A stretch of DNA of 64,000 bases from Achromobacter sp. Root83. GTDB lineage: Bacteria > Pseudomonadota > Gammaproteobacteria > Burkholderiales > Burkholderiaceae_B. The notes under the pieces are model-generated. The model ran no database searches. It was not told where the DNA came from and was given only the letters and a program-made list of their open reading frames with translations. Position numbers and translations under genes: made by a program. Below, in pieces: positions 1 to 64,000 of the stretch (positions are counted from its first letter, which is position 1; the number at the start of each line of letters is the position of its first letter). The DNA is taken from positions 62,001-126,000 of the forward strand of contig NZ_LMIU01000022.1 of the NCBI RefSeq assembly GCF_001428845.1, given 5' to 3'.

Positions 1-690
1 CTGGCGCAGCAGGCGCGCGAAAGGCTGGGCGCCAGCGCGGCGTCTTCGGTCGGCATCGAGACCCGGTTCCGCTACAACCCCGACGTGCGCAGCCTGCCCG
101 CCATGGTGCCCGCGGTGATTCCCCTGCTGCTGCTGATGATGCCGGCCATGCTGACCGCGCTGGCGGTGGTGCGCGAAAAAGAGCTGGGCTCGATCATCAA
201 CCTGTATGTCACGCCCGTGACCCGGCTGGAATTCCTGCTGGGCAAGCAGGCGCCGTACGTGGCGCTGGCCATGCTGAATTTCCTGCTGATGACACTGCTG
301 GCGGTGACGCTCTTTGGCGTTCCCATCACCGGCAGCTTCGCCACCCTGCTGCTGGCCGCGCTGATCTACAACGTGGTGGCCACCGCCATCGGGCTGCTGG
401 CGTCCACGTTCACGCGCAGCCAGATCGCGGCGCTCTTCTTCACCATGATCGGTACGCTGGTGCCCGCCGTGCAGTTCGCCGGGCTGCTCAATCCGGTGTC
501 TTCGCTGGAGGGCGGCGGGCGGCTGATCGGGCAGATCTATCCCGCCACGCACATGCTCACCATCAGCCGCGGCGTGTTCAGCAAGGCGCTGGATTTCCCG
601 GACCTGCAGGGTTCGTTCTGGCCGCTGCTGGCTGCGATACCGATCATCCTGGGCGCCTCGGCGCTGCTGCTGAAGAAGCAGGAGACCTGA
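1..690 (+). CDS. rbbA: RbbA-like ABC transporter ATPase/permease, C-terminal part
   Basis: Open from the first base of the window, so only the last ~229 residues are visible; the ATPase domains lie upstream. What is seen is an ABC-2 type permease domain: a short loop containing [16 protein letters not shown], then about six hydrophobic segments, with the conserved cytoplasmic stretch [20 protein letters not shown] between the first two. This stretch and the C-terminal LLLKKQE are characteristic of the RbbA/YhiH family (two ABC domains fused to a membrane domain), known in E. coli as a ribosome-associated ATPase. The next gene starts 1 base after the stop and encodes the YhhJ-type partner permease, as in enterobacteria. 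An HlyD-type membrane fusion protein would be expected upstream, outside the window. Confidence 0.85.
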
Positions 691-691
691 C

Positions 692-1816
692 ATGAGGCAT
701 CTGGCCAATATCTACCGCCTGGGCGTCAAGGAGCTATGGAGCCTGGCGCGCGACCCGATGATGCTGGTGCTGATCGTCGTGTCGTTCACGCTGATGATCT
801 ACACGGCGGCCACCGCGGTGCCCGAGACGCTGCACAACGCGCCCATCGCGGTCGTGGACGAAGACGTGTCCCCGCTGTCGGCGCGGATCGCCTCGGCCTT
901 CTATCCCCCGCATTTCACCCCGCCCCGGATGATCGGCTCGGCCGAGGCCGACGCGGGCATGGACGCTGGGCGCTACACGTTCTCGGTCAATATCCCGCCG
1001 AATTTCCAGCGCGACGTCCTGGCCGGCAAGCCGGCGGAGATCCAGTTGAACGTGGACGCGACCCGGATGAGCCAGGCGTTCACCGGCAGCAGCTACATCC
1101 AGCAGATCATCACCGACGAGATCAACGAATTCGTCAGGCGCTACCGCGCCCCCGCCGAACCGCCCGTGGACCTGGCGGTGCGCATGCGATTCAACCCCAA
1201 TCTGACGCAGGCCTGGTTCGGCGCGCTCATGGAGATCATCAACAACGTCACGATGCTGTCCATCATCCTGACCGGGGCGGCGCTGATCCGCGAGCGCGAA
1301 CACGGCACCATCGAGCATCTGCTCGTCATGCCCGTGACGCCGACCGAGATCATGGTCGCCAAGGTCTGGTCCATGGGGCTGGTCGTATTGGCGTCCGCTG
1401 CGCTATCGTTGACGTTCGTGGTGCGCGCCCTGTTGCACGTGCCGATCGAAGGCTCGGTGGCGCTATTCCTGACCGGCGTGGCGCTGCACCTGTTCGCGAC
1501 GACCTCCATGGGCATCTTCATGGCCACGCTTGCTCGCAGCATGCCGCAGTTCGGCATGTTGCTTGTACTAGTGCTTCTGCCCCTGCAAATGCTGTCAGGC
1601 GGCACCACGCCGCGCGAAAGCATGCCGGAGTTCGTACAGAACATCATGCTGGCCGCCCCCACGACCCATTTCGTGGAACTTGGCCAGGCCATTCTCTATC
1701 GCGGCGCGGGCATCGGCGTCGTGTGGCAACCCTTCCTGGCGCTGGCGCTGATCGGCACGGTCCTGTTCTCGCTATCCCTGGCACGCTTTCGCAAGACCCT
1801 CAGCCAGATGGCATGA
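692..1816 (+). CDS. yhhJ: ABC-2 type transporter permease (YhhJ-like)
   Basis: A 374-residue inner-membrane permease of the ABC-2 family. One N-terminal membrane helix (about residues 23-42, LVLIVVSFTLMIYTAAT) is followed by a ~140-residue extracytoplasmic domain, then five hydrophobic segments in the C-terminal half. The cytoplasmic loop has LIREREHGTIEHLLVMPVTP, the family signature that parallels the equivalent loop in the upstream gene. ATG follows the rbbA-like stop by one base, so the two are translationally coupled. It probably forms an exporter with the upstream ATPase and an off-window HlyD protein; the substrate cannot be told from sequence. Confidence 0.85.
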   Translation: MRHLANIYRLGVKELWSLARDPMMLVLIVVSFTLMIYTAATAVPETLHNAPIAVVDEDVSPLSARIASAFYPPHFTPPRMIGSAEADAGMDAGRYTFSVNIPPNFQRDVLAGKPAEIQLNVDATRMSQAFTGSSYIQQIITDEINEFVRRYRAPAEPPVDLAVRMRFNPNLTQAWFGALMEIINNVTMLSIILTGAALIREREHGTIEHLLVMPVTPTEIMVAKVWSMGLVVLASAALSLTFVVRALLHVPIEGSVALFLTGVALHLFATTSMGIFMATLARSMPQFGMLLVLVLLPLQMLSGGTTPRESMPEFVQNIMLAAPTTHFVELGQAILYRGAGIGVVWQPFLALALIGTVLFSLSLARFRKTLSQMA

Positions 1817-1867
1817 GGCCCAGGTTATTCGTTTCCCCTTACCACGCTATTTTTAAAAGGACGGATG

Positions 1868-2335
1868 ATGAAGAAGACTACAGCCTCCATGCCCCAAGGC
1901 CTCGCGGGCGCTAATGCGGCCTATTGCCAGCGCCTGGCCCAGCTTGCCCAGGAAAGCCAGCAGCGCTGGATCGAACTGGGCCAGCGCCTGGCCGGCGACA
2001 GCACCAGCCAATACCTGGCCACCCTGGCTCCTCTGACGCCGGCCGGCAACTGGCAGGAGATCGCCCCCGCGCTGGGCGAGCTCACGCGCAAGCGGTGGCA
2101 ATGCCAGCTTGACGCCAGCCAGGCCATCACCCACGCCGCGCTGACGGAGCAGGCCGCGCTGGCGGCCGGCCTGGGCGAAGCAATGAGCGAATGGTTCAAG
2201 CGCGCCACCGATGTCGGCGCGGGTGCCGATGCGTCTCCGCTTACGCAGATGTGGTCCACGATGTCGAACCAGATGGCGGCCGCATGCTCGGCCATGCGCG
2301 ACGCCAGCCAGCCGGGGGCCCATCATGACAGTTGA
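1868..2335 (+). CDS. phasin family protein
   Basis: About 155 residues, acidic and helical with a hydrophobic heptad pattern and no signal peptide, as in granule-associated phasins that coat polyhydroxyalkanoate inclusions. The strongest argument is context: it overlaps by 11 bases the start of an acetoacetyl-CoA reductase of the PHB pathway. Two ATG codons are adjacent at 1865 and 1868; the AAGGA at 1857-1861 is better spaced from the second. The sequence is divergent (TSQYLATLAPL, MSEWFKRATD are phasin-like), so the assignment rests on context plus general composition. A low-complexity cytosolic protein of another kind cannot be fully excluded. Confidence 0.65.
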   Translation: MKKTTASMPQGLAGANAAYCQRLAQLAQESQQRWIELGQRLAGDSTSQYLATLAPLTPAGNWQEIAPALGELTRKRWQCQLDASQAITHAALTEQAALAAGLGEAMSEWFKRATDVGAGADASPLTQMWSTMSNQMAAACSAMRDASQPGAHHDS

Positions 2336-3074
2336 CCCACGCACGGCCCTGATCACGGGCGGGGCCGGCTGCCTTGGCCGCGCCATCGCCGTGGCGCTGC
2401 ACGACGCCGGCCATGACGTGATCGTCACCTACCATTCCAGCGAAGCCGCCACGCGCGAGTGGGTCGAAGAAGAGGCGGCCAAGGGGCGCAAGTTCGCCAT
2501 GTACAAGGTGGACGTGGCGGACTTCGACTCGTGCCAGGCGCTGGTCCAGCGCCTGGCGCAGGACGGCCGCCAGATCGACATCCTGGTGAACAACGCCGGC
2601 ATCACCCGCGATGCCAGCCTGCGCAAGATGACCGCCGATAACTGGGCCGAGGTCATGCACAGCAACCTGGATTCCATGTTCAACATGACGCAGCCCTTAT
2701 GCGGCGCGATGGCGGACCGGGGCTGGGGCCGCATCGTGAATATCTCGTCCGTGAACGGCAGCAAGGGCGCTTTCGGGCAGACCAACTACGCCGCGTCGAA
2801 GGCAGGCATACACGGTTTCACCAAGTCGCTGGCGCTCGAATTGGCGAAAAAGGGGGTGACGGTGAACACCGTGTCGCCGGGCTATCTGGCCACGCGCATG
2901 GTGCAGGCCGTGCCTGAAGAGGTCATGAAGGAAAAGATACTGCCGCAGATTCCGCTGGGGCGTCTGGGCCAGCCCGAGGAGATCGGCGCGCTGGTGGCGT
3001 TCATCTGCAGCGACGCCGCCGGTTTCATGACGGGCAGCAACGTGGCCATGAACGGCGGGCAGCACATGTATTGA
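2325..3074 (+). CDS. phaB: acetoacetyl-CoA reductase (PhaB-type SDR)
   Basis: A 249-residue short-chain dehydrogenase that reduces acetoacetyl-CoA to (R)-3-hydroxybutyryl-CoA with NADPH for PHB synthesis. Visible hallmarks are the nucleotide-binding GGAGCLG (residues 12-18), NNAG at 89-92, catalytic Ser142 in NISSVNGSKG, and Tyr155/Lys159 in TNYAASKAG. The stretch SSVNGxKGxFGQTNY is typical of PhaB rather than of generic FabG enzymes. The ATG at 2325 overlaps the phasin gene by 11 bases and has GGGGG upstream. The next gene downstream is separated by an intrinsic terminator, so phasin-phaB is the end of its transcript. FabG-type activity is the main alternative. Confidence 0.88.
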   Translation: MTVDPRTALITGGAGCLGRAIAVALHDAGHDVIVTYHSSEAATREWVEEEAAKGRKFAMYKVDVADFDSCQALVQRLAQDGRQIDILVNNAGITRDASLRKMTADNWAEVMHSNLDSMFNMTQPLCGAMADRGWGRIVNISSVNGSKGAFGQTNYAASKAGIHGFTKSLALELAKKGVTVNTVSPGYLATRMVQAVPEEVMKEKILPQIPLGRLGQPEEIGALVAFICSDAAGFMTGSNVAMNGGQHMY

Positions 3075-3165
3075 CGGCAGCGCGGCGGGCCCGTCCGGGC
3101 GGGCGCCTGGCTGGGCACGCGCCCGAGCGCCCTGGATGCCCCAACCGGGCGGATCAAGCGATACA

Positions 3166-3190
3166 ACAGCGCAATCTGCGCTGTTTTTTT
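3166..3190 (+). terminator. intrinsic terminator after phaB
   Basis: A perfect 8-bp stem (ACAGCGCA / TGCGCTGT) with a three-base ATC loop is followed at once by a run of seven T. It lies 91 bases after the phaB stop and ends phasin-phaB transcription before the cio promoter region. Confidence 0.9.
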
Positions 3191-3216
3191 GTAACTTCAG
3201 AGAATTTGAATTCCAG

Positions 3217-3315
3217 GAAACACAGCGGATTCTCCTATGCATGGCCTGTGTTTCTCGTGCCGCGCGCCCAAACTGATCCGCTTTTTCCAGATGTCTCTGA
3301 ATCTGTACTGTCTCT
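3217..3315 (+). promoter_or_regulatory. candidate cioA control region with inverted and direct repeats
   Basis: Between the terminator and cioA (3191-3415) there is no gene. It holds a perfect 9-bp inverted repeat, GAAACACAG (3217-3225) and CTGTGTTTC (3246-3254), and two direct copies of TGTCTCT (3292-3298 and 3309-3315) that flank CTGTACTG. Direct repeats of this size and 17-base spacing are the kind of site bound by MocR/GntR regulators, and such a regulator is encoded just downstream of cioAB. The link is inferred. Confidence 0.4.
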
Positions 3316-3415
3316 AGCCAAAGTCCTACCTTCGTGGTGCAGGTCAACACCCCGTCAGCGCCCGCCGTCTTGTGGCGGTCCGCCAGCGCTGGCAACGAAA
3401 GTCAGGAATACCACC

Positions 3416-4852
3416 ATGGATAGCGACGCGCTATTGCTAGCCCGAATACAGTTCGGCTTCACCATCTCGTTTCACATCGTCTTTCCCGCCATCACCATCG
3501 GTCTGGCCAGCTACCTGGCCGTGCTGGAAGGCTTCTGGCTGCGCACGGGCAAGACGGTCTACCGGGATCTCTATCACTTCTGGACCAAGATCTTCGCCGT
3601 CAACTTCGGCATGGGCGTCGTGTCCGGCCTGGTGATGGCTTACCAGTTCGGCACCAACTGGAGCTTCTTCTCCGATTTCGCGGGCAGCGTGACCGGGCCG
3701 CTGCTGGCCTACGAGGTGCTGACCGCCTTCTTCCTGGAAGCCGGCTTCCTGGGCGTGATGCTGTTCGGCTGGTCGCGCGTGGGGCCGGGGCTGCATTTCT
3801 TTTCGACCATCATGGTTGCGTTGGGCACGCTGGTGTCGGCCACCTGGATCCTGGCGTCCAACAGCTGGATGCAGACGCCCGCCGGGTACGAGATCCTGGA
3901 CGGGCGCGTGGTGCCCACCGACTGGCTGGCCGTGATCTTCAACCCGTCCTTTCCCTATCGGCTGGCGCACATGGGCATCGCCGCCTTCCTGGCCACCGCG
4001 CTGATGGTGGGCGCGTCCGGCGCCTGGCACCTGCTGCGCGGCGACCGCAGCCCGGCGGTGAAGAAGATGTTCGCGATGGCGATGGGCATGCTGCTGCTGG
4101 TGGCGCCGCTGCAGGCCGTGGTGGGCGACTTCCATGGCCTGAACACGCTCAAGCACCAGCCCGCCAAGATCGCTGCCATCGAAGGGCATTGGGAAAACGA
4201 GCCGGGCGCGGGCGTGCCGCTGACGCTGTTCGGCATTCCGGACATGGAGCGCGAGGAAACCCGCTACGCGGTGAACATTCCGCGCCTGGGCAGCCTGATC
4301 CTCACGCATAGCTGGGACGGCCAGTTCCCCGGCCTGAAATCCTATCCCCCCGAAGACCGGCCCAATTCGCTGGTGGTGTTCTGGTCGTTCCGCGTGATGG
4401 CCGGGCTGGGCGTCCTGATGATCGCGCTGGCCGCGTGGGCGCTGTGGGCCCGCTGGCGCCATCGGCTCTACGAGTCGCGCTGGCTGCACCGCTGCGCGCT
4501 ATGGATGGGGCCGTCCGGGCTGGTGGCGATGCTGGCCGGCTGGTATGTCACCGAGATCGGGCGCCAGCCCTGGATCGTCTATGGCGTCATGCGCACGGCG
4601 GACGCCGCCACGCCGCACGGCCTGGGCGAACTCACGCTGACGCTGGCGCTCTTCGTGGTGGTCTACCTGCTGGTCTTTGGCGCGGGCGTGTCCTACATGC
4701 TGCGCCTGATCCGCATGGGCCCCAGCCCCGCGCCCGGCCACGCGCCGCTGTCCGGCGGCCCGGGCGAAGCGCGCCAGCCGTCGCGGCCGCTGTCGGCCGC
4801 GTCCACCCTGGCGGGCATCGAGCCCGCGCCACGCAAGCATTCGGGAGTCTGA
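3416..4852 (+). CDS. cioA: cytochrome bd-type (cyanide-insensitive) quinol oxidase subunit I
   Basis: A 478-residue, nine-helix membrane protein: the haem-bearing and quinol-oxidising subunit of a bd-type terminal oxidase. Visible are the N-terminal RIQFGFTISFHIVFPA with the haem-ligand His, the helix YEVLTAFFLEAGFLGVML, and GWYVTEIGRQPWIVYG near residue 380. The quinol-binding loop after GDFHGLNTLKHQPAKIAAIEG is short, as in CioA of the cyanide-insensitive branch and unlike the long-loop E. coli CydA. The ATG at 3416 follows AGGAA and gives the family N-terminus; longer in-frame starts would run back into the terminator. cioB begins 3 bases after the stop. Confidence 0.93.
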   Translation: MDSDALLLARIQFGFTISFHIVFPAITIGLASYLAVLEGFWLRTGKTVYRDLYHFWTKIFAVNFGMGVVSGLVMAYQFGTNWSFFSDFAGSVTGPLLAYEVLTAFFLEAGFLGVMLFGWSRVGPGLHFFSTIMVALGTLVSATWILASNSWMQTPAGYEILDGRVVPTDWLAVIFNPSFPYRLAHMGIAAFLATALMVGASGAWHLLRGDRSPAVKKMFAMAMGMLLLVAPLQAVVGDFHGLNTLKHQPAKIAAIEGHWENEPGAGVPLTLFGIPDMEREETRYAVNIPRLGSLILTHSWDGQFPGLKSYPPEDRPNSLVVFWSFRVMAGLGVLMIALAAWALWARWRHRLYESRWLHRCALWMGPSGLVAMLAGWYVTEIGRQPWIVYGVMRTADAATPHGLGELTLTLALFVVVYLLVFGAGVSYMLRLIRMGPSPAPGHAPLSGGPGEARQPSRPLSAASTLAGIEPAPRKHSGV

Positions 4853-4855
4853 GCC

Positions 4856-5863
4856 ATGGGCGTAGACCTTGCATTGATTTGGGCCGTCGTCATCCTGTTC
4901 GGCGTGATGATGTACGTGATCATGGATGGCTTCGATCTGGGTATCGGCATCCTGTTTTCGCTGATCTCCGACCGCGAGGAGCGGGACGTGATGGTCAATA
5001 CCGTGGCGCCGGTCTGGGACGGCAACGAGACCTGGCTGGTGCTGGGCGGCGCGGGGCTGATGGCGGCGTTTCCGCTGGCCTACTCGGTGATCCTGAGCGC
5101 GCTGCACCTGCCGCTGGTCTTCATGCTGCTGGGGCTGATCTTTCGGGGCGTGGCGTTCGAGTTCCGCTTCAAGGCCGACGAGCACCATCGTCCGCTGTGG
5201 GATTTTGCCTTCGTCTTCGGTTCCCTGTGCGCCACGTTTTTCCAGGGCGTCACGCTGGGCGCCTACATCGAAGGCATTCCGGTCGCCGGGCGCGCCTACA
5301 GCGGCGGCCCCTGGGACTGGATCAGCCCGTTCTCGATGTTCACCGGCGTGGGCCTGGTGGCCGCATACGCGCTGCTGGGCTGCACCTGGCTCATCATGAA
5401 GACCGAAGGCCGGCTGCATCGCCACATGTGCGATATCGCGCGCCCCCTGACGCTGGCGCTGCTGGCCGTCATCGCCGTGCTGAGCGCCTGGACGCCGCTG
5501 GCGCAGCCGCAGATCGCGCAGCGCTGGTTCAGCCTGCCCAATATGTTCTGGTTCTTTCCGGTGCCGCTGCTGGTGGCCGCGGCGGGCTTTGAACTGATCC
5601 GCCGGGTCAAGGGCATGCCTGCCGCCGGCCCCTTCGTGCTGTCGCTGGCGCTGGTCTTCCTGGGATACAGCGGCCTGGGCATCAGCATCTGGCCCGCGAT
5701 CATTCCACCGGACGTATCCATCTGGACGGCGTCCGCGCCGCCGCAGAGCCAGGGCTTCGCGCTGGTGGGCGCCCTGGCGATCATTCCGATTATCCTCATG
5801 TACACCGCCTGGTCGTATTACGTGTTCCGGGGCAAGGTGCGCGCGGGCGAGGAGTTCCATTGA
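4856..5863 (+). CDS. cioB: cytochrome bd-type quinol oxidase subunit II
   Basis: A 335-residue membrane protein with eight or nine hydrophobic segments, the structural partner of CioA. The N-terminal VMMYVIMDGFDLGIGILF and APVWDGNETWLVLGG are diagnostic of the CydB/CioB family, as is FRGVAFEFRFK near residue 98. It follows cioA by 3 bases and its TGA overlaps the ATG of a tiny membrane protein gene by one base, so all three are one transcript. Confidence 0.93.
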   Translation: MGVDLALIWAVVILFGVMMYVIMDGFDLGIGILFSLISDREERDVMVNTVAPVWDGNETWLVLGGAGLMAAFPLAYSVILSALHLPLVFMLLGLIFRGVAFEFRFKADEHHRPLWDFAFVFGSLCATFFQGVTLGAYIEGIPVAGRAYSGGPWDWISPFSMFTGVGLVAAYALLGCTWLIMKTEGRLHRHMCDIARPLTLALLAVIAVLSAWTPLAQPQIAQRWFSLPNMFWFFPVPLLVAAAGFELIRRVKGMPAAGPFVLSLALVFLGYSGLGISIWPAIIPPDVSIWTASAPPQSQGFALVGALAIIPIILMYTAWSYYVFRGKVRAGEEFH

Positions 5864-6006
5864 TGAACGGCACGCAACCCTCCCTGCCCTCGTGGCGCAG
5901 CCGCCTGCTGTGGCTGGCGGCGATCTGGGCCTGCAGCGTCGGGGCGCTGGGCGTGGCGGCCTATGCCCTGCGCCTGGTCATGAGATCCATCGGCATGTCG
6001 GCCTGA
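5863..6006 (+). CDS. small bd-oxidase-associated membrane protein (DUF2474-like)
   Basis: A 47-residue protein with one hydrophobic helix (about residues 14-38, RLLWLAAIWACSVGALGVAAYALR). Its ATG overlaps the cioB stop codon (TGATG). Small single-helix proteins in this position, CydX in enterobacteria and the DUF2474 family with cioAB, stabilise or accompany bd oxidases, so this is the expected third subunit. Assignment is by position, size and topology; the polar N-terminus with PSWRSRLLW is like DUF2474 proteins. Confidence 0.75.
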   Translation: MNGTQPSLPSWRSRLLWLAAIWACSVGALGVAAYALRLVMRSIGMSA

Positions 6007-6034
6007 ACCTCAGTATCCTGCACACGGATTCTCC

Positions 6035-7447
6035 ATGAAGCGCTATGAACGCCTGACCGAAGAAATCACCGCCTCGATCCTGTCCGGCCTGCTGCAGGTG
6101 GGCGACCGCCTGCCCTCGGTGCGGCAGACCAGCGCCAGCCGCGGCGTCAGTCCGTCGACGGTGTTCAAGGCCTATTACCTGCTGGAGGCGCGCGGACTGA
6201 TCCGCGCGCGCGACCGGTCCGGGTATTACGTGCAGCGCGCCCCGCGCGCCGCGCTGCCCGAACTGGACGGCCTGTCCAGCGCCACCCCGGGCCGACATCC
6301 GGTGGACGTCAGCGACAACGTGCTGCGCGTGCTCAATGCCACGTTGCGCCGCGACATGCTGCCGTTCGGTTCGGCCTTTCCCAGCCCGTCGCTGCTGCCC
6401 TACGGCCGGCTGGCCAGGTTCATGGCGGCCACCGTCCAGAAGCTGGATCCGTGGGGTTCCATCGACGACCTGAGCCCAGGCGACGCCGCCCTGCGCCGCG
6501 CGATTGCGCTGCGCTACCTCGCCGATGGCCTGTCCGTGCCCGTGGACGACATCATCATCACCAATGGCGCGCTGGACGCGCTGAACCTGTGCCTGGCGGC
6601 GGTGACCCGCCCCGGGGACGCTGTCATCGTGGAATCCCCCACGTTCTACGCCGCGCTGCAATCACTGGAGCGCAGTGGGCTGCATGCCATCGAGGTGGCG
6701 ACGCATCCGCGCGAAGGCATTGACCTGCAGGCGCTGGAAGAAGCCATCCTGCAGCACCACCCGCGGGCCTGCTGGCTGATGACCACCTTCCAGAACCCGC
6801 TGGGCAGCCTGATGCCGGATGAAAAAAAGGAGGCGCTGGTCAAGCTGCTGACCCGCCACGACGTGGCGCTGATCGAGGACGATGTCTACGGCGAGCTGTA
6901 CTTCGGCGATACGCGGCCGCGGCCGGCCAAGGCCTTCGACACGGAGGGCATCGTGATGCACTGCGCGTCGTTCTCCAAGACGCTGGCGCCGGGTTACCGG
7001 GTGGGCTGGGTGGCCGGCGGCCGCTACACGCGCCAGATCATGCGCAACAAGCTGACCACCAGCCTGGCCACTGCGGCCCCCACCCAGGCGGCCATCGCGG
7101 CCTATCTGGAGAAAGGCGGCTTCGACCGCCACCTGCGGCAATTCCGCCAGGCCCTGGCCTTGCAGCAGGGCGAACTGCTGCAGGCCATCGCGCGCTACTT
7201 TCCCAAGGGCACGCGCGCCACGCGCCCGGCGGGCGGCTACTTCGTCTGGGTGGAGCTGCCGGCGCATATCGACACGTTGAAGGTACACCGCGCCGCGCTG
7301 GACCACGGCATCAGCATTGCGCCCGGCCCGCTGTTTTCATCGTCGGGCGCCTTCGGAAATTTCCTGCGCCTGAACCACGGCCATCCCTGGAACGATGCAA
7401 TGGAACAAGGGATGGCGACGCTGGGGAAACTGCTGGCTAGCGGATAG
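6035..7447 (+). CDS. MocR-type transcriptional regulator (GntR HTH plus aminotransferase fold)
   Basis: A 470-residue fusion. Residues ~1-72 are a GntR winged helix (LPSVRQTSASRGVSPSTVFKAYYLLEARGLI, shown in part), followed by a type I aminotransferase-like domain. The PLP-binding lysine is Lys315 in CASFSKTLAPGYRVGW, preceded by the cofactor-contacting IIEDDVYGEL-like motif (ALIEDDVYGELYF). MocR proteins use PLP or its amine adducts as effectors and bind direct repeats. The gene begins 28 bases after the small cio-associated gene on the same strand, so it may be co-transcribed with the oxidase; whether it controls cioAB or a distant amine/vitamin B6 gene is not shown. It is distinct from PdxR or GabR by sequence alone only weakly. 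Confidence 0.85.
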   Translation: MKRYERLTEEITASILSGLLQVGDRLPSVRQTSASRGVSPSTVFKAYYLLEARGLIRARDRSGYYVQRAPRAALPELDGLSSATPGRHPVDVSDNVLRVLNATLRRDMLPFGSAFPSPSLLPYGRLARFMAATVQKLDPWGSIDDLSPGDAALRRAIALRYLADGLSVPVDDIIITNGALDALNLCLAAVTRPGDAVIVESPTFYAALQSLERSGLHAIEVATHPREGIDLQALEEAILQHHPRACWLMTTFQNPLGSLMPDEKKEALVKLLTRHDVALIEDDVYGELYFGDTRPRPAKAFDTEGIVMHCASFSKTLAPGYRVGWVAGGRYTRQIMRNKLTTSLATAAPTQAAIAAYLEKGGFDRHLRQFRQALALQQGELLQAIARYFPKGTRATRPAGGYFVWVELPAHIDTLKVHRAALDHGISIAPGPLFSSSGAFGNFLRLNHGHPWNDAMEQGMATLGKLLASG

Positions 7448-7480
7448 CGCGGTTTGTCTTGGGCAGCGATCCACGTTATA

Positions 7481-7499
7481 AATGAGTGTTATTCCTATT
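7481..7499 (+). promoter_or_regulatory. candidate Fur box upstream of fecI-like gene
   Basis: The 19-mer AATGAGTGTTATTCCTATT matches the classical palindromic Fur consensus (AATGAGAATnATTCTCATT) at 14 of 18 defined positions. It ends 22 bases before the sigma-factor ATG, the expected place for iron repression of the sigma/anti-sigma pair. Confidence 0.6.
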
Positions 7500-7521
7500 A
7501 ACATTCATTCATACGCCGTCC

Positions 7522-8031
7522 ATGGACTCCCCCGCGTACAAGAACGTTCACCAGCTTTACGCGGAACACCACGACTGGCTGTTGGGCTGGCTGAACCGGC
7601 GTGTGAACAACCGCGCCGACGCTGCCGATCTGACGCAGGACACGTTCTGCCGCGTCCTGACGTCCGCCAGCGCCACCCCCATTGCCGAACCCCGGGCCTA
7701 CCTGCTGACCCTGGCGCGACGGCTCACCATCGACCTGTGGCGGGCGCGCGATGTCGAAGCGCGCTATCTCGAAGCGCTGGCGCACGAACAGGAGTCCGTG
7801 GCCGTGTCGCCCGAGACCCTGGTGATGCTCAAGCAGGCCGTCATGGAGATCGACGCCCTGCTGGACGGGCTGCCCGTTCCGGTCAAGCATGCGTTCCTGT
7901 TGAACCGGCTGGACGGCATGACGCACCCCGCCATCGCGCAAGCGCTGGGGCTGTCGCTTGCCACCGTCGAGCGCCACGTGAAACGGGCCTTTCTGCATTG
8001 CCTTGCCGCGCGCCGCGCCGTGGTCGCGTAA
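7522..8031 (+). CDS. FecI-like ECF RNA polymerase sigma factor
   Basis: A 169-residue ECF sigma factor for iron-starvation genes. Region 2 is seen in DAADLTQDTFCRVL and EPRAYLLTLARRLTIDLWR, and region 4 in HPAIAQALGLSLATVERHVKRA. The family commands transcription of a neighbouring TonB-receptor gene when the receptor signals ligand binding through FecR. Start at 7522 (MDSPAYKNVH) gives the typical FecI N-terminus; an earlier in-frame start lies inside the Fur-box region. The stop overlaps the fecR-like ATG by one base (TAATG). Confidence 0.92.
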   Translation: MDSPAYKNVHQLYAEHHDWLLGWLNRRVNNRADAADLTQDTFCRVLTSASATPIAEPRAYLLTLARRLTIDLWRARDVEARYLEALAHEQESVAVSPETLVMLKQAVMEIDALLDGLPVPVKHAFLLNRLDGMTHPAIAQALGLSLATVERHVKRAFLHCLAARRAVVA

Positions 8032-8996
8032 TGAAGGCGACGCCCGCCACCGGCGCGCCGATGGAGCTCGCGGTCGACTGGATCGTGCTGCTGACGTCCG
8101 GGCAGGCCTGCGATCGCGACCGCCAGCGTTTTGAACACTGGCTGGCCAGCCACCCCGACAACGCGCGCGCCTGGGCCGAGGTCGACGGCCTGATGCGCCA
8201 GCCGCTGTCCCGGCTGCGCACGGCCTCGCGCGACGCCCCCGGCGCCGCGCGCGCCGCCCGCGCCACGCTGCTGCAAACCAGCGGCCTGGACCGGCGCCGC
8301 GTGCTGAAGCTGGCGATGCTGACGGCTGGTGTCGGCGTCGGCGCGCTGGTCACCAACCGCTATGTGCCGCTGGCTGGCCTGACCGCCACCTATTCGACGC
8401 GCACTGGTGAACGCCGGACGTATGCGCTGGCCGACGGCTCGGTGCTGACGCTGAACGCGCGTTCGGCCGCCGACGTGCATTACGACGACGCGCAACGCAC
8501 GGTCGTTCTGCGCCAAGGCGGCCTGTACGCCGAGGCGCACGCCGACCGCCGGCCCTTCGTCGTGCGCACGCCCCTGGGCAACGTATCGGCCGAGGCTTCC
8601 CGCCTGGCCGTCAACCTGTTCGACACCTACGCGGTTGCGAGCGCCATCCAGGATGCGCTCACGCTGCGCCCTGAACGCGGCCAGCCCATGGCATTGCAGC
8701 AGGCCGCTACGGCGGCGTTCGACCGGGACCGCGTCTGGATGCGCGACGATGTCGCGCAGGCCAGTTGGCGCGGCGGCATCCTCACCGTGCGCGACACCCG
8801 GCTGGACGAAGTGGTGGAGCAGTTGCGTGCCTATCAGCCCGGCCTGATCCGCGTGTCGCCCCAGGCCGCCTCGTTGCGCGTCTTCGGCGTCTTTCCGCTG
8901 GACGATCCGCGCCGGACGCTGCTGGCGCTGAGCGAGACGCTGCCCATCCAGGTGCAGCGCTACGGGCCATGGCTGACGCTGGTGGATGCGGCCTGA
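8031..8996 (+). CDS. FecR-like anti-sigma/sigma regulator
   Basis: A 321-residue transmembrane regulator. The cytoplasmic N-terminal DUF4880-type domain has AVDWIVLLTSGQ and FEHWLASHPDNARAWAEVD. One membrane helix near residues 93-110 (VLKLAMLTAGVGVGALV) follows a twin-arginine-like RRR. The periplasmic FecR domain carries the family motif ERRTYALADGSVLTLN. It senses the signalling domain of the outer-membrane receptor and controls the adjacent sigma factor. It starts at the overlap with the sigma gene and is followed, 92 bases on, by the receptor gene. Confidence 0.92.
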   Translation: MKATPATGAPMELAVDWIVLLTSGQACDRDRQRFEHWLASHPDNARAWAEVDGLMRQPLSRLRTASRDAPGAARAARATLLQTSGLDRRRVLKLAMLTAGVGVGALVTNRYVPLAGLTATYSTRTGERRTYALADGSVLTLNARSAADVHYDDAQRTVVLRQGGLYAEAHADRRPFVVRTPLGNVSAEASRLAVNLFDTYAVASAIQDALTLRPERGQPMALQQAATAAFDRDRVWMRDDVAQASWRGGILTVRDTRLDEVVEQLRAYQPGLIRVSPQAASLRVFGVFPLDDPRRTLLALSETLPIQVQRYGPWLTLVDAA

Positions 8997-9088
8997 AAAA
9001 AAGCCGGCCGGCAGTGAGGGGATTTCGAATCGGCAGCCGTCATGACTTATGACGCAACCGAAATCCTCGCAACCGACCCTCTGCAATC

Positions 9089-11542
9089 ATGAAATTCCCC
9101 TTGCCCCCCGCCGCGGCGCTTGTCGCCTGCGCGTTGAGCGCCTGCGTACTGGCGCAACCCGTGAATGCCCAGGACGCTGCCCCCGCCGCCGAGCGGGCCG
9201 CCCTGCCCTACGATCTATCGTCCGCCCCCCTGGCCGACACGCTCAGCCAGATCTCGCTGCGTAGCGGTCAAACCATTTCAGCCGGCGCCGAACTCGTGAC
9301 GGGCAGGCAAGCCGCGCCGGTGCGCGGCGTGCTGACCGCCGAGGCGGCCGCCCGGCAGGCGCTGGCAGGCACGGGACTGGAGCTCGTGGTCACGCGCAAC
9401 GGCGTGCTGACCGTACGCCCCGTGCCCGCGGCGGGCGCCGTGACCGCGCTCGAGCCCGTGGTGGTCACCGCCAGCGGCATGATCCCGCCCAGCGAAGGCA
9501 CCGGCTCATACACCATGCCCGAGTCGTCCTCGGCCATGCGCATGCGCCTGACGATGCGGGAAACGCCGCAATCGGTCAGCGTCATCACGCGCCAGCAGAT
9601 GGACGACCAAGGCATCGTAAGCGTGGCGAGGGCTCTTGAGCAGACACCCGGCATTACCGTCGTCCAGGACAATTCCGAGGGCTACAGCTTCTACTCGCGC
9701 GGCTTCCAGCTGGAGAATTTCCAGTTCGACGGCCTGCCCAGCCTGTCCAGCGACGGCGGGAACGTCCGCGACAACTACAGCATCACGAACACGGTCATCT
9801 ACGACCGCGTGGAAATCCTGAAGGGGGCCACCGGACTGGTCAACGGCGCGGGCTATCCCTCTGGCGTCGTCAACTTCATCCGCAAGCGGCCCACGCAGGA
9901 ATTCCAGGGCAGCCTGAGCGCTGGCGCCGGGTCCTGGGACCGCTTCCGCAGCGAAGTGGACCTGGGCGGCCCCCTGAGCGAAAACGGCAAGGTGCGCGGC
10001 CGCGTGGTCGGCGCCGCCGAGACCCGGGGCAGCTTCATGGACTACGCCCGAGGCAAGGAATACGTCGGCTACGGAATCCTGGAAGCCGACCTGACCGCGC
10101 GCACCAAGGCATCCATCGGCGTGGACTATCAGCAGAACCGCAACAACGGCACCACCAACACCCATCTGCCTTCGCTGTTCTCCGAAGGGTCGCCGGTCAC
10201 GTTTTCCCGGTCCACGAACCCGGCCGACAAATGGGCGTGGCGCAACCAGGACACCACGCGCGTCTTCGCTGACATCGAACACAAGCTGGACAATGGCTGG
10301 AAATTCAAGCTGGCCGCCGCCCATCGCAACTACAGCTCGCGCGAACTGATCTCCGGCATGAGCGGCGCCCTGGTCGACGTGGATACCCACAGCATCGACC
10401 ACGGCTTCTATGCGGGCGGCGCCTCCCGTTTCAACACCGACTCGCGCGAGAACACCGTCGACTTCCAGGCGTCCGGACCCTACAGCCTGTTCGGTCGCCA
10501 GCATGAGCTGGTGCTGGGCTACAGCGCCGCCCGCACCCATTCGCAATCGAACCGGTATGACGGCGAAACCGATTTGCTTATCGACGACGCCTTCAACTGG
10601 CGCAACAACGCCGCCGAGCCCGGCTCGTACGAATGGTGGCTGACGCACAACGTGCTGGTGAACCAGAAGATCCTGTACGGGGCGACGGTGCTGCGCCCGG
10701 CCGACCGTCTCGCACTCATTCTGGGCGGCCGCTTGACGGACTATTCGTGGAGCCTGGACGGACGTCTGGGTAACGGCCGGTCCACGCACTACGCTTCCAG
10801 CGTCGACAACAAGTTCATCCCCTATGCCGGCATTACCTATGATCTGGATAGTTGGAACACGCTTTATGCCAGCTACACCGATGTATTCAAACCCCAGGCC
10901 TACAACTTCGACGCCGGCAACCGCCAACTGGATCCGCTGACCGGCAAGAGCTACGAAATAGGCGCCAAGGGCGAATACCTGGATGGCCGCCTGAACGCCA
11001 GCATCGCGCTGTTTCAGCTCAAGCAGGACAATGTCGCCGAACCCGATCCCAGCGGCGCGTCGACCCCTACCGGCGGCACGGCCTACATCGCGATTCCGGG
11101 CGTCACCACGCGCGGCGTGGAACTGGAGGTCTCCGGCGAGGTGATGCCGGGTTGGCAGGTGAATGCCGGCTACACCTACAGCCGGTCGCGCGACCGCGAC
11201 GGCAAGCGGGTCAGCGCCACGCAGCCGGAGCACCTGTTCAAGGTGGCCACGGCCTATCGCCTGCCCGGCGACTGGCACCGCCTGACCGTCGGTGCGAACC
11301 TGCATTGGCAAAGCGGCACGTACTTCACGCAAGAGGTCGAATCGAGCGACCATCGCTTCACGCAGGACAGCTTTGGCGTGCTGGGGCTGATGGCCGGCTA
11401 TGACTTCAGCAAGGACCTGCGCCTGACCGTGAACCTGAACAACGTGCTGGACAAGCACTATTACTCGGGCATGGGCAACTACAACTCGGTCTTCTACGGC
11501 GCGCCACGCAACGTGTTCGCACAGCTTCGGTACAAGTTCTAA
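9089..11542 (+). CDS. TonB-dependent siderophore receptor with N-terminal signalling (STN) domain
   Basis: An 817-residue outer-membrane ferric-siderophore receptor. A signal peptide (about residues 1-27, ending VNAQ) precedes a secretin/TonB STN domain (about 38-110, YDLSSAPLADTLSQISLRSG), which talks to FecR across the periplasm. Then come the plug (TPQSVSVITRQQMDDQG; VEILKGATGLVNGAGYPSG) and a 22-strand barrel that ends in Phe (FAQLRYKF). Architecture resembles FoxA/FpvA/FhuE-type receptors. No second Fur box is seen in the 92-base gap after fecR, consistent with control by the sigma factor. The ligand cannot be told from sequence. Confidence 0.92.
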   Translation: MKFPLPPAAALVACALSACVLAQPVNAQDAAPAAERAALPYDLSSAPLADTLSQISLRSGQTISAGAELVTGRQAAPVRGVLTAEAAARQALAGTGLELVVTRNGVLTVRPVPAAGAVTALEPVVVTASGMIPPSEGTGSYTMPESSSAMRMRLTMRETPQSVSVITRQQMDDQGIVSVARALEQTPGITVVQDNSEGYSFYSRGFQLENFQFDGLPSLSSDGGNVRDNYSITNTVIYDRVEILKGATGLVNGAGYPSGVVNFIRKRPTQEFQGSLSAGAGSWDRFRSEVDLGGPLSENGKVRGRVVGAAETRGSFMDYARGKEYVGYGILEADLTARTKASIGVDYQQNRNNGTTNTHLPSLFSEGSPVTFSRSTNPADKWAWRNQDTTRVFADIEHKLDNGWKFKLAAAHRNYSSRELISGMSGALVDVDTHSIDHGFYAGGASRFNTDSRENTVDFQASGPYSLFGRQHELVLGYSAARTHSQSNRYDGETDLLIDDAFNWRNNAAEPGSYEWWLTHNVLVNQKILYGATVLRPADRLALILGGRLTDYSWSLDGRLGNGRSTHYASSVDNKFIPYAGITYDLDSWNTLYASYTDVFKPQAYNFDAGNRQLDPLTGKSYEIGAKGEYLDGRLNASIALFQLKQDNVAEPDPSGASTPTGGTAYIAIPGVTTRGVELEVSGEVMPGWQVNAGYTYSRSRDRDGKRVSATQPEHLFKVATAYRLPGDWHRLTVGANLHWQSGTYFTQEVESSDHRFTQDSFGVLGLMAGYDFSKDLRLTVNLNNVLDKHYYSGMGNYNSVFYGAPRNVFAQLRYKF

Positions 11543-11548
11543 GGCGGG

Positions 11549-12139
11549 TCAGCGCAAGGCGGATCCGGCGGCGGCGCGCGCCGCCTCCACGTCCCCGTGC
11601 AGGGACGCCGCATCCGGCCGCAGGGGCAGCACGAGCCGCCCCTGGCGGTCGATCGCGCCCCATTCCCCGCCCACGACATAGCTGTGTTCGCCATCGGGCG
11701 TGCGTTCCAGGCGGCAGCCCTTGCATACGGCGGCCAGGCCGCCGCTGAAGCGGTCCACCCAGTCATAGGGCGTGGCCAGCACGCGGTTGAGCTGCTTGTC
11801 GTAATAGGCCATGCCGCCCGGCCAGGGGCCGCGCGTCAGGCCCGCTTCGAAGTCGTCGGCGCCGTTGTCGAAGGTGACGACCGCAACGGCATAGCCATCC
11901 GGACGCACCCAATGCCATGACCCGTTGGCGGTGGCCGGCGACAGGCCGTCGCCTGCGAAGTCCATGCGCGCCAGCACATCGGGCCGGAACGCCACGGATT
12001 CGCCGGCGGGGCGGGCGCAATGCTCGGCGTATTCCAGCGATCCGCCGGCGCCCTTCTCCGCGTAAAAGCAGGGCAGGCCGTAATCGGCGGCGTTGCCCGA
12101 GGCCAGGGCAAGCGAGGAAAGCAAGGCGGCGATAAACAT
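11549..12139 (-). CDS. exported protein with WG-repeat-like segments, function unknown
   Basis: A 196-residue protein with an N-terminal signal peptide (MFIAALLSSLALASGNAA). The mature part has short repeated modules of the type GxWHWVRPDGYAVAV and GEWGAIDRQGRLVLPLR, similar to WG repeats, a beta-strand repeat of unknown ligand. Two Cys pairs (CFYAEK...HC; CKGC) could form disulfides. The start at 12139 is chosen because AGGA lies 8 bases upstream; a longer form from 12166 lacks a signal-like start. It converges with the siderophore receptor gene, leaving 6 bases between the stops. Confidence 0.75.
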   Translation of the reverse strand: MFIAALLSSLALASGNAADYGLPCFYAEKGAGGSLEYAEHCARPAGESVAFRPDVLARMDFAGDGLSPATANGSWHWVRPDGYAVAVVTFDNGADDFEAGLTRGPWPGGMAYYDKQLNRVLATPYDWVDRFSGGLAAVCKGCRLERTPDGEHSYVVGGEWGAIDRQGRLVLPLRPDAASLHGDVEAARAAAGSALR

Positions 12140-12201
12140 GCGGGCGATCCTAGCACGGGGCGGCACCGGCTTTTCCCAATGGCCGCCTGCCGCCCGCCGC
12201 C

Positions 12202-12229
12202 AAAAAATAGCGGCCCCGCAGGGCCGCCA
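12202..12229 (-). terminator. intrinsic terminator of the tcu operon
   Basis: On the minus strand a perfect 7-bp stem (GCGGCCC / GGGCCGC, loop of four) is followed by TATTTTTT. It lies about 25 bases downstream of the Bug receptor stop and closes the tcuA-tcuB-receptor transcript. Confidence 0.85.
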
Positions 12230-12253
12230 TTCAGATCATGCAGGTCATTCGGG

Positions 12254-13231
12254 TCAGTTGGCGGTGGCGCCCGAGTCCTTGACGGCCTTTGCCCAACTGG
12301 CGATCTCGGTCTGGATGAACTTGCCGAATTCGGCGGTGTTCACGCCGGACGCGCGCGCGCCCTCTTCGAGCAGGCGCTGCTTGACTTCCGGCGCGGCCAG
12401 GGCGCCGCTCAGGGCCTGGTTAAGCCGCGCCACCACCGCGTCCGGCGTGCCGGCCGGCGCCACGATGCCGTGCCAGGACACCGCCTGGAATCCGGGCAGA
12501 CCCGATTCCGCCATCGTCGGCACGTCGGGCATGGCCGACGAGCGCTCGGGCGACGTGACGGCCAGCGCGCGCAGCGTGCCCGCCTTCACGTGCGGCAGCA
12601 CGCCGGGAATGGTGGTGAACATGAAGTCGATCTGGCCGCCGATCAGGTCCGTGATGGCGGGGCTGCCGCCCTTGTAAGGCACGTGCGTGAACTGCAGCTT
12701 GGCTTCGCTCTTGAACATCTCGCCCGCCAGATGCCCCGGCGTGCCCGCGCCCGCCGAGCCCATGTTGGTCTTGTCGCCCTGCGAACGGATGAACGCGATC
12801 AGCTCCTGCACCGTGGTGGCCTTGACGTTCGGGCCCACCACCAGCACGTTGGGCACGGTGGCCAGCAGCGTGACCGGCGTGAAGTCCTTCACGGCGTCAT
12901 AGGAAATGCGCGAGTACAACGACGGGTTGATGCCGTGCGTGCTGGCGGTGGCCAGCAGCAGCGTGTAGCCGTCCGGCGCGGCGGAGGCCACCTGCTTGGC
13001 CGCGATGGTGCCGTTGGCGCCGCCCTTGTTGTCGATCACGATGGTCTGGCCCAGCGTCTTGGCGGCTTCGGCGGCGACGGTGCGCGCCAGGATGTCGGAC
13101 GTGCCGCCGGCGGAGTGCGGCACGGACAGCGTGATCGGCTTGGCCGGGAAGGATTGCGCATGCGCCGCCGGCAGCGCCGGCGCGAGACAGGCGGCCAGCG
13201 CGACGCGCGCCAGCAATCGAGTACGGAACAT
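12254..13231 (-). CDS. Bug-type tripartite tricarboxylate transporter substrate-binding protein
   Basis: A 325-residue periplasmic receptor. Signal peptide about residues 1-25 (ending AHAQ), then the family opening PAKPITLSVPHSAGGTSDILAR, the VIDNKGGANGTIAAKQVA motif and HVPYKGGSPAITDLIGGQID. Bug proteins capture carboxylates for TctAB-type transporters or for signalling. It is the last gene after tcuA and tcuB on the same strand, so tricarballylate, citrate or a related tricarboxylate is the likely ligand. MFRTRLL is taken as the start because it begins the signal peptide. No membrane components TctA/TctB are in the window. Confidence 0.92.
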   Translation of the reverse strand: MFRTRLLARVALAACLAPALPAAHAQSFPAKPITLSVPHSAGGTSDILARTVAAEAAKTLGQTIVIDNKGGANGTIAAKQVASAAPDGYTLLLATASTHGINPSLYSRISYDAVKDFTPVTLLATVPNVLVVGPNVKATTVQELIAFIRSQGDKTNMGSAGAGTPGHLAGEMFKSEAKLQFTHVPYKGGSPAITDLIGGQIDFMFTTIPGVLPHVKAGTLRALAVTSPERSSAMPDVPTMAESGLPGFQAVSWHGIVAPAGTPDAVVARLNQALSGALAAPEVKQRLLEEGARASGVNTAEFGKFIQTEIASWAKAVKDSGATAN

Positions 13232-13300
13232 TGGAGTCTCCAGGGTTGTTGTCGGTTGCGGCGCCTTCCTGGGCGCCGTCATAGGCGTGATAAGGCCGGT

Positions 13301-14530
13301 TCAGTCCGATCCGAGCTGCAGCTTGTTGGGCTGGCGTTTTTCGATGGACCATTTCAGCAGCGCGGCCGACCGATAGATGCCATGCGCGAACTTGCCGTAG
13401 GGCAAGGTCAGGAACAACGCCATCACCACGCCCAGGTGGATCGCCAGCAGCAGCGCCATCGCGCCGCCGTCGCGGCCCGCCAGCAGGACCAGGCCCGTGG
13501 CGCTGGTCAGGAACAGCAGCACGATGAAGCCGCGGTCCATCGGCTTTTGCGCCGCGTCGCCCTGCTGCGGATGACGCTTGATGTTCAGCCACAGCAATCC
13601 GGCCGGCCCGATGAGCAGGCCGATGCCGCCCACGGTGCCCAGCAGCACCGGGGCGCTCAAGAGCGGATAGGGGGCCTGCAGGCCGAGCAGGTAGTGATAC
13701 AGCGTGGCCACGCAGGTGGCCGCGAAGCACAGCATGAAGCCGTAGAACGTGAAGTGATGGAAGCGCCTGCGCCACAGCGTGAAGGCGTCGTCGGCGTTGT
13801 TGCAGCCCTTGCCGTGGCCGCCGTCCAGGTAGCGCAGGCGCAGCGCGTCGTGCGCGGCCTCCGCCACCGCCGCGCCCGACGCCGCCCCCGGGCTCACGTT
13901 GCGCCAGAAGCGCGTGACGCCCACGGCCAGCGCCAGCATCGAGAATCCGAACACCACGCCGAACATCAGCGCCAGCGTGTTGTGCGGAAACACGGCATAG
14001 AAATTGCCCGCCATCGGCTCGTGGAACAGGCCACCCGCCATCAAGACCGCCAGGACCAGGAACAGCGCCAGCCCCGCGGCCGTGGCCAGCGACAGGGCCA
14101 GCCCGTTGCGCTTGTACAGCGTGCCCAGCGCGGCCGGCCAGGCGTAGTCGGTATAGGTCTGCACCCGGACCTTGGCCATGGCCTGCGGCACATTGACCGC
14201 GAACTCGTGCGGCGGCGCGTACTGGCACGCGTGCAGACAGGCCCCGCAGTTATGGCACAGGTTGGCCAGGTAGTTCAGGTCGGCCTTGCCGAATTCCAGG
14301 CGCCGGGTCATGGCGGGAAACACCGCGCAGAAGCCTTCGCAGTAGCGGCAGGCGTTGCAGATCTGCATGACGCGCGCCACTTCGGTTTCGTCGTCCGTCA
14401 GGGTCTCGGTCAGCGGCTTGGCGGTCCTGCCGTGAAAATGCACGGGCTGCTCCGCCATGGCGGGACCGGCTTCCGGGTGGCTGTTGGAGAACGACTGCGC
14501 CTCGCGGGCCAGGGCTTCAAGCTGCTTCAT
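13301..14530 (-). CDS. tcuB: tricarballylate utilisation 4Fe-4S membrane protein TcuB
   Basis: A 409-residue protein. The N-terminal ferredoxin-like part has two cysteine clusters, [11 protein letters not shown] and [16 protein letters not shown], and five or six membrane helices follow (CitB/TcuB family). TcuB takes electrons from the reduced flavin of TcuA and passes them to the quinone pool when tricarballylate is oxidised to cis-aconitate. It overlaps the end of tcuA by 14 bases. Two start codons are close (14545 and 14530); [12 protein letters not shown] at 14530 is the usual beginning. Confidence 0.9.
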
Positions 14531-15932
14531 GTTGTGCTCCCGCAAGTTGCTGGCGGCGCGCGGCGGCGGCGGCCTGGGTCCCGGCGATGCGGCCGAAGGC
14601 CGTGCCGATGGACATGCCCACCCCGGCCGTGTAGCCCTTGCCCAGCACGTTGCCGGCCATCATTTCGCCGGCGACAAACAGGTTGCCGCTGGGCTGGCCG
14701 TTGAACCGGACCGCTGCAGTGTCGTCCACCTTCAGGCCCAGGTAGGTAAAGGTGATGCCGGGCCGCAGCGCATAGCCGTAGAACGGCGCGGTGTCGATCG
14801 GCCGCGCCCAGTGCGTCTTGGCGGGCGTCAGGCCCTCGGTGTGGCAGTCGTCCAGCGCGGTGTGGTCGAACCTGCCCACGCGGCAGGCCTCGTTGTATTG
14901 GCGGACCGTCTGTTCGAAGGTGGCCGGGTCCAGGCCCAGCTTTTCGGCCAGCTCGGGCAGGGTGTCGGCCTGCACGCCGGGAAACACCGGCGGCATGAAG
15001 CGGCCGATCGCCTTGGCGTCGATGATGGAATAGGCGATCTGGCCCGGCTGCATGGCGGTCAGGCGGCCCCAGATGGCGTAGCGCTTGGGCCAGAAGTCTT
15101 CGCCCTCGTCATAGAAACGCACGGCATCGCGGTTGACCACCACGCCCAGCGACACGCAATCGATGCGCGTGCAGATGCCGCCGTCATACAGCGGCGCGCG
15201 GGCGTCGATGGCCACGCAATGCGATTGGGACGGGTCGCCGATGCTGTCCGCGCCCGCATCCAGCATGAATTTCAGCAGCACGCCCATGTTGAAGCGCGTG
15301 CCGCGGATCAGGAAATTGTCGGCCGGCCATTCGCCGCGCTCGTTCTGGCCCCAGGCCTCGCGCAGCCATTCGCGGTTGGACTCGAACCCGCCGGCGGCCA
15401 GCACACAGGCGCGGGCCTCGATGCGTTCCGAACCGATGCGCGCGGCCACGAAGCGGCCGTTGTCCAGTTCCAGGGAATCGACCGGCGCGTTGTAGCGGAT
15501 CTTCACGCCCAGCGCCTCGGCGCTGCGGTAGTAGGCATTGACCAGCGCCTTGCCGCCGCCCATGAAGAAGGCATTGGTGCGCGCCACATGCAGCGCCCCC
15601 GACAGCGGCGGCTGGAAGTTCACGCCATGGCGGCGCATCCAGTCCCGGCAGGTGGAGGATTCGCGGATGACCAGCCGCGCCAGATGTTCGTTGGTCAGCC
15701 CGCCCGTGACCTTGAGCAGGTCCTGCCAGTATTCTTCTTCGGGATACGCGTCGGTCAGCACGTCCTGCGGCGCATCGTGCATGCAGCGCAGATTGCGCGT
15801 GTGCTGCGAGTTCCCGCCCCGCCATTCCTGCGGCGCCGCTTCCAGCAGCAACACGCTGGCGCCGGCCTCGCGCGCCATCAGGGCCGCGCACAGCGCCGCG
15901 TTGCCCCCCCCTATCACCAAGACGTCGACCAT
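14517..15932 (-). CDS. tcuA: FAD-dependent tricarballylate dehydrogenase TcuA
   Basis: A 471-residue flavoprotein of the fumarate reductase/succinate dehydrogenase flavoprotein class. The FAD-binding Rossmann motif [19 protein letters not shown] is at the N-terminus, and [19 protein letters not shown] near residue 425 contacts FAD. It oxidises tricarballylate (or a related tricarboxylate) to cis-aconitate and hands electrons to TcuB. The neighbouring tcuB and LysR gene match the Salmonella tcuRABC order, but a Bug receptor replaces the TcuC permease here. Other FAD-dependent 3-ketosteroid-type dehydrogenases are the main look-alikes; context argues for TcuA. Confidence 0.9.
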
Positions 15933-16009
15933 GCCATCTTCCCCAATTCAAGGGGAAGACTGTACGCAGCGGCGCGCCGTTGCGATATCAGGCGGGCGTC
16001 AACGGGTCT

Positions 16010-16936
16010 TCACGAATCGTGAAGAGCAACCACCGCCCATTGCCCGTTGCGTGCCAGGGTGCGGGAGACGTCGGCCAACACCAGCCGGGCGGCCAGCGCC
16101 GCCGGCGACAGTTCCTCGTCGGACAGGCTGGCCAGCAGATTCGGGCGGAACAGATGGGCGTCGTCGATGCGGGCCATGTGCAACTGGCCGGGCGCGATCC
16201 GGGCCATCGCCGAACTGGGCTGGATGGTGGCGGCGATGCCTTGCTGGACCACGTCCATCAGCAGGGACAGGCCATCGACTTCGGCCACCACCCGGGGCGT
16301 ATGGCCCTGTTGCAGAAAGGCGTTGTTCACCAGCGCCCGCAGCCCGTGGCGGCCGCTGGGCAGCACCAGCGGCAGGTCCGCGATCGCTTCCAGCCGCGTG
16401 GTGGCGCCGGCCGGCACGCCCGGCAGATCGGGCCGGGCAAAGAGAAACAGGGGTTCGTCCAGCAGCGGCATGATGCTCCAGCGGCGTGCGGACTCGGCGT
16501 GAAAGACGATGGCCAGGTCCAGCAGGCGGCCGTTCAGCATGTCGCTGAGATGGCCCGACAGCGCCTCGACCAGATGCAGCCGGATGTCGGGATAGCGCGC
16601 GTTCATGGCCTGCAGGAAAGGCGCCCCCAGGATCGCCGCCGTGGTGGACGGCAGGCCGACGCTGACGTGCCCGGCCAGCCTGGCCTGCTGGGCCGCCTGG
16701 ACCGCGTCGTCGGCGTGGCGCAAGGCCAGTTGCGCCTGGCGGAAGAACGCCAGTCCCGCGTCCGTGGGCACCACGCCGCTGGCGCTGCGCTGCAGGAGCC
16801 GGGTGGAGAGCTCGCCTTCGAGCCTGCTGATCTGCTGGCTGAGCGCCGACGTGACCATGCCGATCGACATGGCCGCCCGGCCGATGCTGCCCGCTTCGAC
16901 CACGCGCACGAAATAGCGTAGCTGGCGCAGTTCCAT
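16010..16936 (-). CDS. tcuR: LysR-family regulator of the tcu genes (TcuR-like)
   Basis: A 308-residue LysR protein. The N-terminal winged helix has LRQLRYFVRVVEAGSIGRAAMSIGMVTSALSQQ (shown in part as LRQLRYFVRVVEAGSIGRAA), the rest is a periplasmic-binding-like effector domain. It lies 77 bases upstream of tcuA on the same strand, and its start is 3 bases after the GST stop. By position it should activate tcuAB and the Bug receptor gene in response to the substrate. The symbol is inferred from context. Confidence 0.8.
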   Translation of the reverse strand: MELRQLRYFVRVVEAGSIGRAAMSIGMVTSALSQQISRLEGELSTRLLQRSASGVVPTDAGLAFFRQAQLALRHADDAVQAAQQARLAGHVSVGLPSTTAAILGAPFLQAMNARYPDIRLHLVEALSGHLSDMLNGRLLDLAIVFHAESARRWSIMPLLDEPLFLFARPDLPGVPAGATTRLEAIADLPLVLPSGRHGLRALVNNAFLQQGHTPRVVAEVDGLSLLMDVVQQGIAATIQPSSAMARIAPGQLHMARIDDAHLFRPNLLASLSDEELSPAALAARLVLADVSRTLARNGQWAVVALHDS

Positions 16937-16939
16937 GGA

Positions 16940-17638
16940 TCAGCCCGGAATGGCCAGTCCCTTGACCACGGCGGGCCGGGCCACGAAGGCATCCAGCACG
17001 CGCGCGATGTTCTTGAATTCGGAGAACCCGACCAGCTCGCCGGCGTCATAGAAGCCCACCAGGTTGCGCACCCAGGGCAGGATCGCGATGTCGGCGATGG
17101 TGTATTGATCGCCCATCACCCAGTCGCGCCCATCCAGGCGCTGATCCAGCACGGCCAACAGGCGCCGGGACTCGGCCGCGTAGCGGTCGCGCGGACGCTT
17201 GTCTTCGTAGTCCTTGCCCGCGAACTTATGGAAGAAGCCGAGCTGGCCGAACATCGGGCCGATCCCGCCCATCTGGAACATCACCCATTGCAGCGTCTCG
17301 TAGCGTCCCGCCGTGTCGGCCGGGATGAACTGGCCGGTCTTGCTGGCCAGGTAGACCAGGATGGCGCCGGATTCAAACAAGGCCAGCGGCGTGCCGTCGG
17401 GCCCGTTGGGGTCGAGGATGGCCGGAATCTTGTTGTTCGGGCTGATAGACAGGAATTCGGGTGAAAACTGGTCCTTGGAATCGAAGCTGACCCGGTGCGG
17501 CTCATAGGGCAGGCCGGTTTCCTCCAGCATGATCGACGCCTTCACGCCATTGGGGGTGGGCAGCGAATAGAGCTGGATGCGATCGGGATGCCGGGCGGGC
17601 CATTTCTGGGTGATGGCGAACGAGTCTAGGGAGGTCAT
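16940..17638 (-). CDS. glutathione S-transferase, nu-class YfcG/YghU-like
   Basis: A 232-residue GST. The N-terminal thioredoxin-like domain has LYSLPTPNGVKASIMLEETGLPYE and ISPNNKIPAILDPNG, both diagnostic of the YfcG/YghU/Ure2p-like group; FESGAILVYLASKTG holds the glutathione-binding Glu-Ser. These enzymes act as glutathione-dependent disulfide reductases or peroxidases. The C-terminal helical domain has YTIADIAILPWV. Start at 17638 (MTSLDSFAIT) has GGAG upstream. It precedes the LysR gene by 3 bases and may be in the same transcript. Confidence 0.88.
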   Translation of the reverse strand: MTSLDSFAITQKWPARHPDRIQLYSLPTPNGVKASIMLEETGLPYEPHRVSFDSKDQFSPEFLSISPNNKIPAILDPNGPDGTPLALFESGAILVYLASKTGQFIPADTAGRYETLQWVMFQMGGIGPMFGQLGFFHKFAGKDYEDKRPRDRYAAESRRLLAVLDQRLDGRDWVMGDQYTIADIAILPWVRNLVGFYDAGELVGFSEFKNIARVLDAFVARPAVVKGLAIPG

Positions 17639-17681
17639 GCGGGGGAATCTCCGGGGGAGGCGGGGGTTTGTGACGACAATC

Positions 17682-18113
17682 CTAGCGCAAAACCCGGTGC
17701 AGTCCCCACCGCAGCGCCACCACGGCCAGCGCGATGGGCAGCACCATGTGGAGTTGCGCCAGAAACAATTCCCGCGCCGCCTCGCCGGGCGCCCAGGTAT
17801 TGCCGAACACCTGGGGAGAAGGCGGCGCCGCATACAAGGACACCAGCGCGGCGGCCAGGACCGCCGCGGCCCGGCCCGGGGCCGACTCGCGCACCTTCGC
17901 GGCGCGTTCCGCCAACGCCAGCACCAGCATGCCACCCAGGCCCGCCAATGCCGCGTCGATGAAGAAATCCCGCGGCTCGTACATATAGGGCGCGTCGGGG
18001 ATCATCCAGCCGTAGGCGCCGGTCTTCAACACCGAGGTCAGGCAGGCGCCAAATAGCGCCGCCGCGGCGGACAGCAACAGGAAGTCAAAGACACGTAGCG
18101 GCAGTTTTGGCAT
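17682..18113 (-). CDS. four-helix membrane protein of unknown function
   Basis: A 143-residue protein with four hydrophobic segments (about residues 9-28, 49-68, 83-99 and 115-137). No recognised family motif; the stretch IPDAPYMYEPRDFFIDAALAG sits between helices 1 and 2. The start MPKLPLRVFDFLLL at 18113 places the first helix right at the N-terminus, while longer starts add a non-membrane tail of low-quality composition. It lies 43 bases upstream of the GST gene on the same strand and is divergent from the next gene. Confidence 0.65.
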   Translation of the reverse strand: MPKLPLRVFDFLLLSAAAALFGACLTSVLKTGAYGWMIPDAPYMYEPRDFFIDAALAGLGGMLVLALAERAAKVRESAPGRAAAVLAAALVSLYAAPPSPQVFGNTWAPGEAARELFLAQLHMVLPIALAVVALRWGLHRVLR

Positions 18114-18275
18114 GGCGGGGAAAGCAGAGGGGTGGCCACGCAAGGCGGCGTTTGCAAGGCGCGCAGGATGCCACAGCTTGGGCCCGAACGCAGCCGACGC
18201 GCAATTGACCCCATTTGTTTGAGAGAATGGCCGCCTTGCCCTCCCGGGCGATTGCCAAGGCATCGAGCAGTTCCC

Positions 18276-19685
18276 ATGACGCGTCCGCAACAAAAGCTCC
18301 ACCCGGTACTGCTGGCCAGTGCGCTCCTGCTATCCCAGGTTGCGGCATCCGCCGCGGATGCGCCGACCGCCCCGCCTTCGCCCCCAACGGTTCTTGCCGC
18401 GCCACAGGAAGGCATGCCGCAGTACGGCCAGGGCGAATACGGCATGGTCCTGACGCTGACGCTGCATAACAACCGGGACAGCGCCATTGCCCCCAACACG
18501 CCCTACCGCTTGTTCCTGACCGGCGCGGGCCAGTCCATCGACAACACGCCCAGCCAGGACGGCATCGTGCACGGCGTTACCGACGCGCAGGGCCGCACGG
18601 CCTGGATCTGGACCCGCGAACCGCATTCCGCCCAGGACTTCACGCTGATCCGCCGCATCGGCGACGGCCCGTGGGGCCAGTTCTTCCAGCTTGGCTCCCG
18701 CAACGACTCGACGCCGCTGCCGGGCTGGCCGTACGTCACCACCATGCACAAGCGCTGGGGCGAGCAATGGGTGGACCTGGGCTACACAAACGATCAGGGC
18801 GGGACCGCCTATTTCAGCCACGACGAACCGGCGGGATCCCTATCGCTGTCCGTGGACGCGGCCGTCACCGACAACCGCGCCTGCTTCGACGAGCTGGACG
18901 CCATCAACCGCAAGTTCAGCCAGGGCGACGAGGCGGGCGCGCGCCGGCTGATCGACGGCATGCAGTGCGCGGAGTCGCCGCAGCAGTTGCTGGATGCCGC
19001 CCATCTGATGCTGATGGCTGGCAAGGACGCGTGGGCGCGGGAGTTCCTGGCGCGATCACGCCTGTGGCGGTTTCCGCAATCGCTCAGGCCGACCGAAGAC
19101 CGCGTGCTGCGCAGCCGCCTGAAGCTGGAAAAGCTGCTGGGCATGCCGGAACTGGCGTTGGCCGACGCGGTCATCCTGCAGAACCGGCAGGCCAGGCAGC
19201 ATCGCGCAGCGCGCGTGGACGGCGAGGACCTGGCCAACGGCATCGCCTACTACCTCGCGGACTTCCCCGGCTACCTGCCCCAGGCCGAAGAGCAAGCGCG
19301 CAACTCCATCCAGACCAGAGGTTCTCGCCCGTACAACCAGGGCACGCTGGGCTGGATCCTCGCATTGCGCGGCGACACCGCCGGCGGCCTGCGCCTGATG
19401 AAGCAGGCCTACCGGGACATCCCGCGCGACGAGGAGATGGTGGCCGATTACGGCCTGGCGCTATGGCGTGACGGCCAGCGCGACCTGGCGGCACGGCTTT
19501 GGGACCAGGCGCAGACGCAATGCGTATGGGGCCAGCGCATGCACTCGGCGCTGCGCGAAGCCGGCTATCCGCATCCTTACTTCGAGCCCACGGCATCGCC
19601 TGCGGTGGATGCGTATCGGAAACGCTGCGATCAGCCTCGGACGAAGCGCAAGACCCTGGCCGCGAGCGCCGCCCTCATTCCGTAA
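18276..19685 (+). CDS. exported protein with Ig-like and TPR-like parts, function unknown
   Basis: A 469-residue protein with a signal peptide (about 1-32, ending ASAA) and a proline-rich stretch after it. Residues ~55-180 look like a beta-sandwich: NTPYRLFLTGAG followed by GVTDAQGRTAWIW, a pattern also met in Ig-like domains of secreted or type VI-linked proteins, and it recurs once (LGYTNDQGGTAYF). The C-terminal half is helical with TPR/Sel1-like repeats (NQGTLGWILALRGDTAGGLRLM; LALWRDGQRDLAARLW). No function is assigned. Its stop codon is directly abutted by the stop of the next gene on the other strand. Confidence 0.75.
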   Translation: MTRPQQKLHPVLLASALLLSQVAASAADAPTAPPSPPTVLAAPQEGMPQYGQGEYGMVLTLTLHNNRDSAIAPNTPYRLFLTGAGQSIDNTPSQDGIVHGVTDAQGRTAWIWTREPHSAQDFTLIRRIGDGPWGQFFQLGSRNDSTPLPGWPYVTTMHKRWGEQWVDLGYTNDQGGTAYFSHDEPAGSLSLSVDAAVTDNRACFDELDAINRKFSQGDEAGARRLIDGMQCAESPQQLLDAAHLMLMAGKDAWAREFLARSRLWRFPQSLRPTEDRVLRSRLKLEKLLGMPELALADAVILQNRQARQHRAARVDGEDLANGIAYYLADFPGYLPQAEEQARNSIQTRGSRPYNQGTLGWILALRGDTAGGLRLMKQAYRDIPRDEEMVADYGLALWRDGQRDLAARLWDQAQTQCVWGQRMHSALREAGYPHPYFEPTASPAVDAYRKRCDQPRTKRKTLAASAALIP

Positions 19686-20474
19686 TTACTTCTCGTCCTT
19701 CATCTTCACTTCGCTGGCCGTGTCCGCCTTCAGGCCGCTGGTATTGATCTTGCCGGGCGGCGGCGCGTCGATCTCGTCCAGGTTGGCGGCGGCGGCGGGG
19801 GCCGACACATCGTCCAGGTTCACGGCATCGGCCACCGGCGCGGCGGGCTTGGCGGCGGCGGCCTTGGGCGCCGCCTTGGGGCGCGGCTTGGCCGGCGGAC
19901 GCGGCTTGCTCACTTCCAGCGCGCGCGTGTACAGATTGCCGTCCTGGTAGACCAGCATGTAGGGCTTGCCGACCGCGGGTTTCACCGTCTGGCGCGCTGT
20001 CCACTGGCCGTTGGCCACGTTGAAGGACAGCGGGCCTTCGCAACTGCGATAGCTGTTCTGCCACTTCGAGGACTGGGTGCCCGACACGCTGTACACGTGG
20101 TAGACGTGACTGCAATTCATCTCGGGCACGTCCAGCGTGATCAGCGTGGCGCCCGGCACTTCGGCCACGTTGGCCACCATCATCATTGCGCCCTTGACCT
20201 CGAGTTCCATGACCTTTTTCTGGCCATAGAGCTTGATGTCATAGGAATCGTTGTAATACCGGCGCAGCGCCGCGCGCTCGCCGTTGACAAAGAAGACCTG
20301 CTGCTCCTTGGCCAGGACTTCGCCAAAATCCAGGCCCATCTTGCCCGAGCCGGTGCTGACGCAGCCGGTCAGGACCACGACGGCGCAAGCCGCGACTATT
20401 GCACCAAACGCGCGGCTGACACCGAATCGGCACGTGGCGTTTGCTGGGATCCGTCTGATAATTGGCGACACCAT
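19686..20474 (-). CDS. lipoprotein of unknown function
   Basis: A 262-residue lipoprotein: an N-terminal hydrophobic segment ends in the lipobox LTGC, with the acylated Cys at residue 38. The mature part has a compact beta-rich domain with one likely disulfide (EMNCSHVYHVY ... RSCEGP), then a charged Lys/Pro/Ala tail from about residue 205. The start at 20474 is set by AGGGAG 7 bases upstream; the longer in-frame start at 20537 has no such site. It shares a divergent, AT-rich promoter region with the gene at 20602. No family recognised. Confidence 0.72.
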   Translation of the reverse strand: MVSPIIRRIPANATCRFGVSRAFGAIVAACAVVVLTGCVSTGSGKMGLDFGEVLAKEQQVFFVNGERAALRRYYNDSYDIKLYGQKKVMELEVKGAMMMVANVAEVPGATLITLDVPEMNCSHVYHVYSVSGTQSSKWQNSYRSCEGPLSFNVANGQWTARQTVKPAVGKPYMLVYQDGNLYTRALEVSKPRPPAKPRPKAAPKAAAAKPAAPVADAVNLDDVSAPAAAANLDEIDAPPPGKINTSGLKADTASEVKMKDEK

Positions 20475-20601
20475 GAAACAACTCCCTGATACCAAATATG
20501 ATTTTCCGTCCTGTATCAAACCTGACGAACGTATCATTTATGTTCAAATAATTTGCAATGTTAGACTGTAAACCAAAGCGTACAGGGGCGAGGCTCGAAG
20601 C
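20475..20601. promoter_or_regulatory. AT-rich divergent promoter region
   Basis: A 127-base gap between two divergent genes that is markedly richer in A+T than its surroundings. On the plus strand TTGCAA (about 20555) and TAGACT/TAAACC-like hexamers a little further are possible promoter elements for the gene at 20602; AGGGAG serving the minus gene lies at the other end. No known operator was recognised. Confidence 0.4.
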
Positions 20602-22575
20602 ATGAAGAAGGTTTGCGTGGCGGCGGCGATCGCCGCCAGTGTTGGCAGCCTGCCGGCACACGCCGAGGCGTACCGCCTGGCATATTCCAAAGCGGAAAAC
20701 ATCGAAATATTCATTGACCACGCCAATGGCTCTGCCTGGTGCGGTCCTCATCTGAATTTGCGCGCCGTTTATGGCGCCGCGCCCGACGCCGCCGCGCTGG
20801 GCCGCCTGCTGCCCAAGGTCGGCGTCTTGCTCAGCAAGCAATGTCCGCAAGCCGTCGACCTGCGCTGGACCAGCGTCAGCAATGCCGGCGCCCGTGTGGC
20901 CGACGGCACCAGCACCAAGGCGTCCGGCTGGGCACTGCAGATGGCCGCGGCGCCGGTTGCCGTGGCGCCCGCGCCCGCTCCCGTTCCTGCGGCGCCTGCA
21001 ACACCTGCCCCGGCCGCGGAGGCGCCGGCCGCCGTGGCGGTTGCGCCCGCTGCCGCCGCTCCCGTCCCGGCCGATCCAGCCCCCGTCGCCGTTGCGCCGC
21101 AGCCGGCGGCCGCCCCGGCTCCCGCCGTCGTGGCGGCGCCCGCCGTACCGGCGCCCACGCCTGGCGCGGCCGTGCCGGAGCCGCAGCCCGCCGCCCCGCA
21201 ACTACCCAGTCCGATTTTCGGGGCGCCTGCCGACCCCGCGCCAGCGGTTGCATCCGCTGCGGCCCCTGCTGTCCCTGCTGCCCCTGCCGCCGCTCCCCAG
21301 CCCGCGGCCGCACCGGCTCCCGCAGCTCAGGCCGCTTTCGCGATCAACGGCTGGACGCCGCCGTCCGCCGCGGCCGTGCTGGCCGGCACCAAGCAGCTCA
21401 AGGTCATGCAGGACCAGAACGGCTGCAAGGTCATCTCGACCTTCGAACTGGGCGAAAGCGCGCAATACATCACGCTGAAGTCGGACGGCCTGTCTTGCGG
21501 CCCCGACGGCTACGCGGCCGGCAAGGGCCGCTTGCGGCTGGAACGCTCGGACGGCGCCCGCATGGCCCAGACCAATGACGTCTGGCTGGTATCCGGCATC
21601 CCGTTCGCCTCTCCCGTCGCCGCCGCCAACCTGGCCCATATCGGCGAGAACACCACGCTGTGGTTCCACATGGATAGCGATCCGGCCAGCCGGTCGCACT
21701 ACCTGATGCGCGCGGAACGCACCACCTACAACAACGCGCTGCAGGTCTGGCGCTACCGCCGCGTCGACGTGGTCACGGAAAGCACCGAGACCTTCCGCAA
21801 CGCCACCCATATCAAGGTTGCCGTGGACACCGCGCTGCGCGTGCTGGAACGCACCGCCGTGCCGGACGCCGGCAACGCGCACATCGTGTTCTCGGACGAC
21901 TTCGAACAAGGCGCCATCGGCGGCCAGGCCGAGCACCTGCTCTACGCCATCCAGGCCGACCGCGCGACCGACTGGCGCACCGGCAAACCCAAGAGCGAAT
22001 GGCGCTACAACCTGCAGGCCGCGGACAATTACCTGTTCAGGCGCGACGAACTGCTGGCCCGCCAGAAGCGCGAAGCCCAGCGGCTCCTGGCCAACAAGGA
22101 ACGGGACAATCTGCGGCAGTACCAGAACCTGGTCGAACAGGCCAAGAGCGATCCCAACGGCATCCTGGGCCGCATGCTGCGCGAAGTGCGCTACGACCCG
22201 CTGACCGGCGGCGGCTATGGCGGGCTGGTGGCCGGCCGCAAGGCCGCGGTCCGCATGGTCGTGCACGTGGACGACCACAAGGACAACGACGCCATCGCCG
22301 ACTGGCCGTATGAAATGCGCCTGCCCGGGCAGAAGAACCTGAAGGAAGGCTGGTACCTCATCCCCGGCGACATCACGCTGGACATGAAGCGCCAGGACGG
22401 CCGGGGCCTGCCCCTGACGCTGCTGACGCTGGGCCAGGCCGCGCCCCAAGCCTGCCAGAAAGAAGGCTGCGCCGACCTGAACGACCCCCTGGTGGGCGCC
22501 CGCATGATGCTGGGCTTGCCCGACTGGACGCCCGAAAAGGCCCAGGCCGTGATCGACCAAGCCAACCAACCCTGA
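20602..22575 (+). CDS. large exported Ala/Pro-linker protein, function unknown
   Basis: A 657-residue protein with a signal peptide (about 1-22, ending AHAE). Three parts can be seen. Residues ~23-113 are a small domain with two Cys (SAWCGPHLNL; SKQCPQ). Residues ~115-250 are an almost pure Ala/Pro/Val linker. Residues ~255-657 are a larger domain with two more Cys pairs and RDELLARQKREAQRLL, a charged helix. The linker suggests reach across the periplasm or envelope. It forms an apparent operon with the next gene (19-base gap). No recognised catalytic motif. Confidence 0.75.
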   Translation: MKKVCVAAAIAASVGSLPAHAEAYRLAYSKAENIEIFIDHANGSAWCGPHLNLRAVYGAAPDAAALGRLLPKVGVLLSKQCPQAVDLRWTSVSNAGARVADGTSTKASGWALQMAAAPVAVAPAPAPVPAAPATPAPAAEAPAAVAVAPAAAAPVPADPAPVAVAPQPAAAPAPAVVAAPAVPAPTPGAAVPEPQPAAPQLPSPIFGAPADPAPAVASAAAPAVPAAPAAAPQPAAAPAPAAQAAFAINGWTPPSAAAVLAGTKQLKVMQDQNGCKVISTFELGESAQYITLKSDGLSCGPDGYAAGKGRLRLERSDGARMAQTNDVWLVSGIPFASPVAAANLAHIGENTTLWFHMDSDPASRSHYLMRAERTTYNNALQVWRYRRVDVVTESTETFRNATHIKVAVDTALRVLERTAVPDAGNAHIVFSDDFEQGAIGGQAEHLLYAIQADRATDWRTGKPKSEWRYNLQAADNYLFRRDELLARQKREAQRLLANKERDNLRQYQNLVEQAKSDPNGILGRMLREVRYDPLTGGGYGGLVAGRKAAVRMVVHVDDHKDNDAIADWPYEMRLPGQKNLKEGWYLIPGDITLDMKRQDGRGLPLTLLTLGQAAPQACQKEGCADLNDPLVGARMMLGLPDWTPEKAQAVIDQANQP

Positions 22576-22594
22576 TAGCCAGACGAGCAACGCA

Positions 22595-23569
22595 ATGATC
22601 AATCAAAAGAAAGGCCTGATCGCAGGCGGCGTCGTGGTGGTGCTGGGCTGCGCCTGGTGGGGCCTGGGCGCCTATGCCGCCGGCAAGGCGGAAGACGAAC
22701 TGGTGGCGCTGCTGGACAAGACCGGCCAGCGCGACATGGTGCACTGGAAGAGCATTTCGGCATCGCCGTTTGGCTCGGCCAAGCTGAAGGAAGTCACGAT
22801 CGGCTCGCTGGCCGCGCCTGTCGCCAGCATCCAGACCGTCAAGATCAGCGGCTTGCGCAATACCCGCGACCGTCAAAGCGGTGACGTCACCATCGAGGGC
22901 GCCGCCCTGCCCAACGGCAACAGCGTGCTGAGCCAGACAGACCTGATCCGCCAGGCCGGCAAGACGGACCTGCCGCCCGCCAACCTGCGCATGCGCTGGG
23001 ACTACCAGCGCGACGACGACAATGCCGAGATCGCGCTGAGCCTGGAACAGCCCGAAGCCCTGAACGCCGAACTGTCGCTGGCCCTGGAGCGCGTCAACGG
23101 CGCGGTCGCCCTGGCCGAGGACGGCGCCGGGCTGGGCGCGCTGGGCGTCATGGGGATGATGGGCATGGGCCGCATGGACCGTGCGCTGGCGCCTCTGGCA
23201 CAGATGCGCGTCACGGCGGGCAGCCTGTCCTTGAAAGACGACGGCTACGTCAAGCGCAGCATCGAACTCTACAAGCGCTACAACATCACCGCCGTGCCCG
23301 GCGACGGCAATCCTGACAAGCAGCGCGCCAAGCAGTTCGACAGGTTGGTCGACGACACCAAGAAGCAGTGCATTCAGAAGAAGGCGCTATCCGGCTTCAA
23401 GGACAACGAGGACGCCTGCGAGGCCGTGGCCAATTTCGCCAGCGGCGAAGACAGCACGATCACGCTGACCTTGAACCCGCGCAACGGCGTGTCCGTCGCT
23501 GAAATGCTGGCGGGCGGGCCGAACTACAACGCGGCGCTGGCGCTGTTCTCGCCCTCGCTGAAGAACTGA
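22595..23569 (+). CDS. membrane-anchored YdgA/DUF945-like protein
   Basis: A 324-residue protein with one N-terminal membrane helix (about residues 7-30, GLIAGGVVVVLGCAWWGLGAY) and a large extracytoplasmic part. The opening, KKGLIAGGVVVVLG followed by YAAGKAEDELVALLDK, resembles the DUF945/YdgA group of envelope proteins. A Met/Gly-rich patch (VMGMMGMGRMDRAL) lies mid-protein. It follows the exported Ala/Pro-linker protein by 19 bases and its last 46 bases overlap the 3' end of the hybrid kinase gene on the other strand. Confidence 0.7.
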   Translation: MINQKKGLIAGGVVVVLGCAWWGLGAYAAGKAEDELVALLDKTGQRDMVHWKSISASPFGSAKLKEVTIGSLAAPVASIQTVKISGLRNTRDRQSGDVTIEGAALPNGNSVLSQTDLIRQAGKTDLPPANLRMRWDYQRDDDNAEIALSLEQPEALNAELSLALERVNGAVALAEDGAGLGALGVMGMMGMGRMDRALAPLAQMRVTAGSLSLKDDGYVKRSIELYKRYNITAVPGDGNPDKQRAKQFDRLVDDTKKQCIQKKALSGFKDNEDACEAVANFASGEDSTITLTLNPRNGVSVAEMLAGGPNYNAALALFSPSLKN

Positions 23570-26500
23570 GCGCGCTGACGCGGCGTCAGGGTTTGTTCGA
23601 GCATCTGCTCCAACTGATCCAGAAAAGGCGCCAGCCGTCCCAAGGTGCTGGGCGTGCCCTGCTGCATGCCCGTTTCGATTTCCACCAGCGCACGGCTGAG
23701 GTCGCTGCGCCGGAACACGCCCAGCATCCCCTTTAGCTGGTGCAATTCCGCCCGCAGGCCCTGCGTGTCCTGCGCCAGCCTGGCCTGCCTGAGCACCAGG
23801 ATAGACCGGCGGCAGGCGTGCGCGAACACGTGCATCAGATCCTCCGGCATGGCCTCCTTGCCCAGCAGCGCGCCATTGGCGGCGTCCGCCTCCGAGACCG
23901 CGTCCGCGTTGGCGGCGTCTTCCGGCAGCAGGGCCAGGGCCCGCTCCAGTTTGGCCAACAGCAGCGGCTTGCTCAGCACATCGGCCATGCCGGCCGCCTT
24001 GGCCCGTTCGCGCTCGGTTGGCGTGACGTTGGCCGTCACCGCCACGACCGGCATCGACGGCCAGCGCTGGCGGACCCGCGCAGCCAATTCATAGCCGTCC
24101 ATGCCCGGCATGGACAGGTCGGTCAGCAGCACGTCGAAACGCTGCCGCCGCAGCGCCTCCAGGGCGCGCTCGCCATCCTCGGCCAACTCCGCATCGCAAC
24201 CCAGCAGCCGAAGCTGTTCGCGCAGCAAGGCGCGGTTGGCGGCATTGTCCTCCGCCACCAGCACCCGCAGCCGGCGCGCCGTCGGGCCTGCTTGCCGTTG
24301 CCGCGAAGCCAGCGCCCTGCCCTGCAACGTGTGCCGCAGCGCCGCCGCCAGGCCCTTCAGTCCGTGGATCGAAACGCTCAGCACGCTGCCCGTCGCCACG
24401 GGCTCGCCCGGGCCGTCCCGCGAGCAATCGATCACCCAGGCGGACTCTTCGACCAGCTGGTTCTCGTCGTCCGGATGCCAGGTCTGCCGTTCTCCCCACA
24501 GGATCAGGGTCCGCGCCTGGCCCAGGACCGCCTGTGAGACCTGGGCCGGATGCTGGTAGGCGTGCGCGCGCAGCCCCCAGGCCGTCAGCGTCCTGACCAG
24601 GTAGTTCCGCCAATGATCCGACGCGGCCACGACCAGCACCGATTCGCCCCGGAATCCCGGCACATCGGGCGGCGCAACCGCGCATGCCATGGGCAGCGCC
24701 AGCGTGAAGCGGCTGCCCCTGCCCGGCTCGCTTTGGACCGTCAGGGTGCCGGCCATCGCCTGCGTCAGCCCCTGGCACAGGGCCAGGCCCAGCCCGGTGC
24801 CCCCAAAGCGCCGGCCGATCGACGCGTCGGCCTGGCTGAAGGCACGGAACAGCCGGTCCGTCTGCGCCCGCGACATGCCGATGCCGGTGTCCTCGACCGA
24901 GATGACAAGGCGGGACGTGTCCGCCCGCCCATCCACCCGCACCAGCACCTGGCCGGCCTGCGTGAACTTGATGGCATTGGACAACAGGTTCTGCACGACC
25001 TGCCCCAGCCGGACCGGGTCTCCGGTCGTCGGCCACGTCGCGGCCTGCCCCCACTCGCCCAGCAGGGACAGGCCTTTGGCGCGCGCCACGGGCTCGAACA
25101 TCGTCAGGGCATGCGACACCACTTCCAGCGCATCGAATTCGATGGCCTCCAGGCGCATTTCGCCCGCCTCGATCTTCGAGAAGTCCAGCACATCGCTCAC
25201 GATGGAAAGCAGCGCGCGGGAGGACGTCTGGACGGTGTCCAGGCGATCCCGCTGGATCGCGTCCAGGCGCGAATGCGCCAGCAGTTCCAGGTTCCCCAGT
25301 ATCGCGTTCAGCGGGGTCCGGATCTCGTGGCTCATCGCGGCCAGAAAGGCGGATTTGGCCGCGTTCGCCTGATCGGAGGCCTGCTTCGCCTCGCGCAGCC
25401 CCTGCTCCAGCCGGCGCTTGGCCGTCACGTCCGTGAAGGCCGCCACCAGCATATCCTTGCCCAGGTACCTGACGCGGACCACGCTGACCGACAGGTCCAC
25501 GCTGGCGCCGTCCACCGTGGCAAGGCTCACGTCTTCCTGGAACTCACGCAGTCTCCAACTGATGTCTCCCCGGGAAACGCGCTCTTTGTAGCGCCGCACG
25601 ATCATGGTGGCCAGCGGCGGCTCGCCCGGCCCGATGCGCTGGCCGATAAGGGCCATCTCGGGGCTCATCAATAACGATCTGCCGGTTTCCACATCGATCA
25701 GCCCCAGCCCCAGGGGGGCCGTTCCGATCAAGGTGCGGCTCAGTTCCTCGCTTTCGAACACGCGCTGCGAGCGCTCCACCAGCGGCCGCACGATCCTCAG
25801 CTTGAATCTGAGCAGCAGCGCCCAGACCAGGGCGATCGCGATCAGGGCAAGGGCGCCATCCTGCCCCACCCGCCAGCCGATGTCGGCCAGCACCTCGCGC
25901 CATGGATGGGCGGCCACCAGCACCCACCCGGTATTGCCCAGTGGCTTCGATATCGCGAATACGCCGGACCGGTACTCTTCGAGCCAGCCCGCGCCCGTGC
26001 GTCCGGCGATGTCGCCCAGTCTCCAGGATGGCGGCAGCTCGCGCCCGCCCTCCTGCGCAACGACGCCGCCCTGGCGCGTCGAGATCAGATAGGCGCCTTG
26101 CCCGGGCTCGCGCGCCAGTGGCTTGAGCAAGGCCTTCGGGTCATATTCCATGACCAGCACGCCAAAAGGCCGGCCGTCATCCATGATGGGAGCGGCGATC
26201 TTGAATGCGCGCACGCCGGTCAGCGGGTTGACCGCGGGCGGGATCCAGGTCAGCGCGGGCACGGCCATCGGCTCGTGCGAGTCCGGGCTCCGCAGATGCG
26301 CATCCACGCCCTGCGTGATCAGGGCAAGCAACTGCTCGCGGTTGGCCGAGTAATACGCGCGGTCCCGGGCGCGGGGGGCCGGAATGATGCCCACCATATC
26401 GTGGCTGAAGGTGTAGAAGTAGCCGGAGAATTCGTTCTTTCTGACCAGCCCTTCTATCGCGGCCACGCGGCCAAGCTGGATCGACAGGCCGACGAACCGC

Positions 26501-26892
26501 AGCAGCGCGCGCTCGTCGAGACCGGCGGCCGTGGCGCCGGAGATCCACTGCGCCGGCCGCCCGGCCACCGCCCGGATCAGCAGGCTTTCGCCCTGCGCGC
26601 GGTAGAGCGCGCCATAGGTTCTGTCCGGCGGCGGGCTTTCGCTCCAGATGAGCGCGGCGGAGACCAGCGCCGTCCGGAAGGCGTGGGCCCGCGCCTCGAC
26701 CTCCGCCATCACGCGGGCATGGTCGACAAAGAAGGCCTGGCGCTGCACCCCGGCATACTCGTTCAAGGTGCTTTGCGATTCCAGGACGAACATCAGCAAC
26801 GTCATCGCCGTCGTGAGGATGCCTCCTCCAAACACCAGCAAACGTTGCGAATATCGCAGGCGCGTCAACGCCTTGATCGGTGAATCCAGCAT
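23524..26892 (-). CDS. hybrid sensor histidine kinase with receiver and Hpt domains
   Basis: A 1122-residue membrane phosphorelay kinase. Membrane helices lie near residues 17-38 and 346-366 and enclose a ~300-residue periplasmic double-Cache-like sensor. A PAS-like domain (~385-490) ends in AAFTDVTAKRRLEQ. The HisKA domain has His521 in FLAAMSHEIRTPLNAI, and the ATPase domain has NLLSNAIKFT, DTGIGM and FGGTGLGLAL. Next come a degenerate receiver without phospho-acceptor (~745-860), a receiver with Asp~924 in LLTDLSMPGMDG, and an Hpt domain with His~1050 in ELHQLKGMLG. No response regulator is adjacent. It lies 211 bases downstream of the ketoacyl synthase gene on the same strand. Confidence 0.92.
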   Translation of the reverse strand: MLDSPIKALTRLRYSQRLLVFGGGILTTAMTLLMFVLESQSTLNEYAGVQRQAFFVDHARVMAEVEARAHAFRTALVSAALIWSESPPPDRTYGALYRAQGESLLIRAVAGRPAQWISGATAAGLDERALLRFVGLSIQLGRVAAIEGLVRKNEFSGYFYTFSHDMVGIIPAPRARDRAYYSANREQLLALITQGVDAHLRSPDSHEPMAVPALTWIPPAVNPLTGVRAFKIAAPIMDDGRPFGVLVMEYDPKALLKPLAREPGQGAYLISTRQGGVVAQEGGRELPPSWRLGDIAGRTGAGWLEEYRSGVFAISKPLGNTGWVLVAAHPWREVLADIGWRVGQDGALALIAIALVWALLLRFKLRIVRPLVERSQRVFESEELSRTLIGTAPLGLGLIDVETGRSLLMSPEMALIGQRIGPGEPPLATMIVRRYKERVSRGDISWRLREFQEDVSLATVDGASVDLSVSVVRVRYLGKDMLVAAFTDVTAKRRLEQGLREAKQASDQANAAKSAFLAAMSHEIRTPLNAILGNLELLAHSRLDAIQRDRLDTVQTSSRALLSIVSDVLDFSKIEAGEMRLEAIEFDALEVVSHALTMFEPVARAKGLSLLGEWGQAATWPTTGDPVRLGQVVQNLLSNAIKFTQAGQVLVRVDGRADTSRLVISVEDTGIGMSRAQTDRLFRAFSQADASIGRRFGGTGLGLALCQGLTQAMAGTLTVQSEPGRGSRFTLALPMACAVAPPDVPGFRGESVLVVAASDHWRNYLVRTLTAWGLRAHAYQHPAQVSQAVLGQARTLILWGERQTWHPDDENQLVEESAWVIDCSRDGPGEPVATGSVLSVSIHGLKGLAAALRHTLQGRALASRQRQAGPTARRLRVLVAEDNAANRALLREQLRLLGCDAELAEDGERALEALRRQRFDVLLTDLSMPGMDGYELAARVRQRWPSMPVVAVTANVTPTERERAKAAGMADVLSKPLLLAKLERALALLPEDAANADAVSEADAANGALLGKEAMPEDLMHVFAHACRRSILVLRQARLAQDTQGLRAELHQLKGMLGVFRRSDLSRALVEIETGMQQGTPSTLGRLAPFLDQLEQMLEQTLTPRQRAQFFSEGENSASAAL

Positions 26893-27103
26893 GGCGGATA
26901 GGGTCGGGCCCGTCTGATGGCCGCGAGGATATCAAGAGTGCCGATTATGAGTGGATTTGCTCTGGCGCAAGCAAACACCCGGCGCTATTCGAATCCGCCC
27001 TGCCATGGAACGCCTGGATTCGTACAAGGTCGAGCTTTCCAGGCCGCCATGCTTAATTCCAGGCATGAACCCCGGCGCATCCGGCGGCGCCCCGCCTCGG
27101 CCG

Positions 27104-28321
27104 TCAGCAGACCTTGCGGAACGCCAGCACGGCGTTGTTGCCACCCATGCCGAAGGAATTGCTCAGCGCCACCCGCAGGCCCGGCAAGCGCCTGGCCGAC
27201 AACGGCACGCAGTCCAGATCGCACTGCGCATCACCGCCTTCGTAAAACAGCGTGGGTGGCACCACGCCCCGCAGCACGGACAATGCGGTCACGGCGGCCT
27301 CGACCGCGCCCGCGGCCCCGATCATGTGCCCGACCGCCCCCTTGATGCTGCTGACGGGCAGCGCCGCCGCATGGCCGCCGAACACCTTCTTGATGGCCGC
27401 CGTTTCGATCCGGTCGCCCACCAGGGTGCCGGTCGCATGCGCGTTGATATAGCCCACGTCCCCGGGCGCCAGGCCCGCGTCGGCCAGGCAACGCGACATG
27501 GCCAGCGCCTGCCCCTCGGGGTCCGGACGCAGGGGATGCGTGCCGTCGTTGCTGACGCCGTAGCCGCACAACTCCGCAATCGGCGCCGCGCCCCGCGCGG
27601 CGGCATGCGCGGCGCTTTCCAGAACCAGCATGGCGGCGCCCTCGGACAGCGCGAAGCCCGTGCGCCTGTTGCTGAACGGCCGGCATCCGCCCGCTCCGCC
27701 ATCGGCAGGATCGGCGCACAGCACATGCAATTGCAGCCAGGCCGCGAAGACGACCGGGGTCAGCATCGCGTCAGCGCCGCCGGCGATGGCGACGTCCAGG
27801 TAACCGTCGCGGATGCGCCGGAAGGCCTCGCCGATGGCGACCGCGCCCGAAGAGCAGGCCGTGGCATAGGTTTGCGCCTCTGCCACGGACTTGATCGTCT
27901 GCGCGATCTGCGCGGCGGCCGCGTTGGGCATCGTCGCGGGAACGACCAGCACCGGCCGCTTGGGCACGACGCCATGAAAGGCTTCGACCCCTTCGCACAG
28001 GGTCGATACGCCGCCGACCCCGGTGCCCACGAACACCCCGCATTCCGCATGCCGCGCCGCGCCGAGCCCGGCGCGCGCGAGGGCCTGGCCGGCCGCGTAC
28101 TGCGCCATTACCGTCACCCGGTCCATCATCCGCGCCTGGCTGGGGTGCAGGCCGGCCGCGATGTCCGCGCGCACCTGTCCCACCCGCCGGCCGATTCCCG
28201 CGTCCGGGTGCGGATCCACGCCGCATTTACCCGCGATCAGCGCGTCGAACGTCTGCTCGGCGGAGTCTCCCACCGGGGTGGCCATGCCCATCGCCGTGAT
28301 GACGACTCGGCGGGGATCCAT
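27104..28321 (-). CDS. FabF-type beta-ketoacyl-ACP synthase in fimbrial operon
   Basis: A 405-residue condensing enzyme with the complete Cys-His-His triad: Cys156 in YATACSSGA, His295 in NAHATGTLVGD and His332 in GAVGHMIGAAG, with the conserved Lys in SSIKG. Family members extend acyl chains on acyl carrier proteins by decarboxylative condensation with malonyl-ACP. The start MDPRRVVITAMG at 28321 is the normal FabF opening. The gene begins 16 bases after an acyl carrier protein gene, itself 18 bases after the fimbrial adhesin, so it belongs to the fimbrial transcript. It is more divergent than a housekeeping FabF (for example TACSSG instead of TACAT), which points to a specialised acyl product. 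Confidence 0.9.
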   Translation of the reverse strand: MDPRRVVITAMGMATPVGDSAEQTFDALIAGKCGVDPHPDAGIGRRVGQVRADIAAGLHPSQARMMDRVTVMAQYAAGQALARAGLGAARHAECGVFVGTGVGGVSTLCEGVEAFHGVVPKRPVLVVPATMPNAAAAQIAQTIKSVAEAQTYATACSSGAVAIGEAFRRIRDGYLDVAIAGGADAMLTPVVFAAWLQLHVLCADPADGGAGGCRPFSNRRTGFALSEGAAMLVLESAAHAAARGAAPIAELCGYGVSNDGTHPLRPDPEGQALAMSRCLADAGLAPGDVGYINAHATGTLVGDRIETAAIKKVFGGHAAALPVSSIKGAVGHMIGAAGAVEAAVTALSVLRGVVPPTLFYEGGDAQCDLDCVPLSARRLPGLRVALSNSFGMGGNNAVLAFRKVC

Positions 28322-28337
28322 CGCGGCGCCGGCGCGG

Positions 28338-28787
28338 CTACGGCGCACGGCCAGCGCCGGACGGCATCCCCGCGTCGGGCGCGGCGGCGGCGTCCGACGC
28401 CGCGGTGCGCCGGGCCTGCCGCAACGCTTGCAGCGTGTCCTCTCCCGCTTCCTGGCGGGCGGCGACGCGCGCAGCCACGACGCGCATGTAGGCGATCAGT
28501 TCGGACAGGTCCTTGGGAAACACGCTGGTGATTTCCTGGGCGCCGGTGGCATGGTCCAGCGGCAGCATGTCGTCCGTCTGGATGTGGAATTCGGTTTCGA
28601 CTTCCAGCAGGATTTCCAGGATCGCCAGCGAGTCGAACTGCGTGATGACCGCCGAGAACGCCTGGCCGTCAAGCAAAGGACCGGGTTCGCACCGGCAGAC
28701 CGTCGCGATGATCGTAGCCATCCTGTCGCGCAGGACCGGCGTATCCGGCAGCGAGACGATGTCAGCGGGCTTGGGGGTATCGGGCAT
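28338..28787 (-). CDS. acyl carrier protein with extended C-terminal tail
   Basis: A 149-residue protein. Residues ~18-105 form an acyl carrier fold: VITQFDSLAILEILLEVETEF has Ser53 in the FDSL context as the predicted phosphopantetheine site. Standard ACPs are about 80 residues; this one has an N-terminal extension of ~20 and a C-terminal Ala/Arg-rich tail of ~45. AGGA lies 8 bases before the ATG. It sits between the adhesin (18 bases) and the ketoacyl synthase (16 bases), so the pair looks like a dedicated two-protein acyl system inside the pilus operon. Which acyl group is carried is unknown. Confidence 0.82.
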   Translation of the reverse strand: MPDTPKPADIVSLPDTPVLRDRMATIIATVCRCEPGPLLDGQAFSAVITQFDSLAILEILLEVETEFHIQTDDMLPLDHATGAQEITSVFPKDLSELIAYMRVVAARVAARQEAGEDTLQALRQARRTAASDAAAAPDAGMPSGAGRAP

Positions 28788-28805
28788 GTTCCGGATCCTG
28801 TCGAT

Positions 28806-30011
28806 TCAGTTGTAGGCGAACGTCAGCGTGGCGCCCGTCTGCAGCGCACCGGCGCGGATCTCGTTCACCGCGCCGGTGCGCGCATAGCGCATGGAAAACT
28901 GGTATTGCCACGATGACGCGGGCAGGCTGCCCAGGGCCTGGCCCAGATCCGTATGCACGGTGCCGAAGCCGGGATCCCGGCGCGTGCCCGTCGCGGGAAC
29001 GATCGTCTGCAACTGCACGCCCACGCCCTGCGCGGCGTTCGCTCCCGTCAGCGCATTGGCCAGGAGGTTCGGCGAACTGCCCAGCCGGTTGTTCGACGTG
29101 ATCTTCAGGGTCGGCGGCGATTGGCTCGACGAAGCACACGTGACCGGCACGATTCTGGTCTCCTCGGGCCCCGTCGCCGACCCGGCCAGCGTCGCCGAAT
29201 TGATGTCCGGCAGGTTCACGTTCAAGGCCGACGCCTGGCTGACCGAGCAGGTCGGCACGCTGATCACGATGTTCCCCAACAGGGATACCCGGTACAGCGG
29301 CATCGGCATCGAACCGGAGTAGGGCACGGAGAGAACGCTTTGGCCATACACGTTGGCCGAAAGAATCGTCCCGGGCCTGACCTCGTCGCCCGTGGAAACG
29401 AAGTCGATCCGCGTGCGCAGGTTGCTGCCGAACGAATTGCCGTTGAACGGAAACACCAGCGCGCCGGAGGTAAAGGTGTTGGCGGCATACCAGGGCGCCG
29501 AAACGGATTCATTGCTGGAGATGTAGTAGTACACCCGGTAGCCGATCCCCGCCACGCCGGTCTGGTAGACGTCGGACCCCGAAATAGGCGAGCCCCGGCC
29601 ATTGAACATTTCCAGGCCTCCGCTGGGACAGTCGTAGACCGGGGCCGCCCTGCCCTGGGCCTGCCCGGTCAGCCAGGGCAACTGCGTCTCCGTCGACGAG
29701 AACAAGAGCTGCCCGAAGCCCTTGTTGGCGGGCACGGGGTAGGAGGAAGACCGGGGTCTGACGGTGATCTGCCAGATACCCACATCGAAGCCGTCGTAGC
29801 GGTTTCCCTGGGAACTGACACCGCCGTTGTTGTTGACTCTGCACATCGTGGGCGCGCTGCGCGAATCCAGTGGCCCCGCCCGCGCGGCATCCAGGCCGCC
29901 GCCCAGCGCCGCGGCCATGGCCAGCGCGCTGGCCGCCAGGCGTCGGCGGCGCCGCAGTTCCGCGCAGGCCCGCGGCCGGCCGAGGTCGTACTTCATCGTC
30001 GTCAGACGCAT
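28806..30011 (-). CDS. fimbrial tip adhesin (two-domain, MrkD/FimH-like)
   Basis: About 401 residues with a signal sequence (~residues 20-45, ending DAARAG). The N-terminal ~200 residues after it form a receptor-binding-type domain with CRVNNNGG and DCPSGGLE. The C-terminal ~170 residues are a pilin domain with SVPTCSVSQAS and VPVTCASSSQ as its disulfide, ending in a terminal beta strand ATLTFAYN as in subunits held by a chaperone. Last structural gene of the operon, the usual place for a tip adhesin. The ATG at 30011 overlaps the usher stop by 10 bases and follows AAGGAA. The receptor is unknown. Confidence 0.82.
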   Translation of the reverse strand: MRLTTMKYDLGRPRACAELRRRRRLAASALAMAAALGGGLDAARAGPLDSRSAPTMCRVNNNGGVSSQGNRYDGFDVGIWQITVRPRSSSYPVPANKGFGQLLFSSTETQLPWLTGQAQGRAAPVYDCPSGGLEMFNGRGSPISGSDVYQTGVAGIGYRVYYYISSNESVSAPWYAANTFTSGALVFPFNGNSFGSNLRTRIDFVSTGDEVRPGTILSANVYGQSVLSVPYSGSMPMPLYRVSLLGNIVISVPTCSVSQASALNVNLPDINSATLAGSATGPEETRIVPVTCASSSQSPPTLKITSNNRLGSSPNLLANALTGANAAQGVGVQLQTIVPATGTRRDPGFGTVHTDLGQALGSLPASSWQYQFSMRYARTGAVNEIRAGALQTGATLTFAYN

Positions 30012-32506
30012 GTCAATTCCTTGCTCTTCTCTTCCGGCTGGCTCTTGCCGGCAGGCACCTCGATATCGAAGGCGCATTGGTTTTCCTGGTCATTGCCCCA
30101 CCGCACCGTGAAGCGGTTGGCGCCCGCCAGGCCGGTCAGCCAGACCCGGCCCACCGGCCCGACGATGCCCTTCTGCTCGTTGTCCTTGTCGAACACCGCA
30201 GCGCCGAACGGCAATTCCATTCCCGCATCATTGCGCAGCACCACCAGCATGGCGCGCCCGATCTCGGTATCGAACCTGGCCACCACGATGGCGCCCCGGG
30301 TCGGCACCACGGTTTGCACGTTGTGTTCCAGCGTGGTGTCGGCGTCGTCGAAGTTCGGCGTCAGGGATACCCGGTTCTCGCGGTAGGCGTTGGCATACGG
30401 AATCAGGGCCCGGCCATCGCCGTTGGTGCGCACGCCCGGAAAGGAGTCCACTTCCACCCCGGACGCGCCCGGCGCCTCCACGATGATCGCGGTCTCGCCC
30501 AGCGACTGGCCCAGCAGCACGCCCTTTCCGTCCAGCAGGATGGCGCCGCTGACATCCAGGTTGGTGTTGGACGAACGCTTGCTGTAGGCATGGCTGACGT
30601 TCGCGATGCCGGTCGGCCCCGCGTAGCCCAGCGCGCCGTATCCGCGCGCGCCCTCGCCCGAGCCGCTGGTCACCCCGGCCTGCAGCGCGTAGGTCAGCGC
30701 GTAGTCATCCGTCAGCGCCCCGCTCAGGGTGGCGTCCTGGCTCGTGCCCTGGCCGGAGCTGCGGCCGATCGCATAGCTTCCGTTATGCGAGCCGCCCAGC
30801 GGAATATTCATCGTGAACATCACCGTGGATTCACGCCGGCTCCAGGGGCTGCGGTTGACGCCGTAGGTCAGGGAATAGCCCACCCGCCCGATCGAGCTCG
30901 ATACGCCCAGTTGGGCGAAGGTCGAAGTCGACGGCGCGTTCCGGTACGACACGCCGAAATAGTTGAACGACACCGACGCCCGCGTACCGATGCGCTGCGA
31001 CAGGGAAAGCTGGTACTCGTTCACGCGGCTGAGGCCGCGCAAAAGATCCGAGTCCGGCCCGGACCGGTCGCGCACGGCGTCGTCCAGGCTGCGGAACCCC
31101 GCCGAGTTGTAGCGGTAGCCGGCCAGCGTGAAATCCGTTCCGCTGCCGGGAAAGGACTTTGCGTACTGGATGCGCGCGGCGATGCCCGAGATGCTTTTGC
31201 CCCGGTCGTCCCGCGAGCGCGACCCCGTGATATCCGACGACACCGCGCCCAGCGTCTCCATGTTCAGCGCCATGCCCAGCGCGCCGGCCTGATAGGAGCC
31301 CTCGGCCACCATCGCTCCGCCATAGCCCGTCAGCCCGCCGGGCAGGCCATAAGCCATGGTGAACTGGCTCATCATGGGACGTTCCGAGTCGAACCTGGAT
31401 CGATGCTCGCCCGCCACGAAGTTGTAGCTCAGGATGCCTTCGCGCATCATCAGCGGCAACGCCGAGAACGGCTGCGAGAACCGCGTGACGCGGCCGCCGA
31501 GTTCCTCGATTTCCACCTGCAGGTCTCCGCCGCCGGGCGTGGAGTACAGGTCGTCGATCACGAAGGGGCCGGCCGGCACAAACGTCGTGTAGACCACGTA
31601 GCCGTTCTGGCGCACCGTGACCTTGGCGTTGCCGTTGGCGATGCCGCGCACCACGGGCGCATAGCCCCGCTGGCTGTCGGGGAGCATGCTTTCGTCCGAC
31701 TGCATCTGCAGGCCGCGAAAGCGCGACGAACTGAAGATATTGCCGGGCGTCGAACTGGCGCCCAGGCGCAGCCAGCTTCGCAGCGGCACGATGCCGCGCT
31801 CGGCGTACACGTCGGTCCAGTCCCACGTGGACTCGCCGTTGCTCTGGTAGAAGCTGCCGTTGTTGCGCACGCGCCATTCGCCCAGGTTCAGGCCATTGCG
31901 AAAGCTCGCGAAGGTCGAATGGCTATTGCTGCCCCCGCCGGACACGCTCATCTGGTTGTGCCCGATCCGGTACGAGGACCACAGCGCGGTCTTGCCGCTG
32001 TCCCACAGATCGGCCGACACCAGGCCGCGCGCCTTCCGGTCCAGCGCGGCCTGGGGGATCGACAGGTCCAGGATGTTCTTTTCGTGGTCGTACGCGATCG
32101 ACGTCTGCGGAATGGCGGCCAGCGGCGCCGTGCAGTCGGTGGGGTCCATGCTCAGCAACGGCGCGAAGGCCTTGATGTTGACGCCAAGCTCCTCCAGCGC
32201 GGTCACGGTGAAGCAAGGCTGCGCGTCCTCCTTGCCCTCTTGCGCCACGAACTCGATGTCGCGAGTGCCCAGCGGCTGGCGGTTCAGCCGCAGCAGCACG
32301 GTACGCGTGCCGGGCAGCACGCGATTGGAAAACGCAAAGACCGACAGGTCCACGCCGGGCTGCCCTTTGACGTTATGCAGGAAGTTGTTGTCGAACGAGG
32401 CTGCCGCCTCTTCCGGTGTCTGGCCGCTGGCGCTTGCGCAGGCCAGCGCCAGGGACAGGAAGCCCATTCCAGTGGCCAGGGAGCGATACAGGATCTTTGT
32501 TCTCAT
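30002..32506 (-). CDS. fimbrial outer-membrane usher (FimD/PapC family)
   Basis: An outer-membrane channel that receives chaperone-subunit complexes and assembles the pilus. The signal peptide starts at MRTKILYRSLATGMG (32506). The N-terminal periplasmic domain follows (SFDNNFLHNVKGQPGVDLSVF), with the motif VDLSVF typical of ushers. Then come the barrel with plug (FVPAGPFVIDDLYSTPGGGDLQVEIEELGG shown in part: GPFVIDDLYSTPGGGDL) and C-terminal domains ending ...LTCV. Mature length ~810 fits the family. Possible longer starts (ATG 32551, GTG 32605) place extra residues before the signal peptide and are less likely. Confidence 0.92.
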   Translation of the reverse strand: MRTKILYRSLATGMGFLSLALACASASGQTPEEAAASFDNNFLHNVKGQPGVDLSVFAFSNRVLPGTRTVLLRLNRQPLGTRDIEFVAQEGKEDAQPCFTVTALEELGVNIKAFAPLLSMDPTDCTAPLAAIPQTSIAYDHEKNILDLSIPQAALDRKARGLVSADLWDSGKTALWSSYRIGHNQMSVSGGGSNSHSTFASFRNGLNLGEWRVRNNGSFYQSNGESTWDWTDVYAERGIVPLRSWLRLGASSTPGNIFSSSRFRGLQMQSDESMLPDSQRGYAPVVRGIANGNAKVTVRQNGYVVYTTFVPAGPFVIDDLYSTPGGGDLQVEIEELGGRVTRFSQPFSALPLMMREGILSYNFVAGEHRSRFDSERPMMSQFTMAYGLPGGLTGYGGAMVAEGSYQAGALGMALNMETLGAVSSDITGSRSRDDRGKSISGIAARIQYAKSFPGSGTDFTLAGYRYNSAGFRSLDDAVRDRSGPDSDLLRGLSRVNEYQLSLSQRIGTRASVSFNYFGVSYRNAPSTSTFAQLGVSSSIGRVGYSLTYGVNRSPWSRRESTVMFTMNIPLGGSHNGSYAIGRSSGQGTSQDATLSGALTDDYALTYALQAGVTSGSGEGARGYGALGYAGPTGIANVSHAYSKRSSNTNLDVSGAILLDGKGVLLGQSLGETAIIVEAPGASGVEVDSFPGVRTNGDGRALIPYANAYRENRVSLTPNFDDADTTLEHNVQTVVPTRGAIVVARFDTEIGRAMLVVLRNDAGMELPFGAAVFDKDNEQKGIVGPVGRVWLTGLAGANRFTVRWGNDQENQCAFDIEVPAGKSQPEEKSKELTCV

Positions 32507-32606
32507 GGTGCTTGCGTGCGCCTCGCTGAAAGCGAGCCGGGATCGGTTCATGTTGGATGAATGGGGCAAGCCCGATGGGGCCGCTTGCGCGGCGGATGGA
32601 TGCACG

Positions 32607-33149
32607 CTACGAATAGGTCAGCGTTACCGTCGCGGTGGCGTTCGCGGTGCCGGCCCTTGGCGCGGCGCCTTGCACGGGGCTGTAGAACGCCTTGAAGTCG
32701 TAGCTCGTCTTGATGCTGCCCACGTCGAAGGGAATGCCTTCGTTGCGGTTGAAGACGACGGAAAGCCCGTCGCCGGGATGCGTCGCATCGGTCCGGACGA
32801 TCTGGATGCCGATGCCGGCCGCCACCCTGGGATCCGGTGTCAAGGCAAGCAAGGTGTCATTGCTGCCGGGAACGGTGGCGCCCGTGAAATCCAGCGAGGC
32901 GGAATGCAGCGTCTGCAGGTCGCACCCCGCCAAACCCACCTGGAAGTTCTTTCCGTAGTTGACGCCCGAGCCGGGGCTGCCCAGGAAGTCCGCCAGCGGG
33001 ACCTTTCCCATGTCCACGGGACTCAGCACCAGCGTGCACGGCGCCGGCACGATTCTGCCCGTCACCTCCAGCAACGCGCCCCGCGCCTGCATCACGCCGC
33101 ACAGTGCCAACAGCGCCACCGCGCAGCGGGTTCGGATCGTTCTGTTCAT
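32607..33149 (-). CDS. fimbrial subunit (pilin)
   Basis: A 180-residue pilin of the FimA/PF00419 type. Signal peptide about residues 1-24 (ending ARGA), then the donor strand and domain opening LEVTGRIVPAPCTLVLSP, a second Cys in LAGCDLQTLHSASLDF that closes the usual disulfide, and the terminal strand TANATATVTLTYS. It lies between the chaperone and the usher genes, so it may be a minor or adaptor subunit. Start at 33149 is fixed by the signal peptide. It is clearly related to the subunit encoded at 33881 (same ending). Confidence 0.88.
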   Translation of the reverse strand: MNRTIRTRCAVALLALCGVMQARGALLEVTGRIVPAPCTLVLSPVDMGKVPLADFLGSPGSGVNYGKNFQVGLAGCDLQTLHSASLDFTGATVPGSNDTLLALTPDPRVAAGIGIQIVRTDATHPGDGLSVVFNRNEGIPFDVGSIKTSYDFKAFYSPVQGAAPRAGTANATATVTLTYS

Positions 33150-33165
33150 TTGCACACCCAAGGCG

Positions 33166-33873
33166 CTACTGCAACGATATTTCTGGCCAGGGCTCGACCA
33201 CGCCATAGTCGTTGACGACGTGGGGCGCCAGCTTGATGGCTCCGGCGGGGCACTTGCCGAGCGCGACGCGCGTGCTGGCCAGCGGTTTGGCGACAACGGC
33301 CGTGCCGAACCCGGACGGCTCTCCGGTCGTATCGATGCGGGCGAAGTTCATGTTGTAGGCCGAGCCGTTCTGGATATCGATGCCGCAGTTCTTGCCATCG
33401 CGCACCAGGGCCCACTTCACCAGTTCGGGGCCGCGCGGAAGCTGCAGGACGGCCGTCGGACGGTAGAACAGCTTGATGCGCGTGCGCGTCGCCAGCGTCA
33501 GGCTGTTCTGGGCGGCGTCGGTCTTCTGCGGAATTTCCAGCACGTTGACCCAGTAGTAGGACTCGCGGTCGCCCGGCAACTGTCCCCCGCCCACCCGCGT
33601 GATGTTCAGGCTGCGTTCGGCATTCGCGTCGAACCGGCTGAGCGGCGGCGTGATGAAGAACGGGGTCTGCATTTCCTCGGCTTCGCCGTCGATCCATGCC
33701 TGCACCACGAAGGGCGCGGTCGTCAGGTTCTTCGCGAAGATCGAGACGTTGCGATCCTTTTCGTTCATGATGACGCGCGTGCCGGACAACTGGATCGCGG
33801 CGTCGGCCGCGCCGCCGGCCAGCGCGGCCATCAGGGCGATCGCCGGCAGAAAGGATAGGAATCGTATTTTCAT
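33166..33873 (-). CDS. periplasmic fimbrial chaperone (FimC/PapD family)
   Basis: A 235-residue protein with a signal peptide (about 1-24, ending ADAA) and two Ig-like domains. Visible are the N-terminal strand AIQLSGTRVIMNEKDRNVSI, the family motif YYWVNVLEIPQK in domain 1, and TRIKLFYRPTAV at the domain boundary. The second domain carries a Cys pair (KNCGIDI; LGKCPAG), as in many chaperones. It folds pilins and delivers them to the usher. It lies 7 bases after the upstream pilin stop. Confidence 0.92.
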   Translation of the reverse strand: MKIRFLSFLPAIALMAALAGGAADAAIQLSGTRVIMNEKDRNVSIFAKNLTTAPFVVQAWIDGEAEEMQTPFFITPPLSRFDANAERSLNITRVGGGQLPGDRESYYWVNVLEIPQKTDAAQNSLTLATRTRIKLFYRPTAVLQLPRGPELVKWALVRDGKNCGIDIQNGSAYNMNFARIDTTGEPSGFGTAVVAKPLASTRVALGKCPAGAIKLAPHVVNDYGVVEPWPEISLQ

Positions 33874-33880
33874 GGCGTCC

Positions 33881-34417
33881 TCAGGCGTAGCTCAGCGTGA
33901 CCGTGGCGGTGGCGTTGGCCGTGCCCGTGCGCAAAGCCACGCCAGGCACCGGCACCAGCTTTGCCTGGAAGTCATAGGTGTTCTTGCCGCTGGCCAGCAA
34001 AAAGGGATAGGCGGTCGCGCCGTCGAAACGCACGGCCGTACCCACCGAGCCGCCATGCGTGCTCTCGTTGATGTAGACAGAGACGGCAACGCCCTGCGCG
34101 CGCGTGGACGCATCGTTCAGCGCCAGCCCGGTGCTGTTCGATACTTCCGGCACGATGGTGCCCGCGAACGTGACGGAAGCGCGCGTCAGGGTCGCCATAT
34201 CGCAATTCCCGAGCGTGACCTGGAACGTCTTCGCATATTGGCTGTCGGTAAAGTTCGCGATCGGCACGTCGCCGAACGCCACGGCGCCCACCGAGATCGT
34301 GCACGACGCGGCGACGACTCGCCCCGTGATGTTCAATTGCGCGCTTTGCGCCTGGACAGCGCCCGCCATCAAGGCATAAGCCGCAACGGCCGCAAGCCCT
34401 TTCAATCTGATGTTCAT
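33881..34417 (-). CDS. fimbrial subunit (pilin)
   Basis: A 178-residue pilin with a signal peptide (about 1-23, ending AVQAQ). The mature protein opens with AQLNITGRVVAASCTISV, has the partner Cys in TLGNCDMATLTRASVTF and ends in NATATVTLSYA. The ATG at 34417 is chosen for the signal peptide and the length of the family. It follows the major pilin gene after a 191-base gap that contains two strong hairpins, and precedes the chaperone by 7 bases. Confidence 0.88.
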   Translation of the reverse strand: MNIRLKGLAAVAAYALMAGAVQAQSAQLNITGRVVAASCTISVGAVAFGDVPIANFTDSQYAKTFQVTLGNCDMATLTRASVTFAGTIVPEVSNSTGLALNDASTRAQGVAVSVYINESTHGGSVGTAVRFDGATAYPFLLASGKNTYDFQAKLVPVPGVALRTGTANATATVTLSYA

Positions 34418-34559
34418 TTCTTCGCCCAAAAGCTCGCCCACACGGGTCACGCCTGCTGGATCCGTGGGCAATTCGACCAATTCGATTGGGATCCGGACGC
34501 GGTCCGCCGCGCCCGGATGCACCGGATGCCGGCAATGCACTCCGGCAATGTCGGAAGGC

Positions 34560-34599
34560 GGGCCGGGCGATAAGCCCGGCCCAGGGGCGGAACCGCCCC
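34560..34599 (-). promoter_or_regulatory. tandem hairpins between major pilin and rest of fimbrial operon
   Basis: Two perfect stem-loops lie in the gap behind the first pilin gene: a 9-bp stem (GGGCCGGGC / GCCCGGCCC, loop of five) and a 7-bp stem (GGGGCGG / CCGCCCC, loop of two). No T-run follows on the minus strand, so they are more likely a stabilising or attenuating structure that gives excess major pilin than a full terminator. Confidence 0.6.
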
Positions 34600-34608
34600 G
34601 CTACCCCA

Positions 34609-35136
34609 TTAGGAGTACGTGACTTCAAATACGGCGCGCGCGTTGGCGGCGCCAGCGGTCACGTTGGCGTCGGTCGCCTCGTAGAACGCCTTGAAGTTCA
34701 GGTTGTTGGTGCCTTCCTGCAGCGTGTAGGACTTGGCCGCGCCGCCGACGATGATGTCGGTGCCGTCCTGTTCCAGGCCGACCGCCACGCCACGGGCGCC
34801 GCTGGCGTTTTCCAGGCCCAGCAGGCGGCTGGCGACAACGCTGCCGGCGCCCGGTGCGAACGAGATCGATGCCGTGGTGGCGACCGAGATGTCGCAGCCC
34901 AGCAGCGAGATCGTGAAGTCCTGCTTGGGACCGCGGACGCCGACGCCGGAGAACATGTTGGTCGAGATGCTGCCCATCGACACCGTCATGTTGCTGCCCA
35001 GTTGGCCGCCGCCGATCGAGCACGCGGATTCCGTGATTTCGCCTTCGAACGAAATCCGTCCGCTGTCCGCTGCGGCGGTGCCGGCGATGGCGGCCAGGGT
35101 AGCGGCGAACAATGCGTTGATGAGAGTCTTCTTCAT
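34609..35136 (-). CDS. major fimbrial subunit (pilin), first gene of operon
   Basis: A 175-residue pilin with signal peptide (about 1-23, MKKTLINALFAATLAAIAGT...). The mature part opens with GRISFEGEITESACSIGG, has the second Cys in ISLLGCDISVATTASISF, and ends ARAVFEVTYS. Being first in the operon and separated from the others by hairpins is the usual arrangement of the most abundant subunit. The promoter must lie upstream of 35137; only 39 bases separate this gene from the next minus-strand reading frame. Confidence 0.88.
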   Translation of the reverse strand: MKKTLINALFAATLAAIAGTAAADSGRISFEGEITESACSIGGGQLGSNMTVSMGSISTNMFSGVGVRGPKQDFTISLLGCDISVATTASISFAPGAGSVVASRLLGLENASGARGVAVGLEQDGTDIIVGGAAKSYTLQEGTNNLNFKAFYEATDANVTAGAANARAVFEVTYS

Positions 35137-35175
35137 GGTAAGGAACCTATCGGGTTAAGAGGTTGGCAATCCGAG

Positions 35176-35583
35176 TCAACAACCCAGCCGGCGGATCGAA
35201 GCATTGCGTGTGGCAATTCCCGTCCGCTTGCGCCGCAGTCCCGCAAGGGTGCCCAGTAGCGAGTTCGCCGGCCAGAACAGGCACTGGCTGACAAAGCGTC
35301 CGGGCAGATGCGGGCGCTTGCTCAGGCCCTTCCGATACTTGATATCGGCGGCCATCCAACGCACCGCGACGGCAAGGCCTCGTGCCAGCATCCGATGCTT
35401 GCGCATCAGCCGCAGGCACGGAGCCGCCCAGAGCCGGTAGCCCTGGTACGTCGCTGGGGAGAACCTTGACGCGCAGTAGCTGGCGTCATGCACCCAATCC
35501 GAGACGGAGATCAGTTCCTGGCGACGCAACTCGTTGCATACGATTTTTGAGCTGTAATCGACCCAGATACCTAGCTTTTTCAT
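35176..35583 (-). CDS. small basic protein of unknown function upstream of pilin
   Basis: A 135-residue reading frame with balanced composition (five Trp, several Tyr and Cys), unlike the Arg/Ala/Gly-rich shadow frames nearby, so it is probably a real gene. The central part, YRLWAAPCLRLMRKHRMLAR, and FVSQCLFWPANSLLGTLAGL near the end are weakly amphipathic or hydrophobic; the protein is strongly basic. No family recognised. Its position, directly before the major pilin on the same strand, suggests either a leader gene or a regulator. No good ribosome-binding site is seen before the ATG. Confidence 0.5.
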   Translation of the reverse strand: MKKLGIWVDYSSKIVCNELRRQELISVSDWVHDASYCASRFSPATYQGYRLWAAPCLRLMRKHRMLARGLAVAVRWMAADIKYRKGLSKRPHLPGRFVSQCLFWPANSLLGTLAGLRRKRTGIATRNASIRRLGC

Positions 35584-35694
35584 CCGCGCTGCTCGGAAGT
35601 TGATTCAGAAAATGCAGGCGTTTTGCCTGCGCCAGCTCTCCATGTCTGGGAGCCATGAGCATCTTAGGTTTGGGCCTGCTTTCGTTATATAGGA

Positions 35695-37074
35695 CTAGGT
35701 CGAAACTTGAACGGCGGCGCGTGGCTTGCCCCGTTTGCGTTGGCGCAACAGGCGCGACAGGCGATGCAGCAGCCAGAGCGCGGCAACGGATGGCGCGCCG
35801 ATCCTCAACGTGTAGTGGAATATCTCGATTGCCCAGGTTGATGCCGCGATGGCCAGCAGCGCCAGCGCGCCGGCACCTGCATCCCAGGCGCGCGTGCCGG
35901 CGCCACGACGCTGCCTGAAGCGCGCGCAGGCCGCGAACACGGACAGCCAGACCGTCATCAACCCTGCCGAGGCGATCGCCGTGGCGCCGGTGCCCGCAAG
36001 CAGCGGCTGCCAGCGATAGGCCGCGTAGACGGCGCCCGCCAGCAACGCGGTCGCCACGACCGCGAGTGCGGGACTGCCCGCGTGGATCTCGCCCAGCCGC
36101 CTGGGCGCCTGACCCGCGCGCGCCAGGCTGAACAGCATGCGCGACGCGCAGTACAGCAGGCTGTTCAACACCGACAGCACCGTGACCGCCACGATCGCCT
36201 GAAACACGAAGCCCATCCACGGCAATCCGGTCAGCCTCAGCACCAGAAAAAATGGAGGCATGCCGATATGCGACACGCCCCGGTAGGCCAGCGCCGCGGA
36301 CACCCCCACCACGGCCAGCGACACCCCGGCAATCGCCCAGGCGGTCAGGCGCATCTGACGGCGGATCGCGGCCGCCGGCGCGGCCGTTTCCGCGGCGGCC
36401 ACGGACAGCGATTCAAGACCGATATAGCCCAGGGTTGCAAGAATGAATACCTTCCACACCGCCGGAAACACGTCCGCCCATCCGTGGCCGTCCGCGCTGG
36501 CCGCTGCCGCGGGCGGCGCGGCGGAAGATCCCGCCGCCAGCGCGTAATACGCGGCCAGGCCGACGAAGATGAGCAATGCCGACAGCTTGAACGCCGACAG
36601 GGCGAATTCCACGCGAGCGAACCAACGGGCTCCGCGCGCATTGATGAAGGCCAGGCAGGCAAGCGCCACCACCACCACGGCGTCCTCCGGGACCCGCGGC
36701 GCAAGCGTCTTGAAGGCGTACGACAGCAACGGGACTTCGGTGCCGATGATCAGCACCACCGCGACATAGAACGAGATGCGCACGACAAAGCCCGCCGAGC
36801 CGCCCAGATACTGTTCCGCGTAGGCGCCGAACGCGCCCGGCGTGGGATGCGCCGCGCTCATCTCTGCCAGGCAGCGGCTGAACAGCAGGGCCAGGACCGC
36901 GGCCGCCAGATAGCCGGCTATCGCCCACGGCCCCGCGACGAACACGGAATACCCGCCGCCGGTGATCAGGCCATAGCTGAGCACGGCGCCGATGGCGACC
37001 ATGGACATCTGCGCGGGACGCAGCACCGCCGGCAGCCCTGACTCTCTTCGTTGGATGTGATCGATTTCATTCAT
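35695..37074 (-). CDS. APC-family amino acid/polyamine permease
   Basis: A 459-residue membrane transporter with 12 predicted helices. The N-terminal motif MVAIGAVLSYGLITGGGYSVFVAGP corresponds to the substrate-binding first helix of the APC family, and the loop after helix 8 has SRMLFSLARAGQAPRRLGEIHAGS, a signature of these permeases. MNEIDHIQRRES is the natural N-terminus; a longer in-frame start would add ~85 residues of non-membrane, low-quality sequence. Substrate unknown. Monocistronic by appearance, with a 353-base upstream gap. Confidence 0.85.
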   Translation of the reverse strand: MNEIDHIQRRESGLPAVLRPAQMSMVAIGAVLSYGLITGGGYSVFVAGPWAIAGYLAAAVLALLFSRCLAEMSAAHPTPGAFGAYAEQYLGGSAGFVVRISFYVAVVLIIGTEVPLLSYAFKTLAPRVPEDAVVVVALACLAFINARGARWFARVEFALSAFKLSALLIFVGLAAYYALAAGSSAAPPAAAASADGHGWADVFPAVWKVFILATLGYIGLESLSVAAAETAAPAAAIRRQMRLTAWAIAGVSLAVVGVSAALAYRGVSHIGMPPFFLVLRLTGLPWMGFVFQAIVAVTVLSVLNSLLYCASRMLFSLARAGQAPRRLGEIHAGSPALAVVATALLAGAVYAAYRWQPLLAGTGATAIASAGLMTVWLSVFAACARFRQRRGAGTRAWDAGAGALALLAIAASTWAIEIFHYTLRIGAPSVAALWLLHRLSRLLRQRKRGKPRAAVQVST

Positions 37075-37427
37075 GATGGAGAACCCGGCGCCCGTGCTTG
37101 CGGGCGCGAAAGTGCATGCCGTTGTCCGAATGCCCGAAGCCGGGCGCGTGCGGGCCGACCGGATGCGCGCCAGCCCTGGAGATGGATGGCGCCCCTGCCG
37201 GCATGCGCGCGAATACGGGCGCACGCAGTCGGCGCCGGCTCGCGGCGCGCGGATTACGTGGGTGGGGCTAAAGGCTTCGCTGTCTTGGCGGCGCCGCGAA
37301 GGGCGCGCAAGCGCGCATTGAAACCGCAACTATCTCGTGGACCGATGATGCGCGCCGGCCGTCCCGGATTCCATAGGACAAGTTCGAAGATGCGCGGCGC
37401 GCAGGCCGCCTGGCCTGCACGGCCGGG
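37075..37427. other. 353-base intergenic stretch, no gene seen
   Basis: Leader region of the permease gene. Reading frames here have shadow-like composition. No riboswitch fold or operator that I know was recognised; short GC-rich inverted repeats occur, as expected from base composition. Confidence 0.5.
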
Positions 37428-37742
37428 TCAGCGGTAGGTCAAGGTCAGGAGTTGGCGGCGCTGGCCATCGCTGGAGACCAGTTCCTGCATCTGCACACCG
37501 ACTTCGGCGCCGATGGATTCGCCGGGTGCCCGCTGCGCCGCACGGGCGGCGGAACAGGTTGCGACCGCGCGTTGGACCATGCCTTGGCGCAGGGCCTGGG
37601 GCTGGCACGTGGCGCCTTCCACGATGGCGCCTTGAAACAGTATCTTCCCCGTTTGCTTGGCCGCAAGATTGGGCGCCGCGATGGCGGCATGGGAGAGTCC
37701 ACTAAGCAATGCCACTAATACCAGTGATCGGGTGGTGTTCAT
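37428..37742 (-). CDS. exported pilin-like mini-protein
   Basis: A 104-residue protein with a signal peptide (about 1-22, ending AIAA). The mature ~80 residues begin KILFQGAIVEGATCQPQ, close to the start of fimbrial subunits (strand, Cys after IVExxC), have a second Cys in AVATCSAA, and end LLTLTYR like the terminal strand of a pilin. Fimbrial subunits have about 150 mature residues, so the central strands are missing; it may be a reduced subunit, a capping or termination factor, or an unrelated small protein. Its promoter region carries repeated CTAGTAC elements. Confidence 0.68.
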   Translation of the reverse strand: MNTTRSLVLVALLSGLSHAAIAAPNLAAKQTGKILFQGAIVEGATCQPQALRQGMVQRAVATCSAARAAQRAPGESIGAEVGVQMQELVSSDGQRRQLLTLTYR

Positions 37743-37818
37743 AGCGCCTCCTTGATGACTGTCCCACGCCGGCGCGGGCGCCGGATCCGGCCCATCCGAA
37801 GGCGCGGGGTCGATCAAG

Positions 37819-37865
37819 TATAGGACTGGTACTAGTAAAACTGGCAAGTACTATTTGACTAGTAC
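37819..37865 (-). promoter_or_regulatory. inverted-repeat operator-like array upstream of mini-pilin gene
   Basis: GTACTAGT (37829-37836) and ACTAGTAC (37858-37865) are an exact 8-bp inverted repeat; the palindrome AGTACT (37847-37852) lies between them. CTAG is rare in this GC-rich DNA. The same CTAGTAC occurs at 39558-39564 in front of the RcsB-like gene. Confidence 0.5.
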
Positions 37866-37866
37866 A

Positions 37867-37905
37867 AAGCAAACCTCCCCGCGCGGCGATACCCGCGCAG
37901 GGAGG
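37867..37905 (-). terminator. intrinsic terminator after DoxX-like gene
   Basis: Two stacked 6-bp stems (GGGAGG/CCTCCC and GCGCGG/CCGCGC on either side of one A/C mismatch, loop CGATAC) are followed on the minus strand by TTTGCTTTG. It lies about 60 bases behind the stop at 37968. Confidence 0.7.
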
Positions 37906-37967
37906 CTATGAAAGCAAGCGGAGTGGGGAATCGCGGGACCGCGCCTGAACCGGCGCCGGCCAAGGAA

Positions 37968-38294
37968 TTATCCGCGGTGCAGCAGAGACTGCTTGCGCCG
38001 GTATAGCAGCTGGTCAATCGAGAACCGGCCCGCGCCATTGGCCAGCAGGATCAGCAGGCATCCCGCAAGGCAGGTGGCCATCTGCAATGGTCTGGGCCGG
38101 GTCAGCTCCCAGATCAGCGGAGTTCGCGCCACGAACAGCACGATGGCGCACAGCAGGGCCATGCTGGTCAGCCGCACAAAGGCGCCCGAGGCCAGCAGCG
38201 TCAGCAGCAGAATGTAGCCCACGTCGATATCCAGCCGCGCGGCCGATGCCGCGAATCCGGCCACCACACCGCAACGCAAGGTGAGTAGAAGCAC
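37968..38294 (-). CDS. DoxX-like membrane protein
   Basis: From the GTG at 38294 the protein has 108 residues and four hydrophobic segments. The ending NGAGRFSIDQLLYRRK matches the DoxX/DUF4870-type GPGRxSxD motif of small membrane proteins linked to oxidative stress or fatty acid metabolism. The frame stays open a further ~34 codons upstream to the end of the preceding gene, and this extension (DGKGFFGAIDTPWRGVTERD, then SDGIG) reads like genuine coding sequence, yet offers no ATG, GTG or TTG. A CTG or ATT start, or coupling to the preceding gene, is possible. Confidence 0.65.
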   Translation of the reverse strand: MLLLTLRCGVVAGFAASAARLDIDVGYILLLTLLASGAFVRLTSMALLCAIVLFVARTPLIWELTRPRPLQMATCLAGCLLILLANGAGRFSIDQLLYRRKQSLLHRG

Positions 38295-38392
38295 GCCAAT
38301 TCCATCCGATAGTGCGATGCGATCCCGTTCCGTGACGCCCCGCCAGGGCGTATCGATCGCGCCAAAGAAACCCTTGCCGTCGGCGCGGGAGT

Positions 38393-38611
38393 TCAGTCCT
38401 GAGCGTCCTCGTCATTGAACGGATGAAGCGACGCGGCGGTTTCCCGCTGCTCCCCCGCCCAATGCGACTGCATGGACTTGCGCCTCTTGGGGGATGCCAG
38501 CAGAAACTCGTTCATCCTGCTGATGAACTTGTCCCTGCCCGGCTCTCCGAGCTTCGCGAAATTCAGCAGGGCGGCATGGACGGGGTTCTGATTCGAATTG
38601 CTCACTGGCAT
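38393..38611 (-). CDS. small helical protein of unknown function
   Basis: From ATG 38611 the product has 72 residues or fewer: MPVSNSNQNPVHAALLNFAK followed by a charged helical part with NEFLLASPKRRKSM. GAGG lies very close before the ATG. No motif recognised, no membrane helix or signal peptide. It lies 169 bases downstream of the RcsB-like regulator on the same strand and runs directly into the DoxX-like frame. The in-frame extension to 38776 adds an implausible basic segment. Confidence 0.5.
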   Translation of the reverse strand: MPVSNSNQNPVHAALLNFAKLGEPGRDKFISRMNEFLLASPKRRKSMQSHWAGEQRETAASLHPFNDEDAQD

Positions 38612-38779
38612 ATCCTCACGAAAACAGACGCGCCGGATACCGATGCTATTGATTGCATCTTTCACGAACCGAGGACACGATGAATTGCCGATGAGCACAA
38701 CGCATCCACGACCGGTAATGAGATTACGTTTTGCGCTCCGCAAGAACCATCTGACCCGTATCAAAAATCTTGCCAATCC

Positions 38780-39478
38780 TTACATGAACGTAAGATTTTC
38801 CAGGGATGCATTGCCTTCCCTGCTGTGTTCGCTGGCCAGCGCCACGCCGTTCTCGTACGCAAACCTGAACAGATCGACGTCACGGTTGATGCCCAGCTTT
38901 CGCATCGCGCTGGATTTCTGCGAACTGACCGTCTGCTTCGTGCGGTTCAGCGTCTTCGCGATCTCGGTGACCGAGGAGCCGCCGACGTACAGGCGCACCA
39001 CCTCGACTTCGCGGCGCGACAGGCGCTTGCGCCTGCCCTCGGGCTCGATGACATGGCCCTCGCTTTCGCCGGTGGCGCGCAATGACGGCGACAGGTACGT
39101 AGCGCCTGCATAGACGGCATGGATCGCGGAAATGAGGTGGCCGATATCGTCGACTTTGTTCAACACGGATTTGATGCCCAGCCTCATCATTTCGGACGCC
39201 ATCGCCGCGTTGCCGACGGTTGTGAACACAATGATCTTCAGGCCCGGAAAGCGGCGCCGCAGGAACGACAACATGCCCATGCCATCGCCGAAACTTCCTC
39301 CCGGCATGATGTAATCCGTGACGAAGACATCGCAGGCGTGCTGCGTCAGCAGATCAATAGCTTCAGAGGAGTTTCTGGCCGTGCCGACCACATGCAGGGT
39401 CTGTACGCTGCGCAATTCATGCTGCACGCCGGCAAGCACCGCAGGATGGTCATCGGCAAAAATCAGGTCTATTTTCAC
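38780..39478 (-). CDS. RcsB-like response regulator (receiver plus LuxR-type HTH)
   Basis: A 232-residue response regulator from the GTG at 39478, which has GGGA 7 bases upstream; a TTG seven codons earlier is the alternative. The receiver has the acidic pocket FADDHP and phospho-acceptor Asp55 in VTDYIMPGGSFGDG, a form typical of RcsB (DLSMPGxxxGDG). The C-terminal HTH has LSRREVEVVRLYVGGSSVTEIAKTLNRTKQTVSSQK (in part), again RcsB-like with ISSQK-type spacing. No cognate kinase is adjacent; the hybrid kinase with Hpt 12 kb away on the same strand is a candidate partner. BvgA-like is the alternative class. Confidence 0.85.
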   Translation of the reverse strand: MKIDLIFADDHPAVLAGVQHELRSVQTLHVVGTARNSSEAIDLLTQHACDVFVTDYIMPGGSFGDGMGMLSFLRRRFPGLKIIVFTTVGNAAMASEMMRLGIKSVLNKVDDIGHLISAIHAVYAGATYLSPSLRATGESEGHVIEPEGRRKRLSRREVEVVRLYVGGSSVTEIAKTLNRTKQTVSSQKSSAMRKLGINRDVDLFRFAYENGVALASEHSREGNASLENLTFM

Positions 39479-39526
39479 GGCGTTCCCAGTATGTTCCAAA
39501 CCCGGTTCGGGTCCAGATCCGCTGGT

Positions 39527-39567
39527 CCTAATTTAGGCCACAACGTCTGCCGAATATCTAGTACTTA
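39527..39567. promoter_or_regulatory. control region between RcsB-like gene and lipoprotein gene
   Basis: The 296-base gap between the two divergent genes holds the near-palindrome CCTAATTTAGG (39527-39537) and CTAGTACTTATATG starting at 39558. The second repeats the CTAGTAC of the mini-pilin promoter. Dyads of this size with TCCTA/TAGG ends resemble RcsB-type boxes; this is only a resemblance. Confidence 0.4.
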
Positions 39568-39774
39568 TATGAATAACCAGCGCCACGCGAATGGCCGGAT
39601 CCGAAAATCAAATTGGAATCGCCGGACCAGCGCCGAATCAAATATTCGAGCGGCGTAAAAGCCGCAACCGGCCGGCGATTTTCAATTCCGGTACGCCGTT
39701 GCGGCGGACCACCTATAATCTTTCCATACGATGCAAGCCACGCGCCTGCTGAGGGGCAGCCGCAGGAGACCTCC

Positions 39775-39939
39775 ATGAAATCCCGCCTGATTCGTCTGCT
39801 TTCACTCCTGGCAACCGCTCTGTTTGTGGCCGGCTGCGCCCCCGGCGAAGGCGGCCCGCCCCATCCCGGCGCGGCCAATCCCTACAGCTCGGGTGGCTTT
39901 AACGACGCCGGACCGAACTACCCGAACACGGGACGGTAA
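39775..39939 (+). CDS. small lipoprotein
   Basis: A 54-residue lipoprotein: MKSRLIRLLSLLATALFVAGC is a classical lipoprotein signal peptide with lipobox VAGC, followed by a Gly/Pro/Asn-rich mature part of about 33 residues (PHPGAANPYSSGG). CAGGAG lies 8 bases before the ATG at 39775, which fixes the start; the longer reading frame is not needed. Function unknown. It is alone between the RcsB-like gene (divergent) and the CoA-transferase operon. Confidence 0.75.
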   Translation: MKSRLIRLLSLLATALFVAGCAPGEGGPPHPGAANPYSSGGFNDAGPNYPNTGR

Positions 39940-40056
39940 GCGCCGCGCCGCCTTGGCGCGGCAGGAAACGCATAACAGCTTTGTGTCCCGGGCGCATCCC
40001 GCGGCGCTTGGGAAATCCTAGACTACCTGCACATCACAGGAGTCAAGGAGAAGGCT

Positions 40057-41277
40057 TTGCAGCCGCTGTTATCAAACCTGAAGGTGCTGGACCTGAGCCG
40101 CATTCTGGCCGGCCCCTGGGCCAGCCAGATACTTGCCGATCTGGGCGCGGACGTCATCAAGGTCGAGCGGCCCGGCCAGGGCGACGACACCCGGTCGTGG
40201 GGACCGCCTTTCCTCAAGGATGAGCAGGGGCAGGACACGGCCGACGGCGCCTATTTCATCGCCACCAATCGCGGCAAGCGCTCCATCACGGTAGACCTGC
40301 AGACGCCCGAGGGCCAGGCCTTGATCAGAACACTGTGCCGCGACGCCGACGTGGTGCTGGAGAACTACAAGGTCGGCACGCTGGCGCGCATGGGGCTGGA
40401 CTACGAATCGCTGTCCAGCATCAACCCGCGCCTGGTGTATTGCTCGGTCACCGGATTCGGCCAGACCGGCCCCCGCGCCGCGGAACCCGCCTACGACTTT
40501 CTGATCCAGGCCATGGGCGGCCTGATGAGCGTCACGGGCGAACGCGACGACAAGCCGGGCGGCGGCCCCCAGAAAGTGGGCGTGCCGATCGTGGACCTGA
40601 CCACGGGCGTGTATGCCGCGCTGGGCATCGTGGCGGCGCTGCTGCGCCGTTCCCAGACGGGCCAGGGCGAATACATCGACGTCGCGATGCTGGACGTGCA
40701 GGTCGGGCTGCTGGCCAACCAGGCGATGAATTTCCTTCTGGGCAACCGCGCGCCGCGCCGCACGGGCACCGCGCATCCCAATATCCAACCGCAGCGCACG
40801 TTCGCCTGCGCCGACGGCGACATCGTGATCGTGGTCGGCAACGATGCGCAGTTCGCCACCCTGTGCGGCATGCTCGGCAGGCCCGAGCTGGCGCGGGACC
40901 CGCGTTATCTCACCAACAGCCAGCGCGTGAAGAACCAGGCCGATCTGGATCCCATTCTTGACGCCATTTTCGCCGCGCAGCCGCGCGCCCATTGGCTTGA
41001 CGCCCTGAAACAGGCGGGCGTGCCAGCCGGGTCGATCAATACCGTTCCCGAGGTGTTCGAAGATCCGCAGGTGATCCACCGCAACATGCTGCGGCGCTTG
41101 CCGCATCCCGCCGCGGGCTCGGTGCCGCAGGTGATGAACCCCCTGCGCTTCGGCAACTCGGCGCTGCGCGCCGACAGCGCGCCCCCGCTGCTGGGCCAGC
41201 ATACCGAGGATGTGCTGGCCGAGCTGGGCATGAGCGCCGAGGCGATCCAGGACTACCGCGACCGCAAGATCATCTGA
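40057..41277 (+). CDS. family III CoA-transferase (CaiB/BaiF)
   Basis: A 406-residue class III CoA-transferase, which moves CoA from a donor thioester (such as succinyl-CoA) to a carboxylic acid. Visible are the opening LKVLDLSRILAGPWASQILADLGADVIKVE (in part), NRGKRSITVDL, and VDLTTGVYAALGIVAAL containing the catalytic Asp. Translation begins at TTG 40057 behind AAGGAGAAGG; no ATG gives the family N-terminus. First gene of a co-directional set with an enoyl-CoA hydratase, a second CoA-transferase and an acyl-CoA dehydrogenase, so it likely activates the substrate of that pathway. Confidence 0.9.
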   Translation: MQPLLSNLKVLDLSRILAGPWASQILADLGADVIKVERPGQGDDTRSWGPPFLKDEQGQDTADGAYFIATNRGKRSITVDLQTPEGQALIRTLCRDADVVLENYKVGTLARMGLDYESLSSINPRLVYCSVTGFGQTGPRAAEPAYDFLIQAMGGLMSVTGERDDKPGGGPQKVGVPIVDLTTGVYAALGIVAALLRRSQTGQGEYIDVAMLDVQVGLLANQAMNFLLGNRAPRRTGTAHPNIQPQRTFACADGDIVIVVGNDAQFATLCGMLGRPELARDPRYLTNSQRVKNQADLDPILDAIFAAQPRAHWLDALKQAGVPAGSINTVPEVFEDPQVIHRNMLRRLPHPAAGSVPQVMNPLRFGNSALRADSAPPLLGQHTEDVLAELGMSAEAIQDYRDRKII

Positions 41278-41294
41278 ACAACAAGGAGAGAGAC

Positions 41295-42092
41295 ATGAGC
41301 ATGCCGGAGAACCTGGCCGGGCCCTATACCGCGCTGGAGGTCACGATCGCCGACGGCGTCGCGACGATCCTGCTGGCGAATCCGCCCGTCAATGCCCTGA
41401 GCACCGCGATGATGAACGAGCTGTCCTGGGTGCTGGACCGCATCTCGGAAACGCCGGAGGTGCGCGCGGTGGTGCTGTCGGGCCAGGGCAAGGTCTTTTG
41501 CGCGGGCGCCGACCTGAAGAACCGCGGCGACACCATCAAGGGGCCGGGCGATCTGCCGCAGCATTCGCGCCGCACGCGCGAGTGCTTTCACGCCATCCGC
41601 GAATGCGCCAAACCCGTGGTCGGCGCGGTCAACGGCGCGGCGCTGGGCGCGGGCCTGGCCATCGTGGCCTCGTGCGACATCCTGCTGGCGGCATCGACCG
41701 CGGTCGTCGGCCTGCCGGAGATCAACGTGGGGCTGCTGGGCGGCGGACGGCACGGCATGCGGCTATTTCCCCACTCGCGCCTGCGCCGCATGATGCTGAC
41801 CGGACTGCGCGTGGACGGCGACGAGCTCTACCGCCTGGGCATCGTCGAGGCATCCGTGCCCGCCGACGCGCTGATGGACCGCGCCATGGAGCTTGCCCGG
41901 GAACTGGCGTCGAAGAGTCCGCTGGCAACCGTGCTGGCCAAGCAGACGCTCAACGCCATCGAAGACATGAGCCTGCGCGACGGCTACCGCTACGAGCAGG
42001 ACATGACGGCGGCCATCGCCAAGACCGAGGACGCCCAGGAAGCGCGCCGCGCGTTCCTGGAAAAGCGCGCGCCCGTGTTCCACGGAAAATAG
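41295..42092 (+). CDS. enoyl-CoA hydratase/isomerase family protein
   Basis: A 265-residue crotonase-fold enzyme. The oxyanion-hole segments are VVLSGQGKVFCAGADLKNRG and AVNGAALGAGLAIVASCDILLAA. The usual hydratase Glu in the second segment region is replaced by context PEINVGLLGGGRHGM, which retains one of the two catalytic Glu positions, so hydratase, isomerase or hydrolase activity are all possible. It has AAGGAG before the ATG and lies 17 bases behind the first CoA-transferase gene. Substrate unknown. Confidence 0.88.
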   Translation: MSMPENLAGPYTALEVTIADGVATILLANPPVNALSTAMMNELSWVLDRISETPEVRAVVLSGQGKVFCAGADLKNRGDTIKGPGDLPQHSRRTRECFHAIRECAKPVVGAVNGAALGAGLAIVASCDILLAASTAVVGLPEINVGLLGGGRHGMRLFPHSRLRRMMLTGLRVDGDELYRLGIVEASVPADALMDRAMELARELASKSPLATVLAKQTLNAIEDMSLRDGYRYEQDMTAAIAKTEDAQEARRAFLEKRAPVFHGK

Positions 42093-42105
42093 ACAAGGAG
42101 CCGAC

Positions 42106-43329
42106 ATGAACGGTGCGTTGGATGGCGTGAAGGTCCTGGACCTGAGCCGGGTGTTCTCCGGCCCCTGGGCCGCGCAGATGCTGGCCGATTTTGGCGCCGA
42201 GGTGATCAAGGTGGAACGCCCCGGCCGCGGCGACGACGTGCGCCACCAGGGCTACCCCATGCCCGGCCGCGACGGGGCGCCCAGCCAGGAAACCTCTTCG
42301 TTTGTCGCGATGAACCGTGGCAAGAAATCCCTGACGATCGATATCTCCCGGCCGGAAGGCCAGGCGCTGGTGCGGCGGCTGGCGCAGAAGGCGGATATCG
42401 TCATCGAGAACTTCAAGGCCGGCGACCTGTGGCGTTACGGGCTGGACTACGCCTCGCTGTCCGCCCTGAATCCCCGGCTGGTCTATTGTTCGATAACGGG
42501 CTTCGGCCAGACCGGCCCCTACAGCCATCTGCCCGGCTACGACCCCATCTTCCAGTCCATGAGCGGCCTGATGAGCGTCACGGGCGTGCCGGACGGCGAG
42601 CCGGGCGCCGGGCCGGTCAAGGCCGGTTATTCGGTTTCCGACCTGACCGCCGGCTTCTATGCGGTATCCGCCATACTGGCCGCGCTGCGCCACCGCGATC
42701 AGATTTCCGGCGTGGGCCAGCACATCGACCTGGCGCTGCTGGATGCGCAGATCGCCGCCATCTCGCACATCGGCATGAACTATCTGGCCAGCGGCAAGCT
42801 GCCGGCGCGCATGGGCTCGGCCTCGCAGATCACCGCGCCGTTCCGGGCCTTCGAATGCCGCGACGGACACCTGATGGTGGCGGTGGGCAATGACTCCCAG
42901 TTCCGCAGTTTCTGCAATGTGATCGGCCTGCCCGATCTGGCCGACGATGCCCGCTACCTCACCAACCCCAAGCGGGCGGCGGCGCAGGCCGAGCTTTCCC
43001 GGCTGATCGAGCCGGCGATGCTGGCGCGCGGCGTCGAGGACTGGAACCGGGCCCTGGCCGCCGCCAACGTGCCCTGCGGGCCGATCTACACGATGGATCA
43101 GGTGTTCGAGGATCCGCAGGTCCGGCACCGCGAAGTGCTGGGCAGCGTGGAGCACCCCAGCCTGGGCAGCATGCCGGTCATCAAGAACCCCATCCACTTC
43201 TCCGGCACGCCGATCCGGCCCGGCCTGCCGCCGCCCATGCTGGGCGAACACACCGCCGAGATCCTGCGCGACGAACTGGGGCTGTCCGCCTCGGAGGTCG
43301 AGCGGCTGCATGCCGAGGGCATCGTATGA
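42106..43329 (+). CDS. family III CoA-transferase (CaiB/BaiF), second copy
   Basis: A 407-residue paralogue of the first gene in this operon. It has VKVLDLSRVFSGPWAAQML, AMNRGKKSLTIDI, and SVSDLTAGFYAVSAILAAL with the catalytic Asp. Similarity is family-level rather than near-identical, so the two copies probably act on different acids, or form a heteromer. AAGGAG precedes the ATG by 7 bases. Its stop overlaps the start of the dehydrogenase gene by 4 bases (ATGA). Confidence 0.9.
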   Translation: MNGALDGVKVLDLSRVFSGPWAAQMLADFGAEVIKVERPGRGDDVRHQGYPMPGRDGAPSQETSSFVAMNRGKKSLTIDISRPEGQALVRRLAQKADIVIENFKAGDLWRYGLDYASLSALNPRLVYCSITGFGQTGPYSHLPGYDPIFQSMSGLMSVTGVPDGEPGAGPVKAGYSVSDLTAGFYAVSAILAALRHRDQISGVGQHIDLALLDAQIAAISHIGMNYLASGKLPARMGSASQITAPFRAFECRDGHLMVAVGNDSQFRSFCNVIGLPDLADDARYLTNPKRAAAQAELSRLIEPAMLARGVEDWNRALAAANVPCGPIYTMDQVFEDPQVRHREVLGSVEHPSLGSMPVIKNPIHFSGTPIRPGLPPPMLGEHTAEILRDELGLSASEVERLHAEGIV

Positions 43330-45668
43330 ACGCCCTGGATCATGAACTCATCGAAGAAATCCGCGACAGCGCGCGTGATTTTCTTCAACGCCGCGATCAG
43401 CGGCAGAGAAAGCGCGGCGCGGCGGGAACCGATCGCGAGTACTGGCGCGAGATCGCCTCGGTCGGCTGGCTGGGCATGAGCGTGCCCGAGGCGCTGGGCG
43501 GCCTGGGCCTGGGCTGGCACGCGATGGCCGCCGTGATGGAAGAGGCGGGCCGCGCCCAGCTCCCCGAGCCGCTCGTGGGCGCCGGTGTGCTGAGCACCGC
43601 ACTGCTGGCAGGAATCACCCCCGCGGGTGACGCCGGACAGCGCGGCCGGCTGCTCGAATCGATCTGCGACGGAACCCGGATGGTGGGACTGGCGTGGCAG
43701 GAAACCGAAGGCCAGCTCGAAGCCGGCGAGTCGGCGGGAGCCTTCGGCGTCACCGTCACCCGGCGCGAAGGCGCTTACGTCCTGAACGGAGAAAAGCGCC
43801 ACGTCGTCCCCGGCGCCGGCGTGGACGGCTGGCTGGTCACGGCCGACGGCGAACACGGCACGGCGCTCTTCTACCTGGCCGCCGGCACGCCGGGCGTCAC
43901 CGCGCAGACGCACGAGCGCGCGGACGGCGCCACGGCCTGCCATCTGGCCATCGAATCCGCCGAGGTCCCGGAAGCGGCGTTGCTGGCGCGGGAAGGCGTG
44001 CTGGACGCCGTCGACGAAGCGCTCGACTACGGCAGGCTGATGCAGTCCGCGGAGTTGGCAGGCCTGGCCCGGCAGGTGCTGGCCGATTCGGTGGCTTACC
44101 TGAATACACGCCAGCAATTCGGCCAGCCGCTGTCGTCGTTCCAGGCGCTGCAGCACCGGCTGGTGGATGCCGCCATGCAGGTCGAACTGGCCTCCAACAG
44201 CCTGCTGGACGCGCTGAACGCCATCGCGGCGGCGCCCGGCGACATCAAGGCGCGCAAGGCGGCGGCCAGCCGGGTCAAGGCCCGCGCGGCGCGCGCCGGC
44301 CTCGAAGCCGCGCGGCTGGCCATCCAGCTTCACGGCGCGATCGGCTATACCGAAGAATGCGATGTCAGCCTGTACTTCCGCAACGCGCTGCACCTGAGCG
44401 CCTGGCTGGGCAACGCCACGGCGCATCGCCAGCGGTACGGCGCGCTGGCCGCGGACCCCGCCCCGCAGGCGGACGAGGACGAAGGCGGCGACACGCCGGA
44501 TGCCGTTTTTCCCCGCGACGCGGACTGGAATGGCATGCCCGAAGCCGAGTTCCGCAAGCTGTTGCGGCGGTTTTTCCGGGCGCGCTATCCCGAGCACCTG
44601 CGGCACGTGCCGTGGCGGCTGCATTGGGACGAGATCAAGGCCTGGTACTACACCCTGTCGCGCCAAGGCTGGATCGCGCCGTCATGGCCGCGCGAACATG
44701 GCGGCATGGCGCTGTCCCCGGCGCGGCAGATCGCCTTCATCGAGGAAGCCGAACGCTACGGCGTGGCGCGCGCGCCGGACCAGGGCCTGGTCATGCTGGG
44801 CCCCATCCTGATCCGCTACGGCACGGACGATCAGCGCGCGCGCTTCCTGCCCGGCATCCTGTCGGGCGAGGCGGTCTGGGCGCAGGGCTATTCCGAGCCC
44901 AATGCCGGATCCGACCTGGCCGCGCTGCGCTGCGAAGCGCTGATCGACGGCGACGAGCTGGTGGTGACGGGACAGAAGACCTGGTCCACGCTGGCGCAGG
45001 ACGCCACCCACATGTTCATGCTGGTGCGCACCGACAAGACCGTCAAGAAACAGGCGGGCATCAGCTTCCTGCTGGTGGACCTGAACAGCCCGGGCGTCAG
45101 CCGCCGGCCCATCAGGACGCTGTCGGGCCACGAGGAATTCTGCGAGGTGTTCTTCGACCAGGTGCGCGTGCCGCGCGCCAACCTGGTCGGTGAGCTGAAC
45201 GCGGGCTGGGGCATCGCCAAGGCGCTGCTGGGCTTCGAGCGCCTGTTCAGCGGCAGCCCCAAGCACGCCAGCCACGCCTTGCAGCAGATCTTCAGCATCG
45301 CGCGCCAGCGGGGCCTCCTGACCGACGCGGCGTTCGCCGACCGGCTGGCGGAACTGCGGCTGGACAGTGCGGACCTGACCTCCATGTACCGCGTCTACGC
45401 GGACATGGCCCGCGCCGGGCGTCCGCTGCCGCCAGAGCTGTCGCTGTTGAAGATCTGGGCGACGGAAACGCATGAACGGCTGGGCGCCCTGCTGATCCAG
45501 ATCGCCGAGGAGTACGGCGGCGCGGCAATGCGGCTGGGCTACGGCAACGGCAACGTGCATGCCCTGGCGCCCTACGTCAACGCGCTGGCGGCGACCATCT
45601 TCAGCGGCACCAACGAGATCCAGCGCAACATCTACGCCAAGCAGGTGCTGGGCCTTCAGGGCGCGTGA
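43326..45668 (+). CDS. fused double acyl-CoA dehydrogenase
   Basis: A 780-residue protein made of two acyl-CoA dehydrogenase units; the normal length is about 380. The first half (residues ~1-380) has the C-terminal helical domain hallmark FGQPLSSFQALQHRLVDAA and QLHGAIGYTEE but a degenerate FAD segment. The second half (~400-780) has the full FAD motif YSEPNAGSDLAALRCEA and FSGTNEIQRNIYAKQVLG. Pairs of this type (one FAD-competent, one not) normally occur as two genes forming heterotetramers; here they are one chain. It oxidises an acyl-CoA to enoyl-CoA for the neighbouring hydratase. Confidence 0.9.
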   Translation: MNALDHELIEEIRDSARDFLQRRDQRQRKRGAAGTDREYWREIASVGWLGMSVPEALGGLGLGWHAMAAVMEEAGRAQLPEPLVGAGVLSTALLAGITPAGDAGQRGRLLESICDGTRMVGLAWQETEGQLEAGESAGAFGVTVTRREGAYVLNGEKRHVVPGAGVDGWLVTADGEHGTALFYLAAGTPGVTAQTHERADGATACHLAIESAEVPEAALLAREGVLDAVDEALDYGRLMQSAELAGLARQVLADSVAYLNTRQQFGQPLSSFQALQHRLVDAAMQVELASNSLLDALNAIAAAPGDIKARKAAASRVKARAARAGLEAARLAIQLHGAIGYTEECDVSLYFRNALHLSAWLGNATAHRQRYGALAADPAPQADEDEGGDTPDAVFPRDADWNGMPEAEFRKLLRRFFRARYPEHLRHVPWRLHWDEIKAWYYTLSRQGWIAPSWPREHGGMALSPARQIAFIEEAERYGVARAPDQGLVMLGPILIRYGTDDQRARFLPGILSGEAVWAQGYSEPNAGSDLAALRCEALIDGDELVVTGQKTWSTLAQDATHMFMLVRTDKTVKKQAGISFLLVDLNSPGVSRRPIRTLSGHEEFCEVFFDQVRVPRANLVGELNAGWGIAKALLGFERLFSGSPKHASHALQQIFSIARQRGLLTDAAFADRLAELRLDSADLTSMYRVYADMARAGRPLPPELSLLKIWATETHERLGALLIQIAEEYGGAAMRLGYGNGNVHALAPYVNALAATIFSGTNEIQRNIYAKQVLGLQGA

Positions 45669-45696
45669 CAACGATAAAGATAACGACAACGACAAC

Positions 45697-45716
45697 GCGC
45701 CGGCCCGGGCCGGCGC
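45697..45716 (+). repeat. 20-bp perfect palindrome
   Basis: GCGCCGGCCC followed by its exact reverse complement, between the dehydrogenase stop and the Bug receptor gene, just after an AT-rich run of AACGA-type repeats. It could fold as a strong hairpin in the transcript (no T-run follows) or be a protein site. Confidence 0.7.
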
Positions 45717-45732
45717 ATCAGGAGAGAGACAA

Positions 45733-46705
45733 ATGAAGAAAACAACCGCATTGACGGTGGCGGCAATGATCCTGGGCGCCGCGGCCGCGCCCGCCTCCCA
45801 TGCCGCGCAGCCCTGGCCCAGCCAGCCCATCCGCCTGATCGTGCCCTACCCGCCCGGCGGTTCGGTGGACAACCTGGCGCGCCTGCTGGCGCCGGCCCTG
45901 GGCGAGCGCCTGGGCCCAGACCATCGTGATCGAGAACAAGGCCGGCGCCAGCGGCACCATCGGGGTCGACGCGACCGTGCGCGCCGCGCCCGACGGTGGC
46001 ACCTTCGGCTTCGGCGTGCCGGGCGCCATCACGGGCCTGCCCCACGTCATGAAGGTTCCGTATGACGTGGCCAAGATCCAGTACGTGTCGCTGGTGGCGC
46101 GCATCCCGCAGGTGATCATGGTCAACCCGTCGCTGCCGGATTCCACGCTGGCGGCGTTCGTGGCCAGCGCCAAGCAGCAGCCCGGCAAGTACAACTACGG
46201 GTCCGCGGGCAACGTCACCACGCCGCACCTGGGCGGCGAACTGCTCAAGCAGCAGACCGGCATAGACATCATGCACGTGCCCTACAAGGGCGCCGCGCCC
46301 GCCGTGACGGCCCTGCTGGCCAACGAGGTGCAGATGTTCCCCGGCGACGCGTCCGCGGCGCTGGGCTTCATCAAGGCCGGCAAGCTGCGCGCGCTGGCCG
46401 TGGCCAGTCCCGAGCGCTTCGAGGGACTGCCCGCCGTACCCACCACCAAGGAGGCCGGCTTTCCCGGCCTCATCGTCGAATCCAACTACGGGATCATCGC
46501 GCCCACCGGCACGCCCAAGGACATCGTGGACAAGATGTCGGACGCCATCGCGAAGTCGCTGGCGGACCCCGCCCTGCGGCAGAAGATGATCGATCAGGGC
46601 GCCATCCCGGTGGCCACCACGCCGGACGCCTACCGCGCGCTGATGGAAGCGGAATCGAAGAAATGGGGCGAGGTCATCCGGCGCGGCAAGCTGGGCCTGG
46701 AATAA
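45733..46705 (+). pseudogene. Bug-type substrate-binding protein, frameshifted
   Basis: The gene opens with a signal peptide (MKKTTALTVAAMILGAAAAP...) and PIRLIVPYPPGGSVDNLARLLAP, the normal start of a Bug receptor, but at 45915-45917 one extra C in GGGCCCAG shifts the frame. Removing it restores LGQTIVIENKAG and an intact 323-residue protein ending KWGEVIRRGKLGLE. All downstream motifs are well kept (HVPYKGAAPAVTALL), so the break is recent or a sequence error. It is the fifth gene of the CoA operon and would bind its substrate in the periplasm. Confidence 0.88.
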
Positions 46706-46774
46706 CGCCATGGCCGGGCGCTTTTGCCGTACGCTTATGCCGATTTCCACGCCTGCCAACTTCCGCCTTCGACC

Positions 46775-47737
46775 ATGCCATCTGCTAAAGCCACGGGCCT
46801 GAGCCTGGACCTGACCGCCGACCTGCACAAGTGGCGGGCATTCCTGGCCATCGCGGAACTGGGCAGCATCACGCGCGCCGCGCTGTACCTGGACCAGGAC
46901 CAGTCGGTGCTCAGCCGCCGCATCAACGCGCTGGAACGCGAGTGCAACGCGCGGCTCTTCAACCGGACCGGCCGCGGCGTCCACCTGTCGGAAGTGGGCG
47001 AACGCCTGTTCCCGCTGGTGCAGACGCTGCTGAACGATGCCGAAAGGCTGGAGCTGGAACTGAACGGCGAGGCCCGCGAGCCCGCCGGCGAGGTCACGCT
47101 GGGGCTGCTGCCGTCAACGGCGCATCCCCTGATCCGCCGGCTGTTCTCGCGGCTGCGCAAGCAGTTTCCCAAGGTGCACCTGAAGATCCTGGAGGGCTCC
47201 AGCGGCCAGATCGAAGAATGGCTGACCGACAGCCGCGTGGATATCGCCATCCTGTACCGCTACGGCGACAAGTGCCCGCCGGGCGAACAGGCGCTGGCCT
47301 ACGTGGATTCCTATCTGGTCGGCGCGGCGGGCGATGCCCGCACCCAGGCCGGAGAAATCACCTTCGACAAGCTGGACGGCCTGCCCTTTATCCTGCCCGG
47401 CGCCCCCAACGGCCTGCGCAACGCGCTGGACGGACTGGCGCGGGCGCGCAAGATCACCATCGCGCCCCTGATCGAGGCCGACTCGCTGCCGCTGATGAAG
47501 TCCATCGTCGAACACGAAAAGATGTACACCGTGCTGCCGTTACACGCCGTCTGGCAGGAGGTGCAGGAAGGCCGGCTCAGCATCGCCGCGCTGCGCGATC
47601 CCACCATGAGCCGGATCATCTCGATGGCGTTCTCGCGCTCGAAGGGGCCGGGCCGCACCGTCATGGAAGTGGCGGCGCAGATCGAGACCCTGGTGCGCGA
47701 GATCGGCGGAGAAGGTGTCTGGCACGCCAGCCCCTGA
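46775..47737 (+). CDS. LysR-family transcriptional regulator
   Basis: A 320-residue LysR protein. HTH residues are in KWRAFLAIAELGSITRAALYLDQDQSVLSRR, shown in part as ELGSITRAALYLDQDQSVLS; the effector domain follows from about residue 100. Start at 46775 (MPSAKATGLSLD) is preferred over an upstream in-frame codon since it leaves a short tail before the HTH. It is the last gene of the CoA/Bug operon on the plus strand and converges with the amidohydrolase operon; it may control either or both. Confidence 0.88.
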   Translation: MPSAKATGLSLDLTADLHKWRAFLAIAELGSITRAALYLDQDQSVLSRRINALERECNARLFNRTGRGVHLSEVGERLFPLVQTLLNDAERLELELNGEAREPAGEVTLGLLPSTAHPLIRRLFSRLRKQFPKVHLKILEGSSGQIEEWLTDSRVDIAILYRYGDKCPPGEQALAYVDSYLVGAAGDARTQAGEITFDKLDGLPFILPGAPNGLRNALDGLARARKITIAPLIEADSLPLMKSIVEHEKMYTVLPLHAVWQEVQEGRLSIAALRDPTMSRIISMAFSRSKGPGRTVMEVAAQIETLVREIGGEGVWHASP

Positions 47738-47759
47738 TGGCGTGGCGGCGGCCCGGCGC

Positions 47760-48713
47760 CTACGCGAAGCCGTAGAGCCGCGCGGGATTGTCCACCCACA
47801 CCTTCTTGCGCAGCGCGTCGTTACCCAGCCAATCGTGCGCCAGGTCGACGAGCGCATCGGCCGAGGGCGCGGCGGCGCCCATGCGCACGAAGGGCCAGTC
47901 CGACCCCCACAGCACCTGATCGGGATTGGCGGCGACGCAGGCATCGTGGATGAAGTGCGCGTTCTCGTAATCGGGTGCGGCCCCGACGCGGCACACCGTC
48001 AGCTTCATCCAGATCCGTCCGTCCGCCAAAAGCCCGCGAAGCAGCTGGAAGACCGGATCGTGATCGCCGCGCGCCGGGACGAGGCTGCCCAGGTGGTCGA
48101 TGACCAGCGGCAGGTCCAGCCCGGCCAGCGCCGGCAGATGGCGCAGATAGGTATCGCACGGCGCCCAGAGCTGCGCGTGCAGGCCGTGGCGCTTCATGCG
48201 GGGCGCAAGTGCCGCGACCTGGTCGAAGCCGACGCTGCCCGGAAACAGATTGCCGGCGGGGTCGCGCGCCTCGACAAAGCGCAGGCCGCGCACGCCCCCT
48301 TCGTACAGGGACTGCAACTGCGCATCCGTGACCGACGGATCCGCCACGGCAATCCCCCGCAATCGGTCGCCGCCCTGCTGCAAGGCATCCAGCAGCGCGT
48401 CCGGGTTCGTGCCGTAGGGCGCCGGTTGCACCAGCACGCCGCGCGCCGCGCCCAGTGTGTCCAGCATGCGCAGATAGCGCGCGGCCGCGGCATCCGGCGC
48501 GGCATAGGACGACGGGTGCTGCAAGGGAAAGCGCTCGTAGGGGCCGAACACATGGCAATGCGTGTCGCACGCCCCGTCGGGCAGCGCGTGACGGGGCGTC
48601 ACGGGCATGCGCGGCGTCTCGACGCTGGCGGGGACGTAGGGCGCGGCCTGAGGGGCAGCGTCCCCGTCGCGGCTGGCGGCGGTGTTCTTGTCGCGGCTGG
48701 TGGCGGTGTTCAT
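47760..48713 (-). CDS. amidohydrolase (Amidohydro_2; pyrone-dicarboxylate-lactonase-like)
   Basis: A 317-residue metal-dependent hydrolase. The HxH motif is in ACDTHCHVFGPYERFPL, with a further metal/active-site stretch VIDHLG and the C-terminal Asp in VLWGSDWPF. These features match the Amidohydro_2 group that includes 2-pyrone-4,6-dicarboxylate lactonase. About 40 disordered residues precede the domain, with the near repeat ATSRDKN / AASRDGD. Its ATG overlaps the previous gene's stop (ATGA). Last gene of a six-gene minus-strand operon; it probably opens a ring lactone or cleaves an amide in an aromatic-type degradation route. Confidence 0.85.
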   Translation of the reverse strand: MNTATSRDKNTAASRDGDAAPQAAPYVPASVETPRMPVTPRHALPDGACDTHCHVFGPYERFPLQHPSSYAAPDAAAARYLRMLDTLGAARGVLVQPAPYGTNPDALLDALQQGGDRLRGIAVADPSVTDAQLQSLYEGGVRGLRFVEARDPAGNLFPGSVGFDQVAALAPRMKRHGLHAQLWAPCDTYLRHLPALAGLDLPLVIDHLGSLVPARGDHDPVFQLLRGLLADGRIWMKLTVCRVGAAPDYENAHFIHDACVAANPDQVLWGSDWPFVRMGAAAPSADALVDLAHDWLGNDALRKKVWVDNPARLYGFA

Positions 48714-49321
48714 GAATGCCCCCTGCCCAGCGGCGCCAGCTGGCTGAGCGACGGCCCGCCGTCCTGTTGCGGCGTGTCCAGCGGCGCGGGCGCATCGTCC
48801 GGCATCGGGATCTCGTGCGCGTTCAGCGTCATGGACACCATGGTGTAGTAGCCGATGACGGCCGTCAGTTCCACCACGCCCAGCGCGGCCCAGCGCTCCA
48901 CCGCCTGCGCGTACAGGCCGGGCGCCACCTGTCCGGTTTCCTGAAGCTGGCGCGAAAACTCGTAGACGACTTCGTCGTCGCGGTTGTCGAAGACCGGCGT
49001 GGCACGCGCCTGGATAGCGTCCAGCACCGCATCCGGAATACCGGCGGCCCGGGCGGCCTGCGCGTGAATGTGCCATTCGATCTGGCTGTTCCAGCGGCGC
49101 GCCGTCACCACGATGGCGAGTTCGCTGACGCGGGGCGGCAGGCTGGTGCCAAAGCGCAGCAGCGCGCCCAGCGCCTGCCAGCGCTCGGCCAGTTCCGGGC
49201 TGTGCAGCGCGGCGCGCAAGGGGCCGACCAGGCGGCCGCGCGGGCCGGAGACGATCTTCTCGTACACGCGCTTCTGGTCGTCGGTCATGCTGTCGGGAGT
49301 GGGCAGCGGGATACGGCTCAT
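48710..49321 (-). CDS. carboxymuconolactone decarboxylase family protein
   Basis: A 203-residue AhpD/CMD-fold protein. The core has LPPRVSELAIVVTARRWNSQIEWHIHAQAARAAGI (in part WNSQIEWHIHAQAARAAGI), which carries EWxxH where AhpD-type proteins have a CxxC; the absence of that cysteine pair suggests a non-redox role, as in true decarboxylases. The C-terminal ~20 residues are Asp/Pro/Gln-rich. It overlaps the amidohydrolase start by 4 bases and follows the GST gene by 13 bases. Confidence 0.85.
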   Translation of the reverse strand: MSRIPLPTPDSMTDDQKRVYEKIVSGPRGRLVGPLRAALHSPELAERWQALGALLRFGTSLPPRVSELAIVVTARRWNSQIEWHIHAQAARAAGIPDAVLDAIQARATPVFDNRDDEVVYEFSRQLQETGQVAPGLYAQAVERWAALGVVELTAVIGYYTMVSMTLNAHEIPMPDDAPAPLDTPQQDGGPSLSQLAPLGRGHS

Positions 49322-49334
49322 CGTCGTCCTCTTC

Positions 49335-49949
49335 TTACGGGGTGTCGTCGGGCTGGCTGCGCATCACCGACGGGCGGGCGGAAAAGCGCTGGTGCCAGGC
49401 CGCCAATGCCGGGTGGCCGTCGCGCCAGGGAATATCCGGAAAACGATAATCCATGTACGACAGCGCGCAACCGATGGCGATCAGCCCCAGGTCGAAGCCG
49501 CTGGCCTGCAGCGCGGGCGCCTCGGCTTCCAGCGCGGCCAGCACCGCATCGGTCTTCAGCGCGAAGACGTCCAGCCATGCCGCCGTCTGCCTTTCCGCGG
49601 GCTTGTTGCGTTCCTGGCGGAACAGCAGCAGCGCATCCAGGAAGCCGTCGCCCAGGGCCTGGCGGCGCTCGGCCACGAGGCGTGCCTTGGGTTCCGAAGG
49701 CAGCAGGCCGCTGCCCGCGATACCGTCCAGCCAGGCGCAGATGACGCGCGAGTCGTACACCGCCGTGCCGTCGTCCAGCACCAGCGTGGGCAGCTTGATC
49801 AGCGGGTTGTCGCGCACCAGGTCCAGGTTGGGCTTGTCCATCGCGACGGGCGTGCGCACCAGCGTCACGCGGTCTTCGATGCCGGCCTCGTAGAGGACGA
49901 TCATCACCTTGCGCACGAAAGGCGAACGCGGCGACCAATGCAATTTCAT
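49335..49949 (-). CDS. glutathione S-transferase family protein
   Basis: A 204-residue GST. N-terminal thioredoxin-like domain: MKLHWSPRSPFVRKVMIVLYE with the Ser that activates glutathione, NPLIKLPTLVLDDG (cis-Pro) and YDSRVICAWLD for the gamma-Glu contact. The C-terminal helical domain ends RFSARPSVM. Such GSTs in ring-cleavage operons act as maleyl/haloacid isomerases or dehalogenases; here the substrate is unknown. Start 49949 is chosen because the family begins at this Met-Lys-Leu. Confidence 0.88.
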   Translation of the reverse strand: MKLHWSPRSPFVRKVMIVLYEAGIEDRVTLVRTPVAMDKPNLDLVRDNPLIKLPTLVLDDGTAVYDSRVICAWLDGIAGSGLLPSEPKARLVAERRQALGDGFLDALLLFRQERNKPAERQTAAWLDVFALKTDAVLAALEAEAPALQASGFDLGLIAIGCALSYMDYRFPDIPWRDGHPALAAWHQRFSARPSVMRSQPDDTP

Positions 49950-49987
49950 CGATAGGCTCCCTGTGGGTTCATAGTCATGGATGGCGT

Positions 49988-50632
49988 TCAATGGCCCTGC
50001 GCGGGCCGCACCGTCGGGTCATTGACCGCGTCCGGCGCGCGCATCTGGAACAGGTCGCTGGTGTGCGCGTACCAGCCGGCCCCATGCATGCGGCCCAGCA
50101 GGCGCAGCGCGGGCGTGTCCACATAGAATTTCTCGGGGTTCAGCAAGGCGTCGTCGCGCAGGTACAGCCCCACCACGCGCGCCAGCACGATCACGCGCTG
50201 CGGCGCCGCGTCCAGCACCTGCCACACCCTGCATTCCAGGGCGGCCGGGCTTTGCGCGATGCGCGGCGGATCCACGATCAGGGACGGTTCGGCCACGAGT
50301 CCCGCGCGCGCCAGCTCGTCGATGCTGGCCTCGTAATCCAGGCTGGTGTGGTTCATCTGCTCGGCCAGTTCGGCCGACACCAGGTTGATCACGAACTGCC
50401 CCGTTTCCAGGATGTTGCGTGAGGTGTCCTTCAGTTCCCCGCCGCGCGGACCGATGCCCAGCGCGACGATGGGCGGATCGCTGCTGACCACATTGAAGAA
50501 AGAGAACGGCGCGGCGTTGAGCGCGCCCTGCGCCGACTGGCTGACCACCCAGGCGATGGGCCGCGGAACGACCACGCTGGAAAGCAGCTTGAAGGCGTCG
50601 GCCGGGGCCAGCTTGCTGAAATCGAAGTTCAT
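49988..50632 (-). CDS. flavin reductase family protein
   Basis: A 214-residue FMN-binding split-barrel protein. It has PRPIAWVVSQSAQGALNAAPFSFFNVVSSDPPIVALGIG (in part NAAPFSFFNVVSSDPP), diagnostic of the flavin reductase/DIM6 group. It may reduce FMN for a monooxygenase, but no monooxygenase is encoded in the operon, so it could itself be a small oxidoreductase. It follows a Bug receptor gene by 37 bases and precedes the GST by 38. Confidence 0.88.
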   Translation of the reverse strand: MNFDFSKLAPADAFKLLSSVVVPRPIAWVVSQSAQGALNAAPFSFFNVVSSDPPIVALGIGPRGGELKDTSRNILETGQFVINLVSAELAEQMNHTSLDYEASIDELARAGLVAEPSLIVDPPRIAQSPAALECRVWQVLDAAPQRVIVLARVVGLYLRDDALLNPEKFYVDTPALRLLGRMHGAGWYAHTSDLFQMRAPDAVNDPTVRPAQGH

Positions 50633-50669
50633 GGGGTGGGCGCCCTGCGCGGCGGGATAGGGGTCGTGT

Positions 50670-51647
50670 TCATTTGGCCAGCAGCCCCAGCGTGCCCAGC
50701 AGGCGCTGCATGTCGGCGCGGTCCTTCTGGACGTAGGCGTCGGCGTCCTTCGGGGACAGCGCCATCAACTCTATCGCCTGGTCCTGCATGACGCGGCGGT
50801 AGTCCGGGTCCTCGTTCACGCTCTGGACGGTGCCGCTCAGCTTTTGCACGATCCCGGCGGGCGTGCCGGCGGGCGCCGCCAGGCTGTACCAGGTGGCCGC
50901 CTGCGCGCCCCGCACCCCGGCCTCGTCCAGGGTGGGCACGTCCGGCAGCAGGGTCGAGCGCTTGTCCGCCGCGTAGGCCAGTGGCACCAGCCGGCCCTGC
51001 CGGATGAACGGCAGGCTGGCCGACAGGTTCAGCATGGCCAGGTCGATCTGCCCGCCCACTGCGTCATTGATCGCGGGCGACGCGCCGGCATAGGGAATGT
51101 GATTGAGCTGCACATGCGCGGCCTGCTGGAAGAGTTCCGCCCCCAGGTGGGTGGCGCCGCCCATCCCGGCCGACCCGTAGCTGAGCTTGCCGGGTTCCGC
51201 CTTGGCGCGGGCGATCAGGTCCGCCACCGTCTTGATGCCGCGCGACGGATTGACCACCAGCATGATGGGCTGCACCGCCACGACCGAGCAGAACTCAAAA
51301 CCCTTGATGCCGTCATAAGGCGTCTTCTGCATCAGCGGCGTCACGACATGGCCCGCGGACGTGCCCAGCAGCAGGGTGTAGCCGTCGGGCTTGGCCCGAG
51401 CCACGAAGCCCGTGCCGATGGACGCGCCGCCGCCGGGCTTGTTCTCCACCACCACCGGCTGGCCCAGGCGCTTTTCCAGCGCGCGCGCCAGGCTGCGCGC
51501 CACGACGTCGGCCGGCCCCCCGGCCGCGTAAGGATTGATCAGCGTGATGGGGTGGTCCGGATAGCCAGCCGCCACGGCGGCGGGCGCGGACACGGCGGAC
51601 AGGATGGCGGCGGCCGCCGCAAGCAGGGATCGGAGCATCGATGGCAT
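50670..51647 (-). CDS. Bug-type substrate-binding protein
   Basis: A 325-residue periplasmic receptor: signal peptide to about residue 27 (PAAVAAG), opening PDHPITLINPYAAGGPADVVAR, VVENKPGGGASIGTGFVARA, and HIPYAGASPAINDAVGGQID. Second gene of the six-gene minus-strand operon; its paralogue lies 53 bases upstream. Two receptors in one operon suggest uptake of related acids or a binding-sensing pair. No TctAB membrane genes are near. Confidence 0.92.
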   Translation of the reverse strand: MPSMLRSLLAAAAAILSAVSAPAAVAAGYPDHPITLINPYAAGGPADVVARSLARALEKRLGQPVVVENKPGGGASIGTGFVARAKPDGYTLLLGTSAGHVVTPLMQKTPYDGIKGFEFCSVVAVQPIMLVVNPSRGIKTVADLIARAKAEPGKLSYGSAGMGGATHLGAELFQQAAHVQLNHIPYAGASPAINDAVGGQIDLAMLNLSASLPFIRQGRLVPLAYAADKRSTLLPDVPTLDEAGVRGAQAATWYSLAAPAGTPAGIVQKLSGTVQSVNEDPDYRRVMQDQAIELMALSPKDADAYVQKDRADMQRLLGTLGLLAK

Positions 51648-51700
51648 GGTCGTTCCACTCGAATGGGTAGGCGTGAATTGGCGGGAAGGCGAGGCGGGGC

Positions 51701-52681
51701 TCAATCGGCCCGCGCGCCGGACTGCTCGATGATCCGCGCCCATTTCAGCGTGTCGGCGCGGATGCGTTCGGCGAATTCCTCGGGCGTGCTGTGGGTGGTC
51801 TGGATGCCGTAGCCCGCCATCCGCTCGACCATTTGCGGCGAGGTCATCACGGTCCCGATCGCGGCGTTCAGGCGGTCGATGACCGCGCGCGGCGTCCCCG
51901 CCGGCGCCAGCACGCCTGACCACAAGCTGACCTCGTAGGATTCGAAGCCCGGCGATTCCGAGATCGAGGGCACGTCCGGCAAGGCCGCCAGCCGCTTGCG
52001 GCTGGTCACCCCCAGCGCCTTGATCTTGCCCTGCCTGACCTGGTCGATGAAGTTGGACGAGGTGTCGATCATCATCGAGATGCGTCCGGCCAGGAAGTCG
52101 TTGATGGCCCCCGACGTCCCCTTGTACGGGATATGGCGGATATCCACGCCCGCCGTGGACTTGAACATCTCGCCCGCCAGGTGGCTGGTGGTGCCGCTGC
52201 CCGAGGAACTGAATGTGAGCTCGCCCGGACGCTGCCTGGCAAGGTCGGCCAGTTCGGACACGGAACCGGCCTTCAGGTCCGGATTGACCACCAGCAGGTT
52301 GGACGTCAGGTTGGTCAGCGAGACCGGCGCGAAGCTCTTCTGCGGGTCATACCGCAGCTTGGCGTAGAGCGACGGATTGATGGTCAGCACGCCCATCGTG
52401 GAGTACAGCAGGGTATAGCCGTCGGGCGCGGCGGTGGCCACCGCCTCGGCCCCGATCGCGCCGCCCGCCCCGCCGCGGTTTTCCACCACCACGGACTGGC
52501 CGAGCTTGTCGCCCAGCCCCTGCGCCAAGGCCCGGGCCATCAGGTCGGTGGCCCCGCCCGCCGGAAACGGAACGACCAGCCGCAGCGGCCGGTCGGGATA
52601 GGGGCCCGCCGCCACGGCCGCGGAAATCAGGCCCATGCCGAGCCACAGGCTGACCGCGGTCAGCGCGCTTGCCATTTTCAT
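51701..52681 (-). CDS. Bug-type substrate-binding protein
   Basis: A 326-residue periplasmic receptor, first gene of the minus-strand operon. Signal peptide about 1-25, then PDRPLRLVVPFPAGGATDLMAR, VVENRGGAGGAIGAEAVATAA and HIPYKGTSGAINDFLAGRIS. The ATG at 52681 begins the signal peptide; an upstream start at 52717 adds twelve polar residues. The promoter should lie in the 108-base gap up to the thioredoxin-like gene. Confidence 0.92.
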   Translation of the reverse strand: MKMASALTAVSLWLGMGLISAAVAAGPYPDRPLRLVVPFPAGGATDLMARALAQGLGDKLGQSVVVENRGGAGGAIGAEAVATAAPDGYTLLYSTMGVLTINPSLYAKLRYDPQKSFAPVSLTNLTSNLLVVNPDLKAGSVSELADLARQRPGELTFSSSGSGTTSHLAGEMFKSTAGVDIRHIPYKGTSGAINDFLAGRISMMIDTSSNFIDQVRQGKIKALGVTSRKRLAALPDVPSISESPGFESYEVSLWSGVLAPAGTPRAVIDRLNAAIGTVMTSPQMVERMAGYGIQTTHSTPEEFAERIRADTLKWARIIEQSGARAD

Positions 52682-52789
52682 GCTGTCTCCACACCTGGTT
52701 TTTTGTGTTTGGAGCATGGTAGGCGCGCGGCCGGGAAGGCGCTATGCGCGGGATCGCATATCTGCTTTGCGGAGGCCAGGGCCGGGGGA

Positions 52790-53323
52790 CTAACCCGGTT
52801 GCGCCAGCAGACGCTGGATCTCGGCCTCGGTCTCCTGGTACCTGCCTTCGCCGAAGTGGCGATAGACGATCCTGCCCTGCTTGTCGATCAGATAGGCCGC
52901 GGGCCAATATTGGTTGCGGTACGCGTCCCAGGTGGCGTAGCGGTTGTCCTGCGCCACCGGATAGGTGATGCCGAAGCGCTGCAGCGCCTTTTCCACATTG
53001 GGCGTGGACCGTTCGAACGGGAACTCCGGCGTATGCACGCCCACCACGACCAGGCCCTGGTCCTTGTACTTCTGGTACCAGCTGGTGACGTAGGGCAGCG
53101 TGCGGATGCAGTTGATGCAGGTGTAGGTCCAGAAATCCACCAGCACCACCTTGCCGCGCAGCGATTCCATCGTCAGCGGCCCGCTGTTGAGCCATTTGTC
53201 GATGCCGGTGAATTCCGGCGCGGTGGGGGCTTCGGCCGGCGCCGGGGCGGCTTGCGCCGACCCTTGCATCAGAGAGGCGGCAATCAGCGCGCCCAGGGCA
53301 ATCTTCTTGAACGTGGCAAACAT
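52790..53323 (-). CDS. exported thioredoxin-fold protein (TlpA-like)
   Basis: A 177-residue periplasmic redox protein: signal peptide (about 1-25, ending SAQAA), then a TlpA/DipZ-type domain with the active site Cys69-Ile-Asn-Cys72 in FWTYTCINCIRTLP. VVGVHTPEFPFE and WPAAYLIDKQGRIVY, with the cis-Pro region, complete the fold. The motif CINC, rather than CGPC or CPPC, is seen in the C-terminal domain of DipZ-type proteins. It is 11 bases behind ccdA and receives electrons from it, reducing exported disulfides. Confidence 0.9.
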   Translation of the reverse strand: MFATFKKIALGALIAASLMQGSAQAAPAPAEAPTAPEFTGIDKWLNSGPLTMESLRGKVVLVDFWTYTCINCIRTLPYVTSWYQKYKDQGLVVVGVHTPEFPFERSTPNVEKALQRFGITYPVAQDNRYATWDAYRNQYWPAAYLIDKQGRIVYRHFGEGRYQETEAEIQRLLAQPG

Positions 53324-53334
53324 GGCGAACTCCT

Positions 53335-54027
53335 TCAGGGTTGGACGAACAGGTTGCTGATCCAGGCATAGGCCAGGACGTCGTACTGGAAATAGATGGC
53401 GATGGCGGTCAGGACCAGCAACACGCCGAAGCCCTGCTGCAGGCGGTGCGTGTGGCGGGACAGCCCGCGCACCCGGGCCGCGATGGCCTGCCCGCCGTAG
53501 GCGATCACCAGCATGGGCACGCCCGCGCCGATCGCGAACACCAGCAGCAGGGTGCTGGACTGCACCAGGTCCTGCGCCTTGGCGGCCAGCACCAGGATCG
53601 ACGCCAGCACCGGCCCGGCGCAGGGCGTCCACACCGCGCCCAGCGACAGGCCCAGCACGAAGCCGCCGGCATTGCCGCTGCCGGTGCCGCCCGCGGCAGC
53701 CAGGCGCTGCAAGGGGCCGCCGACCCGGGCGATCAGCCGGTCGTAAGGCTGGGGCCAGATCCGCGCCAGGCCGAACAGCGCCAGCAAGACGATGGAGGTG
53801 GAGCGCACGGCTTCGTGCACGGATTCGTTCAGGTTGGACAGGAGGCTGAGCGCGATGCCCAGGCCGGCGAACGCCAGCACGAAGCCGGACACGACGAACA
53901 AGGGCCGCAGCCGGCCGACGCGCTCCAGCGAGGTGCCCAGCAGCACCGGCAGCAGGGGCAGCACGCAGGGAGACGCGATGGTCAGCATGCCGGCGAGCAA
54001 AGCGATGGGAGTGTTGATGAGGTCCAT
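53335..54027 (-). CDS. ccdA: CcdA-like transmembrane thiol electron carrier
   Basis: A 230-residue protein with six membrane helices. The conserved cysteines are in ASPCVLPLLPVLLG (Cys21) and GAVWTPCAGPVLAS, the redox pair of the CcdA/DsbD-beta family, which passes reducing equivalents from cytoplasmic thioredoxin to periplasmic partners. The adjacent exported CxxC protein is the obvious acceptor, and together they correspond to a split DipZ/DsbD. First gene of the two-gene transcript. Confidence 0.9.
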   Translation of the reverse strand: MDLINTPIALLAGMLTIASPCVLPLLPVLLGTSLERVGRLRPLFVVSGFVLAFAGLGIALSLLSNLNESVHEAVRSTSIVLLALFGLARIWPQPYDRLIARVGGPLQRLAAAGGTGSGNAGGFVLGLSLGAVWTPCAGPVLASILVLAAKAQDLVQSSTLLLVFAIGAGVPMLVIAYGGQAIAARVRGLSRHTHRLQQGFGVLLVLTAIAIYFQYDVLAYAWISNLFVQP

Positions 54028-54201
54028 GGGGGTCGTCCTTTGGAAAGTGACCCCATTGCACCCGCCGCACGTATCCGGCTTGTGCCGGACAGGCGGAATT
54101 TTTCAAGCGCGTGTACCCGCCGCCCGGGCGTATACAGTACGACACACTTCCCGGACCGGTCGGCGCTATAAACCGTTCACGCCCTGTATCCGGAACCCGC
54201 C

Positions 54202-54333
54202 ATGAAACGCTTGCTTGCCGTCTTGCTGTTGCTGTTCGGCGGCTTCACCGCCGAAGCCGCCAAACCTTTCCAATGCCAGCTCATTTCAAACACCCGCCCG
54301 CGCCGCGATCCCTTGCCCCCGGGCGAGCGCTAG
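54202..54333 (+). CDS. small exported peptide, 43 residues
   Basis: ATG at 54202 opens MKRLLAVLLLLFGGFTAEAA, a textbook signal peptide with cleavage after AEA, followed by only 23 residues (KPFQCQLISNTRPRRDPLPP and GER) with one Cys. GGAAC lies upstream. It occupies most of the gap between ccdA and the response regulator. Real gene status rests on the signal peptide; it may be cotranscribed with the two-component system starting 71 bases later. Confidence 0.5.
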   Translation: MKRLLAVLLLLFGGFTAEAAKPFQCQLISNTRPRRDPLPPGER

Positions 54334-54404
54334 GCGCGGATAGAATTCCGCAACCGGACCCGCGCGCCAACCGCGCCGTCATCAACTACTGGAAGGCCCC
54401 GCAG

Positions 54405-55145
54405 ATGGATCACATAGACCACGTCATGATCGTGGACGACGATCGGGAAATTCGCGAACTCGCCGGCGGCTTTCTCAGGAAGAACGGCCTGACGGTCACG
54501 CTGGCGGCGGACGGACGGCAGATGCGGTCCCTGCTGGAAAGCCTGTCCGTCGACCTGATCGTGCTGGACATCATGATGCCCGGCGACGATGGCCTGGTGC
54601 TGTGCCGGGAACTGCGCAGCGGCAAGCACCGCCGCATCCCCATCCTGATGCTGACGGCGCGCAGCGACGACATGGACCGCGTCCTGGGACTGGAGATGGG
54701 CGCCGACGACTATCTGGTCAAGCCCTTCGTGGCGCGCGAACTGCTGGCCCGCATCAAGGCGATCCTGCGCCGCACGCGCATGCTGCCGCCCAATTTCCAG
54801 GTGACCGAGCCCGGCCGCGAGATCGCCTTCGGCAACTGGCGGCTGGACACCACCGCGCGCCACCTGCTGGACGCGGACGGCACCATCGTGTCGCTCAGCG
54901 GCGCGGAATACCGGCTTTTGCGCGTGTTCCTGGATCATCCGCAGCGCGTGCTCAGCCGTGACCAGTTGCTGAACCTGACGCAAGGCCGCGACGCCGACTT
55001 CTTCGGACGGTCCATCGACCTGCTGGTCAGCCGCCTGCGCCAGCGGCTGCGCGAAGACGCGCGCGAGCCCATGTACATCAAGACCGTGCGCAGCGAAGGC
55101 TATGTGTTCTCCGCCGCCGTCGACGTTTCGGAATCCGGTCAGTGA
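54405..55145 (+). CDS. OmpR-family response regulator
   Basis: A 246-residue response regulator. Receiver: acidic pocket VMIVDDDREI, phospho-acceptor Asp55 in LIVLDIMMPGDDG, and signalling Lys in DYLVKPF. The C-terminal OmpR/PhoB winged helix has LSGAEYRLLRVFLDHPQRVLSRDQLL and IDLLVSRLRQRL, ending in the wing strand TVRSEGYVF. ATG at 54405 is the only start that gives a normal N-terminus. The stop overlaps the kinase start by 4 bases. Confidence 0.92.
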   Translation: MDHIDHVMIVDDDREIRELAGGFLRKNGLTVTLAADGRQMRSLLESLSVDLIVLDIMMPGDDGLVLCRELRSGKHRRIPILMLTARSDDMDRVLGLEMGADDYLVKPFVARELLARIKAILRRTRMLPPNFQVTEPGREIAFGNWRLDTTARHLLDADGTIVSLSGAEYRLLRVFLDHPQRVLSRDQLLNLTQGRDADFFGRSIDLLVSRLRQRLREDAREPMYIKTVRSEGYVFSAAVDVSESGQ

Positions 55146-56476
55146 CCGCCGCCGCGCCGCGCACGTTCGCCTGGCCCCGCACGCTGGTCGCGCGGCTGTT
55201 CCTGATCTTCCTGGCGGGCCTGGTCCTGGCCTACGGGCTGTCGTTCGCTTCCCTTTTTTACGAACGCTACAGCGCCACCCGCAACATGATGCTGGGCGAC
55301 CTGGAGCGCGACGTCGCCATCGCCATGGACATCCTGGACCGGCTGCCCGCCGCCGAGCGCCCCGCCTGGCTGCCGCGCCTGTCCAGCAACAACCGCCAGT
55401 ACCTGCTGGGCGATGGCCGGGCCGACCAGCCGCTCGCAAACGACGCCGCGCGCACCGCCGCCCAGTCCATCGAGGCGGCGCTGGGGCCGGACCGTCCGGT
55501 GACCGTCCGCGCCATGGCGGACGATCCGCGCCACATCCAGGCGCGCGTCGTGCTGTCCGACGGCCAGCCGGCGGTGCTGGACATCGAGCTTTCCCGCATG
55601 CGGCCGGCGCCCTGGCTGGCGGCCGTGCTGGGCCTGCAGCTTTTGCTTCTGGCCGGCTGCGCCTGGCTGGCGGTGCGCCTGGCCGTCCGTCCCCTGACGC
55701 GCCTGGCCCGCGCGGCCGAGGAACTGGATCCCGACAGGAAAAGCCCGCTGATGGACGAGGCCGGCCCCGCCGAGGTCGCGCATGCCGCCGTCGCCTTCAA
55801 CGCGATGCAGGACCGCATCTCGGCCCACCTTGCGGAACGCATGCAGATGCTGGGCGCGATCTCGCACGATCTGCAAACGCCGATCACCCGCATGAAGCTG
55901 CGCACGGAATTCATGGACCCGTCCGCCGACCGCGACAAGCTGGCGCAGGACCTGAACGAAGTGGAGCGGCTGGTGCGCGAGGGCATCGATTACGCCCGCA
56001 GCGCGCACGGCAAGACGGAAGCCCCGGCGCGCATCGACCTGAACGCCTTCCTGGACAGCCTGGTGTGCGACTACCAGGACACGGGCAAGGACGTCAGCCT
56101 GTCGGGCGACACCGTCCCGCCGCTGTCCACGCGCCCGCACGCGCTGCGCCGCATCCTGGGCAACCTGATCGACAACGCGCTGAAGTTCGCGGGCGCGGCC
56201 GAGGTGCGCGTGGCGGCACCGGACGGCGGGCACCTGTCGATCTTCGTGCTGGATCGCGGGCCGGGCATCCCCGCTGGCGAACTGGACGCCGTGCTGCAGC
56301 CGTTCTACCGCCTGGAGAGTTCCCGCAGCCGGGACACTGGCGGCACCGGTCTGGGGCTGGCCATCGCGCATCAGCTGGCGGCTGCCCTGGGCGGCACGCT
56401 GGTCCTCAGCAACCGCGAGGGCGGCGGCCTGTCGGCCGAGGTCAGGATCGCGCTGGAAGGCGCTGCGGCGCCGTAG
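55142..56476 (+). CDS. EnvZ-type sensor histidine kinase
   Basis: A 444-residue membrane kinase starting at GTG (GTGA overlap with the regulator stop). Helix 1 spans about residues 15-38; a ~120-residue periplasmic loop follows; helix 2 is about 158-180 (AAVLGLQLLLLAGCAWLA). Then come HAMP, HisKA with His242 in GAISHDLQTPITRM, and an ATPase domain with NLIDNALKFAG, DRGPGIPAG and TGGTGLGLAIAHQ. Partner of the regulator encoded just before. The signal is unknown; the neighbouring thiol-redox genes are divergent and may be the target. Confidence 0.92.
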   Translation: MTAAAPRTFAWPRTLVARLFLIFLAGLVLAYGLSFASLFYERYSATRNMMLGDLERDVAIAMDILDRLPAAERPAWLPRLSSNNRQYLLGDGRADQPLANDAARTAAQSIEAALGPDRPVTVRAMADDPRHIQARVVLSDGQPAVLDIELSRMRPAPWLAAVLGLQLLLLAGCAWLAVRLAVRPLTRLARAAEELDPDRKSPLMDEAGPAEVAHAAVAFNAMQDRISAHLAERMQMLGAISHDLQTPITRMKLRTEFMDPSADRDKLAQDLNEVERLVREGIDYARSAHGKTEAPARIDLNAFLDSLVCDYQDTGKDVSLSGDTVPPLSTRPHALRRILGNLIDNALKFAGAAEVRVAAPDGGHLSIFVLDRGPGIPAGELDAVLQPFYRLESSRSRDTGGTGLGLAIAHQLAAALGGTLVLSNREGGGLSAEVRIALEGAAAP

Positions 56477-56531
56477 GCGGCAGCGGTTGGCGGCAGCGGT
56501 TGCGCCGCGCCGGGGCGCCTGACGCGGCGCA
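56476..56531. repeat. 13-bp tandem repeat and 9-bp inverted repeat between convergent genes
   Basis: GGCGGCAGCGGTT occurs twice in tandem (56476-56488, 56489-56501), directly behind the kinase stop. It is followed by an exact inverted repeat TGCGCCGCG (56501-56509) / CGCGGCGCA (56523-56531). The structure may end or separate the two convergent transcripts; no T-run is present. Confidence 0.55.
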
Positions 56532-56598
56532 GGCCTGGGCGTTGGGCGGCCCGCCACCTTGGCGCCGCGCAGCCCTTGGTACCGCGCAACCTTCGGCG

Positions 56599-57357
56599 CT
56601 AGGCTTCCCGCAGCGCGCCCGACAGCAGCAGCGGCTTCAGGATGCCGGCGGTGTACACCCGCGCCAGGTTCACCAGGAAATCCGTGAAATCCGCCTTCGC
56701 CGCGTGGTCGGCGCTGTCCGAGATCACCCGCATCACGGCGAACGGAATGCCGAACTCATGGCAGACCTGCGCCATGGCGGCGCCTTCCATTTCCAGGCAC
56801 AGCGCATCGGGCAGGCGCTCGCGCAGCGCATGGGCCAGCTCGTTGTCGTTGACGAAGACGTCGCCCGTCGCGATCAGACCGTGGTGGACTTGCGGTTGCG
56901 CAGGCGCGGACGGCTGCCCGCCGCCGCTGGCGAATTCCCGGGCGAAGCCGCCGGCGCTTTGCAGCAGCAGCGCGCTCAGCGCCGGATCGGCGTCGAAGCG
57001 TTCGCGTCCCAGCAGGGGAATCTCGTGCCGGCCGAACAAGGGCCGCGCGTCCATGTCGTGCTGCATCAGCGCGTCGGCCACCACCACGTCGCCCACCCGC
57101 ACCCGGGGATGCAGGCCGCCGGCCAGGCCCGTGAAGATCACCCGCGACACCTCGAATTCCTGGATGACGATGGATGCCGTGGCCGCGGCCGCCACCTTGC
57201 CGATACGGCTGAGCGCGATCACGCAGGGCGTGCCCCACAAGGTTCCCACCTGGAAATCGCGCATGGCGATGCGGCGGGTTTCGGCGCCGGGATCCATGGC
57301 CGCCAGCAGGTCGGCGATCTCTTCGTGCAGCGCGCCCAGAATGGCGAGACGTCCCAT
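56599..57357 (-). CDS. mtnN: 5'-methylthioadenosine/S-adenosylhomocysteine nucleosidase
   Basis: A 252-residue nucleosidase of the PNP/UDP family that splits MTA or SAH into adenine and the thioribose. Catalytic Glu12 is in GALHEEIADLL, the glycine motif is FTGLAGGLHPRVRVGDVVVAD, the purine/ribose contacts are in LEMEGAAMAQVC, and the catalytic Asp is in VISDSADHAA. It is slightly longer than the usual 230 residues owing to an insertion near ASGGGQPSAPAQPQ. The start at 57357 gives the canonical MxxxAILGAL. It is divergent from ohr. Confidence 0.9.
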   Translation of the reverse strand: MGRLAILGALHEEIADLLAAMDPGAETRRIAMRDFQVGTLWGTPCVIALSRIGKVAAAATASIVIQEFEVSRVIFTGLAGGLHPRVRVGDVVVADALMQHDMDARPLFGRHEIPLLGRERFDADPALSALLLQSAGGFAREFASGGGQPSAPAQPQVHHGLIATGDVFVNDNELAHALRERLPDALCLEMEGAAMAQVCHEFGIPFAVMRVISDSADHAAKADFTDFLVNLARVYTAGILKPLLLSGALREA

Positions 57358-57602
57358 GATGTTCTTCTTTCCGTGATCGATGTGGATGCGCGGCCGCGTG
57401 CCGCCAGGGCGCAACATACTCCAATGCCGGCGCGGCCGCCAACCGGCGCCGGCGTTTGTATCGCAGCGTATCCCGCCGCCGCCTTGACACGCCGCGATGC
57501 AATCCCGGCGCCTGGCCGACACATGACGGATACAGCGGCTTGTTGCAATGGGGGCTCTTACCCACTGGCACGGCCACGCCGCGCCGCCACCCTGGAGTCA
57601 TC

Positions 57603-58028
57603 ATGGCAAAGCAACTCGAGCAGGTCCTCTACACCGCGCACACCCACACCACCGCCGGCCGCGAGGGCGCGGGACGCAGCAGCGACGGCGCGCTGGACGT
57701 GACGCTCAGCATGCCCGGATCGGGCAAGCCCGGCACCAATCCCGAACAATTGTTCGGTGTGGGCTATTCCGCCTGCTTCATGGGCGCGATGAAGCGCGCC
57801 GGCGCCACTCATGGCATCACGGTCCCGCGCGATGTTGCCATCGACGCCAGCGTGTCGCTGGGCAAGGTCGACGGCGGCGCGAACTTCGCGCTGGGCGTCA
57901 CCCTGGCCGTGTCCCTGCCCGGCCTGACTGCCGAGCAGAAACAATTGCTCGTCGAATCGGCGCATCAGCTCTGCCCCTATTCGCGCGCCATCCGCGACAA
58001 CATCGACGTGCAGTTCGAGATCGTCTGA
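57603..58028 (+). CDS. ohr: organic hydroperoxide resistance protein Ohr
   Basis: A 141-residue OsmC-family peroxidase that reduces organic hydroperoxides with lipoylated partners. The two redox cysteines are Cys58 in VGYSACFMGAM and Cys124 in AHQLCPYSRAI. Opening LEQVLYTAHTHTTAGREG and the ending DNIDVQFEIV are standard. No OhrR gene is adjacent. A strong terminator follows 48 bases after the stop, so the gene is monocistronic. The 245-base upstream gap with mtnN contains TTGACA at 57484 but no convincing matching -10 hexamer. Confidence 0.93.
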   Translation: MAKQLEQVLYTAHTHTTAGREGAGRSSDGALDVTLSMPGSGKPGTNPEQLFGVGYSACFMGAMKRAGATHGITVPRDVAIDASVSLGKVDGGANFALGVTLAVSLPGLTAEQKQLLVESAHQLCPYSRAIRDNIDVQFEIV

Positions 58029-58076
58029 CGCCCATCGTCCGGCGCGCTCCGGAACGCGGGCCCTCCGAACTGCCCC

Positions 58077-58113
58077 CCCGAAAGTTGGACAAAACCCAAC
58101 CTTCGGGTTTTTT
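58077..58113 (+). terminator. intrinsic terminator after ohr
   Basis: A stem of two helices, CCCGAA/TTCGGG and GTTGG/CCAAC separated by one A/C mismatch, with a 7-base A-rich loop, is followed by six T. It closes the ohr transcript. Confidence 0.9.
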
Positions 58114-58317
58114 GCATCGAGCCGCTTTTTTTCCGGCTTTCAGATACCAACCGATGGCAATTCGGACTGCTACTGATGCTGTAGTAAAGACGGACTCCCG
58201 CAAATCGATGCCAACGTCCCGCCCCGGGAAAATCGGGCCACCACCCGCCGCTGGCTAGGCAAAAAGATGGTGTACATCCATTCAGCAGGGAAACCACGCG
58301 GCCTGCCCGCCGAACCT

Positions 58318-58340
58318 TGCGTGATAGCTTGCGTCACGCA
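58318..58340. promoter_or_regulatory. inverted repeat upstream of DUF2235 gene
   Basis: TGCGTGA (58318-58324) and TCACGCA (58334-58340) form an exact 7-bp inverted repeat with a 9-base spacer, 63 bases before the DUF2235 start. The rest of the 289-base gap from 58114 holds no gene. An operator role is possible but unproven. Confidence 0.4.
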
Positions 58341-58402
58341 GGCGTGGTCACAGCCGGCGGCAGAGGCATCGAAAGACTCTATCTGTGTGTGGGGAGACGA
58401 TC

Positions 58403-59440
58403 ATGGTGAAGAACCTTGCCGTATTCTTCGACGGAACCTGGAACGAGCCCAACGACCGCACCAACGTCTACGAGCTATACAAGGCCGCGCCCGAAACCAG
58501 CACGCAGGAAACGCTCTACATCGAGGGCGTGGGCACCCAGGGCCAGGGCCTGTGGGCCGCCATCGACAAATTCATGGGCGGCGCCTTCGGCGCCGGCCTG
58601 TCCGCCAACATCCGGCAAGGCTACCGCTGGCTCTGCCAGCGCCACGAGCCCGGCGACCGCATCTTCCTCTTCGGCTTCAGCCGCGGCGCCTACTCCGCGC
58701 GCAGCCTGGCCGGCATGGTGCGCAAATGCGGCCTGCTGAACACCCCCACCGACGAGGGCGTCGGGGAAGCCTACGCGCTATACCGCGACGACTGCACCCC
58801 ATCCTCCGCCGAAGCCGCCGCCTTCCGCGCCAAGTTCTCGCGCGAGACCGACCTGCACTACGTCGGCGTCTGGGACACCGTCGGCAGCCTGGGCATCCCG
58901 GTCGGCAGCATCCCCTTTCCGGGCTTCTCCAGCTTCTACAACTTCCACGACACCGAACTGAGCAACCACGTCCTGCACGCCTATCACGCCATCGCCACCA
59001 ACGAATACCGCGAGCCCTACTTCCCCACCCTGTGGACCCGCCAGCCCGGCTCCCCGCCCCGCCCGGATCACCTGCCCGTGGAGCAGCGCTGGTTCATCGG
59101 CGCGCACTCCGACATCGGCGGGGGCTATCAGGATGGAAGCCTGCAGACCCTGCCCGCGTCATGGCTGCAGGAAAAAGCGCGGCAGGCGGGGCTGGAGGCG
59201 GGAACGGTGCAGCGCATCTCCACCGACTACGAGCAGTGCGAGCCGCATGATTCGTACAAGGAGTTCACCGAGAAGGTGCCGATTCCGGTGAAGAAGCGGC
59301 CCCGGTTGTGGGATCGGGAGACGGTGCTGAACCTGACGATCGACGATCGGCTGGTCGGGCGGTTCGAGAGGAACCAGGGGTTCTTGAGGGAGTATCCGGA
59401 TTTCAGGGATGAATTGGGGAAGCTGGAGGTGGGGAAATAG
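58403..59440 (+). CDS. DUF2235 alpha/beta-hydrolase (type VI lipase effector-like)
   Basis: A 345-residue protein of the DUF2235 family, to which the Tle1 phospholipase effectors of type VI secretion belong. The nucleophile Ser93 is in LFGFSRGAYSAR; the opening NLAVFFDGTWNEPNDRTNVY, VGVWDTVGSLG with an Asp, and FIGAHSDIGGGY with the His complete the triad pattern. It is shorter than large Tle1 effectors and lacks a second domain. GGGGAGA precedes the ATG at 58403. It sits at the edge of an RHS toxin region, which supports a toxin or housekeeping-lipase role near type VI components; no VgrG or PAAR is in the window. Confidence 0.85.
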   Translation: MVKNLAVFFDGTWNEPNDRTNVYELYKAAPETSTQETLYIEGVGTQGQGLWAAIDKFMGGAFGAGLSANIRQGYRWLCQRHEPGDRIFLFGFSRGAYSARSLAGMVRKCGLLNTPTDEGVGEAYALYRDDCTPSSAEAAAFRAKFSRETDLHYVGVWDTVGSLGIPVGSIPFPGFSSFYNFHDTELSNHVLHAYHAIATNEYREPYFPTLWTRQPGSPPRPDHLPVEQRWFIGAHSDIGGGYQDGSLQTLPASWLQEKARQAGLEAGTVQRISTDYEQCEPHDSYKEFTEKVPIPVKKRPRLWDRETVLNLTIDDRLVGRFERNQGFLREYPDFRDELGKLEVGK

Positions 59441-59465
59441 GCGCGCCTGCCTGCGGCAAGGGCCG

Positions 59466-59610
59466 TCAGGCAGCTTCGTGCTCGCGCATTTCCACACGCA
59501 AACCGGCGGCCGCCGCCATATTCACCAGCGCATCCAGACCAAACAGATTGATCTTGCCCCGCATCAGGTCGGAGATCTCGTCTCCATATGGTTTGCGGCT
59601 GACTTTCCCC
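59466..59610 (-). pseudogene. remnant of an XRE-family antitoxin
   Basis: On the minus strand the end of a small HTH protein can be read: ISDLMRGKINLFGLDALVNM followed by AAAAGLRVEMREHEAA and a stop. This is the characteristic C-terminus of XRE-type antitoxins (usual form PRxSDLMRGKIxLF). The upstream HTH half is degraded (VSRKPYGDE in place of the helix-turn-helix) and there is no proper start nor toxin partner. It lies between the DUF2235 gene and the immunity gene; most probably a decayed toxin-antitoxin module. Confidence 0.6.
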
Positions 59611-59732
59611 GCCGCATGTGGCTCGGCGCTCACCTAGAGAGCGCAATCCACGATACAGGAGGCGAGCCGCCCTCCGAGTAACGAGCGGCCATAATATCTT
59701 AACTAGCGTGCGGGCATCGCATATCGTACGCC

Positions 59733-60125
59733 TCAAGAAATTGCAGATATTTTATTTCTTATAAATGATTGAAACGTAGGCGATATTTCTTCGATTTCTT
59801 TACTGACAGGATCCACCTCCACGACCTTCCAATCACTACATCGAAATCCGGTGCAGTATCCCTGAAAATCATCACCAAAGAGAAGTACATTATCCTCCCC
59901 AAGGATCTCCTCACCGTATATTTCAACGTATTCAACCAATCCGTTATAAATCATATAAACGGCTTCTCCCAATTCCCCCGCACCGATCTCCATCAAAAAA
60001 TCAACATAATCCTTCGGTGGATTTAGCATAAAAGGATTCAAATCGGAGTCGAAGGCGACCTTAACTAAACCATCAAATGGAGTTCCGCGCCCTTTTTGCG
60101 TCGCCAGATCATCGTACGTAGCCAC
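59733..60125 (-). CDS. SMI1/KNR4-family immunity protein
   Basis: A 130-residue acidic protein from GTG 60125. LNPPKDYVDFLMEIGAGELG is the typical SMI1/KNR4 fold opening (PxxYxxFLxxxG), and GEDNVLLFGDDFQGYCTGF holds the conserved FGDD..G segment. The gene is clearly richer in A+T than the rest of the window, a sign of transfer. It begins 11 bases behind the stop of the RHS toxin gene on the same strand, the position of a cognate immunity gene. It should protect the cell from the HNH nuclease tip. Confidence 0.85.
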   Translation of the reverse strand: MATYDDLATQKGRGTPFDGLVKVAFDSDLNPFMLNPPKDYVDFLMEIGAGELGEAVYMIYNGLVEYVEIYGEEILGEDNVLLFGDDFQGYCTGFRCSDWKVVEVDPVSKEIEEISPTFQSFIRNKISAIS

Positions 60126-60136
60126 AATATCCCGCC

Positions 60137-62755
60137 TTATCTCTTAAATATCTCGTTTAACGGCCCACCCGATCGATGCAAACCAGCTTGGTGCTGATCC
60201 GGGAATCTCGCAGGGTGGATATTCCACCATTTATTGGGGCCACCATAGCCGCTCTCAATCACGTGATGAGCATCATAAGGTCGACCGACGTTTCTCACAA
60301 GATTTCCAGATTTTGACATAACCGGCTCACTGTACGTCGGCCACTTTTGCCCAGTATTTGCTTCCCACTCTGAGATAAGCGAGGTCTTTATTCGATCAAA
60401 CTCCGAACGATTAGCCATCGCCTCCGCTTTGGACAATTTTGAATACTCATTCAATCGAAGGTCTTCTGCCAATAATCGACGTTGAACCGTGGTCAAAGGA
60501 ACCCCAGTCTGAGATTTAATGTCCCAAACGTAAGCTCGACTTTGGCTAGACAAGCGCGTCCAAGAACCGGCGCCATTCGACGGAGGTACGAGACCTGAGC
60601 CAGTAATTCGCCCACCACGAGTCCCTAGAATTCCTCCCAACAACCCAGCGGCGCCGCTTCCGGCAGCTTCAAACTCTCCTGTTAGAAGATCGGTGAAGAT
60701 CTGCCCCCCGGCATCGAACGGCGCTGAATAGTACTCGCCGAGCGTCCCCCCCGCCTTAGCGAACTTGCCTGTATCACTCCACGGAGTGAACTCGTCTGCC
60801 TGTCCCGTAACCAGCGCCTTGCTGGTTAGATATCCCAGTTGCGCCGTATCTGCGGCCATCAGGGGAACTTCCAGCGCGGCATCCTTCGCCCCAACGAATA
60901 AATCGCGCGTCCACGCACCAAACTTTTCCGAAAGGGTGGGCGCCGTAGTGTCCATGACCGACCTGTTCGCACGCCCTTCTGTCAGGCCGTAGACGAACGA
61001 TCCCTTTTTACCCCACAGATCCACTAAGTTGGGCCCCTTTTGTAGCCTCGCCACCGCTTCCGCGAGAGCGGCGGATTGGTTACCGCCGTTGTCCGCGAGA
61101 TAGATTCCTTCTTGTTGCGGCCGTTCCTCGGACATCGCCTGGACAAGCGAAGCGTAGAAGTCCGTATCGGAGTCGCTATTCGTATAGGTCACAGCGGGCC
61201 CGCCGTTGGCGAGGCTCGACCGAAGTTTCGCGAGCGGTAAGCCGCCATCATCCATCGACAACGGATTGGGCGCGAACTCAACGAGTTGCTGCTCGGTTAC
61301 CTGCAATCCCGTGCCCAGCGTCGGATTCGAGGGGGACAAGTTTGGCATCGCGAGCCGCATCTCATCGACAATCGAGTTCCCCAGGGCATTCCCGAACGCG
61401 TCAACAGCGACTTGCACGTAGTTCGCTTTTCCTCCAGACAACACCGAAGCCGCCACTCCCCCTACCGCGCCCGCCACAAATCCACGAGTCAGCCTTTCAC
61501 TGAACGATGACGCATTCGGGAGGAGTTCGGACGCCACCGCGGAGCCAACCCCAGCCCCAACCCCCGCAGCCGCCACATTCGTCCAACTGAATTTGGACTG
61601 CAGACCCGTCGCCGCTGCGATGCCCACCGCAACAAAGATCTTGCCGATCCCACCGCATCCGCCTCCACCACCGCCGCTGTCCGCCGCAGGCACCGGCATC
61701 GTCGGCTGGGTATCGCCGATGAGCTTGCCCGGGTCATACGGCTTGAACGTCTTGTAGTCGTTATGGTTGCCCGTCACCCGGTTCGGGATCGTGACGGTCG
61801 CGCCCACCCGCAGGTCGCGGTCGCTCGCCAACCCGTTGGCCTCGGCGACCAGATACCACAGCCGGCTGTCGCCATACGCTTGCTGCGCAATGGTTTGCAG
61901 CGTGTCGCCCGCCTGGATGCGGTACGAGCCCGGACTGGCCGAAGGATTGCCCCCATCAATCGGACGGAATGAAGGCGAGAAGTCGTCGGCGCCCGCGGTG
62001 GGCCCCGTTGTCCCCATCAATTCGCCGTTGACCACCAGCGACCGCATGGTCGTGCCATTCTGCACGCGCATCAGGATCTTGCCGTTGGCGTCGTGGATCA
62101 GCGTCTGGTTCTTGCTGCTGTCCTTGCTGTCGACCACGCCCACCATGTTGCCGTTGACGTCGTACTGGTACGTCGTCTGGCCGGGATCCAGTTGTGTGCT
62201 GACGCCGGATAGCGTCGCTTCGCGGTAGCCCTCGTAGCGCGTATGCGTGTAGGTATAGGTGTTGGTATAGGACGTTCCATCCCACATGTCCATGCGGTAC
62301 TGGGTCACGTTGCCGGCCTGGTCGTAGCCGGTGTACGCACTGTTGTAACGGCTGGCGAGGCCGCCAGCGGTCATGTGCAACACGCGCACGTTCGCCAAAC
62401 GGCCTGCCGCGTCGTACATGTTGCGCTTCTGCTCGTTTGCCAGGCCCGCCCGGTCAAAGAAGGCCTTGCCCTGCGACCCGTCGATACCGCTCATGACGAC
62501 GCGGTCCGCCCCGTCGTAATAGCGCGCGTCCAGCATCTGCCCGTCTCGGCGCAGCGTGGTCAGCCGGTTGAGCGTGTCGTAACTGTAGGTCTCGGTGGTA
62601 AAGCCCGCGGCGGTGCTGCCATCGGCGTAGATAACCTTGTCCCAATACAGGTCGCTCAGGCGATTGCCGTTCGCGTCATAGGTCAGCTTATGGCCTTGGG
62701 TGGCGTTGATCTCCAGATTGGCGTTCACGGCCTCGACCGTGGTCTGCCGGTTCAT
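60137..62755 (-). CDS. 5'-truncated RHS-repeat toxin with C-terminal HNH nuclease tip
   Basis: The visible 872 residues are the C-terminal part of an RHS protein. Residues ~1-245 have YD-type repeats (YDANGNRLSD, YDTLNRLTTL, YDQAGNVTQY, YDVNGNMVGV); ~277-326 a LysM-like module (YRIQAGDTLQTIAQQAYGD); ~365-435 Gly/Ala-rich hydrophobic stretches. The tip (~827-872) has YDAHHVIESGYGG and WNIHPARFPDQHQAGLHR, an HNH endonuclease signature. The frame is open further upstream through YDSMNRQ to ~62764, where IS-derived DNA starts, so the N-terminal shell and secretion signals are lost. The 3' portion is AT-rich compared with the RHS part, as is usual for exchangeable tips. Confidence 0.87.
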   Translation of the reverse strand: MNRQTTVEAVNANLEINATQGHKLTYDANGNRLSDLYWDKVIYADGSTAAGFTTETYSYDTLNRLTTLRRDGQMLDARYYDGADRVVMSGIDGSQGKAFFDRAGLANEQKRNMYDAAGRLANVRVLHMTAGGLASRYNSAYTGYDQAGNVTQYRMDMWDGTSYTNTYTYTHTRYEGYREATLSGVSTQLDPGQTTYQYDVNGNMVGVVDSKDSSKNQTLIHDANGKILMRVQNGTTMRSLVVNGELMGTTGPTAGADDFSPSFRPIDGGNPSASPGSYRIQAGDTLQTIAQQAYGDSRLWYLVAEANGLASDRDLRVGATVTIPNRVTGNHNDYKTFKPYDPGKLIGDTQPTMPVPAADSGGGGGGCGGIGKIFVAVGIAAATGLQSKFSWTNVAAAGVGAGVGSAVASELLPNASSFSERLTRGFVAGAVGGVAASVLSGGKANYVQVAVDAFGNALGNSIVDEMRLAMPNLSPSNPTLGTGLQVTEQQLVEFAPNPLSMDDGGLPLAKLRSSLANGGPAVTYTNSDSDTDFYASLVQAMSEERPQQEGIYLADNGGNQSAALAEAVARLQKGPNLVDLWGKKGSFVYGLTEGRANRSVMDTTAPTLSEKFGAWTRDLFVGAKDAALEVPLMAADTAQLGYLTSKALVTGQADEFTPWSDTGKFAKAGGTLGEYYSAPFDAGGQIFTDLLTGEFEAAGSGAAGLLGGILGTRGGRITGSGLVPPSNGAGSWTRLSSQSRAYVWDIKSQTGVPLTTVQRRLLAEDLRLNEYSKLSKAEAMANRSEFDRIKTSLISEWEANTGQKWPTYSEPVMSKSGNLVRNVGRPYDAHHVIESGYGGPNKWWNIHPARFPDQHQAGLHRSGGPLNEIFKR

Positions 62756-62767
62756 GGAGTCATAGCC

Positions 62768-62917
62768 AGGTGGAAGAGCAAGTACTCGGGTGTTCAGGTG
62801 TCCGAGTTGCAGCGGCTGCGCGAGCTGGAGGCTGAGAACGCCAAGCTCAAGCGCATGTTTGCAGACTTGGCGTTGGAGAGTGCGGCGATCAAGGACGTCC
62901 TAAACCGAAAATCCTAA
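62768..62917 (+). pseudogene. IS3-family transposase orfA, 5'-truncated
   Basis: The last 49 residues of OrfA are readable: RWKSKYSGVQVSELQRLREL then the leucine-zipper-like EAENAKLKRMFADLALESAA and IKDVLNRKS, as in IS3 OrfA proteins. The upstream HTH half is missing, replaced by the antisense of the RHS gene. It cannot encode a working DNA-binding protein. Confidence 0.8.
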
Positions 62918-62937
62918 CGCCGTCGGCCAGGCGCGAG

Positions 62938-63765
62938 GTGGAGCAACCGCTGGTGCAAGCCAAGCTTTCAATCACACGCGCGTGTCAGATTGCCGGCCTT
63001 TCGCGGGTGGCGTACTACAAGAGGCCAACGCCGGCATCTGAACGAGATGCTCCAGTCATTGATGCCCTCAATGCCATTGTCACTCGGCATGGGCGCTGGG
63101 AGTTCTGGAAGTGCTTTACCCGGCTGCGGCTCGACGGACGCTGCTGGAATAAAAAGCGCGTTCATCGGGTGCACTGCGATATGAGCTTGAACTTGCCTCG
63201 GCGCAGCAAGAAGCGGCTACCAGAGCGGCCTCGACAGCCGCTGGATCTGGCCACGGAGCCCAATCGCTGTTGGGCGCTGGACTTCATGCATGATGCGCTC
63301 TACTGCGGGCGACGGTTCCGGACACTGAACGTAATTTACGAGGCGAATAGGGAATGCTTGGCCATCGAGGTTGGCATGTCCATCCCTTCGGCGCGCCTGA
63401 TTCGCGTCTTGAGCCGGTTGATCGATTGCTATGGGCCTCCCGACGCTGTATGCCTGGACAGCGGCCCGGAGATGATTTCCGACCCCTTTACCGAATGGGC
63501 CGCTGCCAAAGGCATTTCGATCCGCCATATCCAACCTGGCAAGCATCAAAACGCCTTTATCGAGCGCTTCAATCGCACTTATCGCATCGACGTGCTTGAT
63601 GCACATCTGTTCGCCAACCTTGAGCAGGTCCAAGCAATCATTGATCGATGGCTCGTCGATTACAACGAATGCCGCCCGCATGAGTCGCTGGGCGGCCTCC
63701 CACCGGTGCACTTCATGCCTCGGTTAGCCCGTGCTCCGATCGTCTATCAACCAGTGGCTACTTGA
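62938..63765 (+). CDS. IS3-family transposase orfB (DDE integrase)
   Basis: 275 residues from the first start codon; the native OrfAB fusion would enter this frame by -1 slippage near AAAA at the orfA end, through LTPSARREVEQPLVQ. The N-terminal HTH_21 part has RACQIAGLSRVAYYKR. DDE residues: Asp in CWALDFMHDAL, Asp in CLDSGPEMIS, Glu in NAFIERFNR. Two departures from typical sequences are LDSGPEM for the common DNGPEF, and one residue fewer in QPGKHQNAF than in GKPQQNAF, so activity is doubtful. Without orfA and left end it cannot move itself. Confidence 0.88.
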   Translation: MEQPLVQAKLSITRACQIAGLSRVAYYKRPTPASERDAPVIDALNAIVTRHGRWEFWKCFTRLRLDGRCWNKKRVHRVHCDMSLNLPRRSKKRLPERPRQPLDLATEPNRCWALDFMHDALYCGRRFRTLNVIYEANRECLAIEVGMSIPSARLIRVLSRLIDCYGPPDAVCLDSGPEMISDPFTEWAAAKGISIRHIQPGKHQNAFIERFNRTYRIDVLDAHLFANLEQVQAIIDRWLVDYNECRPHESLGGLPPVHFMPRLARAPIVYQPVAT

Positions 63766-63887
63766 CAGGAGAGCTTACGCTGAAGCTTGAGGGGTTGATG
63801 CATCCACAGCCGATACATCGCCCATGCCGATCTGCGCGCCAAAGATCCCTTGTCGCGCGCTCCGAATCAATGGATACTTATTGACGG

Positions 63888-64000
63888 TTACCGCCTCGCC
63901 CGCTGATAAATCTTACTCGCATGCCATACGTTCCTTTCTGGATCAAGCGCGTACCAGGCTTCAATATGGGAAAGGTTGCCCACCTTTAGGAGCGGCCAAC
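63888..64000 (-). CDS. C-terminal fragment of an unknown protein running off the window
   Basis: On the minus strand the last 37 codons of a reading frame are present, including KVGNLSHIEAWYALDPERNV and ending KIYQRARR before TAA. Composition is protein-like (two Trp, balanced charges). It may belong to the RHS/immunity region continuing beyond the window; no family recognised. Confidence 0.45.
   Translation of the reverse strand, partial: WPLLKVGNLSHIEAWYALDPERNVWHASKIYQRARR

Follow-up and report, generated by a model that had tools for sequence, protein, structure and literature searches.

The chaperone-usher operon described here represents, in our reading, a distinct class, one with a built-in module predicted to build acyl chains. 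The genes of this class follow the order c0-pilins-chaperone-usher-adhesin-ACP-KAS, ending with an acyl carrier protein (ACP) and a ketoacyl-ACP synthase (KAS). We know of no chaperone-usher system described so far that carries genes for acyl-building enzymes, and no published description of a pilus operon with an ACP-KAS pair was found.

The window, a 64-kb stretch of DNA from Achromobacter sp. Root83, was analysed for its gene content. As shown in Table 1, the six fimbrial genes, the ACP and the KAS of the original prediction were all found on one strand, the minus strand; however, that inventory had overlooked c0, which lies directly ahead of the first pilin. In the Pfam search, an usher, a PapD-type chaperone and Fimbrial-domain subunits were present, which at the level of genes marks a chaperone-usher pilus, and PF00419 matched in four proteins of the window operon, the three pilins and the adhesin. 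Compared with the class order, the window operon carries an extra pilin between the chaperone and the usher. The predicted gaps of 16-18 bases also held, since 18 bases separate the adhesin from the ACP and 16 separate the ACP from the KAS when the KAS starts at the ATG at 28321; a start at the GTG at 28348 would give an 11-base overlap with the ACP. The ACP stop and the KAS start overlapped by 4 bases in 8 of the 20 loci. Between 26000 and 36500, a sigma-70-type scan gave no promoter-like sites (1.2 expected), and 7 terminator-like sites were found versus 6.6 expected. The spacing of the genes suggests that they are co-transcribed.

Table 1. Genes of the pilus operon and its neighbours in the window
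Feature	Position	Strand	Remarks
c0, small basic helical protein, 135 aa, first core gene	35176..35583	-	no known family; kept at 18/18 loci
PIL1, fimbrial subunit, probably the main one	34609..35136	-	PF00419
PIL2, fimbrial subunit	33881..34540	-	PF00419
Pilus chaperone, PapD-type	33166..33873	-	PF00345
PIL3, fimbrial subunit	32607..33296	-	PF00419; ORF overlaps chaperone gene, true start probably internal
Outer-membrane usher	30002..32605	-	PF13954, PF00577, PF13953 (N-terminal, pore and C-terminal domains)
Two-domain tip adhesin	28806..30077	-	C-terminal Fimbrial domain; ORF start overlaps usher gene
Dedicated acyl carrier protein (ACP)	28338..28787	-	Ser53 in FDSL
Ketoacyl-ACP synthase (KAS), specialised lineage, NodE side of tree	27104..28321	-	C156, H295, K327, H332; GMGGNN; alternative GTG start 28348
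Hybrid histidine kinase, neighbour, non-core, possible regulator	23524..26892	-	HisKA, HATPase, receiver, Hpt; 211 bases after KAS
Amino acid permease, neighbour	35695..37329	-	upstream of c0 at 8/17 other loci
LuxR-type response regulator, neighbour	38780..39502	-	relatives near 6/17 other loci

In a family sample of 268 Alcaligenaceae genomes, the ACP formed a narrow family, which was found at 20 places in 19 genomes from six genera, and the KAS stood beside it at all 20 places. Eighteen of these places lay in an usher operon on one contig, one was split by contig ends, and one (G143) was beside a peptide exporter. The co-occurrence search proposed with the original prediction was run, and usher, ACP and KAS were found together at 17 further single-contig loci, with the adhesin also present at all of them except L085; a chance neighbourhood was therefore rejected. 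In one locus, L078, a pilin segment was inverted. No inverted repeats of at least 12 were found flanking it, and an invertible segment of that kind was rejected. The window genome has four ushers, two of them with the ACP-KAS pair, and its second operon copy is diverged and lies elsewhere in the genome. Among the three usher matches of G148, one locus (L077) carried c0, ACP and KAS, and the other two (L110 and L116) were without all three at E ≤ 1e-3.

The spread of the ACP was also searched beyond the family. No match was obtained in 72,556 plasmid records at E ≤ 1e-5, on which plasmid-borne spread was rejected. Among 399 genomes of the order and 398 of the phylum, there was, besides the window genome, one weak partial match each in G566 and G873, so that wide spread beyond the Alcaligenaceae was rejected as well; the 15 kb around the G566 match held no usher, KAS or c0 match. 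Apart from these two weak partial matches, the searches located the ACP outside an usher operon only in G143.

The same picture was obtained from the ushers. At E ≤ 1e-150, 26 usher places were found, and the 19 best (43-100% identity) were exactly those of the ACP-KAS genomes minus G143. In a tree of these 19 linked and 22 unlinked ushers, the linked ones were split from all the others by a single branch with an SH-aLRT of 100. The pair accompanied 19 of 19 ushers of this one clade, with one pair lying across a contig break, and none of the 22 unlinked usher loci had an ACP, KAS or c0 match at E ≤ 1e-3. The prediction that the pair belongs with the pilus is thereby borne out for this usher clade, and the genome comparison establishes both the linkage and a single origin. 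In G174, the history of the KAS differed from that of the usher (AU p 1.9e-6; the group was picked after the tree was seen).

Ser53 of the ACP lies in FDSL, as predicted, and Asp52-Ser53 was invariant in ACP alignments of 30 and 20 rows. The window ACP matched the Pfam PP-binding model at an E of 0.043, below the cut-off, and 19 of the 20 members matched at E ≤ 1 (best E 2e-7). Its long tail had been taken to argue against a housekeeping origin; the tail is variable in length and nearly absent in some members, and it is therefore no argument by itself. In the KAS, the predicted Cys156/His295/His332 triad was recovered together with Lys327, and the catalytic Cys, two His and Lys showed no variation across 23 aligned rows, which included 17 pilus KAS. 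The catalytic residues were kept in 17 of the 19 pilus KAS copies; the other two are interrupted, by a broken frame in G135 and an in-frame stop in G154, which may mean that the KAS can be lost, that these operons are decaying or that the assemblies contain errors. The dN/dS values of ACP, KAS and c0 (0.035-0.27 in 17 comparisons) indicated purifying selection. On sequence grounds, the ACP-KAS linkage, the catalytic residues and the purifying selection are well established. The KAS was the best conserved operon protein at 14 of the 15 near loci, and its median identity to the window protein across 15 loci was 73.5%, versus 39% for the adhesin. The product therefore looks constant while the adhesin changes, and this weighs slightly against the idea that so variable an adhesin is acylated.

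The ancestry of the KAS was distinct from that of housekeeping FabF. In a midpoint-rooted tree, for which the program warned of long branches, the 17 pilus KAS were united in a clade with 100/100 support, which lay with the Burkholderiales ACP-KAS pairs and NodE, and the 18 housekeeping FabF fell on the opposite side (99/95); the two NodE rows formed their own branch, with the pilus KAS outside it. The pilus KAS shares catalytic residues and domain matches with FabF, and FabF-type models were its top scorers, yet the scores stayed below the curated cut-offs (351.8 bits versus 493.75 for the FabF equivalog TIGR03150). Moreover, the FabF motif GFGGTN reads GMGGNN in the pilus KAS, so that the phenylalanine that serves as the acyl gate of E. 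coli FabF is altered. The gate methionine was rejected as a mark of NodE, since it was present in one of the two NodE rows. When a plasmid-only collection was searched with the KAS, 1,292 records matched, and 36 of the 40 matches listed were from Rhizobium. One Rhizobium match among those listed has NodF as its annotated neighbour in a nod cluster, and four actinobacterial ones had identities of 43-46%, above those of Rhizobium, with lower bit scores.

The extra core gene c0 was present at all 18 loci whose contig covers the region ahead of the first pilin. A search of 150 genomes located it 10 times, in 9 of them, and every occurrence was inside the ACP-KAS usher operon. The c0 protein is very basic (pI 11.1), and no signal peptide was seen by eye. 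The window member had no Pfam match at E ≤ 10 and the family no match among PDB sequences; the structure predicted by AlphaFold (mean pLDDT 85) has five helices. Cys16 and Asp80 were invariant and His92 near-invariant among 39 members. If a dedicated factor for transfer or targeting exists, c0 is the candidate.

The closest precedent for the pair is NodF/NodE, which the original interpretation had not named, although it was right about the pilus linkage and the non-housekeeping nature of the pair. Both are two-gene ACP-KAS units near genes for an exported product, with no reductase or dehydratase in the unit, and the pilus KAS, which shares its side of the KAS tree with NodE, is about 41-42% identical to NodE. 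A nodF mutation is reported to replace the C16:2 chain by C18:1 (PMC3908372). However, the NodE rows form a separate branch, and the pilus unit is linked to pilus genes. The pilus ACP shares only 16-17% identity with NodF, so that the two systems are alike in anatomy and KAS ancestry rather than as close kin. The pilus operon is also without a NodA-type acyltransferase or chitooligosaccharide genes: Pfam revealed no NodA or Nod factor genes in the operon or the five neighbours scanned, and nodABC were present in L090. The pilus part resembles type 1-like chaperone-usher pili in its chaperone, usher, Fimbrial-domain subunits and two-domain adhesin (Pfam), but the present clade begins with c0 and ends with ACP-KAS as far as the contigs reach. 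For Bordetella petrii, an excerpt of the published account lists three fimbrial clusters, each with a major subunit, chaperone, usher and adhesin, and names no c0, ACP or KAS (PMC2572626).

We propose that a NodF/NodE-like pair provides a dedicated acyl group alongside pilus production and that the acceptor is most likely served by acyltransferases of the cell, a reading to which we give an even chance. The phosphopantetheinyl transferase (PPTase) of the cell would charge the ACP with phosphopantetheine at Ser53, and the KAS would condense malonyl units onto an acyl chain carried on the dedicated ACP. Housekeeping reductases and dehydratase would then finish or partly finish each cycle, as with NodF and NodE. 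The outcome would be a special acyl-ACP, made only when the pilus is expressed and passed to an acceptor, most likely lipid A or another envelope lipid, or else a lipid that is exported. Since no acyltransferase was recognised by Pfam among the nine operon genes and five scanned neighbours, the acceptor is likeliest one used by the acyltransferases of the cell, and an envelope or exported lipid is slightly favoured over the pilus. KAS catalysis, its product, the acceptor and the effect on the pilus are what we infer here.

Alternatively, a pilin or the adhesin may receive the acyl group before export, while still in the cytoplasm, where c0 would act as an acyl-ACP-dependent acyltransferase, so that the fibre or tip would be lipidated. 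Throughout one usher clade the pair and c0 are constant components, and the charge of c0, its apparent lack of a signal peptide and its conserved Cys16, Asp80 and His92 would suit such an enzyme; the related pair in G143, which adjoins a C39-peptidase exporter, is another pair by protein or peptide export. However, no acyltransferase match was obtained with the c0 sequence, the adhesin and PIL2 are fast-diverging, unlike the KAS, and 15 of 17 adhesin starts, those readable in frame, had no lipobox by eye at a Cys near the mature start (two were out of frame), on which an adhesin lipoprotein was rejected. We therefore regard this alternative as rather unlikely, and only tentatively suggest a new, lipid-linked class of chaperone-usher pilus, whose fibre or tip would carry a special acyl chain from the NodF/NodE-like pair, or be anchored or tuned by it, with a new acyltransferase family (c0) making the transfer. 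It is less probable still that a working generic Burkholderiales ACP-KAS module happened to be captured behind a single ancestral usher operon and has been carried along since, its product being unrelated to the pilus. Related pairs do occur elsewhere in the order, for example by an alpha/beta hydrolase (L048) and a MipA-like protein (L046), and the KAS is interrupted at two pilus loci; nevertheless, the pair has one origin and is never missing among the 19 clade ushers even at 43% identity, both operon copies of the window genome keep it, and G174 has it despite the differing histories of pair and usher.

The hybrid kinase and LuxR-type regulator adjoining the window operon could suggest that ACP and KAS sense the fatty-acid or envelope state and tune pilus expression, with no acyl chain made. 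Every one of the 17 uninterrupted pilus KAS retains the catalytic Cys, both His and the Lys, which a binding-only role would not need, and relatives of the regulator and the kinase lie near only 6 and 3 of the 17 other loci, respectively, which makes a sensor very improbable. Least probable of all is a displaced or spare housekeeping FabF/AcpP pair. The FabF-type models rank first on the KAS, but with scores under their curated cut-offs; of the five genus-g1 genomes that carry the pair, four have a separate FabF, 37-38% identical, and the remaining one, G034, is 57% complete; and the ACP is, in the genomes searched, nearly confined to the usher operon. The KAS tree, which splits pilus KAS from FabF, led us to reject it, in agreement with the original prediction.

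To our knowledge, chaperone-usher pili are regarded as pure protein fibres. A pilus clade that keeps its own acyl-building module would bring lipid chemistry into pilus biology, and Achromobacter and Bordetella relatives would gain an unexamined surface trait. It would also show that the NodF/NodE principle, in which one ACP and one KAS redirect the shared fatty-acid machinery, is used outside symbiosis.

The pilus operon of the window (contig 22, positions 62001-126000, of a 6.2-Mb genome) was found by re-examination of the window sequence to have the coordinates, gaps and residues of the original prediction. The gene order was c0, two fimbrial subunits, chaperone, third fimbrial subunit, usher, two-domain adhesin, acyl carrier protein (ACP) and ketoacyl synthase (KAS). 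The window's ACP alone scored below the Pfam cut-off; nevertheless, PP-binding was matched at E ≤ 1 by 19 of 20 family members, and Asp52-Ser53 was invariant in the alignment of all 20. Of 29 matches to the ACP, 5 carry an organism name; the nearest of these belong to Achromobacter and Bordetella, on which ground the window's genus (g1) is called Achromobacter-like. A second complete operon copy was present on contig 3 of the same genome (locus L041), and its KAS and adhesin shared 80% and 39% identity, respectively, with those of the window.

Coordinates of the operons, variant loci and neighbouring genes
Feature	Position	Strand	Remark
Nine-gene pilus operon, window	35583-27104	minus	ORF and Pfam scan
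Hybrid histidine kinase, window	23524-26892		3' of KAS
Amino acid permease, window	35695-37329		upstream of c0
Small protein, window	37428-37847		no Pfam family
LuxR-type regulator, window	38780-39502		upstream of operon
L078 (G135) operon parts	3695-4544 and 9975-11184		first pilin and part of second on opposite strand; KAS interrupted
L081 (G154) KAS	8316-9518	minus	in-frame stop
L087 (G174) operon	3557-11425		
L089 (G143) ACP-KAS and exporter genes	560-9881	minus	KAS sister to pilus KAS

An ACP family profile was searched against 268 Alcaligenaceae genomes, and all 20 resulting places, in 19 genomes of six genera, were inspected. A usher operon, ACP and KAS lay on one contig at 18 of the 20 places, the window included; the co-occurrence search called for by the original prediction thus showed the linkage to be conserved. 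Among the 17 other single-contig loci, L085 had no adhesin match. In genome G222 the locus was split, with ACP-KAS on a short contig and chaperone and usher on another. The deviating locus was L089 of G143 (ACP 30% and KAS 46% identity), which was surrounded by a C39-peptidase ABC transporter, an HlyD-type protein, a MacB-type transporter and an outer-membrane efflux protein. This layout resembles a peptide export system, and an acylated exported peptide is conceivable. Six of these loci recurred under names in the species collection, which assigns them to Bordetella trematum, two B. petrii strains, genomospecies 2 and 7, and Bordetella sp. BOR01. Judged from these sequences, the pilus-linked ACP-KAS module is real and conserved within the Alcaligenaceae.

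The window's usher was then used as the query against the 268 genomes, and 26 usher places in 24 genomes passed E 1e-150. The best 19 ushers (43-100% identity) were exactly those of the ACP-KAS genomes except G143, and the next seven (36-40%) were unlinked. By Pfam count, with no more than five candidates scored per genome, 104 of the 268 genomes had at least one usher, with at least about 240 usher places. The unlinked sample comprised 22 usher loci of 10-16 kb, namely those seven, 13 more and the two others of the window's genome; at E ≤ 1e-3, none of them gave a match to ACP, KAS or c0. When 19 linked ushers were placed in one tree with 22 unlinked ones (one of the two ushers of the unlinked L115 was entered), all linked ushers fell on one side of a branch with an SH-aLRT of 100. 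The acyl module was thus most simply gained once by this usher lineage and then kept.

The c0 gene, not included in the original prediction, was located directly before the first pilin gene in all 18 loci whose contig covers that stretch, and was kept at 30-38% identity in the most distant loci. A c0 profile search of 150 genomes gave 10 places in nine genomes, every one in this operon. The protein belongs to no known family and has 135 aa, a pI of 11.1, and 26 basic and 6 acidic residues. Its structure model was all-helical (mean pLDDT 85), and 13 columns were invariant among 39 aligned members. The 30 homologous proteins were unnamed or 'hypothetical protein', and a sequence search gave no PDB relative.

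In 8 of the 20 loci, the ACP frame shares four bases with that of the KAS. For KAS, ACP and c0, dN/dS ranged from 0.035 to 0.27 over 17 comparisons, as obtained by simple counting on pairs of our choice, some with dS near saturation. Of eight operon proteins (PIL3, the third fimbrial subunit, left out), KAS was the most conserved in 14 of 15 near loci; the 15 include both interrupted KAS copies. Median identities to the window (best tblastn segment; L085, L088, the two pieces of G222 and L089 set aside) were 73.5% for KAS, 66% for PIL1 and ACP, 64% for chaperone, 63% for c0, 62% for usher, 40% for PIL2 (11 loci) and 39% for adhesin. By these sequence measures, ACP and KAS form a functional unit on which selection acts. 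However, KAS was interrupted in 2 of 19 pilus copies (G135 and G154), which counts against this. In L081, the adjoining ACP frame was open and the remaining operon genes were matched. The L078 operon looks degenerate; no inverted repeats were found flanking its inverted pilin segment, and its close protein matches were named Bordetella avium, which is probably its source.

In the KAS tree (47 sequences), the 17 uninterrupted pilus KAS formed one clade (100/100), followed outward by L089 (99/96), other Burkholderiales ACP-KAS pairs and NodE. The 18 housekeeping FabF lay on the opposite side (99/95), which bears out the view that the pilus-linked ACP and KAS are not a displaced housekeeping pair; the program warned of long branches, by one of which two actinobacterial KAS joined FabF. 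L014, L015 and L020, entered as housekeeping KAS, grouped among the ACP-KAS pairs. Among the 40 KAS matches listed of 1,292 records in a collection made up of plasmids alone, 36 were from Rhizobium (41-42% identity) and four actinobacterial ones had 43-46% identity with lower bit scores; in one record, the KAS adjoins NodF and nodABC. The FabF motif GFGGTN reads GMGGNN in the pilus KAS. The replaced phenylalanine serves as acyl gate in E. coli FabF, so substrate choice may differ.

In L087, the usher grouped with those of L044 and L045; for the KAS, an AU test rejected such a grouping (p 1.9e-6; the group was defined once the tree had been inspected), and the ACP had only 42% identity. The two halves of this operon seem to differ in history, with the pair nonetheless present, and this discordance suggests that ACP-KAS was exchanged as a pair.

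Outside the operon, the permease, not an obvious pilus gene, was also found upstream of c0 at 8 of 17 other loci. The small protein has a likely signal peptide, judged by eye, and shared 42% identity with a protein that flanks the L087 operon on the corresponding side. Of 17 other loci, 3 had a relative of the kinase, which carries receiver and Hpt domains, nearby, and 6 had one of the LuxR-type regulator; the two may therefore control the window's pilus.

NodF/NodE provide the precedent that a single ACP with a single KAS can steer the shared enzymes of fatty-acid synthesis towards a special chain. Excerpts of two papers state that alpha,beta-unsaturated acyl chains need nodEF (PMC9048898) and that loss of nodF changes C16:2 to C18:1 (PMC3908372). 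By analogy, the pilus pair would make an acyl-ACP upon pilus expression. The constancy of KAS while the adhesin changes speaks for a constant acyl product, not fitted to the adhesin's target. Because Pfam recognised no acyltransferase among the operon genes and five scanned neighbours, the acceptor is slightly more likely to be one served by cell enzymes (an envelope lipid, lipid A or an exported lipid) than to be the pilus. If a transferase, c0 could reverse this preference.

No description of a pilus-linked ACP-KAS was found in the literature searched, mostly titles and listings, and an excerpt of the B. petrii genome paper gives four genes per fimbrial cluster with no mention of the pair (PMC2572626). 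As far as this literature goes, the operon is an undescribed variant of the chaperone-usher systems; if an acyl group were carried on the fibre, the system would be categorically new.
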